From: Pseudochelatococcus lubricantis
GTDB taxonomy: Bacteria; Pseudomonadota; Alphaproteobacteria; Rhizobiales; Beijerinckiaceae
DNA length: 64,000 nucleotides
NCBI RefSeq assembly: GCF_011762225.1
Contig: NZ_JAASQI010000010.1
Span: 124,001-188,000, forward strand
Direction: 5' to 3'
The notes under the pieces were generated by a model. It saw only the letters and a list, made by a program, of their open reading frames with translations. It was not told the origin of the DNA and did no database searches. The position numbers and the translations under genes are program-made. Of the stretch, positions 1 through 64,000 are shown piece by piece (position 1 is the first letter of the stretch; each line of letters begins with the position of its first letter).

Positions 1-989
1 CCGGCCACGAGGTGGACCTGCTGAAAGCGCTCAACGGCGAGGTGCCGGAGGAGGGGCCGACGAAGGGCCTTGCCAAGATCGATACCGACATCGACGCCTG
101 CGAGGTGGTGCTGATGCTGGCGCCCGAGACCAACGGCGAGGTGGCCGTTAAGGCGTGGCAGGCCCTCGGCAAGCTCACGGGGCGCGACCACACGCATCTC
201 GCGGAGCCGAAGGAGGACGAGAAGATCCGCTTTCGCGACATCGTCGCCCAACCGCGTAAAATCATCACCTCGCCGACGTGGTCGGGCATCGAGAGCGAGC
301 ACGTCTGCTACACGGCGGGCTACACCAACGTGCATGAACTGATCCCGTGGCGCACCATCAGCGGCCGCCAGCAGCTTTATCAGGATCATCCCTGGATGCG
401 CGCCTTCGGCGAGGCGCTCGTCGTCTACCGGCCGCCGGTCGACCTGAAGACGACGCACGTCAAGGGCCTGAAGCCCAACGGCGAGACGGAGATCGTACTC
501 AACTTCATCACGCCGCACCAGAAATGGGGCATCCACTCCACCTACACCGACAACCTCTTGATGCTCACCCTGAATCGCGGCGGGCCGGTGGTGTGGATTG
601 CGGAGACCGACGCCGGCAAGGCAGGCATCCGCGACAACGACTGGGTGGAGGTATTCAACGCCAACGGCGCGATCACCGCGCGCGCGGTGGTGTCGCAGCG
701 CATCCGGGAGGGAACGATGTTCATGTACCACGCGCAGGAGAAGATCATCAACACGCCCGGCTCCGAGATCACCGGCCAGCGCGGCGGCATCCATAACTCC
801 GTCACCCGCACCATCCTGAAGCCGACACACATGATCGGCGGCTACGCCCAGCTCGCCTACGGCTTCAACTATTACGGCACCGTCGGCTCGAACCGCGACG
901 AATTCGTCGTCCTTCGCAAGATGAGAAAGGTGGACTGGCTGGAAGAGCCCCTCGCCGCATCTTCAAACACCGGGAAGGAGCTTGCCTGA
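1..989 (+). CDS. narG: Respiratory nitrate reductase alpha subunit, C-terminal part (5' truncated by window)
   Basis: This is the last ~328 codons of NarG, the Mo-bisMGD catalytic subunit of the membrane-bound cytoplasmic nitrate reductase; the reading frame is open to the window edge, so the start lies upstream. The visible part is the C-terminal molybdopterin-dinucleotide-binding domain, with the family-typical stretches KWGIHSTYTDN, GGPVVWI and YGFNYYGTVGSNRDE. Its stop codon overlaps the narH start (ATGA), as expected for a translationally coupled narGHJI operon. The assignment is secure from context; the Mo ligand Asp and the N-terminal FeS ligands lie outside the window and cannot be checked. 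Confidence 0.96.
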   Translation, partial: GHEVDLLKALNGEVPEEGPTKGLAKIDTDIDACEVVLMLAPETNGEVAVKAWQALGKLTGRDHTHLAEPKEDEKIRFRDIVAQPRKIITSPTWSGIESEHVCYTAGYTNVHELIPWRTISGRQQLYQDHPWMRAFGEALVVYRPPVDLKTTHVKGLKPNGETEIVLNFITPHQKWGIHSTYTDNLLMLTLNRGGPVVWIAETDAGKAGIRDNDWVEVFNANGAITARAVVSQRIREGTMFMYHAQEKIINTPGSEITGQRGGIHNSVTRTILKPTHMIGGYAQLAYGFNYYGTVGSNRDEFVVLRKMRKVDWLEEPLAASSNTGKELA

Positions 990-2524
990 TGAAAGTGCGC
1001 GCGCAAATTGCCATGGTCCTCAATCTGGACAAGTGCATCGGCTGTCACACCTGTTCCGTTACCTGCAAGAACGTGTGGACCAACCGCGACGGCGTCGAGT
1101 ACGCCTGGTTCAACAACGTAGAGACCAAGCCCGGTATCGGCTATCCCAAGGACTGGGAGAACCAGAAGCGCTGGAACGGCGGCTGGCGGCGGCGCAAGAA
1201 CGGCCGCATAGAGCCGCGCATGGGCGCGAAATGGCGGATTCTCTCCAAGATATTCGCCAACCCCGATCTGCCCGAGATCGACGACTATTACGAGCCGTTC
1301 GATTTCGACTACGCCCATCTGCAGACGGCGCCGGAACTGAAGGCGTTCCCCACCGCGCGCCCGCGCTCGAAGATCACCGGCGAGCGCATGGAAAAGATCG
1401 AGTGGGGGCCGAACTGGGAGGAAATCCTCGGCGGCGAGTTCGAGCACCGGGCGAAGGACTACAACTTCGAGGGCGTCGAAACCGAGATCTACGGCGCCTA
1501 TGAAAACACTTTCATGATGTACCTGCCGCGCCTGTGCGAGCACTGCCTCAACCCCGCCTGCGTCGCCGCCTGCCCGTCGGGCGCGATCTACAAGCGGGAG
1601 GAGGACGGTATCGTCCTCATCGATCAGGACAAATGCAGGGGCTGGCGCATGTGCGTTTCCGCCTGTCCCTACAAGAAGATCTACTACAACTGGGACTCCG
1701 GCAAATCGGAGAAGTGCGTCCTGTGCTATCCCCGCCTTGAGGTGGGCCAGCCCACCGTCTGTTCGGAAACCTGCGTCGGGCGCATCCGCTATCTCGGCGT
1801 GGTGCTCTACGATGCGGACCGCATCGAGGAAGCCGCCTCGACCGAGAACGAGCAGGATCTCTACGAGGCACAGCTCGGCATCTTCCTCGATCCCGCCGAT
1901 CCGGCGGTGATCGCGCAGGCGCGGGCGGACGGCGTGCCGGAGGCATGGCTGGAGGCCGCGCGCCACAGCCCCGTCTACAAGATGGCGATCGACTGGAAGA
2001 TCGCCTTCCCGCTGCATCCCGAGTACCGCACGCTGCCGATGGTGTGGTACGTGCCGCCGCTCTCGCCCATCCAGTCGGCGGCGGCCGCAGGCGTGCTGGA
2101 GATGGACGGCGACATGCCGGACGTGAAGAGCCTGCGCATTCCCCTGCGTTACCTCGCCAACATGCTGACCGCCGGCAAGGAGGCGCCCGTCGAACTCGCC
2201 CTGCGGCGCATGCTCGCCATGCGCGCCTTCATGCGCGCGAAGACCGTCGACGGCGTCATCGACCATCCGGCGGCGGAGCGGGTGGGCCTGACAGCGCCGC
2301 AGATCGAGGAAATGTACCGCTATCTCGCCATCGCCAACTATGAGGACCGCTTCGTCATCCCCACCGCGCATCGCGAAACCGGCGAGGATGCCTTCGACCT
2401 GCGCGGCGACTGCGGCTTCACCTTCGGCAATGGCTGCGGCGGCGGCAATTCCGACGTGGGGCTGTTCGGCAAGCCCAGACACACGCACGGGCATACGCCC
2501 GCCAACACGCCTGCGGAGGCCTGA
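989..2524 (+). CDS. narH: Respiratory nitrate reductase beta subunit
   Basis: NarH, 511 residues (E. coli NarH is about 512), carries the FeS clusters that pass electrons from NarI haems to NarG. Four Cys clusters are visible: CIGCHTCSVTC near residue 16, CEHCLNPACVAAC near 184, CRGWRMCVSAC near 217 and CVLCYP...CSETC near 245. In the third cluster Trp stands where a fourth Cys would be, which is the NarH signature for the [3Fe-4S] centre. The start ATG overlaps the narG stop. The C-terminal end is rich in His and Gly. No anomaly in the core. Confidence 0.98.
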   Translation: MKVRAQIAMVLNLDKCIGCHTCSVTCKNVWTNRDGVEYAWFNNVETKPGIGYPKDWENQKRWNGGWRRRKNGRIEPRMGAKWRILSKIFANPDLPEIDDYYEPFDFDYAHLQTAPELKAFPTARPRSKITGERMEKIEWGPNWEEILGGEFEHRAKDYNFEGVETEIYGAYENTFMMYLPRLCEHCLNPACVAACPSGAIYKREEDGIVLIDQDKCRGWRMCVSACPYKKIYYNWDSGKSEKCVLCYPRLEVGQPTVCSETCVGRIRYLGVVLYDADRIEEAASTENEQDLYEAQLGIFLDPADPAVIAQARADGVPEAWLEAARHSPVYKMAIDWKIAFPLHPEYRTLPMVWYVPPLSPIQSAAAAGVLEMDGDMPDVKSLRIPLRYLANMLTAGKEAPVELALRRMLAMRAFMRAKTVDGVIDHPAAERVGLTAPQIEEMYRYLAIANYEDRFVIPTAHRETGEDAFDLRGDCGFTFGNGCGGGNSDVGLFGKPRHTHGHTPANTPAEA

Positions 2525-2526
2525 AC

Positions 2527-3219
2527 ATGGCGAAGCCCCTGCCCTCTCCCGTCACCTACCGCGCGCTCGCCGCCTTCCTGTGCTATCCTGACGCGGACGT
2601 CCAGGCCGCAGCGCCGGCGGCGATGGCCGTCATCCGCGCGGAAAGCGGCCTGCCCGCGCATCTTGTCTCGGCGCTCGAAAAGCTTGCCGGCGAACTTGCC
2701 GGCGGCGATCTCCTCACCCTTCAGGAGCGCTACGTCAGGCTGTTCGACCGCACCCGCTCGCTGTCGCTGAACCTCTATGAGCACGTGCATGGCGAAAGCC
2801 GCGAGCGCGGGCAGGCGATGGCGGCGCTCCTCGCCCTCTACCGCTCGCGCGGGCTCGAACTCTCGTCGCGGGAGCTGCCGGACCACCTGCCGGTGTTCCT
2901 CGACTTTCTCGCCACCCAGCCCGCGAACGAGGCCGCCTCGCTGCTGGCCGAGGCCGCCCATGTGCTGGAAGCGCTGGCCGAGCGGCTGAAGAAGCGCGCG
3001 AGCAACTACCGCGCCGTGTTCGGCGCGCTCGTGCAGCTCGCCGGCGAGCGCGCCGACCGCGAGGCGCTGCGCGCGCTGCTCGCCGAGCCCGACGAGGACC
3101 CCGACGACCTCGAACGGATCGACAGGGCCTGGATGGACGAGCCGGTGAACTTCGGTCCCGGCGAGGCCGGCTGTCCCAAGGCCGAAAGCTTCATTCGCCA
3201 GATGAACAAGGGAGTGTGA
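2527..3219 (+). CDS. narJ: Nitrate reductase assembly chaperone (delta subunit)
   Basis: NarJ, 230 residues, is the TorD/NarJ-family cytoplasmic chaperone needed for Moco insertion into NarG and for docking of NarGH on NarI; it is not part of the final enzyme. The family motif is seen in the FDRTRSLSLNLYEHVHGESRERGQAM region (about residues 77-101) and in LPDHLPVFLDFL. It starts 2 bp after the narH stop with a GGAGG-like ribosome-binding site overlapping the end of narH. Length and position between narH and narI make the call firm. Confidence 0.96.
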   Translation: MAKPLPSPVTYRALAAFLCYPDADVQAAAPAAMAVIRAESGLPAHLVSALEKLAGELAGGDLLTLQERYVRLFDRTRSLSLNLYEHVHGESRERGQAMAALLALYRSRGLELSSRELPDHLPVFLDFLATQPANEAASLLAEAAHVLEALAERLKKRASNYRAVFGALVQLAGERADREALRALLAEPDEDPDDLERIDRAWMDEPVNFGPGEAGCPKAESFIRQMNKGV

Positions 3220-3223
3220 GACC

Positions 3224-3973
3224 ATGGCCACGGAACCCGTCACCGCCGGCGACATCGGCTGGATCACGCAAGCCGTGTTCGGCTACTATCCTTATGTCGC
3301 GCTGACGTCGCTCGCGCTCGGCTCGATCATCCGTTTCGACCGCGAGCAGTACACCTGGCGCTCCGGCTCGTCCCAGCTCCTGCGACGCAAGCAGCTGTTC
3401 TGGGGATCGACGCTGTTTCATCTCGGCGTTCTCGTCATTTTCCTCGGCCATTTCGTCGGCCTGCTGACACCCATCGCGGTGTTCGACTTCATCGGCATCA
3501 CCCATGGCCAGAAGCAGGTGCTGGCCATCGTCGCCGGCGGCGTCGCGGGCATTTTCTGCATGGCCGGCGCACTGATGCTGCTGCACCGGCGGCTCTACGA
3601 TCCGCGCATCCGCCAGACGTCGTCCTTCTCCGACATCGCCATCCTGATCATGCTGACCCTGCAATTGGCGCTGGGGCTGCTGACAATTCCCGTGTCGCTG
3701 CAGCATCTCGACGGCGGCGAGATGGTGAAGTTCATGCAATGGGCTCAGGGCATCTTCAGCTTCCGTCCGGGCGCCGCCGCCTACGTCGCCGATGCGCACT
3801 GGATCTTCAAGGCGCATCTCTTCCTCGGTCTCACGATTCTGCTGGTGTTCCCCTACACCCGCCTCGTGCACATGCTTTCCGCGCCCGTCTGGTATCTCAA
3901 CCGGCGCGGCTGGCAGCTCGTGCGCACCCGGCGGGATATCGGGGCGAAAAGACAGCCGGAGCCCGCGAAATGA
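3224..3973 (+). CDS. narI: Respiratory nitrate reductase gamma subunit (cytochrome b)
   Basis: NarI, 249 residues, is the membrane anchor that holds two b haems and oxidises quinol. Five hydrophobic segments are evident (about residues 20-36, 66-87, 101-123, 141-163 and 190-210). His residues in the second segment (FHLGVLVIFLGHFVGLL) and near the last one (AHLFLG and LVHMLS) are the probable haem ligands. It starts 4 bp after narJ. The stop codon overlaps the start of the parvulin gene (ATGA), so translation of the next gene is coupled. Confidence 0.96.
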   Translation: MATEPVTAGDIGWITQAVFGYYPYVALTSLALGSIIRFDREQYTWRSGSSQLLRRKQLFWGSTLFHLGVLVIFLGHFVGLLTPIAVFDFIGITHGQKQVLAIVAGGVAGIFCMAGALMLLHRRLYDPRIRQTSSFSDIAILIMLTLQLALGLLTIPVSLQHLDGGEMVKFMQWAQGIFSFRPGAAAYVADAHWIFKAHLFLGLTILLVFPYTRLVHMLSAPVWYLNRRGWQLVRTRRDIGAKRQPEPAK

Positions 3974-5094
3974 CCATGCCCGCCATCGTCGTGGACGGCG
4001 TCGAGATTCCCGAGGCGCTGATCGCCGAAGAAGCGCAGCACCATCCCGCGTCTTCCGCGAAGGCGGCGCGGGAGGCTGCCGGCAGGGCGCTCGCTGCCCG
4101 CGCCCTGCTGCTGGCGCGGGCGCGGGAACTCGCCCTCGTGCCGGCACCGGAACGGGATGACGCGGGCCGCGAGGAAACCGCGGAGGAAGCGCTCATCCGC
4201 GAGGTGCTCAGCCGCGAGGTGGAGGCGAAGCTCGCCGATCGCGACGCACGCCTGCGTTTCTACGAGGTCAACCAGGACCGCTTCCGCGCTCCGGATCTCT
4301 ACGACGCCGCGCACATCCTGTTCACGCCGGACAGGAACGCGGATGACGCCGGTGCCGCCCTGCACGAGGCCCACGTGCGCGCCGAGGAGGTGCTGCGCCG
4401 CCTCGCCGACGCGCCGCAGGCCTTCGCCGACATTGCCCGCGACGTTTCCGACTGCCCCAGCGGCAAGGCGGGCGGGCATCTGGGGCAAATGCAGACCGGC
4501 GACCTCGATCCTGCCGTGGAAGCGGCGCTCGCCGCGCTCGAACCGGGCGAAACGTCCCCGGCCCCGGTGCGCTCGCGCTACGGTTGGCATATCCTGCGGC
4601 TCGACCGGCGCATCGACGGCGCGGTGCTGCCCTTCGCCCATGTAGAGGAAGCGATCCGTCTGCATCTGGACAGCCGCGCGTGGGTGCAGGCCGCCGGCCG
4701 CTACGTGCGCAGCCTCGCGGACGATGCGCGCGGCAGCGGCGTCGTCGTGTCGCTCACCGCCGAGGGCACCGTCGGCAGGCCGACGCTCACGCTCGGGCAG
4801 GTGCTCGGCGCGGACGCCGCCACGCTGGCGGGGTTGGAGGTCTGGCTTGCCACCGCCGATCCCGATCTGCTCGCGCGCGTGCGTGCCGTGGCGGAAGCCG
4901 ATGGCGGCGATGTCGCCGGTTTCGTGCAGCGTGAGGCGCGCGCCTTCGTCACGGAGGCGGACGACGAGGCGTGGACGTCACTGATCTCCGCCGCGCAGAA
5001 CGGCCCGGACCCGGTGCTTGCCGCGCTACGCTTCATGCTGCGCAGCAAGCTGGTGCCGCCGAGACGCACCCGCACGCTGATCCGCACCGTATGA
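3970..5094 (+). CDS. Parvulin-type peptidyl-prolyl cis-trans isomerase (NifM/PpiC-like), nar-linked
   Basis: A 374-residue protein with a central parvulin (rotamase) domain at about residues 110-215: LYDAAHILF at the start, then SDCPSGKAGGHLG and RYGWHILRLDRR, the conserved PpiC core. N-terminal helices resemble NifM/SurA-type substrate-binding regions, and a ~150-residue C-terminal extension follows the domain. There is no clear signal peptide, so a cytoplasmic role in maturation of nitrate reductase is inferred. The frame is open upstream inside narI; the ATG at 3970 was chosen because it overlaps the narI stop as ATGA. Such PPIases are common at the end of alphaproteobacterial nar operons. 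Confidence 0.85.
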   Translation: MTMPAIVVDGVEIPEALIAEEAQHHPASSAKAAREAAGRALAARALLLARARELALVPAPERDDAGREETAEEALIREVLSREVEAKLADRDARLRFYEVNQDRFRAPDLYDAAHILFTPDRNADDAGAALHEAHVRAEEVLRRLADAPQAFADIARDVSDCPSGKAGGHLGQMQTGDLDPAVEAALAALEPGETSPAPVRSRYGWHILRLDRRIDGAVLPFAHVEEAIRLHLDSRAWVQAAGRYVRSLADDARGSGVVVSLTAEGTVGRPTLTLGQVLGADAATLAGLEVWLATADPDLLARVRAVAEADGGDVAGFVQREARAFVTEADDEAWTSLISAAQNGPDPVLAALRFMLRSKLVPPRRTRTLIRTV

Positions 5095-5834
5095 CCGGCA
5101 TGACCGGCGCCGCATCCGCACCGGCAGGCGGCCTGTGTGTCGTCGTCCTCGCCGGCGGCGAGGGGCGGCGCATCGGCGGCGGCAAGCCGCAGCGCCGGCT
5201 CGCCGGGCAGACGCTTCTCGCCCGCGCCCTCGCGCTCGCCGGGTCCTGGTCGGCTCATGTCGCGATCGCCGTCCGCCATCCCGGACAGGCACCAGAGCGC
5301 TTTCCGATCCAATGGCATCAGGTGAGCAATCAGAACTCGCCCGGCTGGAATAGTAGCAGCGCGTCTTCCGATCCTGCGAAATCGGAAGATGCCCGGGGCG
5401 CTGCAGAAGTCGTGATCGACGATCCGGCTATCGACGGCCCGCTGTCCGGCCTGCTCGCCAGCCTGCGCCACGGGCGGCGACTGGGTTGCAACGCGGTGTT
5501 GACGATCCCGTGCGACATGCCGTTCCTGCCGCCGGACCTCGCCGGGCGGCTATCCGCCGCGCTGGCCGGCACCGCCGGACCGGCGGTCGCCGTGGCATCG
5601 AGCGCCGGACGGCTCCATCCCGTCTGTGCCCTGTGGACGCCGGACGCGGAGGCTGTCCTGCTGCGGGAGGCGGACGCGGGCAGGCTGTCGCTGACCAACC
5701 TCACCGAAAGGCTCGACCGGCGGATCGTGGATTGGCCGGTGACGGCCATCGATCCGTTCTTCAACATCAACACACCGGAAGACCTCGATCTCGCCGCAGC
5801 CCTGCTCACAGAACCTGCACAGCGATCGACTTGA
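5091..5834 (+). CDS. mobA: Molybdenum cofactor guanylyltransferase, with an internal repeat-derived insertion
   Basis: MobA attaches GMP from GTP to molybdopterin to build MGD, the cofactor form used by NarG. The nucleotide-binding start VVLAGGEGRRIGGGKPQRRLAGQTLL (residues 18-43) and the metal-binding region TIPCDMPFLP (138-147) are clear, and NINTPEDL marks the C-terminus. The protein is 247 residues, longer than the usual 190-215. The surplus is a Ser/Asn-rich segment at about residues 68-105 encoded by DNA resembling a rhizobial intergenic palindrome (see repeat at 5292). The start overlaps the parvulin stop as ATGA. The 3' end overlaps modC by 29 bp, convergently. Confidence 0.92.
   Translation: MTGMTGAASAPAGGLCVVVLAGGEGRRIGGGKPQRRLAGQTLLARALALAGSWSAHVAIAVRHPGQAPERFPIQWHQVSNQNSPGWNSSSASSDPAKSEDARGAAEVVIDDPAIDGPLSGLLASLRHGRRLGCNAVLTIPCDMPFLPPDLAGRLSAALAGTAGPAVAVASSAGRLHPVCALWTPDAEAVLLREADAGRLSLTNLTERLDRRIVDWPVTAIDPFFNINTPEDLDLAAALLTEPAQRST
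5292..5402. repeat. Palindromic intergenic-type element inside mobA
   Basis: Within mobA, the DNA from about 5292 (AGAGCGCTTTCCGATCC) to 5402 has the look of the mobile palindromic elements seen elsewhere in this window between genes. It contains a perfect 9-bp inverted repeat, TCTTCCGAT at 5364-5372 and ATCGGAAGA at 5381-5389, with an 8-bp spacer, and it is bounded by GAGCGC-like and GGGCGC-like ends. It is read through in frame as a Ser/Asn-rich stretch. Boundaries are approximate. Confidence 0.6.
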
Positions 5835-6888
5835 ACAGCGCCAGTACCGGCTTTCCGGCCTCGATCTCCAGTTGAGCGACCGAGTCCGGCGTCAGTTGCG
5901 AGAGCAACAGGCTGTCGCCCACCGCGATCTCCACCAGCGCGAGCCTGCCGCCCGGCGCCTCGCGGACGGCGCGCACCGTGCCGGGAATGACGTTGTTGGC
6001 GCTGATGCGCGCAGGCCGCTCCAGCGCCAGCACCACGTCGCTCGCCGGAATCCGGATACGCAGCCTGCTGCCGGGAGGAAGCCCTATCCTCGGCACAAGG
6101 AAGCGCGCGCCTTCCGAAGATGCGCCCGCCGCGCCGCCGGTGGCCCGCAGGACAGTCAGCGCCCGCGCGTCGTCGTGGGCGGCGATCTCAGCCGGAATGA
6201 TGGCGCCGGCGTCGTTGCCGAGGGCCAGCGGCAGGTCGGCGCGCGCGGCGATCTCGCCCACCGGCCCGCAGCCGATCACCCGCCCCGCTTCCATCAACAC
6301 CAGCGTATCCGCGAGCCGCGCGACTTCTTCCATCGCATGGGAAACGTAGAGCACGGGCGTTCGCAGACTGTCGCGCAGGCGGGCGAGGTAGGGCAGGATT
6401 TCCGCCTTCCGCGCCGCGTCCAGCGCCGCCAGCGGCTCGTCCATGACGAGCAGGCGCGGCTGCGACAGCAAGGCGCGGCCGATCGCCACCCGCTGCCGCT
6501 CGCCGCCGGAGAGCGTCGCAGGGTAGCGTTTCAGCAGATGGCCGATGCCGAGCAGTTCCACGGTCTCGTCAGGATCGATCGGCCCGGGCGGCGCCCGCCG
6601 CAGACCGTAACGCAGGTTGTCCCGGACCGACAGGTGCGGGAACAGCCGCCCCTCCTGAAAGACGACGCCAATCCGCCGCCGTTCCGGCGGCAGGTCCGAC
6701 AGTACGATGCCGTCCAGCACGACCCGGACCTCGTCGGCCCGCAGCAGGCCGGAAACCGCCGACAGCACCGTCGACTTGCCGCAGCCCGACGGGCCGAACA
6801 GCGCCGTCACGCCGGGAGCGGGCGCGGAAAAGGAGACATCGGCGGAAAAATCCGGAAAACGATGCCGGAGAAAGACGTCCAGACTCAT
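5806..6888 (-). CDS. modC: Molybdate ABC transporter ATP-binding protein
   Basis: ModC, 360 residues, drives molybdate import. Walker A is FGPSGCGKST (31-40), the signature is LSGGERQR, and Walker B is LLVMDEPL. The C-terminal ~90 residues form the Mop/TOBE-like molybdate-binding domain typical of ModC (from PRIGLPPGSRLRIRIPASDV on). The frame extends 12 codons upstream, but the ATG at 6888 overlaps the modB stop as ATGA and starts the normal N-terminus (MSLDVFLRHRFP). Last gene of modABC; converges on mobA. Confidence 0.97.
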   Translation of the reverse strand: MSLDVFLRHRFPDFSADVSFSAPAPGVTALFGPSGCGKSTVLSAVSGLLRADEVRVVLDGIVLSDLPPERRRIGVVFQEGRLFPHLSVRDNLRYGLRRAPPGPIDPDETVELLGIGHLLKRYPATLSGGERQRVAIGRALLSQPRLLVMDEPLAALDAARKAEILPYLARLRDSLRTPVLYVSHAMEEVARLADTLVLMEAGRVIGCGPVGEIAARADLPLALGNDAGAIIPAEIAAHDDARALTVLRATGGAAGASSEGARFLVPRIGLPPGSRLRIRIPASDVVLALERPARISANNVIPGTVRAVREAPGGRLALVEIAVGDSLLLSQLTPDSVAQLEIEAGKPVLALFKSIAVQVL

Positions 6889-7577
6889 GATTTCAGGCGC
6901 TTCCCGGACCACCGGCTGAACCACTCGCCGGCAAGCAGCCCAGCAACCGCGAGCACAATCGAGATCAGCGCGAGCCGCGCCGCGGCCGCTTCGCCACCCG
7001 GTGTCTGCAAGGCCGCGAAGATGGCGAGCGGCAGGGTCTGCGTCTGCCCCGGCACGTTGGAGGCGAAGGTGATGACCGCGCCGAACTCGCCGAGGCTCGC
7101 CGCATAGCCCATGATCGCCCCGCTGATCACGCCGGGCGTCATCAGCGGCAGCGTCACCGTGAAAAAGCGGTCGACGGCGCCCGCGCCCAACGTGCCCGCG
7201 GCCTCCTCAAGACCGGCATCCACCGCTTCGAGCGAGAGGCGGATGGCGCGCACCATCAGCGGAAAGGTCATCACCGCGCAGGCCAGCGCCGCGCCCGCCG
7301 CGGTGAAGACGAGGCGGATACCGAACCATTCATGCAGGAACTGCCCGACGTGGCCGCGAATGCCGAACACGACGAGCAGCATCCAACCCACCACCACGGG
7401 CGGCAATACCAGCGGCAAGTGCACGATGATGTTGAGGATCGTGCGTCCCGGCATGCTCCGCCAGCGCAGCAGCAGCGATGTGACGATCGCGGCGGGCAGG
7501 CCTATGGCGACGGCATTCGCCGCCACGGCAAGGCTCAGCCGCACCGCCTGCCACTCCTCATGGGTGAGTGCGAACAT
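6885..7577 (-). CDS. modB: Molybdate ABC transporter permease
   Basis: ModB, 230 residues, is the inner-membrane channel subunit. About five to six hydrophobic segments are visible. The EAA loop that contacts ModC is present as EEAAGTLGAGAVDRFFTVTLPLMTPGVISG (about residues 142-171). The open frame continues upstream, but MFALTHEEWQAVRLSL at 7577 matches the ModB N-terminus. It lies 16 bp downstream of modA and overlaps modC. Confidence 0.96.
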   Translation of the reverse strand: MFALTHEEWQAVRLSLAVAANAVAIGLPAAIVTSLLLRWRSMPGRTILNIIVHLPLVLPPVVVGWMLLVVFGIRGHVGQFLHEWFGIRLVFTAAGAALACAVMTFPLMVRAIRLSLEAVDAGLEEAAGTLGAGAVDRFFTVTLPLMTPGVISGAIMGYAASLGEFGAVITFASNVPGQTQTLPLAIFAALQTPGGEAAAARLALISIVLAVAGLLAGEWFSRWSGKRLKS

Positions 7578-7593
7578 ATCGTCCGGACCGTCC

Positions 7594-8361
7594 TCAGGGC
7601 TTCGTGAAGCCGAGGCGGCCGTAGACTTCCTGCGCCTCCGGCCCGGTGAGGAAGCCGAGCAGCCTGCGCGCTTCCGGGCCATCCGCCTTCGTGACGACGG
7701 CGAAGGGATAGGTCACCGGCTCATGCGATTCCTTCGGGAAAACGCCGACGATGCGCACGCCCTTCGAAACGGCGGCGTCCGTCTCATAGACGATGCCGAG
7801 CGGCGCCTCGCCGCGCTCCACCAGCAGCAGCGCGGAGCGTACGTTGTCCGCCCGCGCCAGACGCGGCGAGATCGCCTCCCACTGGCCGAGCCAGGTGAGC
7901 GCCAGCTGCGCGTATCGCCCCACCGGCACGTGTTGCGGATCGCCCGTCGCCAGACGGTTGCCCTCGCCCAGCAGCGCGGCGAGATCGGTGGTCTTCGTCA
8001 GCTCGACGTTGAGCGTGCTGTCTTTCGGCGCGACCAGCACCAGCCGGTTGCCGATGGGCGACACGCGCGTTTCCGCCACGATCAGGTTGCGCTCCTGCGC
8101 CCAGTCCATCCACCGCTCATCCGCGGAAATGAAGATGCTCGCGTCGGCCCCCTGCTCGATCTGACGCACCAGCGTGGAGGACGCGGCGAAGCTGAACCCG
8201 AACGGCGCATTGCCCTTGCCGACCCACAGATCGTTCACCTGGCGGATAGCATCCGTCAGGCTCGCCGCCGCGAAAACGGTCTGCTGTGACTGGGCGAGCG
8301 CCAACCCCGGCAGCAGCGCCGACATGAGAAACAAGGCGACAGCAATAAACCGCGATACCAT
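7594..8361 (-). CDS. modA: Molybdate-binding periplasmic protein
   Basis: ModA, 255 residues with a signal peptide of about 25 residues (MVSRFIAVALFLMSALLPGLALAQ). The mature part begins TVFAAASLTDAIRQ, the classic ModA oxyanion-binding start, with SSTLVRQIEQGADASIFISADERWMD following. The ATG at 8361 was chosen over an upstream in-frame ATG at 8451 because it has a GGAG ribosome-binding site and starts directly at the signal peptide. It is transcribed away from mop across a shared 328-bp region that contains palindromes suitable for a molybdate-responsive regulator. Confidence 0.95.
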   Translation of the reverse strand: MVSRFIAVALFLMSALLPGLALAQSQQTVFAAASLTDAIRQVNDLWVGKGNAPFGFSFAASSTLVRQIEQGADASIFISADERWMDWAQERNLIVAETRVSPIGNRLVLVAPKDSTLNVELTKTTDLAALLGEGNRLATGDPQHVPVGRYAQLALTWLGQWEAISPRLARADNVRSALLLVERGEAPLGIVYETDAAVSKGVRIVGVFPKESHEPVTYPFAVVTKADGPEARRLLGFLTGPEAQEVYGRLGFTKP

Positions 8362-8400
8362 TTCATGCTTCTCCTTCAGAGAAAAACGTAAAATACGCTG

Positions 8401-8414
8401 CATATACGTATATG
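8401..8414. promoter_or_regulatory. Perfect 14-bp palindrome, candidate molybdate-regulator (ModE/MopA-type) site for modABC
   Basis: CATATACGTATATG is an uninterrupted palindrome about 40 bp upstream of the modA start and inside its likely promoter. ATAT-rich arms are typical of Mo-boxes bound by ModE-family proteins. No modE gene is visible in the window, so the regulator is inferred. Confidence 0.45.
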
Positions 8415-8463
8415 AACACGATAGCGAAATAATAATAACTAACTTACTCACCTCTGTTGAAAA

Positions 8464-8489
8464 AGATATATTACCTCAAGAATATATCT
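8464..8489. promoter_or_regulatory. 9-bp inverted repeat, second candidate Mo-box
   Basis: AGATATATT and AATATATCT are perfect inverted arms separated by 8 bp (ACCTCAAG), close to the spacing of ModE-type Mo-boxes. It lies between the modA promoter and mop, so it could serve either gene. Function is inferred. Confidence 0.45.
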
Positions 8490-8689
8490 CCAGAACTGAG
8501 ACATCGCTATGGATCAGAAGCATTTTACAGACAGGGCAAGGGCGCTATAAGCGGTTTCCGGTTACGCTTTACTTTTATCAAGCGGGTGAGCGAAGAATTC
8601 ATTATGGGGATCAGGGATCCGTCGCTGCCCGCGGATGCCGATGCATGTATGGTGACGCGAAGGCTGCGGCCGGATCAGGAGAGACAATC

Positions 8690-8896
8690 ATGAAAATCAG
8701 CGCGCGCAACGTTCTCGAAGGCAAGATCGTCGACATCGTCAAGGGCGCGACCACCGCGCATGTCCGCATCGACGTGGGCGGCAATGTCATCACCTCCTCC
8801 ATCACCAACGAAGCCGTCGACGACTTGCAACTGGAAGTCGGCCAGACCGCATACGCGATCATCAAGGCCTCCGACGTGATCGTCGGAACGGATTGA
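8690..8896 (+). CDS. mop: Molbindin (molybdate-binding storage protein)
   Basis: A 68-residue single Mop (TOBE) domain protein, MKISARNVLEGKIVDIVKG at its start, with TTAHVRIDVGG, SSITNEAV and YAIIKASDVIVG, all molbindin hallmarks. Molbindins form hexamers that bind up to eight molybdate ions and buffer cytoplasmic Mo. The frame is open far upstream, but the ATG at 8690 has an AGGAGAG ribosome-binding site and begins the domain. It is divergent from modABC and convergent with moaA. Confidence 0.95.
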   Translation: MKISARNVLEGKIVDIVKGATTAHVRIDVGGNVITSSITNEAVDDLQLEVGQTAYAIIKASDVIVGTD

Positions 8897-8902
8897 GCTG
8901 CG

Positions 8903-9904
8903 TCAGCCGCCGACCTGCGCGAGATTGCGGGTCGCGCCCGGATCGTTCCGGTGCAGAAAGTGGGCTGCCGCCTTGTCGAGCAGCCCACTTTTCACCCTCG
9001 CGCGCAGTTCCGGAATGTCGGCGTCGTCCTGAAGAAGATCGCGCAGGTCGAGGCCGCCGTCGCCGAACAGGCAGAGGCGCAGTTTGCCGCGCGCCGTCAC
9101 GCGCAGCCTGTTGCAGGTATCGCAGAAGCCGGGGGCATAGGGCGCGATAAGGCCGATGCGCCCGGCATGGTCGGGCCGGGTATATTCGACGGCCGGCCCG
9201 TCATCGAACCGCCGTTCCGCCCGGCACCAGCCGTTCGCCTCAAGCCATTCGCGCAGCACGGAGCCGCCCACGTGGTGGGCGGTGAAGTAGTCCGCGTTGT
9301 CGCCGGTGCGCATCAGCTCGATGAAGCGCACGGAGACAGGACGACGCCGGACGAAACGCACCCAGTCGTCAAAGCCCCTGGCCGCCGTTTCCCGCAGCAG
9401 CACTGCGTTGACCTTGACCGACGGCAACTGCATACCGATAGCCAGATCGACCCCCGCGAGCACGTCCGCCAGACGGTCGTGCCCGGTTATCGCGTGGAAA
9501 TCGTCCGCGACGAGGGAGTCGATGCTGACGTTGAGATTGGTGAGCCCGGCCGCGCGCCACTCAGGCAGCCTGTGGCGAAGGTTCCAGCCGTTCGTGGTCA
9601 GCGCGACCTTGTCGATGCCGGGTGTGGCGGCGACGGCCGCGATGATGTCGGCCAGATCCTTGCGCACGGCGGGCTCTCCGCCCGTCAGCCTGATCTTGGA
9701 CATGCCGAGGCCGGCAAAGGCGCGCACGAGCCGGGTGATTTCCGCCACCGTCAGATATGACGCCGGGTGTGCCTCGTCGGCCTTGCGCCAGCCGTTCGGC
9801 AGGCAATATGTGCAACGGAAATTGCACACCTCGGTGATGGACAGGCGAAGATAGTGAAACCGGCGCCTGTGACCGTCCAGCAAGGCTGGCGGCTGAAAAT
9901 TCAT
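8903..9904 (-). CDS. moaA: GTP 3',8-cyclase (radical SAM molybdenum cofactor enzyme)
   Basis: MoaA, 333 residues, makes 3',8-cH2GTP from GTP, the first step of Moco synthesis. The N-terminal SAM cluster is CNFRCTYC (C27, C31, C34). The C-terminal GTP-binding cluster is seen as FCDTCNRLR...LRLCLF, and the chain ends in Gly-Gly as active MoaA proteins do. A GGAGC ribosome-binding site precedes the ATG at 9904 and is part of the riboswitch-like leader annotated next. It stands alone, not with the other moa genes, consistent with its own control. Confidence 0.97.
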   Translation of the reverse strand: MNFQPPALLDGHRRRFHYLRLSITEVCNFRCTYCLPNGWRKADEAHPASYLTVAEITRLVRAFAGLGMSKIRLTGGEPAVRKDLADIIAAVAATPGIDKVALTTNGWNLRHRLPEWRAAGLTNLNVSIDSLVADDFHAITGHDRLADVLAGVDLAIGMQLPSVKVNAVLLRETAARGFDDWVRFVRRRPVSVRFIELMRTGDNADYFTAHHVGGSVLREWLEANGWCRAERRFDDGPAVEYTRPDHAGRIGLIAPYAPGFCDTCNRLRVTARGKLRLCLFGDGGLDLRDLLQDDADIPELRARVKSGLLDKAAAHFLHRNDPGATRNLAQVGG

Positions 9905-10018
9905 GGAAGCTCCTTTCCAATCGCGGGAGGCGCACGGGTTTCCCCACGCACCCTTTGGCCCGGCAGGGCCCGGCCCCGTATCCGTGGCTCGCGCTTTAGG
10001 ACGGGGGGCTCGGAGCAG
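9905..10018 (-). promoter_or_regulatory. Candidate molybdenum cofactor (Moco) riboswitch in the moaA leader
   Basis: Read on the minus strand, the moaA leader has the features I recall from the Moco RNA motif. A stem GCGTGGG/CCCGTGC, with G-T wobbles, is capped by a GAAA tetraloop. It is followed directly by GCCTCCCG and then TGGAAAGG, which matches the 3' core of the E. coli moaA leader. An internal GGCCC/GGGCC hairpin precedes it, after a GGATACGG segment. A closing stem GCTCC (10016-10012) can pair with GGAGC (9913-9909), which holds the moaA ribosome-binding site. Ligand binding would then mask translation start. The match is from memory of the motif and not from a covariance model. Confidence 0.68.
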
Positions 10019-10081
10019 ATGCTGAAATCACTCTAGTCGACAGCGAAGACGAAGGCTTTGACGGTTCGCGTTCCGGCGGTT

Positions 10082-10117
10082 GACTGTCATCAATGCCACC
10101 CATGGCTTATGACAGTC
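10082..10117 (-). terminator. Inverted repeat downstream of moeA, probable terminator-like hairpin
   Basis: GACTGTCAT (10082-10090) and ATGACAGTC (10109-10117) form a perfect 9-bp stem with an 18-bp loop, starting 27 bp after the moeA stop in the direction of transcription. There is no clear T-tract, so it may be a processing or Rho-linked hairpin. It would separate the moaD-moeA operon from moaA. Confidence 0.45.
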
Positions 10118-10143
10118 GGGAGCGCGGAGCACCCTCCCCGGCT

Positions 10144-11331
10144 CTACAGCGGGAGAAAGGATACTTCCCGCCCCTCGGGCAGCACACCCGCCCCGGCGGC
10201 GCGCCGGATGAGAATGCGGCTGACGCCCAGCGCGGCCTGCGCGCTGGAATCCTGATTACCGACGAAAACGGCCCTGCCTTCGTGCAATTGCCCGCGATAG
10301 AACGTCTCGCGGTCGCCCACTTCCGGCGCGTTCTCGCCGAGGCGGGCGCTCTGCCACTGCCACGCCAGGCCGGCCCCGCGCCCGGACAGGCCCGCCACCA
10401 GCGGCGCGAGGAAGAGCCGCGCCGTCACCAGCGCCGATCCCGGATTGCCGGGCAGTCCCACGACGAGGCGCGCGCCCGCGCGGCTCATCCACACCGGCTT
10501 GCCGGGCTTCATGGCGACTTTCGAGAACACCGGCTGCATCGCATGTCCGCGAAACATGTCGCGCGCGTAGTCACGCTCTCCCACCGAGGCGCCGCCGGTC
10601 ACGACAACGATGTCGCTGCATGCCAGCGCCTCGTCCGCACCCGACTCCAGCGCTTCGAGCGTATCGGGAATGCGAAGGCGCAGAACGACGGCACCGCCGA
10701 ACGCTTCCGCCAGCGCCGCGATCCCGACGGACACGCTGTCGGGCACCGCCCCCGCCCGCAGATGCGCGGTGCCGGGCACCGCCAGTTCGTCTCCCGTCGC
10801 GAGAATGGCAATGCGGGGCTGGCGTACCGCACACACCTCGCCAACGTCCGCGCCCGCAGCGGCGATCAGCGCCTGCGGCGTGAGCACGATACCGGCCGGC
10901 AATATCGCCTCGCCGGCGAAGAAGTCCGACCCGACGGGACGGATATGCCTGCCGCCCGACGGCGTCCGGTCAAAGAAGGCCAGCCCGTTCGACTGGCCGA
11001 CCTGCTCCTGGATGACGACGCGGTCGAAGCCGGGCGGCACGACGGCGCCGGTGAATATCCTGACGCAGGTTCCCGGTCCCGCCCGCTTGCCGAAGGGCCG
11101 GCCGGCATAGGATTCCCCGGCCACGCGCAGCTTGACCGGCGCCTGCGCCAGATCGCTGTCACGGACGGCATAGCCGTCCATGGCTGAGGTCGGGAACGCC
11201 GGCGCGGTGCGCGGCGCGACGACCGGCCGGGCAAGCACGCGGCCCGCCGCCCGGTCGAGCGGCACCTGTTCCGTGGCAAGCGGTTGCGACAACTGCCGGA
11301 CCAGGGCCACGGCTTCGTCGAAGGAAATCAT
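10144..11331 (-). CDS. moeA: Molybdopterin molybdenumtransferase
   Basis: MoeA, 395 residues, inserts molybdate into adenylylated molybdopterin. Family motifs are in place: [13 protein letters not shown] near residue 46, [11 protein letters not shown] (the MoCF-binding domain) near 172, [16 protein letters not shown] near 238, MKPGKPVWM and [11 protein letters not shown]. The start overlaps the moaC stop as ATGA. Last gene of the moaD-moaE-moaB-moaC-moeA operon. Confidence 0.96.
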
Positions 11332-11861
11332 GATCCCGCCCGCCAGTCCCCGGAGCGTCCGCCGGATTTCGAGACAAGACGTATCCCGTCTATCGTCATT
11401 TCGCGGTCGAGCGCCTTGAGCATGTCATAGAGCGTCAGGCAGGCGACGCTGACGGCGGTGAGCGCCTCCATTTCCACGCCCGTGGGGCCGTTGGTGCGGG
11501 TTTCGGCGCGCACACGGAACCCCGGCGCCGTCTCGTCCGGCTCGATGGTGACCTTCGCCTTGGTCAGAAAGAGAGGGTGGCATAGCGGGATCAGCTCCGC
11601 GGTGCGCTTGGCGCCCATGATGCCGGCAATCTCGGCCGTGGTGAGGACCGCGCCCTTGGGTGCGCGCCCGGCAAGCACGGCCTCGACGGTCTCCGGCTGG
11701 CAGCGCAGCACCCCCTCGGCAACGGCGGTCCTGTCGGTCTGCGGCTTGTCGGAAACGTCGACCATCCGCGCGCGGCCCGCCTCGTCGAGATGGGTCAGGC
11801 CCGCCTCTCCCGCCACGCCGGTCATGGGTCCGCCGGTGATAGGTCCGCCGGTCATGGGCAT
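11328..11861 (-). CDS. moaC: Cyclic pyranopterin monophosphate synthase
   Basis: MoaC, 177 residues, turns the MoaA product into cPMP. The core [55 protein letters not shown] and [12 protein letters not shown] is intact. A ~15-residue N-terminal extension rich in Thr-Gly-Gly-Pro is encoded by 15-bp tandem repeats, so three ATG codons are possible starts. The ATG at 11861 was chosen for its AGGGG ribosome-binding site. It overlaps the end of moaB by 10 bp. Confidence 0.95.
11821..11858. repeat. 15-bp tandem repeat at the 5' end of moaC
   Basis: Two full 15-bp units, at 11821-11835 and 11836-11850, share GGTCCGCCG, and a third partial unit begins at 11851. On the coding strand they encode a Thr-Gly-Gly-Pro repeat before the conserved MoaC fold. 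Copy number could vary without harming the fold. Confidence 0.6.
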
Positions 11862-12388
11862 ATTCCCCTGTAGCGCGGAACCTGCCCCACCAGAGAACAC
11901 GGACGGAAACGGCTGTCGAGTTCCTGCGCCAGCACACCGTCCCACGCATCGCGGCAGGCGCCGGTGGAGCCGGGAATGCAGAAGATGAAGGCGTCGCCGA
12001 TCTGCCCCGCCAGCGCCCGCGACTGCAAGGTGGATACCCCGACCGTGCCGAGGCTGAACTGATGGAACACGACGGCGAAGCCCTCCATGTTCCGCCGCAG
12101 CAGCGGCGTGACAGCCTCCGGCGTGACGTCGCGCGGCGAGAAGCCGGTGCCCCCCGTGGTGAGGATGATGTCGATCCCCGGATCGCCGGCCCATGCGCCG
12201 ACAACGGCACGGATGGCGTCGATATCGTCGGTCACGATCCGGCGATCCGCCAGCACATGCCCCGCCGCCTGCAGCCGCGCCGTCAGCAGGCCGCCCGACG
12301 TGTCATTCTCCACGGAGCGGGTGTCCGACACCGTCAGCACGGCGATATTCAGGGGATGGAACGGTAGAGATTCGTCGATGCCAGCCAT
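11852..12388 (-). CDS. moaB: Molybdenum cofactor biosynthesis protein B (MoaB/MogA family)
   Basis: A 178-residue MoCF-domain protein: [20 protein letters not shown] at the N-terminus, [21 protein letters not shown] in the middle and [17 protein letters not shown] near the end, all diagnostic for MoaB/MogA. It adenylylates molybdopterin before MoeA acts; MoaB often replaces MogA, and no separate mogA is seen here. Its start follows the moaE stop with no gap, and its end overlaps moaC. Confidence 0.93.
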
Positions 12389-12847
12389 TCATTCGCTCCA
12401 GCGGGACCGGTCGTCGTGGTCCCTGTCCGTCGGTTCGATCCACCGCGCGCCGTCCGGGCCCACTTCCCTTTTCCAGAAGACAGCCTCGGTCTTGAGGCGG
12501 TCCATCATGTAGTCGGCGGCCTGAAAGGCCTCGCGGCGGTGTGCCGCCGCCGCCGCGACGAAGACGATCGGCGCGCGCACGGGCACGATGCCGCACCGGT
12601 GCACGATGGTCGCCGCGACGATGCCGAACCGGCCCAGCGCATCCACGCCGATGTCGCAGATCGAGCGCTCGGTCATGCCCGGATACCAGTCGAGTTCGAG
12701 ATAGTCGAGCGCCGCGCCCGCCGCTCCCCGCGCCCGGGCCACGCCGGTGAAGGAAACGACCGCCCCGGCCTCCGCCGCCGCTGTCGCGAAGCGGGCGAGT
12801 TCAGCGGCCGGGTCGATGGCCTGTTCCGAGAGACGAAACGGCTCCAT
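12389..12847 (-). CDS. moaE: Molybdopterin synthase catalytic subunit
   Basis: MoaE, 152 residues, pairs with MoaD to put dithiolene sulfur into cPMP. Recognisable parts are VVSFTGVARARG near residue 30, LELDWYPGMTERSI, IVHRCGIVPVRAPIVFVAAAAAHRREAFQAADYMMDRLKTEAVFWKRE. The last stretch carries the conserved Lys residues of the active site. It lies 3 bp downstream of moaD and abuts moaB. Confidence 0.95.
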   Translation of the reverse strand: MEPFRLSEQAIDPAAELARFATAAAEAGAVVSFTGVARARGAAGAALDYLELDWYPGMTERSICDIGVDALGRFGIVAATIVHRCGIVPVRAPIVFVAAAAAHRREAFQAADYMMDRLKTEAVFWKREVGPDGARWIEPTDRDHDDRSRWSE

Positions 12848-12850
12848 CCG

Positions 12851-13126
12851 TCAGCCCCCGGACACGGCGGAAAAGAACGCGATCTCCTGCCCGGGCAGCA
12901 CCGGCGTGTCGTCGGTCGCCGCCACCTTGTCGACCGCCGCGCGGGTGCCTGCCCCGAACGGGGACGGCGCATCCGGAGAGCCGAATGCCGCCTCCAGCAG
13001 GCCGCGCAACTCACCGATCCGCGTCCCCGAAGCCGGAATCGCGACCACGGCGCTTCTGCCGCACCGGTCCGACAGGCGGCCGAAAAACAGCACGGTCACG
13101 GACGCTTCCTGAAGAACGTTGGACAT
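12851..13126 (-). CDS. moaD: Molybdopterin synthase sulfur carrier subunit
   Basis: MoaD, 91 residues, a ubiquitin-fold sulfur carrier. It starts with VTVLFFGRLSDRCGRS and ends in the essential Gly-Gly (FFSAVSGG), which is thiocarboxylated. An in-frame ATG lies 6 codons upstream, but the ATG at 13126 has a G-rich ribosome-binding site. First gene of the operon. Confidence 0.93.
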   Translation of the reverse strand: MSNVLQEASVTVLFFGRLSDRCGRSAVVAIPASGTRIGELRGLLEAAFGSPDAPSPFGAGTRAAVDKVAATDDTPVLPGQEIAFFSAVSGG

Positions 13127-13479
13127 GGGCCCCCATCGGAACATCGCTAGAGAGCGCGCGATCCGACGGGATCAGATTGCGCTCTAAATCCAATATTTTA
13201 CCGCAACTTGCATTCAATTCGACGGATGGACTTGAATGCAACTGCTCTAGCGCCGGACTTGTGCCGGGAGCATCGTGCAGCTCGTCTTTTCATAGCAGGG
13301 TGCGGCGCGAGACTGCTTGTCGGTAATCAAGCTCGGACATGATACAATTCAAATTGGAAGCATCAGCGCGCCATGTGCGCCAACCCGTTCTGCGGCAGGC
13401 ACAATCAGGCGGCGGCGCCGCGAAGGGGATGACGAGTCGGGGGATGACGGATCGCGCTGCCGGGGGTTACCGCCGTCCG
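13127..13479. other. Intergenic region between moaD and the GntR gene
   Basis: A 353-bp gap. Its moaD-proximal third (13148-13250) is filled by the palindromic element annotated separately, which also sits where the moaD operon promoter should be. The remainder holds no gene or clear signal that I can identify. Confidence 0.6.
13148..13250. repeat. Rhizobial-type intergenic palindromic element
   Basis: Two nested palindromes. TAGAGAGCGC (from 13148) pairs with GCGCTCTA (13179-13186) around GATCC-GAC-GGATC. Then TTGCATTCAA (13208-13217) pairs perfectly with TTGAATGCAA (13232-13241), followed by CTCTAG. The layout, starting and ending in a TAGAGC/GCTCTA motif, matches dispersed repeats common between genes of Hyphomicrobiales. 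Confidence 0.6.
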
Positions 13480-14139
13480 TCAGCCGGCCCAGTCGCCGAC
13501 GAAGTGCCCGAGATGCAGCTCCATCAACTCTGCGACCTTGGCCTCGTCACCATCGACGATAGCGTCGAGTATTTTCTGATGTTCGAGAGCTGAATCGACC
13601 AGTTTGCCGTTGCTCGAAAGCTGCCTCAGGCCATACTGCCGGCTCTGGTCGCGAAGGTTGTCGATGATCGAGACCAGTTGCTCGTTGTCCAGCACGTCAA
13701 GCAAGCCGAGGTGAAATCTGCGGTCGGCATCAAGATATCCGACGATATCGCCAGCTTCGGCGGAGGCGGTAATCTCGGCGGCGATGCGGGAAAACTCGGC
13801 AAAGCGCGGCGCGATCTTCTCTTTTATCCTCGCGAGCTTCGCCATCGACGGCACTTCGAGCATCATGCGCAGATCATAGATATTGCGGCGCTCGCGGTCG
13901 CTGAGAGGAACGACCCGGAAACCGCGGTTGCGCACCGTTTCCATCAGGCCCTGATTGACGAGCGTGAGCATCGCCTCGCGCACCGGGCTGTTCGATACGC
14001 CAAGTTCCGCCGCCAATGCAGCGGCAGAGTAAATCTCGCCCGGAACCAGGTCACCCGAAATAAGCCGAAGCTTCAAGACTGCAAGAGCCTGCTCTCTCAG
14101 GTTCGTTTGCTGAAGCTGGTTTACTGCCACGATAATCAC
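13480..14139 (-). CDS. GntR-family transcriptional regulator (FadR/FCD subfamily)
   Basis: A 219-residue regulator: winged helix-turn-helix at about residues 12-75 (LVPGEIYSAAALAAELGVSNSPVREAMLTLVNQGLMETVRNRGFRVV), then an all-helical FCD ligand domain with the metal or ligand residues D and H in RRFHLGLLDVLDN and LEHQKILDAIVDGD...MELHLG. It is divergent from the three-enzyme operon. Two similar sites, one in its own promoter region and one upstream of the DapA-like gene, are probable operators. The ligand is likely an intermediate of the pathway. Confidence 0.9.
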   Translation of the reverse strand: MIIVAVNQLQQTNLREQALAVLKLRLISGDLVPGEIYSAAALAAELGVSNSPVREAMLTLVNQGLMETVRNRGFRVVPLSDRERRNIYDLRMMLEVPSMAKLARIKEKIAPRFAEFSRIAAEITASAEAGDIVGYLDADRRFHLGLLDVLDNEQLVSIIDNLRDQSRQYGLRQLSSNGKLVDSALEHQKILDAIVDGDEAKVAELMELHLGHFVGDWAG

Positions 14140-14163
14140 GCCGCCATCAGGTAACTTGCTGCT

Positions 14164-14181
14164 TATATGTTACATGCTACC
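14164..14181. promoter_or_regulatory. Candidate GntR operator 1
   Basis: TATATGTTACATGCTACC lies 25 bp upstream of the GntR start and in the divergent promoter region of the racemase-family gene. It matches the site at 16581 at 15 of 18 positions, preceded in both by CTTGC. The shared core is GTWAYATGYTACC, a near-palindrome. Confidence 0.6.
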
Positions 14182-14355
14182 ATCCCGGCCTCAAGTCAAG
14201 CTCACGCGCTGCGCACGCCGGCGTCCCCCTTCTCCTTTCCTGACAGGGCAAGGGAGGCCATTGACAAAAATCGGTAACCGATAACATCCTATCGGCAAGA
14301 ATGCGCATTCACGGCCTTCAGGGCCGCCCTTCCCTTCGGCGAGAAGGAAACGCTC

Positions 14356-15396
14356 ATGCGTTCCAGAGTTTCCATCCACGTTATCGGTTGCCACGCTGAG
14401 GGAGAGGTCGGCGATGTCATCGTCGGGGGCGTGCTGCCGCCGGCGGGCGCCACGATGATGGACAAGATGATCGCGATGGAGCGCGATCACGACAACATCC
14501 GCCGCATGCTGATTTGCGAGCCGCGCGGCAGCGTCGCGCGGCATGTCAACCTGATCGTGCCCCCAACCCGGGAGGATTGCGTAGCGGGTGCGATCATCAT
14601 GGAGCCTACGGAATACGTGCCAATGTCCGGCTCCAACACGATCTGCGTCGCCACCGTGCTGCTGGAGACGGGCATGGTGCCGATGCACGAACCCGAGACG
14701 CGCTTCAGGCTCGACATGCCCGGCGGTGTCATCGAGGTTCGGGCGCTATGCCGCGACGGCAAATGCGTCTCCGTGACCTTCCGCAACGCACCCGCTTTCG
14801 CGGAACGGCTGGATGCGCCGCTCGAACTCGCAGGCTACGGCACCATCGGCATCGACATCGCCTATGGCGGCATGTTTTACGGCATCGTCGACGCCAGGGC
14901 GCTGGGTTTTTCCGTCACGCCGGACGAGGCCCGGGACCTCGGGATCCTCGGCGAGAAGATCCGCGTCGCCGCGCGCGAACAGTTCGAGGTGGTCCACCCG
15001 CTGTTCAGCCATGTGCGCGGCGTGTCCATCGTCCAGTTCGCCATGCCATTCCAGGGGCCGGGAAAGGTCACGCGCAATACCTGCATCGTTTCGCCGGGAC
15101 GGTCCGACCGCAGTCCGACGGGCACGGGCACGTCCGCCCGAATGGCGGTTCTGCAGGCGCGCGGCCTTATGAAGACGGGAGACGTGCTGATTCACGAGTC
15201 GATCATCGGCTCGCATTTCACGGGACGCATCGAAGCATTGACCGAGATCGCCGGACGGAAAGCAATCATACCGGAAATCACCGGGCGTGCCTGGATCACC
15301 GGCGAGCATTCCTACTATCTCGATCCGACGGATCCTTACCCGGAAGGTTATGTGCTTTCCGATACATGGGGTGTTTCCACTTCATTGAAGCAATAA
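14356..15396 (+). CDS. Proline racemase family protein (3-hydroxyproline dehydratase-like)
   Basis: A 346-residue member of the proline racemase/hydroxyproline epimerase superfamily, seen from GCHAEGEVGDVI, MSGSNTICVATVLLETG and GRSDRSPTGTGTSARMAVL. The two catalytic Cys positions of true racemases are Ser91 (MSGSN) and Thr255 (SPTGTGT). Thr at the second site is characteristic of trans-3-hydroxy-L-proline dehydratases, so dehydration and not epimerisation is expected. The usual His after the first catalytic residue is also replaced, by Ser93. It has a GAAGGA ribosome-binding site. It heads the operon with the enolase-superfamily gene 49 bp downstream. The substrate is inferred. Confidence 0.85.
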   Translation: MRSRVSIHVIGCHAEGEVGDVIVGGVLPPAGATMMDKMIAMERDHDNIRRMLICEPRGSVARHVNLIVPPTREDCVAGAIIMEPTEYVPMSGSNTICVATVLLETGMVPMHEPETRFRLDMPGGVIEVRALCRDGKCVSVTFRNAPAFAERLDAPLELAGYGTIGIDIAYGGMFYGIVDARALGFSVTPDEARDLGILGEKIRVAAREQFEVVHPLFSHVRGVSIVQFAMPFQGPGKVTRNTCIVSPGRSDRSPTGTGTSARMAVLQARGLMKTGDVLIHESIIGSHFTGRIEALTEIAGRKAIIPEITGRAWITGEHSYYLDPTDPYPEGYVLSDTWGVSTSLKQ

Positions 15397-15445
15397 GCGG
15401 GGCGCGCCTGTATCGGGTAGGTTTCCGCAACCAGAGGGATAACGA

Positions 15446-16549
15446 ATGAAAATCGAGGCGATTGATGTCTTTGGTTACGTCCTGACCTATGCCCACGGCG
15501 AGTATGTGATGTCGAATGGCCGGGCCGCCGTATCCCAGCCCTCGACACTTGTCAGGCTGCGAACGAATACCGGCCTTGAAGGCTGGGGCGAAGCGTCGAC
15601 ACTGGGCGGAACCTACCTCCCCGCATTCGCCGGGGGAACGCGGACCGCGATCCGGGAAATCGCGCCCACGCTGATCGGACTCGATCCGGCCAACATCTCG
15701 CTGGTCAATCGCGCCATGGACGGCGTCCTGCTCGGGCAGCAGAGCGCCAAGAGCGCCATCGATATCGCGTGCTGGGACATTCTGGGCAAGTCTTGCAACA
15801 TGCCGGTTTCGGCGCTGCTCGGCGGCGTTCTGCAGGAGTCCTTTCCGCTTTACGAGGCCGTACCGCTCGCCTCCCCCGAGGAAATGGCGGATTTCGTCCA
15901 GAAAAGATCCGCCGCGGGCATCCGCAGATTCCAGGTCAAGGTCGGCAACGATCCCTATGACGACATCGCGCGGACCCGCAGCGTCGCGGCGCATGCCGGC
16001 GGCGACGCCGTCGTCATCGCGGACGCGAACGGCGGCTGGAACCTGCAGGCGGCGCTCATCGCGGTACGCAACCTCGCGGACCTCAACATCTACATCGAGC
16101 AGCCCTGCCGCGACACGGCGGACTGCGCGATCGTGCAGCGTTCAAGCACGCTGCCGCTCGTTCTGGACGAGTCCGTCGTGAACACCGCGGAACTGTTCCG
16201 CGCGAAATACGAGGCCGGCGCCGGCTCGGTCAACGTCAAGCTCGGCCGGCTGGGCGGCATCACGGGCGCGGCGCGGATACGGGCGGCGGCGCAGGATCTC
16301 GGCATGACGATGTGCATCGAGGACGTCTGGGGCGGCGACGTGGCGACCGCGGCCATTTCCCATATGGCCGCCAGCACGGCGCCGGAGGCGCTGCTTCACG
16401 CATCCTTCTTCAACGACTGGACGAACGAGCACGTCGCCGGCTACCTGCCGCGCTCCTCGGCGGGACGCGGCTCCGCGCCAACTGGCCCCGGACTTGGCAT
16501 CGAGGTCGATGCCCGGAGTCTCGACGCGCCGCTTTTCAGCATCCACTGA
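15446..16549 (+). CDS. Mandelate racemase/muconate lactonizing enzyme family protein (hydroxyproline dehydratase or epimerase-like)
   Basis: A 367-residue enolase-superfamily enzyme. Its likely catalytic set can be read directly: Lys165 (FQVKVG), metal ligands Asp193 (IADANGGW), Glu218 (YIEQPC) and Asp241 (VLDES), and Lys265 (NVKLGRLGG) as second base. The Lys/Lys arrangement and the WGGDVATAAISHMAAST ending resemble cis-3-hydroxy-L-proline dehydratase and 4-hydroxyproline betaine 2-epimerase (HpbD). Together with the racemase-family neighbour this points to hydroxylated proline or proline betaine catabolism. Exact chemistry cannot be fixed from sequence. Confidence 0.85.
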   Translation: MKIEAIDVFGYVLTYAHGEYVMSNGRAAVSQPSTLVRLRTNTGLEGWGEASTLGGTYLPAFAGGTRTAIREIAPTLIGLDPANISLVNRAMDGVLLGQQSAKSAIDIACWDILGKSCNMPVSALLGGVLQESFPLYEAVPLASPEEMADFVQKRSAAGIRRFQVKVGNDPYDDIARTRSVAAHAGGDAVVIADANGGWNLQAALIAVRNLADLNIYIEQPCRDTADCAIVQRSSTLPLVLDESVVNTAELFRAKYEAGAGSVNVKLGRLGGITGAARIRAAAQDLGMTMCIEDVWGGDVATAAISHMAASTAPEALLHASFFNDWTNEHVAGYLPRSSAGRGSAPTGPGLGIEVDARSLDAPLFSIH

Positions 16550-16580
16550 CGTCCGCGAAGCTTCGTGCAGCTTGCGTTGT

Positions 16581-16598
16581 TATATGTAATATGTTACC
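16581..16598. promoter_or_regulatory. Candidate GntR operator 2
   Basis: TATATGTAATATGTTACC, 175 bp before the DapA-like start, resembles operator 1 at 14164, including an upstream CTTGC. It suggests that the third gene has its own promoter under the same regulator. A 12-bp direct repeat, GCATCTGGCCCA at 16621 and 16636, lies just downstream. Confidence 0.58.
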
Positions 16599-16772
16599 GG
16601 CTACCCGTCATTGCAACGCTGCATCTGGCCCAGCCGCATCTGGCCCACGCACATGCCGCCCGTACGGAAGCGACGGCGAAGGGCGGCGGGAGCAATGATC
16701 CGGGCGGGCGCCGGGGTTTTCCGAAACACGCCTTCCAAGCCTTTGCTCGTATACCCGATAAGGAGACCTTGC

Positions 16773-17735
16773 ATGACGACAAGTATTTTTTCCGGCTGCA
16801 TGCCCGCGTTGATGACGCCGTGCAAGGAAGACCGCAGCCCCGATTTCGACACGCTGGTTCGGGACGGGCAGGAACTTATCTCGGCGGGTATGTCCGCCGT
16901 GATCTATTGCGGTTCCATGGGCGACTGGCCCCTCCTGACCGACCAGCAGCGCATGGAAGGGGTAGAACGTCTGGTGAAAGCGGGCGTGCCGGTCGTTGTC
17001 GGCACCGGCGCGGTCAACACGGCTTCCGCCGTGGCCCATGCCGCCCATGCGCAGCAAGTTGGCGCGAAGGGCCTGATGGTCATTCCCCGCGTGCTTTCCC
17101 GCGGTTCGTCAGCGGCCGCGCAGCGCAACCATTTCAAGGCGATCCTGTCGGCGGCGCCGTCCATCCCGGCCGTCATCTACAACAGCCCCTACTACGGCTT
17201 CGCGACCCGCGCCGAGCTGTTCTTCGCCCTGCGGGCCGAGCATCCGAACCTCGTCGGCTTCAAGGAATTCGGCGGCCGGGAAGCGCTGACCTACGCGGCC
17301 GAACACATCACGAGCCAGGGCGACGGGGTGACGCTGATGGTGGGCGTGGACACGGCGGTGGTCCACGGCATCGTCAATTGCGGCGCCGCGGGCACGATCA
17401 CCGGCATAGGCAATGTGCTGCCGCGCGAGGTCCTGCACCTTTGCGCGCTGTCCCACGCGGCCGCCAATGGCGATGTGGACGCGCGGGTGCGGGCTAAGGA
17501 ACTCGAACAGGCGCTGGCCGTTCTTTCATCCTTCGACGAAGGCGCGGACCTTGTCCTCTTTTACAAGCACCTGATGGTCCTGAAGGGCAAGCGGGAGTAC
17601 ACTCTCCATTTCAACGCGAGCGATGAGCTTTCGGCAAGCCAGCGCGGCTTTGCCGAAGCGCAACTGAAGTTGTTCGAGAGCTGGTATGCTGGGTGGAGCA
17701 GGCAAACCGGCGCCGTCGAGAAATATCGCGCGTGA
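16773..17735 (+). CDS. Dihydrodipicolinate synthase/N-acetylneuraminate lyase family protein
   Basis: A 320-residue DapA-family TIM barrel. The Schiff-base lysine is Lys164 in GFKEFGG and the partner tyrosine is Tyr136 in YNSPYYG. The usual GTTGE loop is changed to CGSMGDW (46-52), which indicates a substrate other than that of DapA. In hydroxyproline pathways a family member (HypD/LhpC) deaminates pyrroline-4-hydroxy-2-carboxylate to 2-oxoglutarate semialdehyde, and that role fits here. The ATG at 16773 follows an ATAAGGAGA ribosome-binding site. The frame is open upstream but without family similarity. Confidence 0.87.
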   Translation: MTTSIFSGCMPALMTPCKEDRSPDFDTLVRDGQELISAGMSAVIYCGSMGDWPLLTDQQRMEGVERLVKAGVPVVVGTGAVNTASAVAHAAHAQQVGAKGLMVIPRVLSRGSSAAAQRNHFKAILSAAPSIPAVIYNSPYYGFATRAELFFALRAEHPNLVGFKEFGGREALTYAAEHITSQGDGVTLMVGVDTAVVHGIVNCGAAGTITGIGNVLPREVLHLCALSHAAANGDVDARVRAKELEQALAVLSSFDEGADLVLFYKHLMVLKGKREYTLHFNASDELSASQRGFAEAQLKLFESWYAGWSRQTGAVEKYRA

Positions 17736-17856
17736 GAAACGTCGCCTCTGATTAAGAACCCCCGAGTAAAAAGGAGCGGTGGCATCAGATTTTCTGTTCG
17801 CCGCTCCATCGTGGCAGTTGCACGTTCATGAACGAGCGCGCGCCGTCGCCAGCGGT

Positions 17857-18693
17857 TCAGGAAGGCTCGGCGGTATTCCGGAAGGAGGCGGCAGGCGGGA
17901 TCACGCCGTTCTCGCCCGCCCAGGCGATCACGCGGGCGGCGACCTCCTTCCCCTTCTGCTCGTAGATCAGGAGATGGCAAAGGCCCTCGGCCAGATCGTA
18001 ATCCGTGCGTGCCGGCGCCAGTTTCTGCCATAGCCACGCGCTGTACACCAGGGCCGGAGCCACCAGCCTGTCCTCGCTGGCGGCTATCAGAAGAAGCGGC
18101 GCCTGCCGGGCCGGCGGCCAGAGGAAGGTACCGAGACCCACCGCCGCCTCGCCGTAGATTCGTCCTGGGCTCGGCACGAGGCGGTCATAGATCTCCCTGC
18201 GTGTGTCGGGCGGCAGGGTGTTGGCGACGCGCGTATCGAACACGTCGCGCGCGACGTCATAGGTCTGGCTCCAGCCCCGCCAACCCGCCCCCACGAGCAA
18301 CGCCGATCCGAAGGAAACGGGGTCGGGCCAGAGCCCGGCGAAGGGCGCGGGTGAAAGCACCGCCCCGGCCGCGCCGAGACCGCGCGCCAGCAACAACTGG
18401 ACGACAAGCCCGCCGAAGGAATGGCCGACCAGCAGCGGTGGTGTGTCGAGCCCCGCGACAATTTGCGCGTAATGCTCGGTGATCTCACCCACCGAGAGTG
18501 CGCCAAGCTGCGGGTCAGGTGCAGCGCGCAGTTCCGCCTCCGACTTGTCCAACCCGGGCCAGGCCGGCGCAAGCGTTTGAAAACCCGCGTCCTCGAACGG
18601 GCGGCGGAACGCATCCCAGCAGGACGGCGTGACCCATGCCCCGTGAATAAAGACAACCGCAGGTTGCTTCAGGCTCTCATTAAGATGCTGCAT
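17857..18693 (-). CDS. Alpha/beta hydrolase
   Basis: A 278-residue alpha/beta-hydrolase-fold protein with oxyanion-region VFIHGAW near residue 14, nucleophile elbow VGHSFGG (Ser92), an acid in ASEDRLV and the histidine in GLCHLLIYE. No signal peptide is seen, so it is cytoplasmic. The open frame extends upstream, but similarity starts at MQHLNESLKQ (18693). The substrate is unknown. It converges on the DapA-like gene and shows no functional link to it. Confidence 0.85.
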   Translation of the reverse strand: MQHLNESLKQPAVVFIHGAWVTPSCWDAFRRPFEDAGFQTLAPAWPGLDKSEAELRAAPDPQLGALSVGEITEHYAQIVAGLDTPPLLVGHSFGGLVVQLLLARGLGAAGAVLSPAPFAGLWPDPVSFGSALLVGAGWRGWSQTYDVARDVFDTRVANTLPPDTRREIYDRLVPSPGRIYGEAAVGLGTFLWPPARQAPLLLIAASEDRLVAPALVYSAWLWQKLAPARTDYDLAEGLCHLLIYEQKGKEVAARVIAWAGENGVIPPAASFRNTAEPS

Positions 18694-18975
18694 CGCTTGA
18701 CGAACCGCCTCCGCCGTTCGGGCACGCCCATGCAGAATCCGTCCCATGGCGCCCTTCCGCTGCGGGAAGATTGCATCAACAAGATGCGGGGTCAAACGCC
18801 TTGTCGGCAGCACACACACTTTCCCGCGCTCTCGCCGTCCGCGGCCGCAGCCCGCGCCCCCCGCCGCCATCGTGCCGGCTTCTCATGCGGTCACCACATG
18901 GCGGACATGCCTGCGCCTCCCTTCCATTTTGCACTGCAACATCTTAAATACTGCAACAGCGAAGGAGGAATGAAA

Positions 18976-19176
18976 ATGGCAATACTTACGGCCCACCACG
19001 CAGACAGGCAGTGGCTTCAGGGCATCCTTGCCACGTTGTGGGAAGGCGTCAAGCTGTTCAGCGCGGCACGCGAATGCGCCGTGGCAGTCAATGCGCACCG
19101 CCGCCCGTCGTCTAAGGCGCTACAGACTCTCGGCATCGACGAAGCGGACTTCTGCGAGATACTCAAGCGTTCTTGA
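18976..19176 (+). CDS. Small DUF1127-like protein
   Basis: A 66-residue, amphipathic protein (MAILTAHHADRQWLQGIL...) ending in ALQTLGIDEADFCEILKRS. The C-terminal pattern of Leu-Gly-Ile-Asp followed by an acidic and aromatic tail resembles the DUF1127/YjiS-like small proteins abundant in alphaproteobacteria, some of which bind RNA or regulators. An AAGGAGG site fits the ATG at 18976 better than the ATG at 18970. Upstream are 9-bp direct repeats ACTGCAACA (18933 and 18950), and a hairpin follows the stop. The function is not known. Confidence 0.6.
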   Translation: MAILTAHHADRQWLQGILATLWEGVKLFSAARECAVAVNAHRRPSSKALQTLGIDEADFCEILKRS

Positions 19177-19195
19177 GACACCTCATATCGGCACG

Positions 19196-19215
19196 GACGG
19201 CTCGCGAGAGCCGTC
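19196..19215 (+). terminator. GNRA-capped hairpin after the DUF1127-like gene
   Basis: GACGGCTC and GAGCCGTC form a perfect 8-bp stem closed by a GCGA tetraloop, 19 bp after the stop codon. There is no T-tract. It is probably a transcript-end or stabilising hairpin. The rest of 19216-19436 shows no gene. Confidence 0.5.
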
Positions 19216-19436
19216 ACGCATAGGCGGCAATGGCGCCGTATGTATGCCTGGCCGGTATCTTAACCCGAGACGGGCAGTCTGACGGCTGCCTCGAAGCTGG
19301 ATTACTTGCCTAGCCGCCTTAAGCGCCAAACGGGCGCGCCGGCGATGGCCAGGCCGAGTCCGCTACCGTCAGCTTTCCGCCACCATGCTCGAAGCGGCTG
19401 GGCGAACAGCCCAGCATCCGAGGTGGCAAGGCAGGA

Positions 19437-19919
19437 TCAAGCCCCATCTACAGCCCGGTCGAGCGCGGCGATATCAATCTTCCTCATCGTCATCATGGCC
19501 GCCATGGCGCGTTTCGCGCGGGCGGCATCGGGATCCTTGACCAGCGCCATGAGGCGGCGGGGCACGATCTGCCAGGACAGTCCCCAACGGTCCTTGAGCC
19601 AGCCGCAGTCGCTTTCCCTGCCACCGTCGGCGATCAGGGCATACCAGAGGCGGTCGGTCTCGGTCTGATCGTCGGTCATGATCTGGAAGCTGACCGCCTC
19701 GGTGTGCGGAAACTGTGGGCCGCCGTTGAGGCCGAGATAGGAATGGCCGGCCAGAGTGAACTCCACGGTCAGCACCATGCCCGCAGGCCCGGACGGGGTG
19801 TCGACAGGGCTGCGCATGACCGCATCGATGCGGCTGTTGGGCAGCAGCGAGGTATAGAGGGTCGCAGCCTCCTCGGCGGCGCCGTCATACCAGATACAGG
19901 GAACGATCTTGTCGCTCAT
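19437..19919 (-). CDS. VOC family (PhnB-like) protein
   Basis: A 160-residue PhnB/3-demethylubiquinone methyltransferase-like glyoxalase-fold protein: KIVPCIWYDGAAEEAATLYTSLLPNSRI at the start, then GHSYLGLNGGPQFPHTEAVSFQI and DRWGLSWQIVPRRLMALV. The function of the family is poorly defined. The start at 19919 begins the domain and overlaps the stop of a 19-codon frame upstream (ATGA). Downstream end of a three-gene set (VOC, RibD-like, VOC) opposite a HxlR regulator. Confidence 0.85.
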   Translation of the reverse strand: MSDKIVPCIWYDGAAEEAATLYTSLLPNSRIDAVMRSPVDTPSGPAGMVLTVEFTLAGHSYLGLNGGPQFPHTEAVSFQIMTDDQTETDRLWYALIADGGRESDCGWLKDRWGLSWQIVPRRLMALVKDPDAARAKRAMAAMMTMRKIDIAALDRAVDGA

Positions 19920-19975
19920 CGTGTGGTCTCCTCGCGGGCGTTGGTCTCGAAGATGATGCCGGGCGTGATCTTCAT
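19916..19975 (-). CDS. Possible 19-residue leader or remnant ORF before the PhnB-like gene
   Basis: A short frame starting MKITPGIIFETNA and stopping at 19916 overlaps the next start as ATGA. It fills most of the gap between the RibD-like and PhnB-like genes. It could be a translational-coupling leader, or a remnant of a deleted gene. It is too short to judge by composition. Confidence 0.25.
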   Translation of the reverse strand: MKITPGIIFETNAREETTR

Positions 19976-19998
19976 GACAGTGCCACGTTCCCCGGCGG

Positions 19999-20616
19999 TC
20001 ACGCGGGATCAAGGGCGAAAGAGCCGGTACGCACGGGCCCTGCACGCTCATAAGTTGAAATGACGACACCGGTGGTGGAGTTCCTGCTGCCGGTCAGTTT
20101 CAGGCCGATATCCTTCGTGCCCTCATGAAACAGGCGCTTTCCCGCCCCCAGCAGCACGGGAAAGGTCAGGAGCGTGAAGCGATCGACGAGATCGGCCGCC
20201 AGCAGCGACTGGATCAGATCGGAGCTGCCCTGCGTCAGCAGATCGGGACCGTCCTCCGCCTTGAGCCGCCGCACCGCGTCCGCGCCATCGGGACCGATGG
20301 CGTGACTGTTGCTCCATGCGAGCGGGCCGAGGCTGCGGGTCGCCACGTACTTCGTCATGACGTTCAGGCTGTCGGCGAAGGGGTCGTCCTGAACGCGGGG
20401 CCAATGAGCGGCGAAGATGTCGTAGGTCTTGCGGCCGAGCAGCAGGGCAATCGGCCCCTCGAACAGGCGACCCATGACTTCGCCCGTCACCGCATCGAAG
20501 TGCGGCACGATCCAGCCACCGTGGGCGAAGCCGCCCGACGTGTCCTCCTCCGGCCCGCCCGGCGCCTGCATGACGCCGTCCAGACTGAGGAAAGCGGCAA
20601 CGGTGAGCCTGCGCAT
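19999..20616 (-). CDS. Dihydrofolate reductase family protein (RibD C-terminal domain)
   Basis: A 205-residue protein of the RibD-C/YwjB type: RRLTVAAFLSLDGVMQAPGGPEED, then GPIALLLGRKTYDIFAAHWP and DLLTQGSSDLIQSLLAADLVDRFTLLTFPVLLGAGKRLF. These are NADPH-dependent reductases of unknown substrate, common beside HxlR-type regulators. It starts 1 bp after the upstream VOC gene stop, so the genes are one operon. Confidence 0.88.
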   Translation of the reverse strand: MRRLTVAAFLSLDGVMQAPGGPEEDTSGGFAHGGWIVPHFDAVTGEVMGRLFEGPIALLLGRKTYDIFAAHWPRVQDDPFADSLNVMTKYVATRSLGPLAWSNSHAIGPDGADAVRRLKAEDGPDLLTQGSSDLIQSLLAADLVDRFTLLTFPVLLGAGKRLFHEGTKDIGLKLTGSRNSTTGVVISTYERAGPVRTGSFALDPA

Positions 20617-20617
20617 G

Positions 20618-21067
20618 TCAGCCTCCCTGCGACTGGACGAAGGCTTCCGGTCCCTGTTCGGCGGCGGCCGGGTCCATCCACATCACTTCCCAGATGTGCC
20701 CATCCGGATCGGCATAGCTGCGGCCGTACATGAAGCCGTAGTCCTGCACGGCGTTCGGGTCGGCCTTGCCGCCTGCCCTCGCGGCAGCGTCGACGGTCGC
20801 ATCCACCGCGTCGCGGCTGCTCTCCGAGACGCAGATCAGCACCTGGGCGCTCTTGTGCGCGTCGGGAATCGCCCGGTCGGTGAACGTCGCCCACTTCTCG
20901 TGGGTCAACAGCATGGCATGGATGGTTTCCGAAAACACCATGCAGACAGCGGTATCGTCCGAGAACTTCGGATTCAGGGTCCCGCCGACAGCCTCGTAAA
21001 AAGCGGTCGACCGGGCAAGATCCGTTACCGGCAGGTTGACGAAGATCATCTTGGGTGTAGCGGTCAT
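20618..21067 (-). CDS. VOC family protein (glyoxalase/bleomycin resistance-like)
   Basis: A 149-residue VOC protein with one beta-alpha-beta module at each end: KMIFVNLPVTDLARSTAFYEAVGG and GFMYGRSYADPDGHIWEVMWMDP. The last Glu in IWEVMW is the usual metal ligand position. The ATG at 21067 has a GGAGGA ribosome-binding site. First gene of the operon, divergent from the HxlR regulator. Confidence 0.86.
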   Translation of the reverse strand: MTATPKMIFVNLPVTDLARSTAFYEAVGGTLNPKFSDDTAVCMVFSETIHAMLLTHEKWATFTDRAIPDAHKSAQVLICVSESSRDAVDATVDAAARAGGKADPNAVQDYGFMYGRSYADPDGHIWEVMWMDPAAAEQGPEAFVQSQGG

Positions 21068-21107
21068 CGTGGTTTCCTCCTCGTGGATTTGCAAACCATA
21101 GAGCGAT

Positions 21108-21836
21108 ATGTTAAAAATAACAACTATGAAGTTAGAAAAAATAACTGAACGATCCCGGCGCTATGACGATGCCTGCGGAACGGCCCACGGACTGGAGCTG
21201 CTGGGAGAACGCTGGACGCTGCTGATTGTTCGCGAGCTGATGCTCGGGCCGAGACGATTCAGCGATCTGAGGCGCGATTTGCCGGGCCTGAGCGCCAACG
21301 TGCTGACCCAGCGGCTGGAGACGCTGGAGGCAAACGGCGTGGTGCGGCGGCGGACGCTGCCCCCGCCGGCCTCGGTGCAGGTCTACGAGCTGACCGACTG
21401 GGGCTACGAGGCCGAGCCCGTCATCCAGACGCTCGGCCGCTGGGCTGTGCGCTCGCCCGGCCACGATCCGAACCAGCCGATCAGCGCGGTCTCGATCATG
21501 CTGTCGTTCCGCACCATGTTCGCTCCGGGCGTGCGGCCGGGCTTCGACGCGGCGATCGGCTACCGGACGGGCGAGCAACGGTTCCGCATCGCAGTTGCGC
21601 CCGACAGGCTGACGGTGCGGCGCGTGGAAACGCTCGACGATGCCGACGTCGTGTTCATCGGCCCGCCAGAGGCGTTGGGCGCCGCCGCCTACGGGCCGGG
21701 GCTGGGGGCCATGGAGGCGCAAGGAGCGCTACGCATAGAAGGCTCGCGCGAGATCGCCGAACGCTTCCTGGCCCTGTTCGAACTGCCGCCGAAGGCAATG
21801 GTCCCAAGCGCGTTCCGATCAAACGGAGTCATTTGA
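21108..21836 (+). CDS. HxlR-family transcriptional regulator with C-terminal extension
   Basis: A 242-residue regulator. The HxlR winged helix spans about residues 18-105 (YDDACGTAHGLELLGERWTLLIVRELMLGPRRFSDLRRDLPGLSANVLTQRLETLE). A ~130-residue C-terminal domain follows, as in long HxlR proteins, with a SCP2-like feel. An alternative ATG lies at 21126. Two palindromes, GTTA-4-TAAC (21110-21121) and GTTA-7-TAAC (21131-21145), overlap the start and suggest autoregulation together with the divergent operon. The final residues AFRSNGVI come from a repeat element that spans the stop codon. Confidence 0.88.
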   Translation: MLKITTMKLEKITERSRRYDDACGTAHGLELLGERWTLLIVRELMLGPRRFSDLRRDLPGLSANVLTQRLETLEANGVVRRRTLPPPASVQVYELTDWGYEAEPVIQTLGRWAVRSPGHDPNQPISAVSIMLSFRTMFAPGVRPGFDAAIGYRTGEQRFRIAVAPDRLTVRRVETLDDADVVFIGPPEALGAAAYGPGLGAMEAQGALRIEGSREIAERFLALFELPPKAMVPSAFRSNGVI

Positions 21837-21895
21837 TCGCCAAGAATTCAATCAATATCAAAGAGATAGATCATCTGCAAAGATCGCGTATAAAT
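21808..21895. repeat. Rhizobial-type intergenic palindromic element overlapping the HxlR stop codon
   Basis: AGCGCGTTCCGATC begins a segment with a perfect inverted repeat CGATCAAA (21816-21823) and TTTGATCG (21832-21839), followed by an AT-rich tail to about 21895. The pattern resembles dispersed repeats of Hyphomicrobiales. The TGA stop of the HxlR gene lies inside the second arm. Confidence 0.6.
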
Positions 21896-21960
21896 AAGGC
21901 GGCAAGCAGGCCGGGCGCCTGTCGCGAGAAGCGGCGGCGGAAGCGGCATCGGGGAGGCTC

Positions 21961-23469
21961 ATGCAATATATTCTGGCGATAGATCAGGGCACCACGTCGT
22001 CGCGGGCCATCGTTTTCGATGCGCAGGCCAGCGTCGTTGGCACGGCCCGGCAGGAATTTCCGCAGATCTACCCGGCGTCTGGCCTCGTGGAGCACGATCC
22101 CGAGGACCTCTGGCGCACGGTCGTCCAGTCGGCGCGCGAGGCCGTTTCACGGACGGGGATCGATGTGGCGGACATCGCCGCCATCGGCATCACCAATCAG
22201 CGGGAAACCACCCTCGTCTGGGATCGCGCCACCGGCAAGCCCATCCATAATGCCATCGTCTGGCAGGACCGCCGCACCGCGCCCCTCTGCGCCGCGCTGC
22301 GCGACGCGGGCCACGAGCCGCTGATCAGCAGGACTACCGGCCTGCTGCTCGACCCCTATTTCTCCGCGACCAAGCTGCGGTGGATCCTCGATCATGTCGA
22401 CGGGGCCAAGGCGAAAGCGGCACGCGGCGAACTCGCCTTCGGCACCGTCGACAGCTTCCTGATCTGGCGTCTCACAGGCGGGCGCGTGCATGCGACGGAC
22501 GCCACCAACGCCGCCCGCACCATGCTGTTCGACATCCGCCGGGGCGCGTGGGACCATGACATCTGCAACCTGCTGGACATCCATCCCTCGCTGCTGCCGC
22601 AGGTGTACGACTGCGCCGCCGACTTCGGCGAGACCACGGCGGACCTGCTGGGGCGGGCCATCCCGATTGCGGGCGTCGCGGGAGACCAGCAGGCGGCGGC
22701 CCTGGGGCAGGCGTGCTTCACGCCCGGCATGATGAAGTCGACCTACGGCACGGGTTGTTTCGCGCTTCTCAACACCGGCGAGCGCGTCGTGGAAAGCCGT
22801 CACCGCCTGCTGACCACCATCGCCGCGCAGATCGACGGCCGGCGGACCTATGCGCTCGAAGGATCGATCTTCGTGGCCGGCGCGGTGGTGCAATGGCTGC
22901 GCGACGGCCTCGGCGTGATCGCGAGCGCGGGCGAGGTGCAGGGGCTGGCCGAGTCCGCCGACACGACGCAGGAGGTGGTGTTGGTGCCGGCCTTCACCGG
23001 GCTCGGCGCCCCCTACTGGCGGCCCGATTGCCGGGGCGCGGTCTTCGGCCTGACACGCAGCACCGGGCCGGCGGAGCTGGCGAGGGCGGCGCTCGCCAGT
23101 GTCGGCTTCCAGACGCGCGACCTGCTGGAAGCGATGGTGGCCGACTGGACCGAGGAGACAGGAACCGCAACGACACCCGTGCTGCGCGTGGACGGCGGCA
23201 TGAGCGCCTCCGACTGGGCCATGCAGTTTCTCGCCGACATCACCGGCGCTGTCGTGGACAGGCCACAGTTTCAGGAGACGACAGCCCTGGGCGTCGCCTG
23301 GCTCGCGGGCATGCGTACCGGCCTTTATCCGGACGCGGAGACCTTCGCGAAACACTGGGCGCTGGACCGCAGCTTCCTTCCGCGGCTGGCCGCCGAGGTG
23401 CGGGACGAGCAGTACCGGCGCTGGAAAAAGGCCGTCGCGGCGGCGATATCCATGGAAAATGACGGGTAG
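21961..23469 (+). CDS. glpK: Glycerol kinase
   Basis: GlpK, 502 residues, phosphorylates glycerol with ATP. FGGY-kinase motifs are present: [18 protein letters not shown] at the start, [28 protein letters not shown] near 80-107, [16 protein letters not shown] near 258 and [19 protein letters not shown] near 405. A GGGGAGG ribosome-binding site precedes the ATG. It stands alone; neither glpF nor a glp regulator is next to it. Confidence 0.97.
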
Positions 23470-23492
23470 CGGCGGCGCTGCTGCGCACCGTC

Positions 23493-23509
23493 TTTACATT
23501 TCTTCACAT
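23493..23509. promoter_or_regulatory. OmpR-type direct repeat before the Spy-like gene
   Basis: TTTACAT (23493) and TTCACAT (23503) are repeated with a 10-bp period, the usual arrangement of a dimer site for OmpR-family response regulators. It is about 80 bp upstream of the Spy-like gene, whose partner regulator is encoded next. Confidence 0.4.
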
Positions 23510-23590
23510 CGGCCGGCAACGGCGGAAACACTCCTCGCCTAGCCTCTTCCCGTCGCGGCAATCGGGCCGCAGTGAGGAAGGAGCTTCGAT

Positions 23591-24130
23591 ATGGAACAGG
23601 ACAAGCAGGACGCCGCCGCCACCGGCGCGGACACACGCAGCAAGTCGCGGCGGCGCGGCTGGATTGCCGCCGGCGGCCTGGCGGTGCTCGCGATCGGCGC
23701 GGCCACGACGGTGACCGCCGGCGGCCCCGGCTGCTTCGGAAGGGCCGGCGGTCACCCGGGCGGCCCCTTTGGCGGGGGCGGCATCGAGCGGGCGCTCGAC
23801 ACCGTCGACGCCACGGCCGAGCAGGAAAAGCGGATCTGGGCGATCGTCGATGCGACCCGCGCCGAATTGCGGCCGCTGGCGCGCGAGTTCCGGGACACGC
23901 GCGGGACGGTTGCGGAGCTGCTCGGCAGCGGCACGATCGACCGCGCGGCTGTCGAGACGCTGCGCGCCGAGCGTATCAAGGCCATCGACGAAGCATCGAA
24001 GAAGCTGACCGCCGCCGTTCTCGACGCCGCCGAGGTACTGACGCCGGAACAGCGGGCCACGCTGACGAAACGCTTCCAGGAAAGCGGCTTCGGTGAGCGC
24101 GGTTTCGGGGATCGCGGACCGCGCCGCTGA
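23591..24130 (+). CDS. Spy/CpxP-like periplasmic protein
   Basis: A 179-residue protein with an N-terminal membrane segment at about residues 24-44 (WIAAGGLAVLAIGAATTVTAGG), then a Gly-rich linker and an alpha-helical domain. That domain carries two LTxxQ-like motifs of the Spy/CpxP family: VDATAEQEKRIWAIVDATR and LTPEQRATLTKRF. Such proteins are envelope-stress or metal-stress chaperones, often controlled by the adjacent two-component system, as is likely here. An AAGGAG site precedes the ATG. Confidence 0.8.
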   Translation: MEQDKQDAAATGADTRSKSRRRGWIAAGGLAVLAIGAATTVTAGGPGCFGRAGGHPGGPFGGGGIERALDTVDATAEQEKRIWAIVDATRAELRPLAREFRDTRGTVAELLGSGTIDRAAVETLRAERIKAIDEASKKLTAAVLDAAEVLTPEQRATLTKRFQESGFGERGFGDRGPRR

Positions 24131-24182
24131 TGCGTTGAACCGGAAAACGGGCACCGGTTTCCGCATGAATTCGATGCGTTGA
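24130..24182. repeat. Short palindromic repeat with flanking 9-bp direct repeats
   Basis: ATGCGTTGA occurs at 24130-24138 and 24174-24182. Between the copies lies AACCGG...CCGGTT, an inverted repeat of the AACCGGTTTCC type widespread in Hyphomicrobiales intergenic DNA. The first copy overlaps the stop codon of the Spy-like gene. Confidence 0.5.
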
Positions 24183-24271
24183 CAAATGGATAGAGCTGCG
24201 GCGCAATTCGTGTTTTATATCCGCAGTTCCACAATGTACAAAGCAGCGCGGCGCAACAGGGTATCCGGAGC

Positions 24272-24970
24272 ATGGCGGAAGAGGTGCTGATCATCGATGA
24301 TGACACGCGGCTTTCCGCCATGCTTTCCGACTACCTTTCCGCCAGCGGCTTCTCCGTGCGCGAAGCCGCAACCGCGCGGGCCGGGCTTGCCGAACTCGCC
24401 CGTCGGGCGCCCGATGCGGTGATCCTCGACGTGATGCTGCCCGATCTCGACGGGTTCGAGACCTGCCGGCGCCTGCGCGCCGTCTCCGACGTGCCGGTGC
24501 TGATGCTGACCGCGAGGGGCGACGAGACAGACCGCATCGTCGGGCTGGAGATCGGTGCCGACGATTATCTTCCCAAGCCGTTCAACCCGCGCGAACTGCT
24601 CGCGCGTCTCAGGGCGATCCTGCGCCGCAGGGGCAGCCCGCGGGCCGTCGATGACGTGATGCGCTTCGGCCGGCTGGAGATCGACCCCGGCTCACGGATC
24701 GCCCGGCTCGACGGGCGGGATTGCGCGATGACGGGGCACCAGTTCGATCTGCTGGTCGCGCTTGCACAACACGCCGGCCGGATATTGTCGCGCGAGCAGC
24801 TGATGGATCTGGTCAAGGGCGTGGAGGCCGATGCTTTCGACCGCTCCATCGACGTCCACATATCGCGTATCCGCGCCGCGATCGAGGACGATCCCCGCCA
24901 CCCGCGCCGCATCGTCACTGTACGCGGGGCGGGCTATGTGTTCGCGCGCCGGCAGGATGAGGATGTGTGA
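24272..24970 (+). CDS. OmpR-family response regulator
   Basis: A 232-residue response regulator. The receiver has acidic pocket DDD (residues 9-11), phosphoacceptor Asp53 (ILDVMLPD), Thr in LMLTARGD and Lys in PKPFNPREL. The C-terminal winged helix (about 130-225) ends GAGYVFARR. Its stop overlaps or abuts the kinase gene. It probably responds to an envelope or metal signal, judging by the Spy-like neighbour. Confidence 0.93.
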   Translation: MAEEVLIIDDDTRLSAMLSDYLSASGFSVREAATARAGLAELARRAPDAVILDVMLPDLDGFETCRRLRAVSDVPVLMLTARGDETDRIVGLEIGADDYLPKPFNPRELLARLRAILRRRGSPRAVDDVMRFGRLEIDPGSRIARLDGRDCAMTGHQFDLLVALAQHAGRILSREQLMDLVKGVEADAFDRSIDVHISRIRAAIEDDPRHPRRIVTVRGAGYVFARRQDEDV

Positions 24971-24981
24971 GGCGAAATTCC

Positions 24982-26238
24982 ATGCGCGGCAGTCTGTTTC
25001 TCAAGATATACCTCACCCTTCTGGCCAGCCTCGTCGTCGTGGCGCTCGCGGGCGCCGCCTTCCTGCAGGCGAGCCGCGACGACGAGGATCGCGGCTTCTA
25101 CGGCCGGCGCGACGCCATGCTGTCCGCCTTGCTGCCGGCCGATGCCGACCCGGCCAAAACGCGCTTCGTTCTGGAGCGGCTGGCCGAGGCATTCGATGCC
25201 GACATCGCCGTTTACGAGCCGGACGGGCGGTTGAGCATGGCGGCCGGCAATCCGCTTCCGCCCGCGCCGCCCGGCGACGCGCGCCGGCATCAGCACGGCA
25301 ACCCGTGGCGCAATTTTTCCGTCCGCCTGCCCGACGGCCGCGTGGTTGCAGGACATTTCGGCGCGCCTCCGGGCTTCCTGCCGAGCAGCCCACTCATCCT
25401 GCTGGCGCTGGTGGCCGGGGCCACAGGGCTTGCGGCCTGGCCCGCCGTGCGGGGGCTCACCCGCCGGCTGGAGCGCTTGCGCCGTGGCGTCGAGGAATGG
25501 GGCGAAGGGGACCTGACACGCCGCGTGCCCGTACAAGGCCGCGACGAGGTGGCCGCACTGGCCGGAAGCTTCAACCTCGCCGCCGAGAAGATCGAGAAGC
25601 TGGTCGAGGCGCACCGCATCCTGCTCGCCAACGCCAGCCATGAGCTGCGTTCGCCGCTCGCGCGCCTGAGAATGGCGCTCGACCTCTACGAGGCCGCGCC
25701 AAGCAGCGAGCGCAAGCGCGAAATCGTTCGCAATCTCTCAGAACTCGATGCGCTGGTCGACGAGATATTGCTGGCGAGCCGCCTGGACCATGGCGATCCC
25801 TCCGGCCTGTTGTCGGAGAGCGTCGACCTGCTGGCGCTGGCGGCGGAAGAAGGCGCGCGCCAGAACGTGGCTGTTTCGGGCGAGCCCGCCACGGTCACCG
25901 GCGATCACCGCCTGCTGTCGCGCCTCGTGCGCAATCTCGTCCAGAACGCCATCCGCCACGGTGGACCGCCCGTCATCGTCGAGGTGCGGCGCCGCAAAGG
26001 GATGGTCGAGCTGGGTGTGCGCGACCACGGACCCGGCATACCGGAAGCCGAACGCGAGAGGATATTCGAGCCCTTCTACCGGCCCGCCGGCCATGGCGAG
26101 GCAGCGGGCGGCTGGGGAATCGGGCTCGCTCTCGTGCGCAAGATCGCCGACCGCCACGGCGCGAGCGTACGCCTCGAAACGCCGGATGACGGCGGCACCC
26201 GGATCGTCGTCACCTTCCCGGTCGAGCGCACGGCCTGA
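24982..26238 (+). CDS. Sensor histidine kinase
   Basis: A 418-residue membrane kinase: TM1 about residues 7-26, a short periplasmic domain of ~100 residues, TM2 near 140, HAMP (RRLERLRRGVEEWGEGDLTRRV), H-box ANASHELRSPLARL, N-box LVRNLVQNAIRHG and G-box DHGPGIP...GWGIGLALVRKI. The ATG at 24982 with a GAGG site was chosen. A GTG at 24967 that overlaps the regulator stop (GTGA) would add five residues. It forms a two-component pair with the preceding gene. Confidence 0.92.
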   Translation: MRGSLFLKIYLTLLASLVVVALAGAAFLQASRDDEDRGFYGRRDAMLSALLPADADPAKTRFVLERLAEAFDADIAVYEPDGRLSMAAGNPLPPAPPGDARRHQHGNPWRNFSVRLPDGRVVAGHFGAPPGFLPSSPLILLALVAGATGLAAWPAVRGLTRRLERLRRGVEEWGEGDLTRRVPVQGRDEVAALAGSFNLAAEKIEKLVEAHRILLANASHELRSPLARLRMALDLYEAAPSSERKREIVRNLSELDALVDEILLASRLDHGDPSGLLSESVDLLALAAEEGARQNVAVSGEPATVTGDHRLLSRLVRNLVQNAIRHGGPPVIVEVRRRKGMVELGVRDHGPGIPEAERERIFEPFYRPAGHGEAAGGWGIGLALVRKIADRHGASVRLETPDDGGTRIVVTFPVERTA

Positions 26239-26306
26239 CGAAGCGCTCGCTCCGGGAACGCCGGAAGCGGCAGTCCAAACAGTGCATTAAAATTATTTCG
26301 AATTTT

Positions 26307-26328
26307 TAATTGCAATTTATCGCAATTA
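26307..26328. promoter_or_regulatory. Inverted repeat upstream of the sulfide cluster
   Basis: TAATTGC (26307-26313) and GCAATTA (26322-26328) form a perfect 7-bp inverted repeat with an 8-bp spacer, in an AT-rich promoter-like stretch (26285-26335) before the DUF442 gene. ArsR/SmtB-type sensors such as the sulfide sensor BigR bind AT-rich palindromes of this kind. No such gene is adjacent. Confidence 0.45.
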
Positions 26329-26380
26329 TTATTAGATGGCGTTCAGCGGGGCAAGCCCCCGATGCTTTGAGAAAACGCCG

Positions 26381-26809
26381 ATGAGACTTGTCAGGATCAA
26401 CGAACGGCTCGCCGTCAGCGAGCAGATCAGCCCCCGGAATATCGCGCCGCTGGCGCGCGCCGGCTACACGGCGATCATCAACAACCGGCCGGACCGCGAG
26501 GCTCTCCTCCAGCCCGGCGCGGATGCCATCGCCGCAGCCGCCTCCCGGGAAGGGCTCGCCTGCATCCACCTGCCGGTGACCGGGCCCGACATCACCGAGG
26601 AGACGGTTCGCGCCTTCCAGCAGGCGCTTGCCGCGAGCAGCGGGCCGGTCCTCGCCTTTTGCCGCACCGGCGCGCGCTCCTTGATTCTGTGGGCCATCGG
26701 CGAGGTTCTCGACGGCCGCATGCGCAAGGAGGACCTCATCCCCTTCGGCGCCGAACGCGGCTTCGACCTTTCCCGCGCGGTCGACTGGCTCACGGCTCAC
26801 GGTCGTTAG
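26381..26809 (+). CDS. TIGR01244/DUF442 family sulfurtransferase-like protein
   Basis: A 142-residue protein of the TIGR01244 (DUF442) family, the domain fused to an MBL domain in Blh proteins. RLAVSEQISPRNIAPLARAGYTAIINNRPD at the start and the catalytic loop AFCRTGARS (Cys94, Arg99) are diagnostic. It probably moves persulfide sulfur between sulfide oxidation and the dioxygenase encoded next. The start at 26381 was chosen because homology begins at MRLVRI; an in-frame ATG at 26336 gives an unlikely leader. Confidence 0.85.
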   Translation: MRLVRINERLAVSEQISPRNIAPLARAGYTAIINNRPDREALLQPGADAIAAAASREGLACIHLPVTGPDITEETVRAFQQALAASSGPVLAFCRTGARSLILWAIGEVLDGRMRKEDLIPFGAERGFDLSRAVDWLTAHGR

Positions 26810-26880
26810 CTCCGGGGAGCGCTCCGCGGTTCTTTGAACTCAGCGCGCACCGACAACAGACTGACGAAAAGGAGATGCTC

Positions 26881-27756
26881 ATGAAACCTGAAGTCACCGG
26901 CTTTTTCGACCCCCGCACGTGGTCGATCCAGTATGTCGTCGCCGATCCGGAAACGAAGAAATGCGCCATCGTCGATCCCGTCTACGATTTCGACGAAAGC
27001 TCCGGCCAGACTGCCTCGATGAACGCCGACCGCATCCTCGCCTTCGTCCGGGAGAAGGGCTATGCGGTCGAGTGGATTCTCGACACCCACCCGCACGCCG
27101 ACCACTTCTCGGCCGCCGCCTACCTCAAGGAAAAGACCGGCGCGCCGACCGCCATCGGCGAGAGGGTCACGCAGGTGCAGAAGCTCTGGAAGGGCTTCTA
27201 CAACTGGCCGGACTTCCCGGCCGACGGTTCGCAGTGGGACAGGCTCTTCGCCGACGGTGACACCTTCCGGGTCGGCAACATCGAGGCACGGGTGATGTTC
27301 TCGCCCGGCCACACGCTTGCGTCGATCACCTATGTCATCGGCGACGCCGCCTTCGTTCACGACACGCTGTTCATGCCCGACAGCGGCACCGCGCGGGCCG
27401 ACTTTCCCGGCGGCGATGCAAAGGTGCTGTGGAAGTCCATTCAGGCGATCCTCTCGCTGCCGGACGCCACGCGCATCTTCACCGGCCACGACTACCAGCC
27501 GGGCGGTCGCGAACCGCAATGGGAATCGACGGTGGCCGAGCAGAAGGCGAAGAACATCCACATGGCGCGATACAGGACGGAGCAGGAATTCGCCACCGCA
27601 CGCGAGGCGCGCGACAGGACGTTGCCGATGCCGAAGCTGATCCTGCATTCGCTGCAGATCAACACCAACGGCGGGCGCCTGCCCGCGCCGGAAGCAAACG
27701 GACGGCGCTACCTGAAAATTCCGCTCGACCTGCTGACCGGCGCCGCGTGGGAATGA
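26881..27756 (+). CDS. MBL-fold persulfide dioxygenase-like hydrolase
   Basis: A 291-residue metallo-beta-lactamase-fold protein with the ETHE1/Blh pattern: DTHPHADHFSAA (His70, His72, Asp74, His75), FSPGHTLAS, DTLFMPDSGTARADFPGG and TGHDYQPGG. The DSGTARADF segment is typical of persulfide dioxygenases that oxidise glutathione persulfide to sulfite. A GGAG site precedes the ATG at 26881. With the DUF442 and YeeE genes it forms a bigR-type sulfide-detoxification operon. Confidence 0.9.
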   Translation: MKPEVTGFFDPRTWSIQYVVADPETKKCAIVDPVYDFDESSGQTASMNADRILAFVREKGYAVEWILDTHPHADHFSAAAYLKEKTGAPTAIGERVTQVQKLWKGFYNWPDFPADGSQWDRLFADGDTFRVGNIEARVMFSPGHTLASITYVIGDAAFVHDTLFMPDSGTARADFPGGDAKVLWKSIQAILSLPDATRIFTGHDYQPGGREPQWESTVAEQKAKNIHMARYRTEQEFATAREARDRTLPMPKLILHSLQINTNGGRLPAPEANGRRYLKIPLDLLTGAAWE

Positions 27757-27796
27757 TGCCGGACAGGCCCACGCAGGTAACTTGCGAGACTGAACG

Positions 27797-28228
27797 ATGA
27801 CCCAATTCACTCCCCTCGCCTCCCTTGCCGGCGGCGCGCTGATCGGCCTTGCCGCCGTGCTTCTCATGGCCTTTCATGGCCGCATCGCCGGGCTTTCAGG
27901 TATTCTGGCCGGCCTCCTGCCGCCGTGGGCAGGCGGCTGGGGCTGGCGCGCCGGTTTCCTCGCAGGCGCGATCGCCGCGCCGGCGCTGATCGTGGCCTAT
28001 GCAGGCGATGCCGCCGTTTCGTTCGACAGCACCGTTCCCGCACCGTGGCTCGTCGTCGGCGGGCTGATCGTGGGGATCGGCGTGCAGCTTGGATCGGGGT
28101 GCAGTTCCGGGCACGGCGTCTGCGGCCTCGCGCGGCTATCGCGGCGTTCGATTGCGGCCACGCTCATCTTCATGGCGACGACCGCCGCCACCGTCTTCGT
28201 CATCCGCCACGTCCTGGGAGGCTTTTGA
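27797..28228 (+). CDS. YeeE/YedE (DUF395) family membrane protein, N-terminal half
   Basis: A 143-residue protein with four hydrophobic segments and the motif GIGVQLGSGCSSGHGVCGLARLS around residue 95. The Cys pair in this motif takes part in thiosulfate or sulfur passage in YeeE-type transporters. It is the first of two half-size genes that overlap as TGATG; together they equal a full-length YeeE. Inferred to import or export reduced sulfur compounds. Confidence 0.88.
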   Translation: MTQFTPLASLAGGALIGLAAVLLMAFHGRIAGLSGILAGLLPPWAGGWGWRAGFLAGAIAAPALIVAYAGDAAVSFDSTVPAPWLVVGGLIVGIGVQLGSGCSSGHGVCGLARLSRRSIAATLIFMATTAATVFVIRHVLGGF

Positions 28229-28671
28229 TGGCCCGCCTTCTCGCCGCGCTCGCCGCCGGCCTCGTTTTCGGAACTGGGATTGCCGTCTCGGGCATGATCA
28301 ATCCTGCGAAGGTGCTGAACTTCTTTGATTTCGCCGGCACCTGGGACCCGTCACTGGCGTTCGTGATGGGCGGTGCGCTGGCTGTCACGGCGCTCGGCTA
28401 CCGTCTCGTGCTGAAGCGTCCGCGGCCGCTGCTCGACGACGGCTTCCACCTGCCGACGAACCGCAAGCTCGATTGGCCGCTGCTGTCCGGCGCCGCCCTG
28501 TTCGGCGTGGGCTGGGGCATCGCCGGGTTCTGCCCGGGCGGCTCCATCCCGGCGCTGGGCCTCGGCGAAGCGAGCGCCTTCATCTTCGTCGCGTCGATGC
28601 TGGCCGGGATCGCCCTCTCCCGCTTCACGCGCAGCGCCTTCGCCGGCGCGGCGCAATCGCGCGCCGCCTGA
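28228..28671 (+). CDS. YeeE/YedE (DUF395) family membrane protein, C-terminal half
   Basis: A 147-residue partner of the preceding gene: four hydrophobic segments, with GTGIAVSGMINPAKVLNFFDFAGTWDPSL near the start and GIAGFCPGGSIPAL near residue 100, the second conserved Cys motif of the family. The ATG overlaps the upstream stop. Split DUF395 pairs of this kind are usual in bigR/sulfide operons. Confidence 0.88.
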   Translation: MARLLAALAAGLVFGTGIAVSGMINPAKVLNFFDFAGTWDPSLAFVMGGALAVTALGYRLVLKRPRPLLDDGFHLPTNRKLDWPLLSGAALFGVGWGIAGFCPGGSIPALGLGEASAFIFVASMLAGIALSRFTRSAFAGAAQSRAA

Positions 28672-28700
28672 GCGCCGAGACGAGGAAGGATAGCGCAGGC

Positions 28701-30416
28701 ATGGCTGCCGGACCCGGATGCTTCTTGCCCATTCTCGAATGGGGCAGGACCTATGACCGAGCGACGCTGACGAGCGACCTCGTGGCCGCCGTCATCGTCA
28801 CGATCATGCTGATCCCGCAATCGCTGGCCTATGCGATGCTGGCCGGCCTGCCGCCGGAAGTCGGCCTCTATGCCTCGATCCTGCCGCTCATCGCCTATGC
28901 GCTGTTCGGCACCAGCCGGACACTGGCGGTCGGGCCGGTCGCCGTCGTCTCGCTGATGACGGCCTCCGCCGTCGGCGAGGTCGCCGCACAAGGCACGGTG
29001 GACTACGCGGCGGCGGCGGTCGCGCTGGCGTTGCTGTCCGGCGCGATGCTGGTGCTGATGGGATTTTTCCGGCTGGGCTTTCTCGCCAGTTTTCTCAGCC
29101 ACCCGGTCATTTCCGGCTTCATCACCGCATCGGGCCTGCTGATCGCGGCAAGCCAACTCAAGCATATCCTCGGCGTTCAGGCCAGCGGCGACACGCTGTC
29201 CGCCATCGCGGTATCGCTCGCCGGAAACATCGCGGAGACCAGTCTCCCCACCCTGGCCATCGGGCTCACCGTGCTGGCGTTCCTCCAGTTCGCGCGCACC
29301 CGGCTCCGGCCATTGCTCGTTGGCGCGGGACTGGCGGGGCGCCCGGCGGACCTGGTCACGAAAGCGGCGCCGATTCTCGCGGTCGCCGCGACGATCCTGC
29401 TCGCATATAGCCTCGACCTCGGCGCAAGAGGCGTGGCGCTCGTGGGGGCAATTCCGCAGGGAATGCCCGCGCCGTCCTTCCCGCAAGTGTCCGTCGACAC
29501 GCTCGCCGCACTGGCGATGCCAGCCTTCCTCATCAGCGTTATCGGCTTCGTCGAGTCCGTCTCGGTCGCACAGACGCTGGCGGCGAAACGGCGCCAGCGC
29601 ATCGTGCCGGATCAGGAACTCATAGGGCTCGGCGCCGCCAACATCGCCGCCGGCCTGTCCTCGGGCTATCCCGTCACGGGCGGCTTCGCCCGTTCCGTCG
29701 TGAACTTCGACGCAGGCGCCGAAACACCCGCCGCCGGCGTCTTCACGGCGATCGGCATCGCGCTCGCCGCCCTATTCCTGACGCCGCTGCTCGCCAGCCT
29801 GCCGCAGGCGACCCTGGCCGCCACGATCATCATCGCCGTGCTCTCGCTCGTGGATTTCAGGGCCGTGCGCGACGTCCTCGCCTATTCGAAGGCCGATTTC
29901 GCGGCGATGGCGGCAACGATCCTCGTCACACTGCTGCGGGGCGTCGAGGCCGGCGTCGCCGCCGGTGTCGGCCTGTCGCTCGCCCTTCACCTCTATCGCA
30001 CGAGCAGGCCGCACATGGCGGTGGTCGGGCAGGTGCCGGGCACCGAGCACTTCCGCAATGTCGAACGCCACCACGTCGCGACGGAGCCGCACCTCCTGTC
30101 GATCCGCGTGGACGAGAGCCTCTATTTCGCCAACAGCCGCTATCTGGAGGACAGGATCGCGGCGCTCGTGGCCGGGCGGCCGGACATCCGGCACGTTATC
30201 CTGATGTGCTCCGCCGTGAATGCGATCGATGCCAGCGCGCTGGACAGCCTGAAGGAGATCAATCGCCGGCTGCGGGATGCGGGCATCGCCTTCCACCTGT
30301 CCGAGGTGAAGGGCCCGGTCATGGACCGCCTCAAGCGGACAGACTTCCTCACCGAACTGACCGGCCGCGTTTTCCTCAGCCAACACGAGGCCGTCTGCGC
30401 ACTGCGCGGTTGCTGA
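28701..30416 (+). CDS. SulP family inorganic anion transporter
   Basis: A 571-residue SulP protein: a hydrophobic core of 10-14 segments (about 30-430) containing MLIPQSLAYAMLAGLPPEVGLYASILPLIAYALFGTSRTLAVGPVAVVSLMTA, the family signature, then a C-terminal STAS domain (about 440-560) with NAIDASALDSLKEINRRL. As last gene of the sulfide cluster it may export sulfite or sulfate made by the dioxygenase, or import sulfate; direction is not deducible. The ATG at 28701 starts the recognisable N-terminus. Confidence 0.93.
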   Translation: MAAGPGCFLPILEWGRTYDRATLTSDLVAAVIVTIMLIPQSLAYAMLAGLPPEVGLYASILPLIAYALFGTSRTLAVGPVAVVSLMTASAVGEVAAQGTVDYAAAAVALALLSGAMLVLMGFFRLGFLASFLSHPVISGFITASGLLIAASQLKHILGVQASGDTLSAIAVSLAGNIAETSLPTLAIGLTVLAFLQFARTRLRPLLVGAGLAGRPADLVTKAAPILAVAATILLAYSLDLGARGVALVGAIPQGMPAPSFPQVSVDTLAALAMPAFLISVIGFVESVSVAQTLAAKRRQRIVPDQELIGLGAANIAAGLSSGYPVTGGFARSVVNFDAGAETPAAGVFTAIGIALAALFLTPLLASLPQATLAATIIIAVLSLVDFRAVRDVLAYSKADFAAMAATILVTLLRGVEAGVAAGVGLSLALHLYRTSRPHMAVVGQVPGTEHFRNVERHHVATEPHLLSIRVDESLYFANSRYLEDRIAALVAGRPDIRHVILMCSAVNAIDASALDSLKEINRRLRDAGIAFHLSEVKGPVMDRLKRTDFLTELTGRVFLSQHEAVCALRGC

Positions 30417-30446
30417 CGAAACAGGTTTCGCGCACGTTCGTCCAAC

Positions 30447-30463
30447 CTTAAGGCTGCCTTAAG
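30447..30463 (+). promoter_or_regulatory. PmrA/QseB-type box upstream of the response regulator
   Basis: CTTAAG (30447-30452), 5 bp, CTTAAG (30458-30463): an exact direct repeat with 11-bp period, the classic layout for PmrA/BasR/QseB-class regulators. It is 40 bp before the regulator start, so autoregulation is likely. Confidence 0.7.
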
Positions 30464-30503
30464 GCGCCGGAAGAATGACGATCCGGCAAGGCGGGAGCGC
30501 GGG

Positions 30504-31166
30504 ATGCGGATACTGATCGTGGAGGACGATGCATTGCTGAGGGACGGGCTGAAGGTCGGCCTGTCGCTGGCCGGCTTCACAGCCGATGCGGTCGAAAGCT
30601 GCGAGGAAGCCGATGCCGCGCTCGTCGGCCATGGCTTCGATGCCCTTGTCCTCGATCTCATGCTGCCGGATGGTTCCGGGCTCGCCATTCTGAAGGCGCT
30701 GCGCGAGCGCCGCGACGACACGCCTGTGCTGCTGCTGACGGCGCGCGACAGCGTTGCCGACCGTGTTGCCGGACTCGACACCGGCGCCGACGATTATCTT
30801 GGCAAGCCCTTCGATCTCGACGAGCTGGCGGCCCGGCTGCGCGCCCTGATCCGCCGCGCGGAGGGACGCTCCCGGGCCGTTCTCGAATGGGAGCGACTGA
30901 AGCTCGACCCCTCCTCCCGGACCGTCGAAAAGGACGGCGTGCCGATCCGCCTGTCGCGACGGGAATTCTCGATCCTGCGCGCCCTCATGAGCCATCCCGG
31001 TGCCATCCTGTCCAAGAACCGGCTGGAGGACCAGCTTTACGGCTGGCAGGAGGAGGTCGAGAGCAACGCCATCGAGGTCCACATCCATCATCTGCGCAGC
31101 AAGCTCGGCACGGAGCTGATCCAGACGGTGCGCGGCGTCGGCTACCGGCTGGGAGGAGAGCCCTGA
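30504..31166 (+). CDS. OmpR-family response regulator (QseB/PmrA-like)
   Basis: A 220-residue regulator: acidic pocket EDD (7-9), phosphoacceptor Asp51 (LVLDLMLPDGSG), LLLTARDSV, GKPFDLDEL, then a winged helix ending TVRGVGYRLGG. The QseB/PmrA-like DNA target CTTAAG-N5-CTTAAG lies upstream of this gene and of the dsbA-like gene. It overlaps the kinase start as ATGA/TGATG. Confidence 0.93.
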   Translation: MRILIVEDDALLRDGLKVGLSLAGFTADAVESCEEADAALVGHGFDALVLDLMLPDGSGLAILKALRERRDDTPVLLLTARDSVADRVAGLDTGADDYLGKPFDLDELAARLRALIRRAEGRSRAVLEWERLKLDPSSRTVEKDGVPIRLSRREFSILRALMSHPGAILSKNRLEDQLYGWQEEVESNAIEVHIHHLRSKLGTELIQTVRGVGYRLGGEP

Positions 31167-32602
31167 TGCGCTCCATCGGCACGCGCCTTTTCGTCATCCT
31201 CGGCATTACCACCGGCCTCGTCTGGCTCTCGGCGGTGGCGTGGATCTTCGTGAGCACGCGCGCGGAGATCGAGCACGTGCTGGACGCCCGCCTCATGGAA
31301 GCGGGCCGCATGGTCAATTCCCTTATCGTCAGCCAGGAGATCGACGTCGCGCGGGCGCAGGGGCTGAAACCGCCGTTTCCGGCACGGGTGCCGGCGGGCT
31401 ATGACCGGCAGTTGTCGTGTCAGATTTGGTCGTTGCAGGGGGTTCTGATCGGCCGCTCGGAAGGCGCTCCCGAAAAGAAGCTGTCGGAGCACCGCGACGG
31501 CTTTTCGCAGACCGTCATCGACGGTGAGACGTGGCGCGTGTTCGCGGTCGAGAACGCCGCGCTCGGCGTGCGGGTGCTGGTGGGCGACAACCTCAGGATC
31601 CGCGACCGGCTGGTCAACGACGTCATCCGGGGCCTGCTGCTCCCGACCCTGCTGATCCTGCCGGCCCTCGCCGGCCTGATCTGGTTCAGTATCCGGCAGG
31701 GGCTCGCACCGCTGGACAGGATCGCGCGAAACCTCTCCGCGCGGCCGGCCTCGGACCTGAGCCCGCTCGACAGCGCGGACACGGCCCGTGAGATCGCGCC
31801 GGTCGTGCAATCCCTCAACGGCCTGTTCGCCCGTGTCGCCGGCCAGCGCGAACGCGAGCGGCATTTCACCGCCTTCGCGGCGCATGAGTTGCGCACGCCG
31901 CTCGCCGGTCTCAAGACACAGGCGCAGGTCGCCCTCGCGAGCGGCGATCCCGCCATCCGGGATCGGGCGCTGCGCCAGATCGCGGTCGGTGTCGACCGCA
32001 CGGGACGGCTGGTCCGCCAATTGCTCGACATCTCCGCGATAGAAGCGGGCGAACGAGGCTGGACGAACGGCCCGACCAATCCGGGTGCGGAGCTGAAGGC
32101 GCTCGCGAACGAACTGCCGCACGCGGGAAAAGCCCTGTCGATCGCGGTCGCACCGGAACTGGAAAAGATGCGCGTCGCGATGGACCCGGACCTGTTCCGC
32201 CTTGCCGCCCGCAACCTGCTGGAGAACGCCATCAACCATTCGCCGCCCGGCGGAACCATCGCCTGCGGCCTCGCGATGAACGGCGCAGACACCATCATCG
32301 TCATCGAGGACGCAGGGCCGGGCATCCCGACGGATGAGCTGGACCAGGTCAAGGAGCGCTTCTTCCGGGGGCGCAACCGCGCGCCGGTCGGCAGCGGCCT
32401 CGGCCTCGCGATCGCGGAGCTGGCCCTTGAACAGGCCGGCTGTTCGCTGTTACTGCGCAACGCGGCAGCGGGCGGGCTCGTCGCCGGAATCGCGGTGCCT
32501 GCCACCCTCGTCAGGGGTTTCGGGAAGCCGGACGCATCGCCGGTCTCAAAGCCGCCGCCCCGGTTACCGGAGCCCACGCGGGTGCCCTTAAGGTTGCCTT
32601 AA
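31166..32602 (+). CDS. Sensor histidine kinase (QseC/PmrB-like)
   Basis: A 478-residue membrane kinase: TM1 about 8-30, a ~130-residue periplasmic domain of the 2CSK-N type (DARLMEAGRMVNSLI...DRQLSCQIWSLQGVLIGRS), TM2 about 155-175, H-box FAAHELRTPLAGLKTQAQ, N-box ARNLLENAINHSPPGG, G-box DAGPGIP and GSGLGLAI. The last five codons overlap a PmrA-type box that faces the next gene. Pairs with the preceding regulator. Confidence 0.93.
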   Translation: MRSIGTRLFVILGITTGLVWLSAVAWIFVSTRAEIEHVLDARLMEAGRMVNSLIVSQEIDVARAQGLKPPFPARVPAGYDRQLSCQIWSLQGVLIGRSEGAPEKKLSEHRDGFSQTVIDGETWRVFAVENAALGVRVLVGDNLRIRDRLVNDVIRGLLLPTLLILPALAGLIWFSIRQGLAPLDRIARNLSARPASDLSPLDSADTAREIAPVVQSLNGLFARVAGQRERERHFTAFAAHELRTPLAGLKTQAQVALASGDPAIRDRALRQIAVGVDRTGRLVRQLLDISAIEAGERGWTNGPTNPGAELKALANELPHAGKALSIAVAPELEKMRVAMDPDLFRLAARNLLENAINHSPPGGTIACGLAMNGADTIIVIEDAGPGIPTDELDQVKERFFRGRNRAPVGSGLGLAIAELALEQAGCSLLLRNAAAGGLVAGIAVPATLVRGFGKPDASPVSKPPPRLPEPTRVPLRLP

Positions 32603-32603
32603 G
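32587..32603 (+). promoter_or_regulatory. PmrA/QseB-type box upstream of the DsbA-like gene
   Basis: CTTAAG (32587-32592), GTTGC, CTTAAG (32598-32603), 62 bp before the dsbA-like start. It overlaps the end of the kinase gene, supplying its TAA stop. Same spacing as the box at 30447, so the same regulator is expected to bind. Confidence 0.68.
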
Positions 32604-32664
32604 GTCGGGAAAATGTCATCGCCGCAGCCGACGAGCGCAAGGAAGCGCCAACCAGGGAAACACC

Positions 32665-33318
32665 ATGCGACACAACCGTGAAACCAGCGCCGCCCTCCTG
32701 CAGGGCTCGAACGTCGGCCGGCGCGCCCTGCTCTCCGGTTTCGTGCTGCTGGGCGTGACCGGCCTTTCCGCGAGGGCGAGCGGTCAGGATGCGCAGCGGG
32801 ACCTGATCCTGCACGATCCTGAGGCGCCCGTGGGCGGCAATCCGGATGGCAATGTCACGATCGTGACCTTCTTCGACTACAATTGCCCGTTCTGCAAACG
32901 CTCTGTCGGACCGATGAATACGGTCGTGCGCGCGGACGGCAAGGTCCGCGTCGTCTACAAGGACTGGCCGATCCTGGCGGTGTCGTCCGTCTACGGCGCG
33001 AAACTGGCGCTCGCGGCGAAGCGTCAGGGCAAATACCTCGAAGCCCATCACGCCCTGATGAACCTCAAGGGACGGCCATCGGAAGACGACATGCACGACG
33101 CCGTTGCCAAGGCGGGTGTCAACATGAAGCGCATGGGAGCGGATGCCCAGGCCGACAGCGGCGCCATCACGGCACTGCTTCAACGCAACAATACGCAGGC
33201 GGAGGAACTCGGCCTGCGGGGAACGCCGGCCTTCCTGATCGATCCGTTCCTCATTCCCGCCGCTCTCGACGAGGCGGGCTTCCGGCAAGTCATCTCGGAC
33301 GCACGCGCCCGCGGCTGA
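32665..33318 (+). CDS. DsbA family thiol oxidoreductase (Com1-like), exported
   Basis: A 217-residue thioredoxin-fold protein with an N-terminal export signal containing Arg-Arg (NVGRRALLSGFVLLGVTGLSARA), so possibly Tat-exported. The active site is FFDYNCPFCKRS (Cys74, Cys77) and the cis-Pro loop is RGTPAFLI. Com1/BdbD-like proteins oxidise periplasmic thiols. It has its own promoter region with a PmrA-type box, linking disulfide formation to the adjacent two-component system. Confidence 0.9.
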   Translation: MRHNRETSAALLQGSNVGRRALLSGFVLLGVTGLSARASGQDAQRDLILHDPEAPVGGNPDGNVTIVTFFDYNCPFCKRSVGPMNTVVRADGKVRVVYKDWPILAVSSVYGAKLALAAKRQGKYLEAHHALMNLKGRPSEDDMHDAVAKAGVNMKRMGADAQADSGAITALLQRNNTQAEELGLRGTPAFLIDPFLIPAALDEAGFRQVISDARARG

Positions 33319-33339
33319 GCGGCGCGGCATCGCACGCTG

Positions 33340-33792
33340 TCACGCCTCCTCCGCGGCGAGCAGCGCATGGATCTCTTCGCGCGAGGTGGCGGAACCAACC
33401 GCCGCCAGCCACGCCTGAGAGGTGGTCCAGCGGGCGATACGGGACAGCAGGTTGAGATGGGACGAGGCCTTGTGCGCGGGCACGAGGATCAGGAATACGA
33501 TGCCTACGGGAAGATCGTCGACGGAATCGAATGCGATGGGCTTCCTGAGCCGGACGAACAGCATGAACGGCTCGGTGATCGTCTCGATGTTCGCATGCGG
33601 AATGGCGACGCCCTTGCCGATTCCGGTGGAGCCGAGGCTCTCGCGCTTCTGCAGGGCGGCCAGCACCGGCGCCTCCTCGATCCCCAGCCGTTTCGCGGCC
33701 AGCCCGGCCAGTTCGCGCAGGAGCTGCACCTTCGCGGGAACGGGGAGATCGATGATCACGTTTTCCGGCTTGACAATATCGGTGATTTTCAT
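33340..33792 (-). CDS. PTS IIA-like nitrogen-regulatory protein (PtsN family)
   Basis: A 150-residue EIIA(fructose/Ntr) domain: ITDIVKPENVIIDLPVPAKVQLLRELAG at the start and active-site His66 in GKGVAIPHANIETI. IIA-Ntr is known in E. coli to bind KdpD and affect kdp expression. Placement 8 bp after kdpE makes a dedicated regulator of KdpDE likely. The open frame continues far upstream on this strand, but the IIA domain begins at the ATG at 33792. Confidence 0.88.
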   Translation of the reverse strand: MKITDIVKPENVIIDLPVPAKVQLLRELAGLAAKRLGIEEAPVLAALQKRESLGSTGIGKGVAIPHANIETITEPFMLFVRLRKPIAFDSVDDLPVGIVFLILVPAHKASSHLNLLSRIARWTTSQAWLAAVGSATSREEIHALLAAEEA

Positions 33793-33800
33793 GGTTCCGC

Positions 33801-34514
33801 TCACGATCCGGTAATGGCGGCCTGCTCGGCCTCCCGCAACCGGTATCCTACCCCTGTTTCGGTCAGGATGTATTCGGGCTGGTCGGGGCTTCGTTCGATT
33901 TTCTGGCGAAGCTGGCGCACGTAGACCCGCAGATACTGCACGTCGGTCGAGCCGCCCCAGACCTCCTTGAGAAGATGCTGGTGCGTCAATACCTTGCCCG
34001 CATGCTGGACCAGTATGCGCAGGATGTCGTATTCCTTCGGGGACAGCTTCACCTCCCTGTCCGCGACCTTCACGATACGCTTGACGAGATCGACGGTGAG
34101 TTCGCCCGCCTGAAAGATCGGCCGTTCTCCCTGCTGCTGCAGCCTGTGACGCAGGGCGACGCGGATACGCGCCGCGAGTTCGCGCATGCCGAAGGGTTTC
34201 GTCACGTAATCGTCGGCGCCGAGTTCGAGCGCCCTGACGATTCCGGCCTCGTCGGTGCGGCTGGAAAGGATCAGGATCGGCAGGCCGAGCTGCCCGTTCC
34301 GCCACTTTTCGAGAAGATCGTGCCCCGGCATGTCGGGCAGGCCGAGATCGAGCACGATGAGGTCCGGCCTGTCCTCCACGACCCGCTCTATCGCTTCCCG
34401 CGCGTCGGCGGCCTCGATGACGGCATAGCCCTCCGTCACCAGCCCCACGCGCAGCAGCTTGCGGATCGGCGGCTCGTCGTCGACGATCAGTATCTTGATT
34501 GCGGACGTTATCAT
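33801..34514 (-). CDS. kdpE: Response regulator KdpE
   Basis: A 237-residue OmpR-family regulator: VDDEPPIRKLLR at 11-22, phosphoacceptor Asp56 (LIVLDLGLPD), ILILSSRTDEAG, VTKPFGMREL, and a winged helix with LRVYVRQLRQKIERSPDQPEYILTETGVGYRL, all KdpE-like. It activates kdpFABC at low potassium or high osmolarity. Start chosen at MITSAIKILIVDDE; 2 bp separate it from kdpD. Confidence 0.95.
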   Translation of the reverse strand: MITSAIKILIVDDEPPIRKLLRVGLVTEGYAVIEAADAREAIERVVEDRPDLIVLDLGLPDMPGHDLLEKWRNGQLGLPILILSSRTDEAGIVRALELGADDYVTKPFGMRELAARIRVALRHRLQQQGERPIFQAGELTVDLVKRIVKVADREVKLSPKEYDILRILVQHAGKVLTHQHLLKEVWGGSTDVQYLRVYVRQLRQKIERSPDQPEYILTETGVGYRLREAEQAAITGS

Positions 34515-34516
34515 CT

Positions 34517-37213
34517 TCAACTTTCCGGATTGTCGGCTGCGCCCGGGACGGGCAGACGGATGGTGAAGACCGCGCCGGTGCGGTCCGTCCTGTTGCCGGC
34601 CCGGATCGTGCCGCCCATGGCCTCGACGAAGCCGCGGCAGATCGACAGGCCGAGCCCGGTGCCCGCCTGGACATGGTCCTGCTTGCGGACCCGATAGAAA
34701 GTGTCGAACACGCGCTCCAGATCCCCCTGCGGAATGCCTGGCCCCTCGTCGATGACCTGCAGCACCATATCGCCGTCGTCCCGCCATCCCCGAATGCGGA
34801 TTTCCGAGGCGCGCGGCGCATATTTGGCGGCGTTGTCGAGCAGGTTGAACAGGACCTGCTCCAGCAATACCGGATCGACCTTCAGCATGGGCAGATCGGC
34901 CGGCACGTCGACCGCGACCTGCCGATCCACCAGAATTTTGGCCGTGCGGCGCAGGGCCGTGCCGATGATATCGCCGATGAAATTCAGGGAAACGTTCGGC
35001 TCCGTGGCGCCGGATTCGAGCCGCGTCATGTCGAGCAGATTGGCGATGAAGCGGTTGAGGCGGTCGGACTCGTCCACGACCGTCGACAGCAGTTCGGCCC
35101 GGGCCGTGTCGGGCAGCGATGCCGAGTAGTCACGGAGCGTCCCGGCCGCGCCCATGATGCCGGCGAGCGGCGTCTTGAGGTCGTGCGAGATCGACGTCAG
35201 CAGCGCAGAGCGCAGCCGGTCCGCCTCCGCGGCAAGCTTAGCCTTGTCGACATCGGCGACGAGTTCGATGCGCTCGATCGCCAGCGCCGTCTGATCTGCA
35301 AGGGCATCGAACAGGCGCTGCTCCTCGGGCGTCAGCAACGGCCCCTGCCTGTCATTGTCGAGTCCGACCACGCCGACCTTCGTCCGCCCCGTCTTCAGGG
35401 GCATGTAGAGACGCCTGGCGCCGGGCAGCGTGTCGGCCCCCCGGCCGGCGGGTCGATCGTGTTCCCAAGCCCATTGCGCCGCCGCGATATCGGCGTCAAC
35501 GAGCGTGTCGTCCGGCGGATAGCCGGCGCGCACCGCGATCTTGCCCTCGTCCGGCAGCAGGATAACCACACGGACCTGCAGCATGGAAGCGATCTGGTAG
35601 GCCGACGCCCACAAGACATCCTCCAGCGTCCCCGCGCGGGTAAGCTTCTTCGAGAACTGGTAGAGCCCTTCCGTGGTGCGGGCTCGCCGCCGGGCCAGCG
35701 CGATCTGCCGCTGGACACGCCCGGCGAGATTGCTCGCGATGACCGCCACGCCCAGAAAGAAGCTGAAAGCGATGACGCTTTCCGGGTCGCCGATGTCGAG
35801 CGTGTAAAGCGGCTGCAGGAAGAAGAAGTTGAAGGCGAACGCGGACACGACCGAGCTGAACAGCGCCGGCCGCAGGCCCCATGTCTCCGCCGAGGCCAGC
35901 ACCGCTATCAGGAAGACGAGCGCGATGTTGCGCACGTCGAGGAAGCGGAACAGCAAGGTGCCCACGCCGGTCGCGATACCCACATAGGCCAGGCTCCAGA
36001 TATAGGGCGCAAGCTCGAAGCGCCGCGTCTGGGCAAGTGCTACGCCGCGCGGCGGAGCCGGTTCCTTCCCGTCCCCCGAGATGACGTGGACGCCGATGTC
36101 GCCGGCGACGCGGATCAGGTCATGCGCGATCGACCCCTCCAGCATCTCCCTCCAGCGCGGCTTGTCCGGCTTCCCGACGACGATGTGGTTGTAGTTGTTG
36201 GCCATCGCGTAGCGCAGGATCTCCTGCACGACATTCTGACCGGAGAGGGTGACGGCCTCGCCGCCGAGCCGCTCGGCAAGCCGCAGGGACGCCGCGATGC
36301 GGTCTTTATCCACCTCCCCGAGCGCGGCGGCGGCGGCATCCTCGATATAGAGCGCTGCCCAGCTGCCTCGCATCCTGTCTGCCTGCCGGCGCGCATAGCG
36401 GACCAGCGCCGCGCTGCGCGGATGCTCGTCGACGCACGCCAGCACGCGCTCTCCCGCCGCCCAAGGGCCGTGGATGGCGTTCGCCTGCATGTGGCTGAGA
36501 AGCTGGTCGTCGACACGCTGCGCCGTGCGCCGCAGCGCGAGTTCCCGCAACGCCGTGAGGTTCCCCGGCGAAAAGTAGTTCCGGATGGCGCGCCGGGCGG
36601 TCTTGGGCAGATAGACCTTGCCTTCGTTCAGCCGCTTGATGAGGTCGTCCGGGGTGATGTCGATGATCTCGATGTCGTCGGCGCGGTCGATGATCGAATC
36701 CGGCACCGTCTCGCGGACGCGGATGCGCGTGATCTGCGCCACCACGTCGTTGAGGCTCTCGACGTGCTGGATGTTCAGCGTGGTGTAGACGTCGATGCCC
36801 TTCGAGAGGATTTCCTGCACATCGAGATAGCGCTTGGGATGGCGGCTGCCCGGCGCGTCGGTGTGAGCCAGCTCGTCGACCAGCACGAGCTGCGGCCGGC
36901 GCGCGAGGATGGCGTCGATGTCCATTTCCTCAAGCGTGCGTCCGCGATAATCGACCCTCATCCGCGGAACGATCTCGAAGCCCGCGACCAGCGCCTCCGT
37001 CTCCTTGCGCCCGTGGGTCTCGACAATGCCGATGACGGCGTCCACGCCGTCGGCGATCCGGGCGCGGCCGGCGAGCAGCATCTCGTATGTCTTGCCGACG
37101 CCGGGCGCCGCCCCGAGAAAAATCTTCAGTCGCCCCTGCCCTTCCTTGCTGGCGGTTTCCAGCAACGCATCGGGTGACGGCCTGTTTTCCGTTCTCTGAA
37201 ACGCTTCCGTCAT
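34517..37213 (-). CDS. kdpD: Osmosensitive K+ channel histidine kinase KdpD
   Basis: KdpD, 898 residues. The N-terminal KdpD domain has Walker A GAAPGVGKT (34-42) and ends with the DELAHTDAPGSRHPKRYLDVQEIL region. A Usp-like domain (about 250-370), four closely spaced membrane segments (about 400-500), a GAF domain and the kinase core follow: H-box SISHDLKTPLAGIMG, N-box LFNLLDNAAKYAP, G-box DEGPGIP and GTGLGLSICRGFVEAMGG. All parts are intact. It follows kdpC by 63 bp. Confidence 0.97.
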   Translation of the reverse strand: MTEAFQRTENRPSPDALLETASKEGQGRLKIFLGAAPGVGKTYEMLLAGRARIADGVDAVIGIVETHGRKETEALVAGFEIVPRMRVDYRGRTLEEMDIDAILARRPQLVLVDELAHTDAPGSRHPKRYLDVQEILSKGIDVYTTLNIQHVESLNDVVAQITRIRVRETVPDSIIDRADDIEIIDITPDDLIKRLNEGKVYLPKTARRAIRNYFSPGNLTALRELALRRTAQRVDDQLLSHMQANAIHGPWAAGERVLACVDEHPRSAALVRYARRQADRMRGSWAALYIEDAAAAALGEVDKDRIAASLRLAERLGGEAVTLSGQNVVQEILRYAMANNYNHIVVGKPDKPRWREMLEGSIAHDLIRVAGDIGVHVISGDGKEPAPPRGVALAQTRRFELAPYIWSLAYVGIATGVGTLLFRFLDVRNIALVFLIAVLASAETWGLRPALFSSVVSAFAFNFFFLQPLYTLDIGDPESVIAFSFFLGVAVIASNLAGRVQRQIALARRRARTTEGLYQFSKKLTRAGTLEDVLWASAYQIASMLQVRVVILLPDEGKIAVRAGYPPDDTLVDADIAAAQWAWEHDRPAGRGADTLPGARRLYMPLKTGRTKVGVVGLDNDRQGPLLTPEEQRLFDALADQTALAIERIELVADVDKAKLAAEADRLRSALLTSISHDLKTPLAGIMGAAGTLRDYSASLPDTARAELLSTVVDESDRLNRFIANLLDMTRLESGATEPNVSLNFIGDIIGTALRRTAKILVDRQVAVDVPADLPMLKVDPVLLEQVLFNLLDNAAKYAPRASEIRIRGWRDDGDMVLQVIDEGPGIPQGDLERVFDTFYRVRKQDHVQAGTGLGLSICRGFVEAMGGTIRAGNRTDRTGAVFTIRLPVPGAADNPES

Positions 37214-37276
37214 CCACAGACCTTCTCGTTACGGGTGCGCCGCCGGGTTCCCTACACGGAAACCGGCGGCTGCGCT

Positions 37277-37849
37277 TCAGCGGGTGGTCACGTCGTCCAG
37301 CGCAAGGTTGAGCGCCAGCACGTTGACAACCGGCTCGCCCAGTATGCCGAACAGCCGGTCCTCGACATGCGCGTCCACGATAGCGCGCATCTGCGCCTCG
37401 TCCATGCTGCGCGCTTTCGCGACCCGCGGCACCTGGAAATAGGCCGCTTCCGGCGAGACGTGCGGATCGAGGCCGCTGCCAGAGGCCGTCACCAGATCCA
37501 TCGGCACCGGCGCGCCGGCATTGGTCGCCTTCAGCGCCCCGGCATCCGCGCGAATCCGCTCGATCAGCTTCGGGCTGGTGGGGCCGAGGTTCGAGCCGCC
37601 GGAAGCCGCCGCGTCATAGCCGCTGCCGGCAGCCGACGGGCGGCCATGGAAATACCTGTCGCCGGCGAAGGCCTGACCGATCAGCGCCGAGCCGATCACC
37701 GTGCCGTCCTCCTTCACGACGAGGCTGCCGTTCGCCTGACGGGGAAACAGTATCTGAGCGATGCCCGTGATGCCCAGCGGATAGGCGAGACCCGTGAGGA
37801 CGGTGAAGACGACGATCATGAGGATCGCGGGGCGGATTTGTTTCAGCAT
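37277..37849 (-). CDS. kdpC: K+-transporting ATPase subunit C
   Basis: KdpC, 190 residues, one N-terminal membrane helix ([31 protein letters not shown]) and a periplasmic domain with [41 protein letters not shown] and [20 protein letters not shown], all strongly conserved. It stabilises KdpA-KdpB and raises affinity. 12 bp after kdpB. Confidence 0.97.
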
Positions 37850-37861
37850 GGCGGAAAGTCC

Positions 37862-39933
<2,072 letters not shown>

Positions 39934-39934
<1 letters not shown>

Positions 39935-39967
39935 GTGAGACTCCAGCATCTGTGAGACTCCAGCATC
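39934..39967. repeat. 17-bp tandem duplication between kdpA and kdpB
   Basis: TGTGAGACTCCAGCATC occurs twice back to back (39934-39950 and 39951-39967). On the coding strand each copy contains ATG and GGAG, so the kdpB ribosome-binding site is duplicated and an extra in-frame start is created. Confidence 0.9.
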
Positions 39968-39994
39968 TCTTTTCCTGTTGCGACATGGCGACGA

Positions 39995-41692
39995 TCAGAA
40001 GGTCTGGCCGGCCAGCAGCGCGAAATGCTCGACGATCGGCCCGAGCGCCAGTGCCGGGAAGAAGGTCAGGCCACCGACGATCAGGGTGACGCCGATCACG
40101 AGGCCGATGAACAGCGGCCCCGTCGTCGGCAACGTGCCGGCGGAGGCGGGAACGGTCTTCTTGGCCGCGAGCGAACCGGCGATGGCGAGCACGGGCACGA
40201 TCAGCAGGAAGCGGCCCATCAGCATCGCAAGGCCGATGGTGATGTTATAGAAGGGCGTGTTCGCGGAAAGGCCCGCAAAGGCGCTGCCGTTGTTGTTCGC
40301 GCCGGACGTATAGGCGTAGAGCACCTCGCTGAACCCGTGCGGGCCGGCGTCCTGGATGCTGGAAAGCCCCACAGGAACCACGACGGCGATCGCGGTGAAT
40401 ACGAGGATGGCGAGAGAGGGACCGAGCATCGCCAGAATGCTCATCTTCACTTCCTTGGCCTCGATCTTCTTGCCGAGATATTCCGGCGTGCGGCCCACCA
40501 TCAGCCCGGCGATGAAGACCGCCAGAATGGCGAAGATCAGGACGCCATAAACGCCCGCGCCGATGCCGCCGAGCGGCGGGATCTGCATGTTGAACAACGG
40601 GACGAGACCGCCGAGCGGCATGAGGCTGTCGTGCATCCCGTTGACGGCGCCCGTGGAGGCCGATGTCGTCACGACGGCGAACAGCGACGACAGCGCCAGG
40701 CCGAACCGCGTTTCCTTGCCCTCCAGATTGCCGCCCTCGACCCCCAGCGCATGCGCCAGCGGGTTGCCGGCCGCCTCGGCCCAGTAAACGATGACGACGC
40801 CGGCAACGACGATCGCACCGATGACGCCGAGCAGCGCCCAGCCCTGTTTCTGGTTGCCGACCTGCCGGCCGAACACGTTCAGCATGGCAAAGGAAATGGC
40901 GAAGATGGAAACGAGGTGCAGCAGATTCGTCAGTGCCGTCGGGTTCTCGAACGGATGTGCAGAGTTGGCGTTGAAGAAGCCGCCGCCGTTGGTGCCGAGA
41001 TGCTTGATGATCATCTGCGAGGCAACGGGCCCCTGCGCGATCGTCTGCTGCCCGCCTTCGAGCGTCGCCGCCACGGTATAGGGATTGAGGTTTTGCGGAA
41101 CGCCCTGCCAGACCAGCACGAGACTGCCCACGACGCAGATCGGCAGCAGGATGTAGAGCGTGGCGCGCGTCAGATCGACCCAGAAATTGCCGACGCTCTT
41201 GGCGGATGCCCGCGCAAAGCCGCGGATGATCGCCATAGCCCCGGCAACGCCGACCGCAGCCGAAACGAAGTTCTGCACGGTAACGCCGGCCATCTGCGTC
41301 AGATAGCTCATCGTGCTTTCGCCAGCGTAGCCCTGCCAGTTCGTATTGGTCATGAAGCTGACGGCTGTGTTGAACGACGAGTCCGCGCTGACCGCGCCCA
41401 AGCCCGCGGGATTGAAGGGCAGGAAACCCTGAGCGCGCTGCAACAGGTAGAGCAGCAGAAAACCGGCCAGATTGAAGAACAGCATGGCGGCCATGTAAGT
41501 CGTCCAGTGCTGCTCTTCCTTCTCGTCCGTGCCGGCGAGGCGATAGAGCCCCCGCTCCACCGAACCGAAAACGATCGACAACGGGGTGCGATCGCCGTTC
41601 ATGACGCGATTGATGTAGCCACCCAACGGCTTGACCAGCGCAATGACGATCCCGAAGAAGATCAGGATCTGTATCCATCCGTTCATAGTCAT
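39995..41692 (-). CDS. kdpA: K+-transporting ATPase subunit A
   Basis: KdpA, 565 residues, is the K+ channel-like subunit with about ten membrane helices and four degenerate selectivity-filter loops: [16 protein letters not shown] near 107, [20 protein letters not shown] near 230, [18 protein letters not shown] near 340 and [14 protein letters not shown] near 465. All are intact. 29 bp after kdpF. Confidence 0.97.
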
Positions 41693-41721
41693 GATTTGCC
41701 TTTCCGGGCTCCGGATCCGGA

Positions 41722-41811
41722 TCAGAACCGCTCGGGACGCGCCAGCGCATAGAGCAGGTAGCCGGTGACGAACACCGTTACCGCCGCGCCAAGAATGTAT
41801 TCACCGACCAT
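41722..41811 (-). CDS. kdpF: K+-transporting ATPase small subunit F
   Basis: A 29-residue single-helix peptide, starting [14 protein letters not shown] and ending [11 protein letters not shown], which matches KdpF in length, place and ending. It sits between the kdpA subunit and lipids. A GGGGG-containing site precedes the ATG. Confidence 0.92.
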
Positions 41812-41823
41812 TTCAACCCCCTA

Positions 41824-41904
41824 TCAGAGTTTTTCGCACGTTCTGATGTAGACGAACATCAATGCGAAGAATGTAAGTCCTATTGCGAGCACCACGACAT
41901 CCAT
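41824..41904 (-). CDS. 26-residue kdp-linked membrane peptide
   Basis: A 26-residue peptide starting MDVVVLAIGLTFFALMF and ending VYIRTCEKL, i.e. one hydrophobic helix with a basic C-terminal end. A GGAG site lies about nine bases before its ATG and it ends 12 bp before kdpF. Similar unannotated peptides (helix, then a short basic tail with an Arg-x-Cys-Glu motif) are common just upstream of kdpF in Proteobacteria, from memory. It may assist assembly or regulation of the Kdp complex. First gene of the operon. Confidence 0.72.
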   Translation of the reverse strand: MDVVVLAIGLTFFALMFVYIRTCEKL

Positions 41905-42328
41905 CGTTCATCGCTCCTGCACCGTTGTTGATCCATCGCGCGCGGGGAAACAGGTTTATCCTCCGCGCGCGATGACGGACATTGCCCCTCGCAATATCTT
42001 GCATTGCGGGGGATCCGGATTTCGGCGGGAATATGGCGCGGAACCGCATATAGGTTCGAGAGGGGAAAATCGGGAAAGACATAAAAATCTTATATAAACC
42101 CGGCAGCCTCCATGCCGAGTTCGCCAACATATATTTATTATAATGTATATTTTAAATATAAAAATATCTATAATAAGTAAATTATAATATAAATTTATTT
42201 TTATTTGACGAAAACTCGTACCGGGAGCCATGCCAATTGGCGGAAAAGCATTCTCGCGGCGGAAGGGTTCCGCTCCCGATCTGGCTGGGCATCGCCGGCC
42301 CGCGCCGGCGTAAGCGCCGCAAGGGCAC
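41905..42328. other. Intergenic region upstream of the kdp operon
   Basis: A 424-bp gap between the kdp leader peptide and the end of the esterase gene. The stretch 42105-42210 is very AT-rich (almost pure A/T), unlike the rest of the window, and contains several TATAAT-like words on the minus strand. It likely holds the kdp promoter and KdpE site. No gene is seen in it. Confidence 0.6.
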
Positions 42329-43303
42329 TCATCGGCCGAACGCAGAACGCACGGCGAGGTTGAGCGCCTGGGGCAGCACCGACATATGGCTCTCGCCCGG
42401 CAGAAGCCGGAACGAGGCGTTGAAGCCGGGCACGGCCGCAAGCAGGGCCGCCATTTCACGCGCGTTGTCGACGATGCGGCTTTCCGCGAATCTTTTCAGG
42501 CGCTTGTCCGCATCGGGCGCCCCCTGTTGAAACGGCGCAAGCTGCTGTTCGTATTCGCCGGCCATCAGGAGCAGGCGGCCTGCGCGACCGGCGTTCGCGT
42601 CTGCGACGAAGCGCCGTGCCTCCCCGACGATGCCACCCCCTTCCCACCAGATGGCGGGACTTGCCGAAATCCACACGGAGAACGCCTCGGGCTTGCGGAA
42701 CAAGGCGTGGAGAACGAACAAACCGCCGAAGGAATGACCGAAGATCGCCTGCCTTGCCGGGTCGATGGTCACGCGCCGGCCGATCTCGGGTTTCAGGTCG
42801 TCCTCGACGAACGCCAGAAATGCGTCGGCCCCGCCGGTGCGCACAGGCGGACCGGCGGGCGTATGCGGCGGATAGGTGCGCCCCGGCGGCGGCCCCATAT
42901 CCCACGAGCGCCGTACGCTGTCGTACGCGCCCTCCGTCGGATAGCCTATGCCGACGACGACGCCATCGCCGATACCTGTCCCGAGCGGATAGGATGCCTG
43001 AACGCGCAGGATATCCGCCGCGGTGCCGATCACGGCATTCGCGTCCAGCACATAGAGCACAGGCCAGCCCTGTGCCGGCGCGGGGCTGGCCGGCACGCGC
43101 AGGAATATCCGGTAGGGCGCGCCGCCAGCGCGCGGCGGCAGGTCGAAGTAGACCGTATCGGGCACCGGCACTGCCTGCGCCGCCGGCGAGGCTTCCGCAA
43201 CCGTTATCGCGAGGAGAAAGGATGCCGCCACCGCGAGCAGAAATTTCACTGTTGCCGGCAGGAGCGATTCAGCGCGCTCCCCCATGTTGGCTGCCATTCC
43301 CAT
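42329..43303 (-). CDS. Exported alpha/beta hydrolase (siderophore esterase-like, IroE/Fes family)
   Basis: A 324-residue protein with an N-terminal signal or anchor (about residues 15-38, VKFLLAVAASFLLAITVAEA). The esterase-like fold shows PVLYVLDANAV, nucleophile elbow FGHSFGGLFVLHALF, FSVWISASPAIWWEGG and the final histidine in LLPGESHMSVLPQALN. This is the pattern of periplasmic IroE-type trilactone siderophore hydrolases. Placement after the FecA-like receptor supports a role in releasing iron from an ester siderophore. The ATG at 43303 follows GGAGGG; other in-frame ATGs lie at 43297 and 43285. Confidence 0.85.
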   Translation of the reverse strand: MGMAANMGERAESLLPATVKFLLAVAASFLLAITVAEASPAAQAVPVPDTVYFDLPPRAGGAPYRIFLRVPASPAPAQGWPVLYVLDANAVIGTAADILRVQASYPLGTGIGDGVVVGIGYPTEGAYDSVRRSWDMGPPPGRTYPPHTPAGPPVRTGGADAFLAFVEDDLKPEIGRRVTIDPARQAIFGHSFGGLFVLHALFRKPEAFSVWISASPAIWWEGGGIVGEARRFVADANAGRAGRLLLMAGEYEQQLAPFQQGAPDADKRLKRFAESRIVDNAREMAALLAAVPGFNASFRLLPGESHMSVLPQALNLAVRSAFGR

Positions 43304-43368
43304 CCATCCCTCCGAATGCCGTCGTGCGAAAAAGCGCCCTGCCGCGCGGAGCGGCAACACGGAAAACC

Positions 43369-45804
43369 TCACCACTTGTACTTGAGCGTGCCGAGCACTG
43401 TGCGGCCCTGGCCGAGATAGCAGGTGCCGGCATTGCAAATCTCGGCCCGCTTGTCGGTCAGGTTCGTGGCATTGACAGCAACGCTGAAGCCGGTGAGCCG
43501 ATCGTCGAGCCCGCCGAGATCGTAGCGGAGGGAAGCGTCAAGCAACGTGTAGGCGTCGTTGCGCATGGTATTGGTATTGTTGCCCCAGGTTTCGCCTATA
43601 TAGCGCACGCCTATGCCGCCGCCGAGCCCGGCCAGGGCACCCGACTGCACAGTATAGCTCAGCCAGAGCGAAGCGGCATGGCGCGGCGTCACCGCCGGCA
43701 CCTTGCCAATCTCGGCCGCCGTGTTGGAGCGGGTGATCTCGGCATCGACGAAGGTATAGGAGGCGATGGCCTCAAGTGAGTCCGTTATCTTTCCCCTGCC
43801 CTCGACCTCGATGCCCTGCGTCCGTATCCTGCCGATCGATTCATAATAGTATTGCCCGGTTGCCCCGTTGAATCCGGCATATTTGGCCGCGTTCTTTTCA
43901 ATGAGCTGATACGCCGACAACGTCAGGGACAGACGGCCATCCGCCGGCTGGTACTTGACGCCGGCTTCGAGCTGCTCGCCTTCGGACGGTTCCAGCACCC
44001 TGCCGTCGCGGTCGAGACTGCTCGTCGGCTGGAACGAGGTGCTGTAGCTGACGTAGGGGGCAATGCCGTTGTCGAAGAGGTAGAGCAGGCCCGCGTTGTA
44101 ACTGAAGGCGTCGTCGTTGCGCTTGCTGTTGACGCCGCCCGTCAGCAGGTTCGTCTGTGTCCTGTCCGTCCAGTCCTGCCTCCCGCCCAGCGACAGACGC
44201 CAGTTGCCGAGCCTGATCTGGTCCTGCGCATAGAGACCGACCTGATCGAAGTCCGTGTTCGTGCGGCTGGTGATTGCCGGCGTCGCACCGCTGAGCCCGT
44301 AGTAAGGATTGAGCACGTCCAGCGCAAATGCCGGATTGGCCGCACTCGTGCCGGTGTCGAACCGCGAGTTCATGTGGGCGTAGTCGAGGCCGAGGAGCAA
44401 CGTGTGCTGCAGCGATCCGGTGGCGAAATCGGCCTGTGCCTGATTGTCGACCTGGAAAGTCCGCAAGCGCTCGACGACGGCCGCGGTCCCGCGCCGGTAG
44501 ACCGACGAGGAGGCGTTCGCGAAGCCGCCCCCCGTGACGCCTCCGGTAAGATAGCGGCTGTCGAGATCCACGACTCCGAACCGCAAGTTCTGGCGCAGCG
44601 TCCAGACGTCATTGATGCGATGCGAGAGGTTGTAACCGATCTGGAACTGTTTCTGTTTCTGGTAATCGTAGTTCGGGTCGCTCGCGCGCAAACTGGATGT
44701 ACGGCTGTTCCGGTTGATCATCGCGACGTTGGAGTCCGTCTCGTCCTGCTGGGCGAGGCTGTAGACGGTCAGCGAACTGCCGTCCGTCGGCCGCCAGGTG
44801 AAGGAAGGCGCGAGCAGGAGCCGCCTGTCCTCGATATCGTAGTTGGTCTCGCCCGCGCGCCCCAGCGCCACGATGCGATAGAGAAACTTCCTGTCCGGAT
44901 CGACAGGCCCGCCGATATCGAAAGCACCCTGCAGGCGGCCATAGCTGCCGGCCTGTGCCTCGATCTCGTGATGGGCTTCCTCGGTGGGCAGCTTGGACTG
45001 TCGATCGATCAGCCCGCCCGGCGTGCCCTGACCGTAGAGCACGGAGACCGGCCCCTTGACGATGTCGATGCGATCGAGGCTGTAAGGCTCGGTCCGGAAA
45101 GTCGCATAGCCGCCGCTAATCTGGCGCAACCCGTCGCGATAGTCGCCCAGCGTCGTGGTCGCGAAGCCGCGGATGTAGATCTGGTCGAAGCGCGGATCAT
45201 AGCCGAAGGCGCCGGTGGTCACGCCCGACGTATAGCGCACCGCTTCCGGCACGCTCTGCACGCCGCGGTTGTCGAGTTCCTGGCGTGTGACGACCGATAT
45301 CGAGCGCGGCGTTTCGATCAGCGGTGTGTCGGTCTTGGTGCCGGCGCTGCTGCGCGTGGCGACATAACCGCGCGTGCCGTCGCCCCGGACGCCCGCCACC
45401 TCTATGGTGTCGAGCACGGTGGAACCGTCGTCGGCCAGGGCGGCGCCATTTTCCGACGATGCCGACGGGTCGAATATCTGGACCGTGCCGGCATTGCTGA
45501 ACCGGTATGTCAGGCCGGTACCGGCGAGCAGCATGGCGAGTGCCTGATCGGCGGTCAGCGATCCGCGCACAGCCCGGCCCATGGCCGCAATCGGCCGGTT
45601 TTCCCTGAATACCACGGAAAGACCTGCTACGCGGCCGATGTCGTTGACCGCCTGGGTAACGGGCTTGGCAGGGATGTTGAAATCGAACTGCCTCTGCGCT
45701 GCCCGCTGCTGCGCATGGACGGCCGTAACCGAAACGCCGGCGCTCGCGGCCAGCAACAGCGCCGCCAGCAGGAAGCTCTTCCGCCCCGCCCCGTTCCTTC
45801 TCAT
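43369..45804 (-). CDS. TonB-dependent siderophore receptor with N-terminal signalling (STN) domain
   Basis: An 811-residue outer-membrane receptor: signal peptide about 1-31, STN domain at about 40-95 (FDFNIPAKPVTQAVNDIGRVAGLSVVF...LTADQALAMLLAGTGLTYRF), plug (ETPRSISVVTRQELDNRG...DIVKGPVSVLYGQGTPGGLIDRQSK) and a 22-strand barrel ending in the aromatic residue W (LGTLKYKW). The STN domain would signal through the FecR protein encoded next upstream. The start at 45804 begins the signal peptide; an ATG at 45834 is possible. Substrate unknown, a ferric siderophore is likely. Confidence 0.94.
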   Translation of the reverse strand: MRRNGAGRKSFLLAALLLAASAGVSVTAVHAQQRAAQRQFDFNIPAKPVTQAVNDIGRVAGLSVVFRENRPIAAMGRAVRGSLTADQALAMLLAGTGLTYRFSNAGTVQIFDPSASSENGAALADDGSTVLDTIEVAGVRGDGTRGYVATRSSAGTKTDTPLIETPRSISVVTRQELDNRGVQSVPEAVRYTSGVTTGAFGYDPRFDQIYIRGFATTTLGDYRDGLRQISGGYATFRTEPYSLDRIDIVKGPVSVLYGQGTPGGLIDRQSKLPTEEAHHEIEAQAGSYGRLQGAFDIGGPVDPDRKFLYRIVALGRAGETNYDIEDRRLLLAPSFTWRPTDGSSLTVYSLAQQDETDSNVAMINRNSRTSSLRASDPNYDYQKQKQFQIGYNLSHRINDVWTLRQNLRFGVVDLDSRYLTGGVTGGGFANASSSVYRRGTAAVVERLRTFQVDNQAQADFATGSLQHTLLLGLDYAHMNSRFDTGTSAANPAFALDVLNPYYGLSGATPAITSRTNTDFDQVGLYAQDQIRLGNWRLSLGGRQDWTDRTQTNLLTGGVNSKRNDDAFSYNAGLLYLFDNGIAPYVSYSTSFQPTSSLDRDGRVLEPSEGEQLEAGVKYQPADGRLSLTLSAYQLIEKNAAKYAGFNGATGQYYYESIGRIRTQGIEVEGRGKITDSLEAIASYTFVDAEITRSNTAAEIGKVPAVTPRHAASLWLSYTVQSGALAGLGGGIGVRYIGETWGNNTNTMRNDAYTLLDASLRYDLGGLDDRLTGFSVAVNATNLTDKRAEICNAGTCYLGQGRTVLGTLKYKW

Positions 45805-45933
45805 CGATAGCAGCCCTTCTCGCTCGTGAAACATGCCGGGCGCGGGCAGCACATGAAGTGCGGTATTCCGTGCCTTTGTCTCCTTCACGTGCGAGAAGCC
45901 GCTTCACTGAACCGCGCGGCGCGATTTTTTTCG

Positions 45934-46926
45934 TTACGGTCCGATCACGGTGAGCCGGCCGGCTACCGTGTTCATGCGGAAACCGACGCTTGCCTGCAGT
46001 GAATTCAGCGCCGCATCCGTATCGGCGAGGGAAAGGCTCCCCGTCACAAGCTCCCCGGCGAGTTCCGTCGTGGCGATCACAATCCGCCCGCGGCGATAAC
46101 GTTCGATCTCGCGCACCACCTCGGCGAGGCGCGCGCGATAGAAGACGAGGCGGCCGTTGCGCCAGGCGAGCGCCTCCTCCAGATCGACGCGCGTGACCGG
46201 CCCAACCCCGGCCGGGCCGAAGCGAACCTGTTGGCCCGCCTCAAGAACGGCGTCGTCGGCAGCCCGGCCGCTCCTGACCGCGACGCGCCCGCGCTCCAGC
46301 GTCACGAGACCACCGTCGTCGAGCAGGTGCACGTCGAAGCGCGTGCCCAGCACCCGCACCTCCCCGCCGGACGCCGCGACCACAAACGGAACCGGCGACG
46401 ACACCACGTCGAAGAATGCCGCGCCCCGCATCAGCCGGACCCGGCGTTCCCCGTCGCGGTACTCTTCCGCGAGCGCGCTGTCCGCGTCTAGCAGCGCCGT
46501 CGATCCGTCCGGAAGGTTGACCAGCCGCCGCTCGCCGCGCTCGGTCTTGAAGTCCGCCAGCATATTCTGGAAAAGGCCGGGCCGTTCGAGCCATATTCCG
46601 CCCGCAAGCAGCAGGGCGAGCGCGAGGCAAAGGGCCGTGAGACGGCGTAACGTCCCGCGTTGCCCTTTCAGCCGATCCATGGCGTCGAGATAGACGGCGA
46701 GTTCGTCGGCCTCACGCGCGGCGAGCCGCTCCCCCGGTTTCCCGGTTGCGCGCCAGACGGCCTCAACCTTGCGGAACGCCTCGTCGTGGGCCGCATCGGC
46801 TTTCCGCCAGCGCTCGAACCGCTCGCGCTGGGCGTCCGTCGGCGAATCGAGCAGGCGCACGAGCCATTGCCGCGCTTCCTTGCGAACATCCGTCTCGGTC
46901 GGCTCTGTGGGGTCCTGACTGCTCAT
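45934..46926 (-). CDS. FecR family anti-sigma/signal transducer
   Basis: A 330-residue inner-membrane protein: N-terminal DUF4880 (ARQWLVRLLDSPTDAQRERFERWRKADAAHDEAF), one membrane helix at about 95-113 (LTALCLALALLLAGGIWL), FecR periplasmic domain (GERRLVNLPDGSTALLDADSAL...GEVRVLGTRFDVHLL) and a C-terminal DUF4974 (ALAWRNGRLVFYRARLAEVVREIERYRRGRI) that contacts the receptor STN domain. It controls the sigma factor encoded just upstream. Start at MSSQDPTEPTE, 46926. Confidence 0.93.
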   Translation of the reverse strand: MSSQDPTEPTETDVRKEARQWLVRLLDSPTDAQRERFERWRKADAAHDEAFRKVEAVWRATGKPGERLAAREADELAVYLDAMDRLKGQRGTLRRLTALCLALALLLAGGIWLERPGLFQNMLADFKTERGERRLVNLPDGSTALLDADSALAEEYRDGERRVRLMRGAAFFDVVSSPVPFVVAASGGEVRVLGTRFDVHLLDDGGLVTLERGRVAVRSGRAADDAVLEAGQQVRFGPAGVGPVTRVDLEEALAWRNGRLVFYRARLAEVVREIERYRRGRIVIATTELAGELVTGSLSLADTDAALNSLQASVGFRMNTVAGRLTVIGP

Positions 46927-46995
46927 GGGCCTGATAAACGGATTCCGTTTCAATACACGCGCAGGCGCATCATCCGCCGGATCGCAGGCAGGCTC

Positions 46996-47508
46996 CTACC
47001 CGGTATCGCCGGCCGGGATGCTTTCGCACGCCGCCACGGCACGCGCCATATGCTTCGCCACGGCCCGCTCGGAGATGCCGAACACGGACGCTATCTCGGC
47101 GAAGCTCCTACCATGGATCCTGTTCAGGAGAAAGATATGCCGCGTGCGCTTCGGAAGCGCCGCGAGCGCCTCATCGACGTTACGGATGTCCTGCCGCGCC
47201 GCGACAATGTCGAAGGGCGATGCCGACGGCGCGGCATACTGCTCAGGCGCGAGCGCACCGAAGAAGGCGTGCCGGGTCTTTTCCGCGCGGATGTGATCGA
47301 TGGCGGCATTGCGCGCGCAGCGCGTCAGGAACGCGGATGAATTGCCCGTGCAATCGACGGCCTTCTCCCAGATGCGGAGAAAGATGTCCTGCACGAGATC
47401 GCACGCGGTCGCCGTGCAGCCGATCTTCCGGCAAATCTGACGTTCGAGCCTCGCGCGCTCGTCAGCGTACAGGCGTTTGATTTCGTCGCTTCTGGCTGTC
47501 ATCAACAT
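46996..47508 (-). CDS. ECF sigma factor (FecI-like)
   Basis: A 170-residue ECF sigma factor. Region 2 is DLVQDIFLRIWEKAVDCTGNSSAFLTRCARNAAIDHIRAEKTR and region 4 is ALAALPKRTRHIFLLNRIHGRSFAEIASVFGISERAVAKHMARAV, both typical of FecI. It would transcribe the receptor and esterase genes when the ferric siderophore is bound. Starts at 47508 or 47502 are equally plausible; neither has a strong ribosome-binding site. Confidence 0.9.
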   Translation of the reverse strand: MLMTARSDEIKRLYADERARLERQICRKIGCTATACDLVQDIFLRIWEKAVDCTGNSSAFLTRCARNAAIDHIRAEKTRHAFFGALAPEQYAAPSASPFDIVAARQDIRNVDEALAALPKRTRHIFLLNRIHGRSFAEIASVFGISERAVAKHMARAVAACESIPAGDTG

Positions 47509-47600
47509 GCTGCAGGGAAATGCCGCCCGCGTTGAACGGCAGGCGCGCAATGGCACCGGCGCAGACTAGTGAATACGAAAACATCTTTCAATCGCAATTA

Positions 47601-47617
47601 TTTAGACTGATTCCAGA
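47601..47617. promoter_or_regulatory. Candidate iron-control (ICE/Irr-like) box
   Basis: TTTAGAC-TGA-TTCCAGA resembles the ICE element TTTAGAA-N3-TTCTAAA bound by Irr in Hyphomicrobiales, with three mismatches. It lies in the 183-bp divergent region between the FecI-like gene and the ABC ATPase gene, where iron control is expected. Irr itself is not in the window. Confidence 0.35.
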
Positions 47618-47691
47618 GACGGAATGAAAACACCCGCGGGGAAGTCGGAAAAGGGCTATCCCATCTTCCACATTATGGATATCGTTCCGCC

Positions 47692-48516
47692 ATGCAATAT
47701 CGTCTCCATGCCGAGTCGGTGACGCTGCGGTACGGCGAGCGGACGATTTCGGCGAATCTCGACGTCGCGATTCCGGACGGCTCCTTCACGGTGATCGTCG
47801 GCCCGAACGCTTGCGGCAAGTCTACCCTGCTGCGGGCGTTGTCGCGGCTGCTGGCGCCTGCGGCGGGAAAGGTGGTGCTGGACGGCAGGAATGTCGCCGA
47901 CTTCCCCGCCCGCGCTTTCGCCCGCCGGGTCGGCCTTCTGCCGCAGAGTTCCGTCGCCCCGGACGGCATCACCGTGGCCGACCTCGTGGCGCGTGGCCGC
48001 TATCCGCATCAGTCGTTCCTGCGGCAATGGTCGACAGCCGACGACAGGGCCGTTGTCGCGGCGATGGAGGCGACCCGGGTTTCCGGGCTGTCGGACCGGC
48101 TCGTGGACGAGCTGTCCGGCGGCCAGCGCCAGCGGGTCTGGATCGCGATGGTGCTGGCCCAGGAAACGCCGATCCTGCTGCTCGACGAGCCGACCACGTT
48201 CCTCGACATCGCCCACCAGATAGAGCTTCTCGACCTGTTGTCCGACCTCAACGGCGAGGGCCGCACGGTGGTCGCGGTCCTCCACGATCTCAACCAGGCG
48301 TGCCGCTACGCCACCCGTCTCATCGCCATGCGGGACGGCGCGATCGTGGCCGAGGGCGCCCCCTCGGACATCGTCACCGAACAGCTTGTCGAGCGTGTCT
48401 TCGATCTGCCGTGCGTCGTCGTTCCCGATCCCGTCTCCCTGACACCGCTCGTCGTGCCGATAGGAAGAGCGACGGCACGCATTCGCCAGACCGGAACAGA
48501 AAGGCGGCCGGCATGA
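47692..48516 (+). CDS. Iron-siderophore ABC transporter ATP-binding protein (FepC/FecE-like)
   Basis: A 274-residue ATPase: Walker A GPNACGKST (37-45), Q-loop in LLPQSSVAPDGITVADLVARGRYPHQ, which is the FecE/FepC-specific stretch, signature LSGGQRQR, Walker B ILLLDEPTTFLDIAHQ and the LHDLNQA H-loop. It should power the two FecCD permeases encoded 6-8 kb downstream; no other ATPase for them is visible. It overlaps the flavin monooxygenase gene as ATGA, so the two are co-translated. Confidence 0.93.
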   Translation: MQYRLHAESVTLRYGERTISANLDVAIPDGSFTVIVGPNACGKSTLLRALSRLLAPAAGKVVLDGRNVADFPARAFARRVGLLPQSSVAPDGITVADLVARGRYPHQSFLRQWSTADDRAVVAAMEATRVSGLSDRLVDELSGGQRQRVWIAMVLAQETPILLLDEPTTFLDIAHQIELLDLLSDLNGEGRTVVAVLHDLNQACRYATRLIAMRDGAIVAEGAPSDIVTEQLVERVFDLPCVVVPDPVSLTPLVVPIGRATARIRQTGTERRPA

Positions 48517-49793
48517 CGGTGGCCGGACAGCTTCACATTGGACTATGCCTTTCCGAAACGTGGCTGCTCGGCAGGGGCCCTGACGCCGCCGAGGGGCAAG
48601 CGCAAGTACGTGACCCCGCCGGCTTCTACGCCGGACTGGCGCGAGCTGCGGAAAAGGCGAAGCTGGACTTCGTCTTCAAACCGGATACGCTCGTGATACG
48701 CTCCGGCATCGCGGCGGCGACGCCGGCCATCGTGGGCCTCGACGTGACCGTCATGCTCGCGTCGATCGCGCGGGAGACCGACAGGATCGGCCTGGTCACG
48801 ACCGCCTCGACCACCTTTAACCCGCCCTACGTCGTGGCCCGCCAGATTCAGTCCCTGCACTGGATCAGCAACGGGCGAGCGGGATGGAACATCGTCACGT
48901 CCATCGAGGGCGCGGAAAATTTCGGCGATACGCCGATGCCGCCGACAGATGTCCGCTATCGCAAGGCACGGGAATTCACCGACGTTGTCCGGCGGCTCTG
49001 GCAAAGCTACCCCCTCGCCGCGCCGGCCGGCGCGGCGAACATCGCGCCTGTCGGCCACAGGGGGGAGTTCTTCAGCGTGGCAGGTCCGCTCAATGTGCCG
49101 GCCCATCCGGCCGGGCCGCCGCCGCTGTTCCAGGCAGGCGCTTCCGACATCGGGCGGGAATTCGCGGCGTCGGTGGCGGATGCCACGTTCGCGTCAACGC
49201 CCGACATGGGGGCCGCGATCGAACTGCGCGCCGATCTCCGCAGCCGCGCGGCGCGGCACGGACGGTCGCCGGACGCCGTCCGCGTGCTGCCGGGCCTGTA
49301 CTTCTTCCTCGCCGCAACCCGGGAGGAGGCATGGGAGATGCACAGGCGGGCGCATGCGCATCTGACACGCCGGCATCGCTGCGATGCTGTGAAATCCATC
49401 CTTGGGCTCGACATCGGCCACCTGCCGGCCGACGGTCGGGTGACGCCCGATATGCTCCCGGCGAGCGGCCTGCCCGTTCGCAGCCGCACCCATGCCGATC
49501 TGCTGCGCCGCTTCATCGCGCTCAACAATCCAACGGTGGAGGAATTGTTGTCGCGGCCCGAGGTCGTCGGCTCGGCCCATTGGGTTTCTGTCGGCACCGT
49601 GGATGACGTGCTGGGCGACATCATCGAGTGGCACGCGGCCGGCGCGATTGACGGCTTCATCGCCCTCCCGGGCGGCTCGCTGGAATCGCTCGCGCTGTTC
49701 CTAGACGAACTGGTGCCAGCCCTTGCGGAGCGGGGATTGTTCCGCAAGGACTACGAGGGCTCCACGCTGCGCGGACATCTGGGCATGGGCTGA
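48513..49793 (+). CDS. LLM-class FMN-dependent monooxygenase (NtaA/SnaA/DszA family)
   Basis: A 426-residue flavin-dependent monooxygenase of the bacterial-luciferase-like NtaA/SnaA/DszA group: LGLCLSETWLL-like start, DFVFKPDTL, LVTTASTTFNPPYVVARQIQSLHWISNGRAGWNIVTS (the family signature), FSVAGPLNVP and PPLFQAGASDIGREFAASVADATF. Family members cleave C-N or C-S bonds with FMNH2 and O2, including metal chelators (NTA, EDTA), dibenzothiophene sulfone and pristinamycin. Co-translation with a siderophore ATPase gene suggests that it attacks the imported ligand. No flavin reductase gene is adjacent. Confidence 0.88.
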   Translation: MTVAGQLHIGLCLSETWLLGRGPDAAEGQAQVRDPAGFYAGLARAAEKAKLDFVFKPDTLVIRSGIAAATPAIVGLDVTVMLASIARETDRIGLVTTASTTFNPPYVVARQIQSLHWISNGRAGWNIVTSIEGAENFGDTPMPPTDVRYRKAREFTDVVRRLWQSYPLAAPAGAANIAPVGHRGEFFSVAGPLNVPAHPAGPPPLFQAGASDIGREFAASVADATFASTPDMGAAIELRADLRSRAARHGRSPDAVRVLPGLYFFLAATREEAWEMHRRAHAHLTRRHRCDAVKSILGLDIGHLPADGRVTPDMLPASGLPVRSRTHADLLRRFIALNNPTVEELLSRPEVVGSAHWVSVGTVDDVLGDIIEWHAAGAIDGFIALPGGSLESLALFLDELVPALAERGLFRKDYEGSTLRGHLGMG

Positions 49794-49838
49794 CGGGAAA
49801 AGCCGCCCCGGCCCCGATAAGGCAGGGAACGGCAACTC

Positions 49839-50618
49839 TCAGCCGCCACCTCCCGCATCCAGCGTCGCCTGCTTCCCCGCCTCGAAAAGGGCCGCGCGGT
49901 GGCCTTCCGCCTCGGCCGTCTTCACGAAGGAGACAGTCGTGACGACGCAGGCGATTTCGTTCTGTACATTGAAGACGGGAGCCGCCTTGCCAGTCAGGGC
50001 CGAGAACAGGTGTTCGTTCAATTCCGCGCCGCCGGCTCGGCGGACGGCTTCCAGCGCGTCGGGCTTCGGCGTCTGCCCCCTGAAGGACGCAGGCTGCATT
50101 TTGCGTGCGGCCGAGATGGCTTTGGGAGGCAGATGGGCCTGAAAAACCAGCCCGCAGGCGGTGTTGTCGAGGGGCAGCACATCGCCGAGGCTGACCGTGC
50201 TGATCGAAAAATCCGTGCTGCGGTACCAGCGCACAACCGTGGGGCCGCGTTCGGTCCACACCGCGACGCCGCAACTGGCCGCGATGCGGGAAGCGAGGGA
50301 TTGCATCAGCCTGGCGGCCACCTCCACCGGCTCGATGCGCCGCATCGCGCGGATTCCGATGCTGAGCGAGGCCGGGCCGAGGTCGTATCGCCCCGTCGCC
50401 TCGTCCTGCGCCACCAGCCGCTCCCGAACGAGGCTCTGCATATAGCGGTGCGCCGTGGAAGGGCCGGTCTGAGCCTGCCGGGCAAGCTCGTTGAGGGCCA
50501 TAGCCCCCTCCGCCTTCGCCAGTATTTCAAGGAAACGCGCCGCAATCGACACGGACTGGATGGTCCCGGAACGCTTGTCCCGGTCGCGTTCCTTGCTGCC
50601 GGGTTGATTCGGCTTCAC
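49839..50618 (-). CDS. IclR-family transcriptional regulator
   Basis: A 259-residue regulator: N-terminal helix-turn-helix at about 18-78 (SVSIAARFLEILAKAEGAMALNELARQAQTGPSTAHRYMQSLVRERLVAQD) and the IclR effector domain from about 90 (RIAASCGVAVWTERGPTVVRWYRS, LPLDNTACGLVFQAHLP). It lies between the monooxygenase and the second TonB receptor on the opposite strand. IclR proteins usually sense catabolic substrates, which fits a monooxygenase better than iron itself. It is divergent from the receptor over a 675-bp gap. Confidence 0.92.
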   Translation of the reverse strand: MKPNQPGSKERDRDKRSGTIQSVSIAARFLEILAKAEGAMALNELARQAQTGPSTAHRYMQSLVRERLVAQDEATGRYDLGPASLSIGIRAMRRIEPVEVAARLMQSLASRIAASCGVAVWTERGPTVVRWYRSTDFSISTVSLGDVLPLDNTACGLVFQAHLPPKAISAARKMQPASFRGQTPKPDALEAVRRAGGAELNEHLFSALTGKAAPVFNVQNEIACVVTTVSFVKTAEAEGHRAALFEAGKQATLDAGGGG

Positions 50619-51293
50619 GGCTGGGACTCCTTATCGGCGGGCGGAAAACAGAAGGGGTCTGGAAACACAGTCATGGCATTCAACGACAGGGCTGGAATAG
50701 CGTGGACGACGGCGGCGCGACCCGGACGGGTTGCTGTTTATCACCGGAAACGCACGGTTTCATCGCAGATTCATGCGCAAGGCAAATCCGTTTGCCGCGA
50801 TCCGTAGCCGGATCCTTCTTCCGTCTGCCGCAATCCGGCAGCGACTCTTGTAAAGGATCAATCCGTTGCCTCCGCATGCATCATGGATATTGCAGGAGCG
50901 CATCCCCGCCCCGGCTGTACGCCGAGTAAAGAACATGCACGCGGATAATCGCCGATTCGATCTCCATTTTCAAAATTAGAGTAATTACAGTATTTTCACA
51001 ACCTTTTGCGCTCTCTCTTTTGCCGATCTACCCGCTTTGCCAAGTCCCGGTGTTGCACAAAGGTCATATAGAGGCCGCCAAACGGGCTTTTTCTTCCAAT
51101 TGCAGGTTCACGCAATTGTTTTCCGGAATGCGTTCTGGCATGTGGAATGTAATGAGGCGCAGCCACGTGCGACGGACGGCGACGGGGCGTATCGCGCCGC
51201 CGCACACTTTCGGGTTTCCGTTTCGAGATCACCAGAAGCCAGCAGTTGGAGCCGGCGGTTGCCCATCGACCGATCAGATGGTGAGGGACGAAT
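50619..51293. other. Intergenic region between IclR and the TonB receptor
   Basis: A 675-bp gap that should hold the divergent promoters of the IclR gene and of the receptor-binding protein-permease operon. The stretch around 50965-51000 is AT-rich and promoter-like. No convincing gene, RNA or repeat is seen in the rest. Confidence 0.55.
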
Positions 51294-53372
51294 ATGGGAT
51301 TGAATTCTTTCGCGCGATATCTGCTCGGCAGCGCGAGCATCGCGGCGCTGGCGCTCCTCGCAGCGCCGGCCCTTGCACAGGAGAACGACGCGGGCGCCGT
51401 TCTCGAACTGCCGGAAATCACCGTCAGCGGCGAAAAAATCGAGCGCAGCCTGCAAAGGACCGCCAGTTCGGTCACTGTGCTGACGGCGAAGGACATCGCG
51501 CGCAAGGTGGGGGCGACTTCGGTCACGGAAGCGATCCAGGGCGTGCCGAACGTGGTCTTTCCGGATTCGGTCAGCGCGCCGGTTATCCGCGGCCAGGATA
51601 CGCAAGGGCCCAACTCCGGCGCGGGCGCCTTCTTCGCCGGCACGGTGCCGCGCGCGCCCGTCAACGTCGATGGGCACTACCTGAACTTCAACGAGTTCTA
51701 TTTCGGCACGACATCGGTCTGGGACGTCAGAAGCATCGAGGTATTCCGCGGCCCGCAGACGACGTCGCAGGGCGCGAACGCGACTGCTGGCGCGATCATC
51801 GTCAACACCAACGATCCGACCTTTACGCCGGAGGCAGCCTATCAGACAGAGTTCGGCAGCTACGACACGAAGCGGGCCTCGTTCATGCTCTCGGGTCCCC
51901 TCGTCAAGGATGAACTGGCGGCGCGCATCGCGCTCGACTATTCCGGCCGCGATACGTTCATCGACTACATCAATCCGGGCTTCGTACCCGGCGATACCAA
52001 TCTTGACTTCCAGAACGTCAATGCCCGCCTCAAGCTGCTCTGGCAGCCCACCACGATCCCGGGCCTCGAAGCGAAATTCACCTATTCGTACAATTCAAGC
52101 AACCGGCCGACTCAGGAGGCGGCCACCCGGCCGTTCAGTGACCTCAACAGCAACGCGGCGACGATGCCGACGTGGAAGCAGGACACCAACATCGGGATCC
52201 TCGACGTCAGCTACGACTTCTCCAACGGATTCAAGTTCTTCAATCAGACGCAATATAGCAACTCGACCGTGCACCGCGTAGCCAATGTTCGCGGCAATGG
52301 CGATGCGGATATCGACCAGTGGAATGCCTCCAACGAGGCGCGGATCACCTACGGCAGCACCGATGATGTTCTGAGCGGTATGGCGGGATTCTACTACGCG
52401 CACACGCAATCCGACGAGAATCTGTATGTCGGCGGCACCTCGACCTTCGATGACACCAAGCGGAATCTCGGCATCTTCGGTGAGCTGACCTACAAGCTGA
52501 CCGACAAATGGCGGCTCACCGGCGGGCTGAGGTATCAGCAGGATCAGGTCGAGCGTCTGGGAACGACAGTCTATAGCCGCATACCCCTTGATTTCGACAA
52601 GACGTTTTCGGCGCTTCTGCCCAAGGTCTCGCTGTCCTACGATGTGACGCCGGACTGGACCGTCGGCGCGCTCGTCAGCCGCGGCTATAATCCCGGCGGC
52701 GTCGCGCTGAACCTCAGCTCGGGGCGCTGGCTGACCTTCAAGGACGAGTCGCTCTGGAACTACGAGCTGTTCACGCGCACGAGCATCCTCGATGGCAGGC
52801 TGAACCTGAACGGCAACCTGTTCTACACGGATTTCAAGAATGCGCAGTACAATATCCCCGTCGTCATTTCGCCGGGCGTCTTTGAATCGTACACCATCAA
52901 CGCCGAGAAGGCTCATTCCTACGGCCTTGAGGTCGGGTTCGACTACCGGGTTCTCGACAGCCTGACGCTCAGGGCGGGCGCTGGCCTGCTCAGCACCGAA
53001 ATCGAGGAAGTGTCGAGCAATCCTGACTACGCGGGCAACGAGTTCCCGAAGGCGCCCGGCTACATGTTTAGCCTCGGCGCGAGCTGGGATGTCACTGACA
53101 AGTTCAACGTGTCCGCCGATCTCCGCCACACGGGCGGCTCTTACTCCAACGTCGCCAACTCGGCCGAATACAAGGTCAAGTCCTATACGATCGCCAATGC
53201 CCAGGCGAGTTATCAGGTCCATGAGCACTTGCAGGTCTACGGCTATGTCCGAAACGTTTTCGACGAGCGGGCACCGACATACCTTCAGCAGAACCGCAGC
53301 GTGACGGGCGGCATCGAAGCGAGCATGACCATGCCGCGCACCTTCGGTGTCGGCGTCAAGGGTGCATTCTGA
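51294..53372 (+). CDS. TonB-dependent receptor (no signalling domain)
   Basis: A 692-residue outer-membrane receptor: signal peptide about 1-28 (ending APALAQE), TonB-box-like LPEITVSGEKIE, plug (VTVLTAKDIARKVGATSVTEAIQGVPNVVF...SIEVFRGPQTTSQGANATAGAIIVNTNDPT) and a barrel ending in Phe (GVGVKGAF). It lacks an STN domain, so it is not wired to the FecIR pair. It is followed 1 bp later by the binding-protein gene, so its ligand should be the one transported by the ABC system. Confidence 0.94.
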   Translation: MGLNSFARYLLGSASIAALALLAAPALAQENDAGAVLELPEITVSGEKIERSLQRTASSVTVLTAKDIARKVGATSVTEAIQGVPNVVFPDSVSAPVIRGQDTQGPNSGAGAFFAGTVPRAPVNVDGHYLNFNEFYFGTTSVWDVRSIEVFRGPQTTSQGANATAGAIIVNTNDPTFTPEAAYQTEFGSYDTKRASFMLSGPLVKDELAARIALDYSGRDTFIDYINPGFVPGDTNLDFQNVNARLKLLWQPTTIPGLEAKFTYSYNSSNRPTQEAATRPFSDLNSNAATMPTWKQDTNIGILDVSYDFSNGFKFFNQTQYSNSTVHRVANVRGNGDADIDQWNASNEARITYGSTDDVLSGMAGFYYAHTQSDENLYVGGTSTFDDTKRNLGIFGELTYKLTDKWRLTGGLRYQQDQVERLGTTVYSRIPLDFDKTFSALLPKVSLSYDVTPDWTVGALVSRGYNPGGVALNLSSGRWLTFKDESLWNYELFTRTSILDGRLNLNGNLFYTDFKNAQYNIPVVISPGVFESYTINAEKAHSYGLEVGFDYRVLDSLTLRAGAGLLSTEIEEVSSNPDYAGNEFPKAPGYMFSLGASWDVTDKFNVSADLRHTGGSYSNVANSAEYKVKSYTIANAQASYQVHEHLQVYGYVRNVFDERAPTYLQQNRSVTGGIEASMTMPRTFGVGVKGAF

Positions 53373-53373
53373 G

Positions 53374-54357
53374 ATGCGTGACAACCGGACAGATGCGCTC
53401 CGCCGCGCCCTTCTGGCCGTGACAGCGGCCCTGGCGCTCCACCTGCCCGCGCCCGCCGCTCCTGCGCAGGAAACCGGCTGGCCGCGGACGATCAAGCACG
53501 CAGCGGGCGAAATCACGCTTGCGGCAAAGCCCGCGCGGATCGTCTCGACCTCGCCAAGTCTCACCGGCATTCTGCTCGCCATCGATGTTCCGATCGTTGC
53601 GACCGCAGCCACCACGCCCAGCGGCCTGACGGACGGGAAAGGCTACTTTTCCCAATGGGCCGAGGTGGCTGACGCGCGCGGCGTCGCGGTTCTATACTCC
53701 AACCTGAATTTCGATATCGAATCCGTGATAGGCTGGAACCCCGATCTGCTGATCGTCTCGGCCGGAGGCGCCGACACCGCCCTTCAACACTATCCGGAGC
53801 TTCGGGCGCAGGGTATCCCGACTATCGTCGTCAATTATTTCAATCGACCCTGGCAGGAAATCGCAACCGAAATCGGCCGGGCCACGGGGCATGAGGCAGA
53901 GGCAGCGGCGGCCATCAGGCGTTTCGACGACTATGCCGCCGGGGTCGCCCCATCCATAACCCCGCCGGCTGGTCCGGTCACCATCGTCGGATACAATCTC
54001 GCCGGCACTTACTCGGTCAGCCGCGCCACCAGTCCCCATGCGCAAATTCTCAAGGCGCTCGGCTTCGAGGTGGCGGGCCTGCCAGAGCACATCCGGGCGG
54101 ATCCGGCATACAGAGGCTCTGACTTCGGGTTCGTCTCCCGCGAGACCCTGTCGTCCGCCATCGCCGGCGAAACCGTCTTCCTGCTGAACGGCACGGAGAA
54201 GGACGTCGAGACGTTTCTCGCCGATCCGGTCCTCGCCAATCTGCCCGCCGTCAGGAACCGGCGCGTCTACCCGCTGGGGCCGACCTCCTTCCGCGTCGAC
54301 TATTACTCCGGGCGCCAGCTCATCGACACCGTCGCCGGCTATTTCCGCAAGTCATGA
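53374..54357 (+). CDS. Iron-siderophore periplasmic binding protein (FepB/FecB-like)
   Basis: A 327-residue binding protein: signal peptide about 1-38, then a class III fold: GEITLAAKPARIVSTSPSLTGILLAIDVPIVATAATTPSG, NPDLLIVSAGGADTALQHYPELRAQGIPTIVVNY and VRNRRVYPLGPTSFRVDYYSGRQLIDTV. This type carries ferric siderophores or chelates. It lacks a lipobox. Start at 53374; the frame is open 27 bp further into the receptor gene. Confidence 0.93.
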   Translation: MRDNRTDALRRALLAVTAALALHLPAPAAPAQETGWPRTIKHAAGEITLAAKPARIVSTSPSLTGILLAIDVPIVATAATTPSGLTDGKGYFSQWAEVADARGVAVLYSNLNFDIESVIGWNPDLLIVSAGGADTALQHYPELRAQGIPTIVVNYFNRPWQEIATEIGRATGHEAEAAAAIRRFDDYAAGVAPSITPPAGPVTIVGYNLAGTYSVSRATSPHAQILKALGFEVAGLPEHIRADPAYRGSDFGFVSRETLSSAIAGETVFLLNGTEKDVETFLADPVLANLPAVRNRRVYPLGPTSFRVDYYSGRQLIDTVAGYFRKS

Positions 54358-55400
54358 CGGTCCGTGCGGGAGGAATCGCCGAGGCCCCACTGTCGCACCG
54401 GCGCCGGAAGCGCCTGCGGGTACTTGCCGGGGGGCTCCTGCTGCTCGGCCTCGCCGCCTTTTGCAGCCTGATCGTCGGCTCGCGGCCCATTCCGCTGGGC
54501 GCGACGTTCGATGCGCTCGTCGCCTACGACATCCATGACGACCGGCATCTGGTGATACGGGAACTGCGCGTCCCCCGCACCATCGTCGCCCTGCTTGCCG
54601 GCGCGGCTCTGGGTGCCGCGGGGGCGATCATGCAGGCGGCGACGCGCAATCCGCTTGCGGAACCGGGCCTGCTCGGCATCAATGCCGGGGCAGCGGTCGC
54701 CGTGGTCATCGGGATCGCGGCCTTCGATCTGACGTCGATGACGCAATACGTCTGGTTCGGCATAGCTGGTGCGGGTTTCGCCGGCATCGCCGTCTTCGTT
54801 CTCGGCCGTGCGCACGAGACGGGCACCAACCCGGTGCGCCTCGTGCTGGCCGGCGCCGGTCTGTCGATCATGCTGACGGCGATCACGGGGATCGTCATCA
54901 TCAACGCGCCGCTGGCGGTTTTCGACGATTTCCGGAAATGGTCGGCGGGGTCGATAGAAGGAAGAGGGTTCGATGTCGTCGGCGTGCTCGCCGTCGCGGT
55001 CCCGGCAGGACTGGCGACGGCCTTCGCCATCTCGGGGCGCCTCAACGCCGTGGCGCTGGGCATGGACCTTGGCCGGGCGCTCGGGGTGAACGTCCGCACC
55101 ACATGGTTTCTCGCATGCGTGTCGATCATGCTGCTGACAGGCGCAGCGACCGCGGGCGCGGGGCCGATCGGGTTTGTCGGTCTGGTCGCGCCGCACCTCG
55201 CGCGGATGACGACAGGTCCGGATTTCCGGTGGATACTGCCCTGTTCAGCGCTCTTCGCAGCCGTGCTGCTGCTAGGCGCCGACATCCTCGGCCGGGTCAT
55301 CGCCGCACCCTCGGAGGTCGCGGCCGGGATCATCGCCGCCCTGATCGGCGGCCCTTTCCTGATCGCCGTGGTGCGTAGATCCCGCCTGACGAAACTATGA
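54354..55400 (+). CDS. Iron-siderophore ABC transporter permease (FecC/FepD-like)
   Basis: A 348-residue FecCD-family permease with about nine hydrophobic helices: LVIRELRVPRTIVALLAGAALGAAGAIMQAATRNPLAEPGLLGINAGAA is the family hallmark, and ARALGVN-like LGRALGVNVR with GPIGFVGLVAPHLARMTTG marks the ATPase-contact loop. It overlaps the binding-protein gene and the next permease gene as ATGA. Confidence 0.94.
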   Translation: MTVRAGGIAEAPLSHRRRKRLRVLAGGLLLLGLAAFCSLIVGSRPIPLGATFDALVAYDIHDDRHLVIRELRVPRTIVALLAGAALGAAGAIMQAATRNPLAEPGLLGINAGAAVAVVIGIAAFDLTSMTQYVWFGIAGAGFAGIAVFVLGRAHETGTNPVRLVLAGAGLSIMLTAITGIVIINAPLAVFDDFRKWSAGSIEGRGFDVVGVLAVAVPAGLATAFAISGRLNAVALGMDLGRALGVNVRTTWFLACVSIMLLTGAATAGAGPIGFVGLVAPHLARMTTGPDFRWILPCSALFAAVLLLGADILGRVIAAPSEVAAGIIAALIGGPFLIAVVRRSRLTKL

Positions 55401-56434
55401 AATCCGCCCTCCCCTCCGTTCTTCGGCTCGGGTCGCTCTCTGTCTTGTGGAGACCGCGCGCGGCCCTCGTCTGCGGCCTGCTCGCGCTTGCCGGTGCAGC
55501 GCTGGGCATCCTGCTTATGGGAACGGGAACACTGCCCCTCACGCCCGGAGAAGTTCTCTCCAGCCTCCTCGGCACGGGGGAAAACCCGACGGCGGACCGC
55601 ATCGTGCTGCGAATCCGGCTGCCGCGCGTGGCGACGGCGATGCTCGTCGGCGCGGCGCTGGGCATGGCCGGCTCCATCTTCCAGTCCATTTCCCGCAACG
55701 CGCTCGGCTCTCCGGACATCATCGGCTTCACGACCGGGGCTGCGACGGGCGCCATCGTGCAGATCATCCTCTTCAATGCCGGCCCGTTCGAAACCGCGCT
55801 GGCGGCGGCGCTTTCGGGCATGGGCACGGCGGGAGTCGTCTTCCTGCTCTCGATGCAGGGGCGCTCCACGGGCGGCTACCGTCTCGTGCTGGTCGGCATC
55901 GGCGTGGGCGCGATCATGTCCGGCGTCAATACCGTCCTCCTCGTCATGGGCGACCTCGACCGGGCCTCCGCCGCGCAGATCTGGCTCTCCGGTTCCCTCA
56001 ACACGCGCACGTGGTTCCACGTCGTGCCTGCCGCCGTGGGCCTTGCAGTCGTTATGCCGGTCGCCATCCTGCACGCTCGACGCATCGACCTGCTGGAAAT
56101 GGGCGACGACGCAGCGAGCCAGCTCGGCGTCAATGTGGAGCGAACGCGGCTCGTCATGGTCATGACCGCCGTCGGCCTGACAGCGCTTGCCACGGCCGCC
56201 ACCGGCCCGATCGCGTTCATCGCACTCGCCGGCCCGCAGCTCGCCCGCCGTCTGACGCGCTCGCCCGGCGTGCCGCTGGTGTCCGGCGCGTGCATGGGCG
56301 CTGTCCTTCTCCTCGCCGCCGATCTACTGAGCCAGCGATTTCCCTTCAACGTCAGCCTGCCGATCGGGCTGACGACCGGCCTTCTGGGTGGCTTCTACCT
56401 CCTGCTGCTGCTCACCCGCAGCCCGAAGGTCTGA
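55397..56434 (+). CDS. Iron-siderophore ABC transporter permease (FecD/FepG-like)
   Basis: A 345-residue FecCD-family permease: IVLRIRLPRVATAMLVGAALGMAGSIFQSISRNALGSPDIIGFTTGAATGA, GDDAASQLGVNVERTRLV and TGPIAFIALAGPQLARRLTRSPG. It forms the heterodimeric channel with the preceding permease. A strong hairpin follows 4 bp after the stop, so this is the last gene of the operon. Confidence 0.94.
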   Translation: MKSALPSVLRLGSLSVLWRPRAALVCGLLALAGAALGILLMGTGTLPLTPGEVLSSLLGTGENPTADRIVLRIRLPRVATAMLVGAALGMAGSIFQSISRNALGSPDIIGFTTGAATGAIVQIILFNAGPFETALAAALSGMGTAGVVFLLSMQGRSTGGYRLVLVGIGVGAIMSGVNTVLLVMGDLDRASAAQIWLSGSLNTRTWFHVVPAAVGLAVVMPVAILHARRIDLLEMGDDAASQLGVNVERTRLVMVMTAVGLTALATAATGPIAFIALAGPQLARRLTRSPGVPLVSGACMGAVLLLAADLLSQRFPFNVSLPIGLTTGLLGGFYLLLLLTRSPKV

Positions 56435-56438
56435 TAGC

Positions 56439-56469
56439 GTATCTCGACGATGATAACTCGTCGAGATAC
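56439..56469 (+). terminator. Perfect 12-bp hairpin ending the iron-transport operon
   Basis: GTATCTCGACGA (56439-56450) and TCGTCGAGATAC (56458-56469) form a perfect 12-bp stem with a 7-base loop, 4 bp after the permease stop codon. There is no T-tract, so it may act as a Rho-independent-like or 3'-protecting structure. Confidence 0.65.
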
Positions 56470-57150
56470 GGCCAGGCCGTTGCGACGCTTGAGTAAAACC
56501 CGCACGCGAGCGGTCGACGATCGGGCGCTTTGGTATGATTGCCGCGCTGTCATTGCCTACCCGCCGGCCGATCTCCGTCGCGTCGGCACGAACGGACGAT
56601 TCGCGGGCGAAGTACCGCCTGATTTCGATCCGGACATCCCGGCATTCAGAAGAACGCGGCAGAGTGAAGCTTTTCGACAACATAGACCGGTGAATATCAA
56701 AAAGTTTCTATTGAAACCAGCCTGCACTGAAGGATACTAAGGGATATTCTCAGGAAATTTAATTAACTTATTGATGAGCAATAAATAATATGCCGTTTTC
56801 CCATAAGTTGAATGTACATTCGTCCCCGATATTGGCCCCAATCGGGCAGAAGGCTGTCCTCCAGCGCCGCCTTGTCCAATCGCTAAAAAATTGAAAATAA
56901 CTATTGTTTTTCAATATGTTAAATTATTATTCCTTCTCACTGTTTGTTATCGTGAATATCTTACCTGTCTGCGCATAGCGTTTACTCTATGTTCTGCGCT
57001 ATGGTTTATAATCAATTCCGTTATGCTAATAAGACTGCACCTCGCGGCAATCTCAGCGGTGCTCAATATGCATAATAGGACGGACGGGCCGATCTCGGCC
57101 TCTTGCTCTGTGGATCGCGTATCTGGCCTGCAGACCGGTCGTGTGGGTCG
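56470..57150. other. AT-rich intergenic region before the exopolysaccharide cluster
   Basis: A gap of about 680 bp after the hairpin. From about 56690 to 57060 it is AT-rich, unlike the genes on either side. It probably holds the promoter of the exopolysaccharide operon. A weak 87-codon open frame (56891-57154) lacks a ribosome-binding site and family likeness and is not called. Confidence 0.55.
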
Positions 57151-59337
57151 ATGACGCACGAGCACACGAATGTCCATCGTGGTTCGTCCGAGCCTGCGCC
57201 GCAGAGCAGAGCCGTCGCGGGCAAGCAGTCCTCCTATCCCGACCGCGGGCCGCGGTCGGCTATCTACCGCATTACCCTGCGGGACATTTTCGTCACCATC
57301 GCCTACTACCGGCGCATCGCCATTCTGGCCGCGCTCATCCCGATCCTGATCGGCATTTCGGCGGCCATCGAAACCCATACCGTCTATACGGCTGAAGGCT
57401 TGCTGATGGTGCTCGTCACCCGTGAGCAGGTCGGCAGCGAAAACCTGACGGAGACGGTGCCGACGTTGCTGTCCATCGAGGGATTGAAGGCGGTGGAAAG
57501 CGAGGTCAGCATCATCGGCAGTTCCGATGTCATCCGCGCCACCATCGACGAGATTGGCGCCGAAACGCTGTTTCCCGGCGCGACGGGGCGGTGGCGCGCC
57601 GTTCTCTCCCTGCTTCGGCCGCCCTACACGGAAGACCAGCTCATCCAGCGATTCCGCGACCAGCTCGATGTCAGGGCGCAGTCGGGATCCAATATCATTC
57701 AGGTGCATTTCAGCCACACGGACCGCGCCCTCGCCGCCCGGGTAACGGATACGCTGATCGGGAAATATCTCGATCATCGCCGGGCGCTGTTCGAGAGCCC
57801 GCGCTCGGGTTTGCTGGCCGAGCAGGTCAGGCTGCTCGCGGCGCAGCTTGAGGCGAAGGAAGCCGAGATTCACCAGCTCAAGGCGACGGCGAACATCATC
57901 GACATCTCGCAGGATCGCGTGCTGGCCGCCAATCAGGTCGATAGCGTGCTCCAGCGGACGCGACAGATCCGCGAGCGGCGCGAGGCCGTCATCGGACAAC
58001 TCGCCAGAGCCCAGGAGCAACTGACGGGCCTTGACAACAAGGTTTTCGATTCCCGGCAGGTCAGCAACTCGGCCCCCAACGACGATCCCAATCTGCTGAC
58101 AAGACTGCTGGCCGAACGCCAACAGCTGCTCGGCAAATATGCGGCCAGTCACCCCGCCGTCCAGGCGATCGACAGGCAGATTGCCGCGGTCCGCGACAGC
58201 GTCCGCCAGTCCGAGCGGCAGCCCATATGGACGAACAGCGAGGTGCGTAACCCCGCCATCGCCTTCGTCGGCAACATGATCATCACCCTGAAGATCGAAA
58301 GCGACGCCCTCGACCGGCAGCTGACCGAACTGGCCTCGCAGCATGCCGCGGCGGAGAAGCGCGTGAGCGAATTGCTGGACGCGGACAGGCAGCTCACCCG
58401 ACAGACGCGGGAACAGGAAATTCTCAACACGACGTACAGGGACTATGTACAGCGTGCGGAAGCGGCGAAGATCAACGAGGAGACGGTCGCGCAGCGCAGG
58501 TCCAACGTGCGGCTCGTGCAATCGCCGCAGGACGCCGTGACCAGCCGCAACATGGCCCTGCCGTTCCTGATCGCCGGCCTGTTCGGCGGCGTGCTGTTCG
58601 GCGCTGCCGCCGTCGGCTGCGCGACCGTGCTGCGGTCCACCTTCATCAGCCCCGGCGAGGCGGAGCGGGAGACGCTTCTGCCCGCTCTCGCGGTTTTTCC
58701 GGATGGCGCCCTCAGCCCTGGCGCGGCGGAGCGGGAGGTAACCGTGTCCGCGCTGGTGGCCCGGCTGTTCGGCGCGCCGGTCGACGACCGTTCGCTCGCC
58801 GTGCTGATGGTGACGGATGTCGATGCGGCCGACGACAAGCGCCATCTGATCGAGGCGATGGCCTGCGAGCTATGTGTGAAGCAGCAACGGAAGGTGCTGC
58901 TGGTCGAGACAACGGCTGCGAACTCCGTCCTGACGGGCGAGACGCGGTCCCTCGCCGTCGCGCCAGCCCTCGCGGAACTCGGCGTGCCTGTGTCGCAGGG
59001 GCCCGTGGCCGGCCTCCATATCGCGCGGATGACCGGCGCATCGCTGCTGGACAACCCGCATTCGCTCGCCGGTTCCCCGCAGCAGCTCTTCGACACGTTG
59101 CGCTCGCAATACGACGCGGTGCTGTTATCGATGGCCGCTTCCGACAACGTTCCGCTAACGCAATATCTGGCGTCGGCGGTCGACGCCTCGCTGCTGGTCG
59201 TGCGGGCCGAGCGTTCGCGCGGACCTGTGGTCCTCTGGCTGCGCGATCTCATTCTGGATGCCGGCGGCGGCATCGTCGGCTTTGTCTTCACGGGCAGAAA
59301 GTTCTACTTGCCGGAGAGGCTCTACAAATGGTCGTGA
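57151..59337 (+). CDS. Exopolysaccharide chain-length/transport protein (Wzz-GumC/Wzc-like) with degraded kinase domain
   Basis: A 728-residue PCP-2-type protein: N-terminal cytoplasmic tail, TM1 about 55-75 (AILAALIPILIGISAAIETHTVYTAEG), a long periplasmic coiled-coil (about 230-470, RRALFESPRSGLLAEQVRLLAAQLEAKEAEIHQLKATANIIDIS...), TM2 about 470-490, then a cytoplasmic domain with a BY-kinase outline. The Walker A Gly-Lys-Ser/Thr is missing (VTDVDAADDKRHLIEA) and no C-terminal Tyr cluster is seen, so ATPase activity is doubtful. Start at 57151, a later ATG in an open frame. It overlaps the OPX gene by 10 bp. Confidence 0.88.
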   Translation: MTHEHTNVHRGSSEPAPQSRAVAGKQSSYPDRGPRSAIYRITLRDIFVTIAYYRRIAILAALIPILIGISAAIETHTVYTAEGLLMVLVTREQVGSENLTETVPTLLSIEGLKAVESEVSIIGSSDVIRATIDEIGAETLFPGATGRWRAVLSLLRPPYTEDQLIQRFRDQLDVRAQSGSNIIQVHFSHTDRALAARVTDTLIGKYLDHRRALFESPRSGLLAEQVRLLAAQLEAKEAEIHQLKATANIIDISQDRVLAANQVDSVLQRTRQIRERREAVIGQLARAQEQLTGLDNKVFDSRQVSNSAPNDDPNLLTRLLAERQQLLGKYAASHPAVQAIDRQIAAVRDSVRQSERQPIWTNSEVRNPAIAFVGNMIITLKIESDALDRQLTELASQHAAAEKRVSELLDADRQLTRQTREQEILNTTYRDYVQRAEAAKINEETVAQRRSNVRLVQSPQDAVTSRNMALPFLIAGLFGGVLFGAAAVGCATVLRSTFISPGEAERETLLPALAVFPDGALSPGAAEREVTVSALVARLFGAPVDDRSLAVLMVTDVDAADDKRHLIEAMACELCVKQQRKVLLVETTAANSVLTGETRSLAVAPALAELGVPVSQGPVAGLHIARMTGASLLDNPHSLAGSPQQLFDTLRSQYDAVLLSMAASDNVPLTQYLASAVDASLLVVRAERSRGPVVLWLRDLILDAGGGIVGFVFTGRKFYLPERLYKWS

Positions 59338-60098
59338 CGACACGTTCCGCCGGCGTGCTGCTTCTCTGCGCGCTCCTCGCCGGCTGTGCCTCCCGCAGCA
59401 GGAACGAGGCTCCGCTCAGCACCGGCCACAACATAGACTTCACGGAAGCGAAGCCCGAAGGTTTCGCCGACTGGAACGACTCGCCCCCCGTCTACAGGGT
59501 CGGCGCGGGCGACAAGCTCAAGATCAAGTTCCTGGTGACCCAGGAACTCGACGAAAGCGTCACCGTCACGCCGGATGGCTTCATCGGCGTCCGCGTCGCC
59601 GGCGGTCAGCTCAAGGCAGAGGGCCGGACGGTGCCGGAGATCGAGCGCAACGTGCGGGCCGCGGCACGCGGCGTCGTGGCGAGCCAGCCGGTCACCGTCG
59701 AGCTTGAACAGGCGGTGTCGTCCCGCGTCTATGTCGGCGGCGCGGTGGCGCGGCCCGGCGCCTATCCGCTCACGAACACGCAGATCGGCAGCCTTGAGGC
59801 GATACTTCTAGCAGGCGGCTATTCCGATGAGGCGCGCCCCGGACAGGTGGCGGTCATCCGGCGCAGTCCCGACGGCAAGCCCATGCTGAGGACCATCGAC
59901 ATCCGCGAGATCATCCAGACGGGCGGAGCGGCGGACGTTCCCCTGCGGTCGGGAGACGTGCTCTATGTGCCCAAGAGTTCGATTGCCGAACTCAACCAGT
60001 GGATGAAGCAATTTGTCGAAGGGGTGGTGCCGTTCAACCGCAACTTCACCTATACATTGGGAGCATACCGCACGACCAGCGGCGGGATCATTCCCTGA
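59328..60098 (+). CDS. Polysaccharide export outer-membrane lipoprotein (Wza/OPX family)
   Basis: A 256-residue lipoprotein: signal with lipobox LLAGC (Cys20), Poly_export domain (YRVGAGDKLKIKFLVTQELDESVTVTPDGFI) and an SLBB domain (SSRVYVGGAVARPGAYPLTNTQIGSLEAILLAGGYSDEARPGQVAVIRR). OPX proteins form the outer-membrane exit or its periplasmic part. It pairs with the Wzc-like protein encoded just upstream. Confidence 0.92.
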   Translation: MVVTTRSAGVLLLCALLAGCASRSRNEAPLSTGHNIDFTEAKPEGFADWNDSPPVYRVGAGDKLKIKFLVTQELDESVTVTPDGFIGVRVAGGQLKAEGRTVPEIERNVRAAARGVVASQPVTVELEQAVSSRVYVGGAVARPGAYPLTNTQIGSLEAILLAGGYSDEARPGQVAVIRRSPDGKPMLRTIDIREIIQTGGAADVPLRSGDVLYVPKSSIAELNQWMKQFVEGVVPFNRNFTYTLGAYRTTSGGIIP

Positions 60099-60129
60099 CG
60101 CTGGCCCCCCCGCCCCGCGAGACCGCTAC

Positions 60130-60969
60130 ATGAACGCGCGTGATACCCTGATCTCCACGGAAGCGGCCGCACTCCCGGTGCAATCCGCCGCGTTGCCCGC
60201 ACTCGACTTCCTCGGGGTCCGCCTCACCGCGCTCGACCGGCAGGCGGTCGCCGGAATCATAGCGGCGCGCGACGCGCGGGCACCCTTCGCCTATGTCGTG
60301 ACGCCGAACGCGCAGCATTTCGTGAAGCTGGACAAGGGAGACGACAAGGATTTCGCCGCAGCCTATGACCACGCATGGATGCGCCTTTGCGACAGCCAGG
60401 TGGCCCGCAGGCTGGCGCGGCTGTTGTTCGGCCTGCAAATCCCTCTCGTGGCGGGCAGCGACCTGACCGCTTGGCTTTTCGCGCACCATATCAGGCCGGG
60501 GGATCCGGTTACGGTCATCGGCGGCTCCGCGGAGCTGGACGGCCGCCTGCGTGAGCGGTTTCACCTCGAACATCTGTCCATGCATGTTCCGCCGATGGGC
60601 TTTATCCGCGATCCGGCCGCGGTCGAGGCGTGTGTGGATTTCGTCAACACGCATCCGGCGCGCTACGTTTTTCTGGCGGTCGGCATGCCGCAGTCGGAAA
60701 TCCTCGCCTGCCGGATCGCGCAAGCCGGGCGGGCGACCGGCGTGGGCATGTGCGTGGGGAGTTCGCTGCTGTTCGTGACGGACATCACCCGCCGCGCACC
60801 GCCGGTCTGGCGGGATCTGGGCCTCGAATGGCTGTATCGCCTGCTCATCAATCCGCGCGGGCACGCAAAGCGCGTATTCGTCGATTCCCTGCCCCTGCTC
60901 GGCGTCGTGATGCGGGCTTTCCTGCGCGGCCGTGGAGCATCCGGCCTCCGCGACCGGGAGCGGGAATGA
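60130..60969 (+). CDS. WecG/TagA/CpsF family glycosyltransferase
   Basis: A 279-residue GT26-family protein: FLGVRLTALDRQAVAGIIAA, YVVTPNAQHFVKL, WMRLCDSQ, VTVIGGSAELDGRLRERFHLEHLSM, FVNTHPARYVFLAVGMPQSEILA and WRDLGLEWLYRLLINP, all conserved. It adds a sugar such as ManNAc-type or glucuronate-type residue to a lipid-linked intermediate; the sugar cannot be told. Start at MNARDTLIST, 60130. It overlaps the next gene as ATGA. Confidence 0.92.
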   Translation: MNARDTLISTEAAALPVQSAALPALDFLGVRLTALDRQAVAGIIAARDARAPFAYVVTPNAQHFVKLDKGDDKDFAAAYDHAWMRLCDSQVARRLARLLFGLQIPLVAGSDLTAWLFAHHIRPGDPVTVIGGSAELDGRLRERFHLEHLSMHVPPMGFIRDPAAVEACVDFVNTHPARYVFLAVGMPQSEILACRIAQAGRATGVGMCVGSSLLFVTDITRRAPPVWRDLGLEWLYRLLINPRGHAKRVFVDSLPLLGVVMRAFLRGRGASGLRDRERE

Positions 60970-62336
60970 CGACGTCGCCGCCCCATCCCGCCGGGTACCG
61001 GATATTCTTCCGCTCTCCCCGCGAGGCGCGGCCGGCAGGCACGCACACTCCCATCCTGCGCGGCAACGCCGCCGACCTGCCCACCCGGGAGCACGCCGGC
61101 GTCGTGGCGCTGATCCTGCTGGCGGTGCTGCCGTTCTTCGGCCAGAGCTTCCACTACATGCACCAGTGGCCGGCGCCGTACTTTCTTTCGAAAGCGTGGC
61201 CGCTGCTCACACTGCCTCTGGCGATCGGCGGTCTGGCTTCGAAACGTCTTCCCGCGACGGGAATAATGCTCGTCATGTTCGCCTATACAGTCGGACTGAC
61301 GCCGATGTTGTCGATGATCCATTTCGGCAACGGCCTGGACGACGCTCTCGCGACCACCGTCAAGGTGCTGCCCTTTTCCTACTATTTCTCGCTGTCGTTC
61401 ATACTGCTCCTGTTGCGCCCGTCCCCCGCCGCGATCGCGCGCTGCATGCTCGGCTTCGGCGCGGCGACTTTCGTCATCATGCTCCTGGTCTGGGTGCTGG
61501 CGCCGTCCGAGTGGTATATGCCGCTCGAAGAGCAGAGCAAGTTCCTGATGTACGAGATCGAACGCGGCTATCGCATCTACATGCCGATGTTCTTCGGCAT
61601 GCTGTTCCTGTTCTACCTCGCGCGCCGGTTTGCCGATCGGCCGGGATGGATTTCGGCCGTGCTGATCGGCGTGCTGTTCGTGCTGCTGGTGACGATCTAC
61701 AAGCAGCGCATGGCCATCCTTTCCGGCTTCGTCATCGTGGTCTGGGGCGCGCTCCCGCAGCGGTTGCGGCGGGTTGCCCTGTCGCTTGGCCTGCTGGCCA
61801 CGGCCATTGCATTCCTCGCGCTCGTGCAGACGCTGGAACCGTTGCTCGGGCGCGCCGGGGAAAGCCTCGGCGGATCGCTGTCCACGCGCGTCCGTTCGTT
61901 CGAATCGGCGATCAACTACATCGGCGACAGCGCGACGAACTGGCTGTTCGGCCTCGGCGCCGTGACGCGCCTGAGCCGCGTGACGCTGGAAGACATTCTC
62001 GGCAGCGCCAACTTCTATCTTGCGGACCTCGGATGGCTCGGCATCGTCTTCGAGTACGGCCTCGTCGGGGCGCTGCTGATCAGCGCGGTCTACGGCATGG
62101 CTTTCCTGATCACCTATCGCACGGCGTCCGCGACTGGCACCCCGTTCGCGAAGGCGCTGAACGACTATATCCTGTTCATGATCCTGGCCTCTCCGATCTA
62201 TCCGCTCGTCTTCGTTCCGGGGGAAATGGCTACCGTACTGGCCGTGTCGGTCTATATCGCCGCTTATGCCCAGCCGGAAATCCGCACATTTTCCGGCATT
62301 GCGCGACGGATGGACGCGCCCTCCGGGAGTGCCTGA
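60966..62336 (+). CDS. Wzy-like polysaccharide polymerase / O-antigen ligase-like membrane protein
   Basis: A 456-residue protein with about ten to twelve hydrophobic segments and one larger loop with FESAINYIGDSATNWLFGLGAVTRLSRVTLEDILGSANFYLADLGWLGIVFEYGLVGALLI, the usual conserved end of Wzy and WaaL-like polymerases. Sequence is variable in this class. Its position between a glycosyltransferase and an acyltransferase supports polymerisation of the repeat unit. Start overlaps the glycosyltransferase stop. Confidence 0.8.
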   Translation: MTTSPPHPAGYRIFFRSPREARPAGTHTPILRGNAADLPTREHAGVVALILLAVLPFFGQSFHYMHQWPAPYFLSKAWPLLTLPLAIGGLASKRLPATGIMLVMFAYTVGLTPMLSMIHFGNGLDDALATTVKVLPFSYYFSLSFILLLLRPSPAAIARCMLGFGAATFVIMLLVWVLAPSEWYMPLEEQSKFLMYEIERGYRIYMPMFFGMLFLFYLARRFADRPGWISAVLIGVLFVLLVTIYKQRMAILSGFVIVVWGALPQRLRRVALSLGLLATAIAFLALVQTLEPLLGRAGESLGGSLSTRVRSFESAINYIGDSATNWLFGLGAVTRLSRVTLEDILGSANFYLADLGWLGIVFEYGLVGALLISAVYGMAFLITYRTASATGTPFAKALNDYILFMILASPIYPLVFVPGEMATVLAVSVYIAAYAQPEIRTFSGIARRMDAPSGSA

Positions 62337-62550
62337 CGGAGCCGCACCGGCGCCAGAAGCGAGATCGGTACTGCCGGAAGCCGAACTCCCTCTGCAGCGT
62401 TATCCGGCGTGTCAAATCTATGTTAGTCTTGTACTAAGCCATGCTGAGTTCTTTTTACAAATTCAGGAGAGAAATGAATCTGACACATTTATAATATATT
62501 TGGCTAGCGATAATCAGATTATGCACGCGAGATTGAAGGTTCATGTACTC

Positions 62551-63603
62551 ATGAACGGTCCAACCATCCCGTCTGAATATGTTTCTATACAGTATTTACG
62601 CGCCTTTGCCGCACTGTCAGTGGTCGTCGTGCATTTGCAGCCGCAGCTGGAGCGTATGGGGCAGCCCGATACCTGGTTCTACCAGCCCATCGGCGGCGTG
62701 GATATTCTCTTCGTTATCGGCGGCTTCATCATGTGGCGGACGACGCTGGGCAAGCAGCAATCGCCCGGGGCCTTCTTTCTCCGGCGCTTCTGGCGTATCG
62801 TGCCGCTGTACTGGCTGTTCACGGCGTTCATGCTTCTGGTCATGCTGATAGCGCCGCGTCTCGTGCAAAGCGCGCGCTTCGATCCATGGCATGTGCTGGC
62901 GTCGTTCGCCTTTATTCCGTATCCCAACCCGGCGACCGGCACGATGGAGCCGCTGCTCATCCCGGGCTGGACGCTGAACTACATCATGTTTTTCTATTTG
63001 CTGTTCAGCGCCGCGCTGTTGATTCCGGAAGAGAAGCGGCTGCATGCTTTCTCGGCATTGCTGCTCTCCATCGTTGCATTGCAGGTGCTCAGCCCCGCTC
63101 CGGCTACTCCGCTGTCTTTCTATACGTCGAGCATCATCCTCGAATTCCTGCTGGGGATGTGGCTCTGCGCCTGGCACCTGCGGTCGCAATGGCGGCCGAA
63201 TGCGACCGTGTGCCTTGTCCTGCTGATCTGCGCGTGCCTCGCCATCGGCGTGCTGCCTCACAGGTGGCCGGACCTGCCGCGCATCCTCAGTCTCGGGCTG
63301 CCAGCCGCCATCATGCTCGCGGCGGCATTGGGGCTCGAACGGGCGGGCCGGGTGCCTCGCGCACCGGGCATCAAGCTGCTGGCGAGCGCCTCCTATTCCC
63401 TCTATCTGTCGCATCCGCTGGTCCTGTCCGCGTTCGGCCAGCTCTGGCGCCGCATCTTTCCGACCAACAGCGACGTTCTGCAGTGGGCGTTCAGCCTGAC
63501 GGCCGTGGCGGTCTGCGTTCTGGTCGCCATCGTCATTTACAGGACCATCGAGCGCCCGCTCGTCACCAGCCGGCCGCTGGCGCGCGCTCTTCAAGCCAAA
63601 TAG
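62551..63603 (+). CDS. Acyltransferase 3 family protein (polysaccharide O-acyltransferase)
   Basis: A ~350-residue membrane protein starting with EYVSIQYLRAFAALSVVVVHLQPQLERMG, the acyltransferase 3 (OafA/NodX/ExoZ-like) N-terminal signature, followed by about ten helices, RRFWRIVPLYWLF and a closing SASYSLYLSHPLVLSAFGQLW...RTIERPL. It likely acetylates or succinylates the exopolysaccharide. The start is not certain: ATG 62551 has an AAGG element 10 bp upstream and 62521 has none. The upstream 62400-62550 DNA is AT-rich. Confidence 0.88.
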   Translation: MNGPTIPSEYVSIQYLRAFAALSVVVVHLQPQLERMGQPDTWFYQPIGGVDILFVIGGFIMWRTTLGKQQSPGAFFLRRFWRIVPLYWLFTAFMLLVMLIAPRLVQSARFDPWHVLASFAFIPYPNPATGTMEPLLIPGWTLNYIMFFYLLFSAALLIPEEKRLHAFSALLLSIVALQVLSPAPATPLSFYTSSIILEFLLGMWLCAWHLRSQWRPNATVCLVLLICACLAIGVLPHRWPDLPRILSLGLPAAIMLAAALGLERAGRVPRAPGIKLLASASYSLYLSHPLVLSAFGQLWRRIFPTNSDVLQWAFSLTAVAVCVLVAIVIYRTIERPLVTSRPLARALQAK

Positions 63604-63696
63604 ACCGGGCCAATTAAAATTCATCGAGTAAATTTTACAAAGTAAAACCCTCATTTAAAACCGATCCGTCAAGGCGCTCATCGGAGGAAAGCGAAG

Positions 63697-64000
63697 ATGC
63701 TCTGGACCCACGGCATGATTAACAGGCTGGTCATGCTCCTCGACGGATTGATGATCGTATCGGGGGTGCTGATTGCTCCTTCCACGGTTCCCTCCCCGGA
63801 CTTCCTGGCCTTCTTCGTCTACGCCGGCATATACGTCGTGCTTTACGGCTGGGTGATGAATCTGGGCGGCGCGTTTCGCGTCGAGCACTACCTGTCGGTG
63901 CCGCGACAAATCCGGCAGGTGACAGTCGGCGTGGTGCTGGCGAGCCTGGCCGTGAGCGTGATCGACAGAACCTTCATCGCCTTCGATACGACCACCTTCA
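63697..64000 (+). CDS. Polyprenyl glycosylphosphotransferase, N-terminal part (truncated by window end)
   Basis: An open frame with a GGAGG ribosome-binding site 7-8 bp before its ATG and no stop to the window edge (101 codons). It encodes a membrane protein starting MLWTHGMINRLVMLLDGL, with hydrophobic segments and a VPRQIRQVTVGVV loop. This is typical of the N-terminal membrane domain of WcaJ/WbaP-type undecaprenyl-phosphate sugar-phosphate transferases, the initiating enzyme of the pathway. The catalytic domain lies outside the window, so the assignment is tentative. Confidence 0.65.
   Translation, partial: MLWTHGMINRLVMLLDGLMIVSGVLIAPSTVPSPDFLAFFVYAGIYVVLYGWVMNLGGAFRVEHYLSVPRQIRQVTVGVVLASLAVSVIDRTFIAFDTTTF

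Follow-up and report, generated by a model that had tools for sequence, protein, structure and literature searches.

Several described systems resemble parts of the locus examined here, which lies in a stretch of 64,000 nucleotides from Pseudochelatococcus lubricantis (hereafter the window). Enterobactin uptake by FepABCDG-Fes has in common with it a receptor, FepB, FepC, FepD and FepG; the window cassette differs in having, instead of a Fes-type esterase, genes for a flavin monooxygenase (LLM) and an IclR-family regulator. Uptake genes of catecholate type are likewise shared with the vibriobactin and fluvibactin systems (ViuPDGC-ViuB and VfuPDGC), and Vibrio furnissii has an LLM gene between its vfuP-like and vfbH-like genes. 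The catabolism of EDTA and NTA, which combines EmoA with chelate transport, follows the same principle, in that a metal chelate is taken up and its ligand oxidised, whereas the window locus has TonB and FecCD siderophore transport, no linked flavin reductase in the window, and an enzyme on a branch apart from NTA monooxygenase. That enzyme shares its fold, family-model score and dioxygen pocket with the NtaA/DmoA family (TIGR03860: NTA monooxygenase, EmoA, YtnJ/CmoJ, DszA/BdsA, LadA, DmoA, RcaE and HcbA1), and differs from it by a branch of its own and the motif RPExxxSxHW. A distant point of comparison is RutA, which carries out the oxygenolytic amide cleavage of uracil. RutA, DszA and HcbA1 operate through flavin-N5 oxygen species, and RutA uses them for amide cleavage (PMC7662398).

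The analysis below presents LLM as a conserved enzyme, apparently undescribed, of what is most likely catecholate siderophore uptake; the open-access literature yielded no account of an LLM monooxygenase that takes part in importing siderophores.

Organisation of the locus

The cassette comprises seven genes:

47692..48516, + strand: fepC-type ABC ATPase for ferric siderophores, leading the fepC-LLM unit (Pfam ABC_tran; of the NCBIfam models NF007606 FepC fits best, at 372 bits, short of the cut-off of 497)
48513..49793, + strand: LLM, FMN-dependent monooxygenase of the siderophore-linked NtaA/DmoA clade (TIGR03860 above cut-off, tree, alignments, signature, structure model, Foldseek)
49839..50618, - strand: IclR-family regulator, convergent with LLM (Pfam HTH_IclR and IclR_C)
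51294..53372, + strand: TonB-dependent receptor for siderophores, leading the receptor-fepBDG unit (Plug and barrel domains in Pfam; TIGR01783 at 214 bits, just under the cut-off of 223.5)
53347..54357, + strand: fepB-type periplasmic ferric-enterobactin binding protein (NF008200 enterobactin-SBP, 391 bits against a cut-off of 205)
54354..55400, + strand: fepD-type FecCD permease (Pfam FecCD, 285 bits; 4-base overlap with fepB)
55397..56434, + strand: fepG-type FecCD permease (Pfam FecCD, 260 bits; 4-base overlap with fepD)

The LLM reading frame encodes 426 amino acids, free of internal stops. A preliminary description of the window had reported that it overlaps fepC by ATGA, and the coordinates and sequence bear this out, the four bases being common to the fepC stop (48514-48516) and the LLM start (ATG at 48513). 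The same 4-base overlap is found in two Shinella plasmids and in Methylorubrum. Pfam and NCBIfam profiles likewise confirm the IclR, TonB receptor, FepB and two FecCD genes that had been named as its neighbours, such that siderophore-type receptor, SBP, permeases and ATPase are all present. The arrangement is more than chance because the same combination recurs in unrelated genomes. Neither the reading frames nor a profile search revealed an esterase, Fes-type or other, between 47692 and 56434. Base composition gives no sign of foreign origin.

Upstream of the cassette, at 42329-47556 on the - strand, lies a divergent FecI-FecR-FoxA-like receptor operon whose last gene encodes a PF00756 esterase; such an enzyme is unusual beside a receptor of hydroxamate type. 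Its score against the enterochelin esterase model is low (25 vs 222 bits).

A separate branch of the NtaA/DmoA family

The LLM protein scores 327.4 bits against the TIGR03860 NtaA/DmoA model (curated cut-off 279.7), the match covering residues 36-422 and thus nearly the full length, and it also exceeds the Pfam Bac_luciferase cut-off. Its predicted structure (pLDDT 89) has a TIM-barrel fold with Foldseek TM scores of 0.74-0.85 to YtnJ, BdsA, NTA monooxygenase and EmoA, while identity to solved family members is approximately 23-32%. A maximum-likelihood tree was built from 72 proteins, comprising 49 siderophore-linked rows and 23 others (among them solved members and own-genome paralogs, with EmoA 5dqp left out). 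The 49 rows form a single branch with 100/100 support and a stem of 0.91, which lies outside NTA monooxygenase, YtnJ, DszA, LadA, DmoA, RcaE, HcbA1 and all own-genome paralogs used; none of the eight solved members included falls within it. The signature RPExxxSxHW (amino acids 348-357 in the window LLM) occurs in 48/49 clade rows and in 0/23 of the others; for a second motif, DG[FV]xxxPGGS, the counts are 41/49 and 0/23.

The window genome encodes 15 weaker relatives of LLM, at most 42% identical to it. About a dozen further NtaA-type monooxygenases, none near siderophore genes, were noted at loci L115-L125 of this genome, two of them in tandem at L117 (8410-11172).

In a gap-free alignment, T97 and N126 of LLM correspond to RutA chain positions 86 and 115, that is, to Thr105 and Asn134. 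These RutA residues hold dioxygen next to flavin N5. Both residues are invariant in the LLM clade; they are also invariant in the own-genome paralogs, and therefore mark an oxygenase fold and not amide cleavage. RutA is itself distant, with 19% identity in the fold match and its Trp139 position occupied by I131 in LLM. The invariant pocket speaks against a very improbable reading in which LLM oxygenates nothing and supplies FMNH2 for reduction of the ferric siderophore, as might be imagined from the reduced flavin bound throughout the family and from the TrxB-like flavoprotein that neighbours LLM in many Paenibacillus loci.

Distribution and gene neighbourhood

Close relatives of LLM, defined by an E value of at most 1e-90, are rare and scattered. 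They were found in 2/385 genomes across the class and 3/298 in the family (the window genome is in both counts), in 4/198 Vibrionaceae, in 20/201 Paenibacillaceae and in 8/298 genomes of the family of Paracoccus. Named carriers are Shinella, Sinorhizobium, Pannonibacter, Paracoccus, Roseibium, Rhizobium, Nitratireductor, Methylorubrum, Vibrio furnissii and Paenibacillus. Paenibacillus rows are both basal to and among the proteobacterial rows of the tree, and many copies are on plasmids, which together point to horizontal transfer of the gene.

In 46/49 other clade loci from Alphaproteobacteria, Vibrionaceae and Paenibacillaceae, a gene for a siderophore SBP, a FecCD permease or a TonB protein is found no more than 6 kb from LLM, a count that includes one locus (G876) split between two pieces. 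The three exceptions are Paenibacillus loci with only an AraC gene beside LLM. Since the loci were picked by enzyme similarity and not by context, the count is not circular, and among 12 own-genome NtaA paralogs none has a siderophore ABC or TonB neighbour. The preliminary description would have been contradicted had its neighbours not stayed together in relatives; the neighbourhood is instead kept across phyla. Its gene order varies: fepC-LLM, receptor-LLM, LLM divergent from the ABC operon, receptor-SBP-LLM in Vibrionaceae and AraC-LLM-(TrxB-like)-SBP in Paenibacillus, where LLM is paired with an SBP and an AraC regulator. An association that recurs in varied gene orders and in more than one phylum speaks for a functional link between LLM and siderophore genes rather than one frozen accident.

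A TrxB-like flavoprotein, a possible electron donor, is encoded beside or near LLM in several Paenibacillus loci (for L015, 11350-12396; for L104, 5232-6434).

These data also bear on the idea that LLM is a sulfonate or sulfone monooxygenase for sulfur scavenging that stands here by chance. Most characterised relatives do act on sulfur compounds, and own-genome paralogs lie near generic ABC ATPases. However, the LLM clade is separate at 100/100 support, the siderophore context is specific and repeated, and a positional counterpart in Vibrio responds to iron (bipyridine-induced; see below). A kinship with sulfonate and sulfone enzymes, which the preliminary description had kept in view, did not emerge, as LLM is apart from DszA, DmoA and YtnJ in the tree; by tree placement and siderophore neighbourhood, a sulfur-supply enzyme of that group was ruled out, and the chance reading, strongly contradicted, is hardly credible.

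The likely ligand class

The V. furnissii LLM gene, flanked by genes for a FepB-like SBP and a VibH-like condensation protein, occupies the position of AL536_11460 in the fluvibactin cluster of V. fluvialis. Matched by position in V. furnissii and not by sequence, AL536_11460 would be the positional counterpart of LLM. This V. fluvialis gene between vfuP and vfbH is counted as an extra one with no assigned function, and belongs to a set of nine whose induction by 2,2'-bipyridine is 49- to 1755-fold (PMC13180887). Several other loci have a similar context. In Paracoccus sp. MA, LLM is situated between an iron ABC operon and an NRPS gene with condensation protein and AMP-binding genes. In Roseibium it adjoins a condensation protein, and relatives of the window receptor and IclR are encoded on the same plasmid beside dhbA, isochorismatase, DHB-AMP ligase and isochorismate synthase. 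In Rhodovulum, too, a relative of the window receptor is encoded next to DHB synthesis genes, and an NRPS/condensation cluster adjoins the cassette in a genome from the same family as the window organism (G644). The window genome itself has homologs of EntF (NRPS), EntE (DHB-AMP ligase), EntC (isochorismate synthase) and EntA (DHB dehydrogenase) at L127 (G000:C1:262001-281900), 10998-19595, and probably makes a dihydroxybenzoate siderophore. With relatives of LLM and of the receptor in DHB clusters, a FepB that exceeds the enterobactin-SBP cut-off, and EntF/E/C/A-type genes in the same genome, the gene context makes 2,3-dihydroxybenzoate catecholates, own or foreign, the most likely ligand class. 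The preliminary description had looked to an NTA- or EDTA-like chelate; this is not favoured, as LLM falls outside the branch of NTA monooxygenase 3sdo (in a tree without EmoA) and the context is that of 2,3-dihydroxybenzoate siderophores.

The Paracoccus sp. MA plasmid carries, at L025 (7628-23244), a receptor, an AMP-binding gene, the ABC operon, LLM, an NRPS, and condensation and carrier proteins, a candidate parabactin-type cluster. Parabactin is known from Paracoccus, and its biosynthetic cluster was unidentified in 2021 (PMC7962358).

The presence of LLM inside the synthesis clusters of V. furnissii, Paracoccus sp. MA and Roseibium, together with the EntF/EntE/EntC/EntA-type cluster elsewhere in the window genome, would fit a tailoring enzyme in the biosynthesis of a dihydroxybenzoate siderophore. 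We regard this as unlikely. Most LLM loci have transport genes and no siderophore synthesis gene nearby, the synthesis types differ (EntF-like in the window genome, VibF/VibH-like in others), and known fluvibactin synthesis is assigned to vfbABCDEFH (PMC13180887).

Co-inheritance with the IclR regulator

Distances between proteins were correlated over the 19 loci that hold all five genes, with permutation p-values that ignore shared ancestry. LLM distances follow those of IclR closely (r=0.91, or 0.89 without near-duplicates) and those of the other genes less so (TonB 0.61, SBP 0.45, ATPase 0.43), while SBP and ATPase follow each other (r=0.96). Stronger evidence of co-inheritance than these p-values is the difference between genes within one set of loci. 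There are two transporter types, with SBPs approximately 20% identical, and each occurs with either of two LLM/IclR lineages; therefore, transporters have been exchanged around the LLM-IclR pair. Moreover, IclR and LLM are confined to the same three genomes of approximately 297 in the family. The IclR gene, which the preliminary description had named beside the enzyme, is thus co-inherited with it, consistent with a regulator that senses something tied to the enzyme's reaction, probably the ligand or product of LLM. Regulators of the window branch are nearest to PcaR/PobR and BhcR models.

In relatives, TGCGGAAC-like repeats precede the receptor and sometimes fepC. Shared repeats of the TGCGGAAC/GTTCCGCA type were noted in the intergenic regions before the receptor at L020-L023, L027, L028, L047, L111 and L112, and before fepC at L021 and L027; they may be the IclR operator. 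An operator search of the window gave no clear TGCGGAAC-like repeat.

Cassettes without LLM

A genome of the same genus (G001) has the same transporter and receptor (TonB 81%, FepC 78%, FepB 65%) and neither LLM nor IclR; a YncE-like propeller gene is found between fepC and the receptor. The enzyme is therefore not needed for every such uptake cassette, and either LLM is an auxiliary enzyme that makes ligand use better or broader, or G001 takes up a different ligand.

In this G001-type locus (L144, 4413-13274) the propeller gene takes the place of LLM and IclR, and a signal-peptide-bearing CBAH-family amide hydrolase is encoded downstream of fepG. The hydrolase was considered as a functional replacement of LLM and is not counted as evidence, given its signal-peptide-like start and the roughly 370 bases that separate it from fepG; the one close relative on a plasmid, in Legionella, gave no support for replacement. 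Similarly set aside was an LLM-class gene of Bartonella sp. HY328 (L150, 12600-13625, - strand), which is near the same transporter and IclR and is not detectably similar to the window LLM.

Reductases and the fate of the ligand

SIP-type reductases are encoded in 9/28 Gram-negative LLM loci, and two more elsewhere in the window genome; the remaining 19/28 loci have no linked reductase within 6 kb. Of the two release routes named in the preliminary description, reductase-independent or combined, the first does not sit well with these reductases, and it is therefore more likely that the oxidative step is combined with reduction, or downstream of it, rather than replacing it.

The reductases would also fit an LLM that acts after iron release, clearing or salvaging the iron-free 2,3-dihydroxybenzoyl amides that remain once a reductase or esterase has acted, as detoxification or catabolism. 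The likeness of IclR to PcaR/PobR and BhcR models is in accord with this, since it points to an effector that is aromatic or organic. So too is the toxicity of imported bacillibactin monomers in Bacillus subtilis, where CatDE is required and further processing is unknown (PMC6212828). Against it, most loci have no ring-cleavage or other catabolic gene beside LLM, and most Gram-negative ones lack a linked reductase within 6 kb. On balance we consider it rather improbable, although the most plausible of the alternatives.

A possible oxidative route of iron release

To the reading that we prefer we give slightly better than an even chance: the locus would be a horizontally moved uptake cassette for 2,3-dihydroxybenzoate siderophores, in which LLM oxidises the imported siderophore in the cytoplasm. 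By their families, the receptor and FepBCDG would bring the ferric siderophore into the cytoplasm. There LLM, with FMNH2 from an unlinked flavin reductase and with O2, would oxidise the siderophore or its iron-free remnant, such that iron is released and not re-bound. The chemistry might be oxygenolytic cleavage of the 2,3-dihydroxybenzamide bond by a RutA-like flavin-N5-peroxide, a guess checked at the level of the dioxygen-pocket residues. Enterobactin, bacillibactin, parabactin and fluvibactin all contain the 2,3-dihydroxybenzamide bond, and oxygenolytic amide cleavage would therefore serve all of these organisms' siderophores.

The locus is best read as one in which the import of a ferric chelate is linked to an oxidation in the cytoplasm. 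In this respect the interpretation first put forward is supported, as are its conserved context and an enzyme clade apart from the sulfur enzymes; what finds no support is the NTA/EDTA ligand and the independence from reductases. The chelate analogy is thereby redirected from NTA and EDTA to catecholate siderophores. A broader proposal is more tentative, and we think it possible but doubtful: beside reduction and ester hydrolysis there may be a third route of iron release, O2-dependent cleavage of catechol amides by a dedicated flavin enzyme, spread horizontally between Gram-negative and Gram-positive bacteria with uptake genes and having its own IclR sensor in Gram-negatives.

Culturable Vibrio, Paracoccus, Shinella and Paenibacillus carry the LLM gene, whose role is readily testable. 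To our knowledge, ester hydrolysis, by which iron is freed from enterobactin and bacillibactin, is no route for amide-linked catecholates such as parabactin and fluvibactin. If the preferred reading is true, this gap would be filled by an oxidative enzyme that acts specifically on imported catecholates, and a function would be assigned to an iron-responsive, so far unassigned gene of the fluvibactin cluster.
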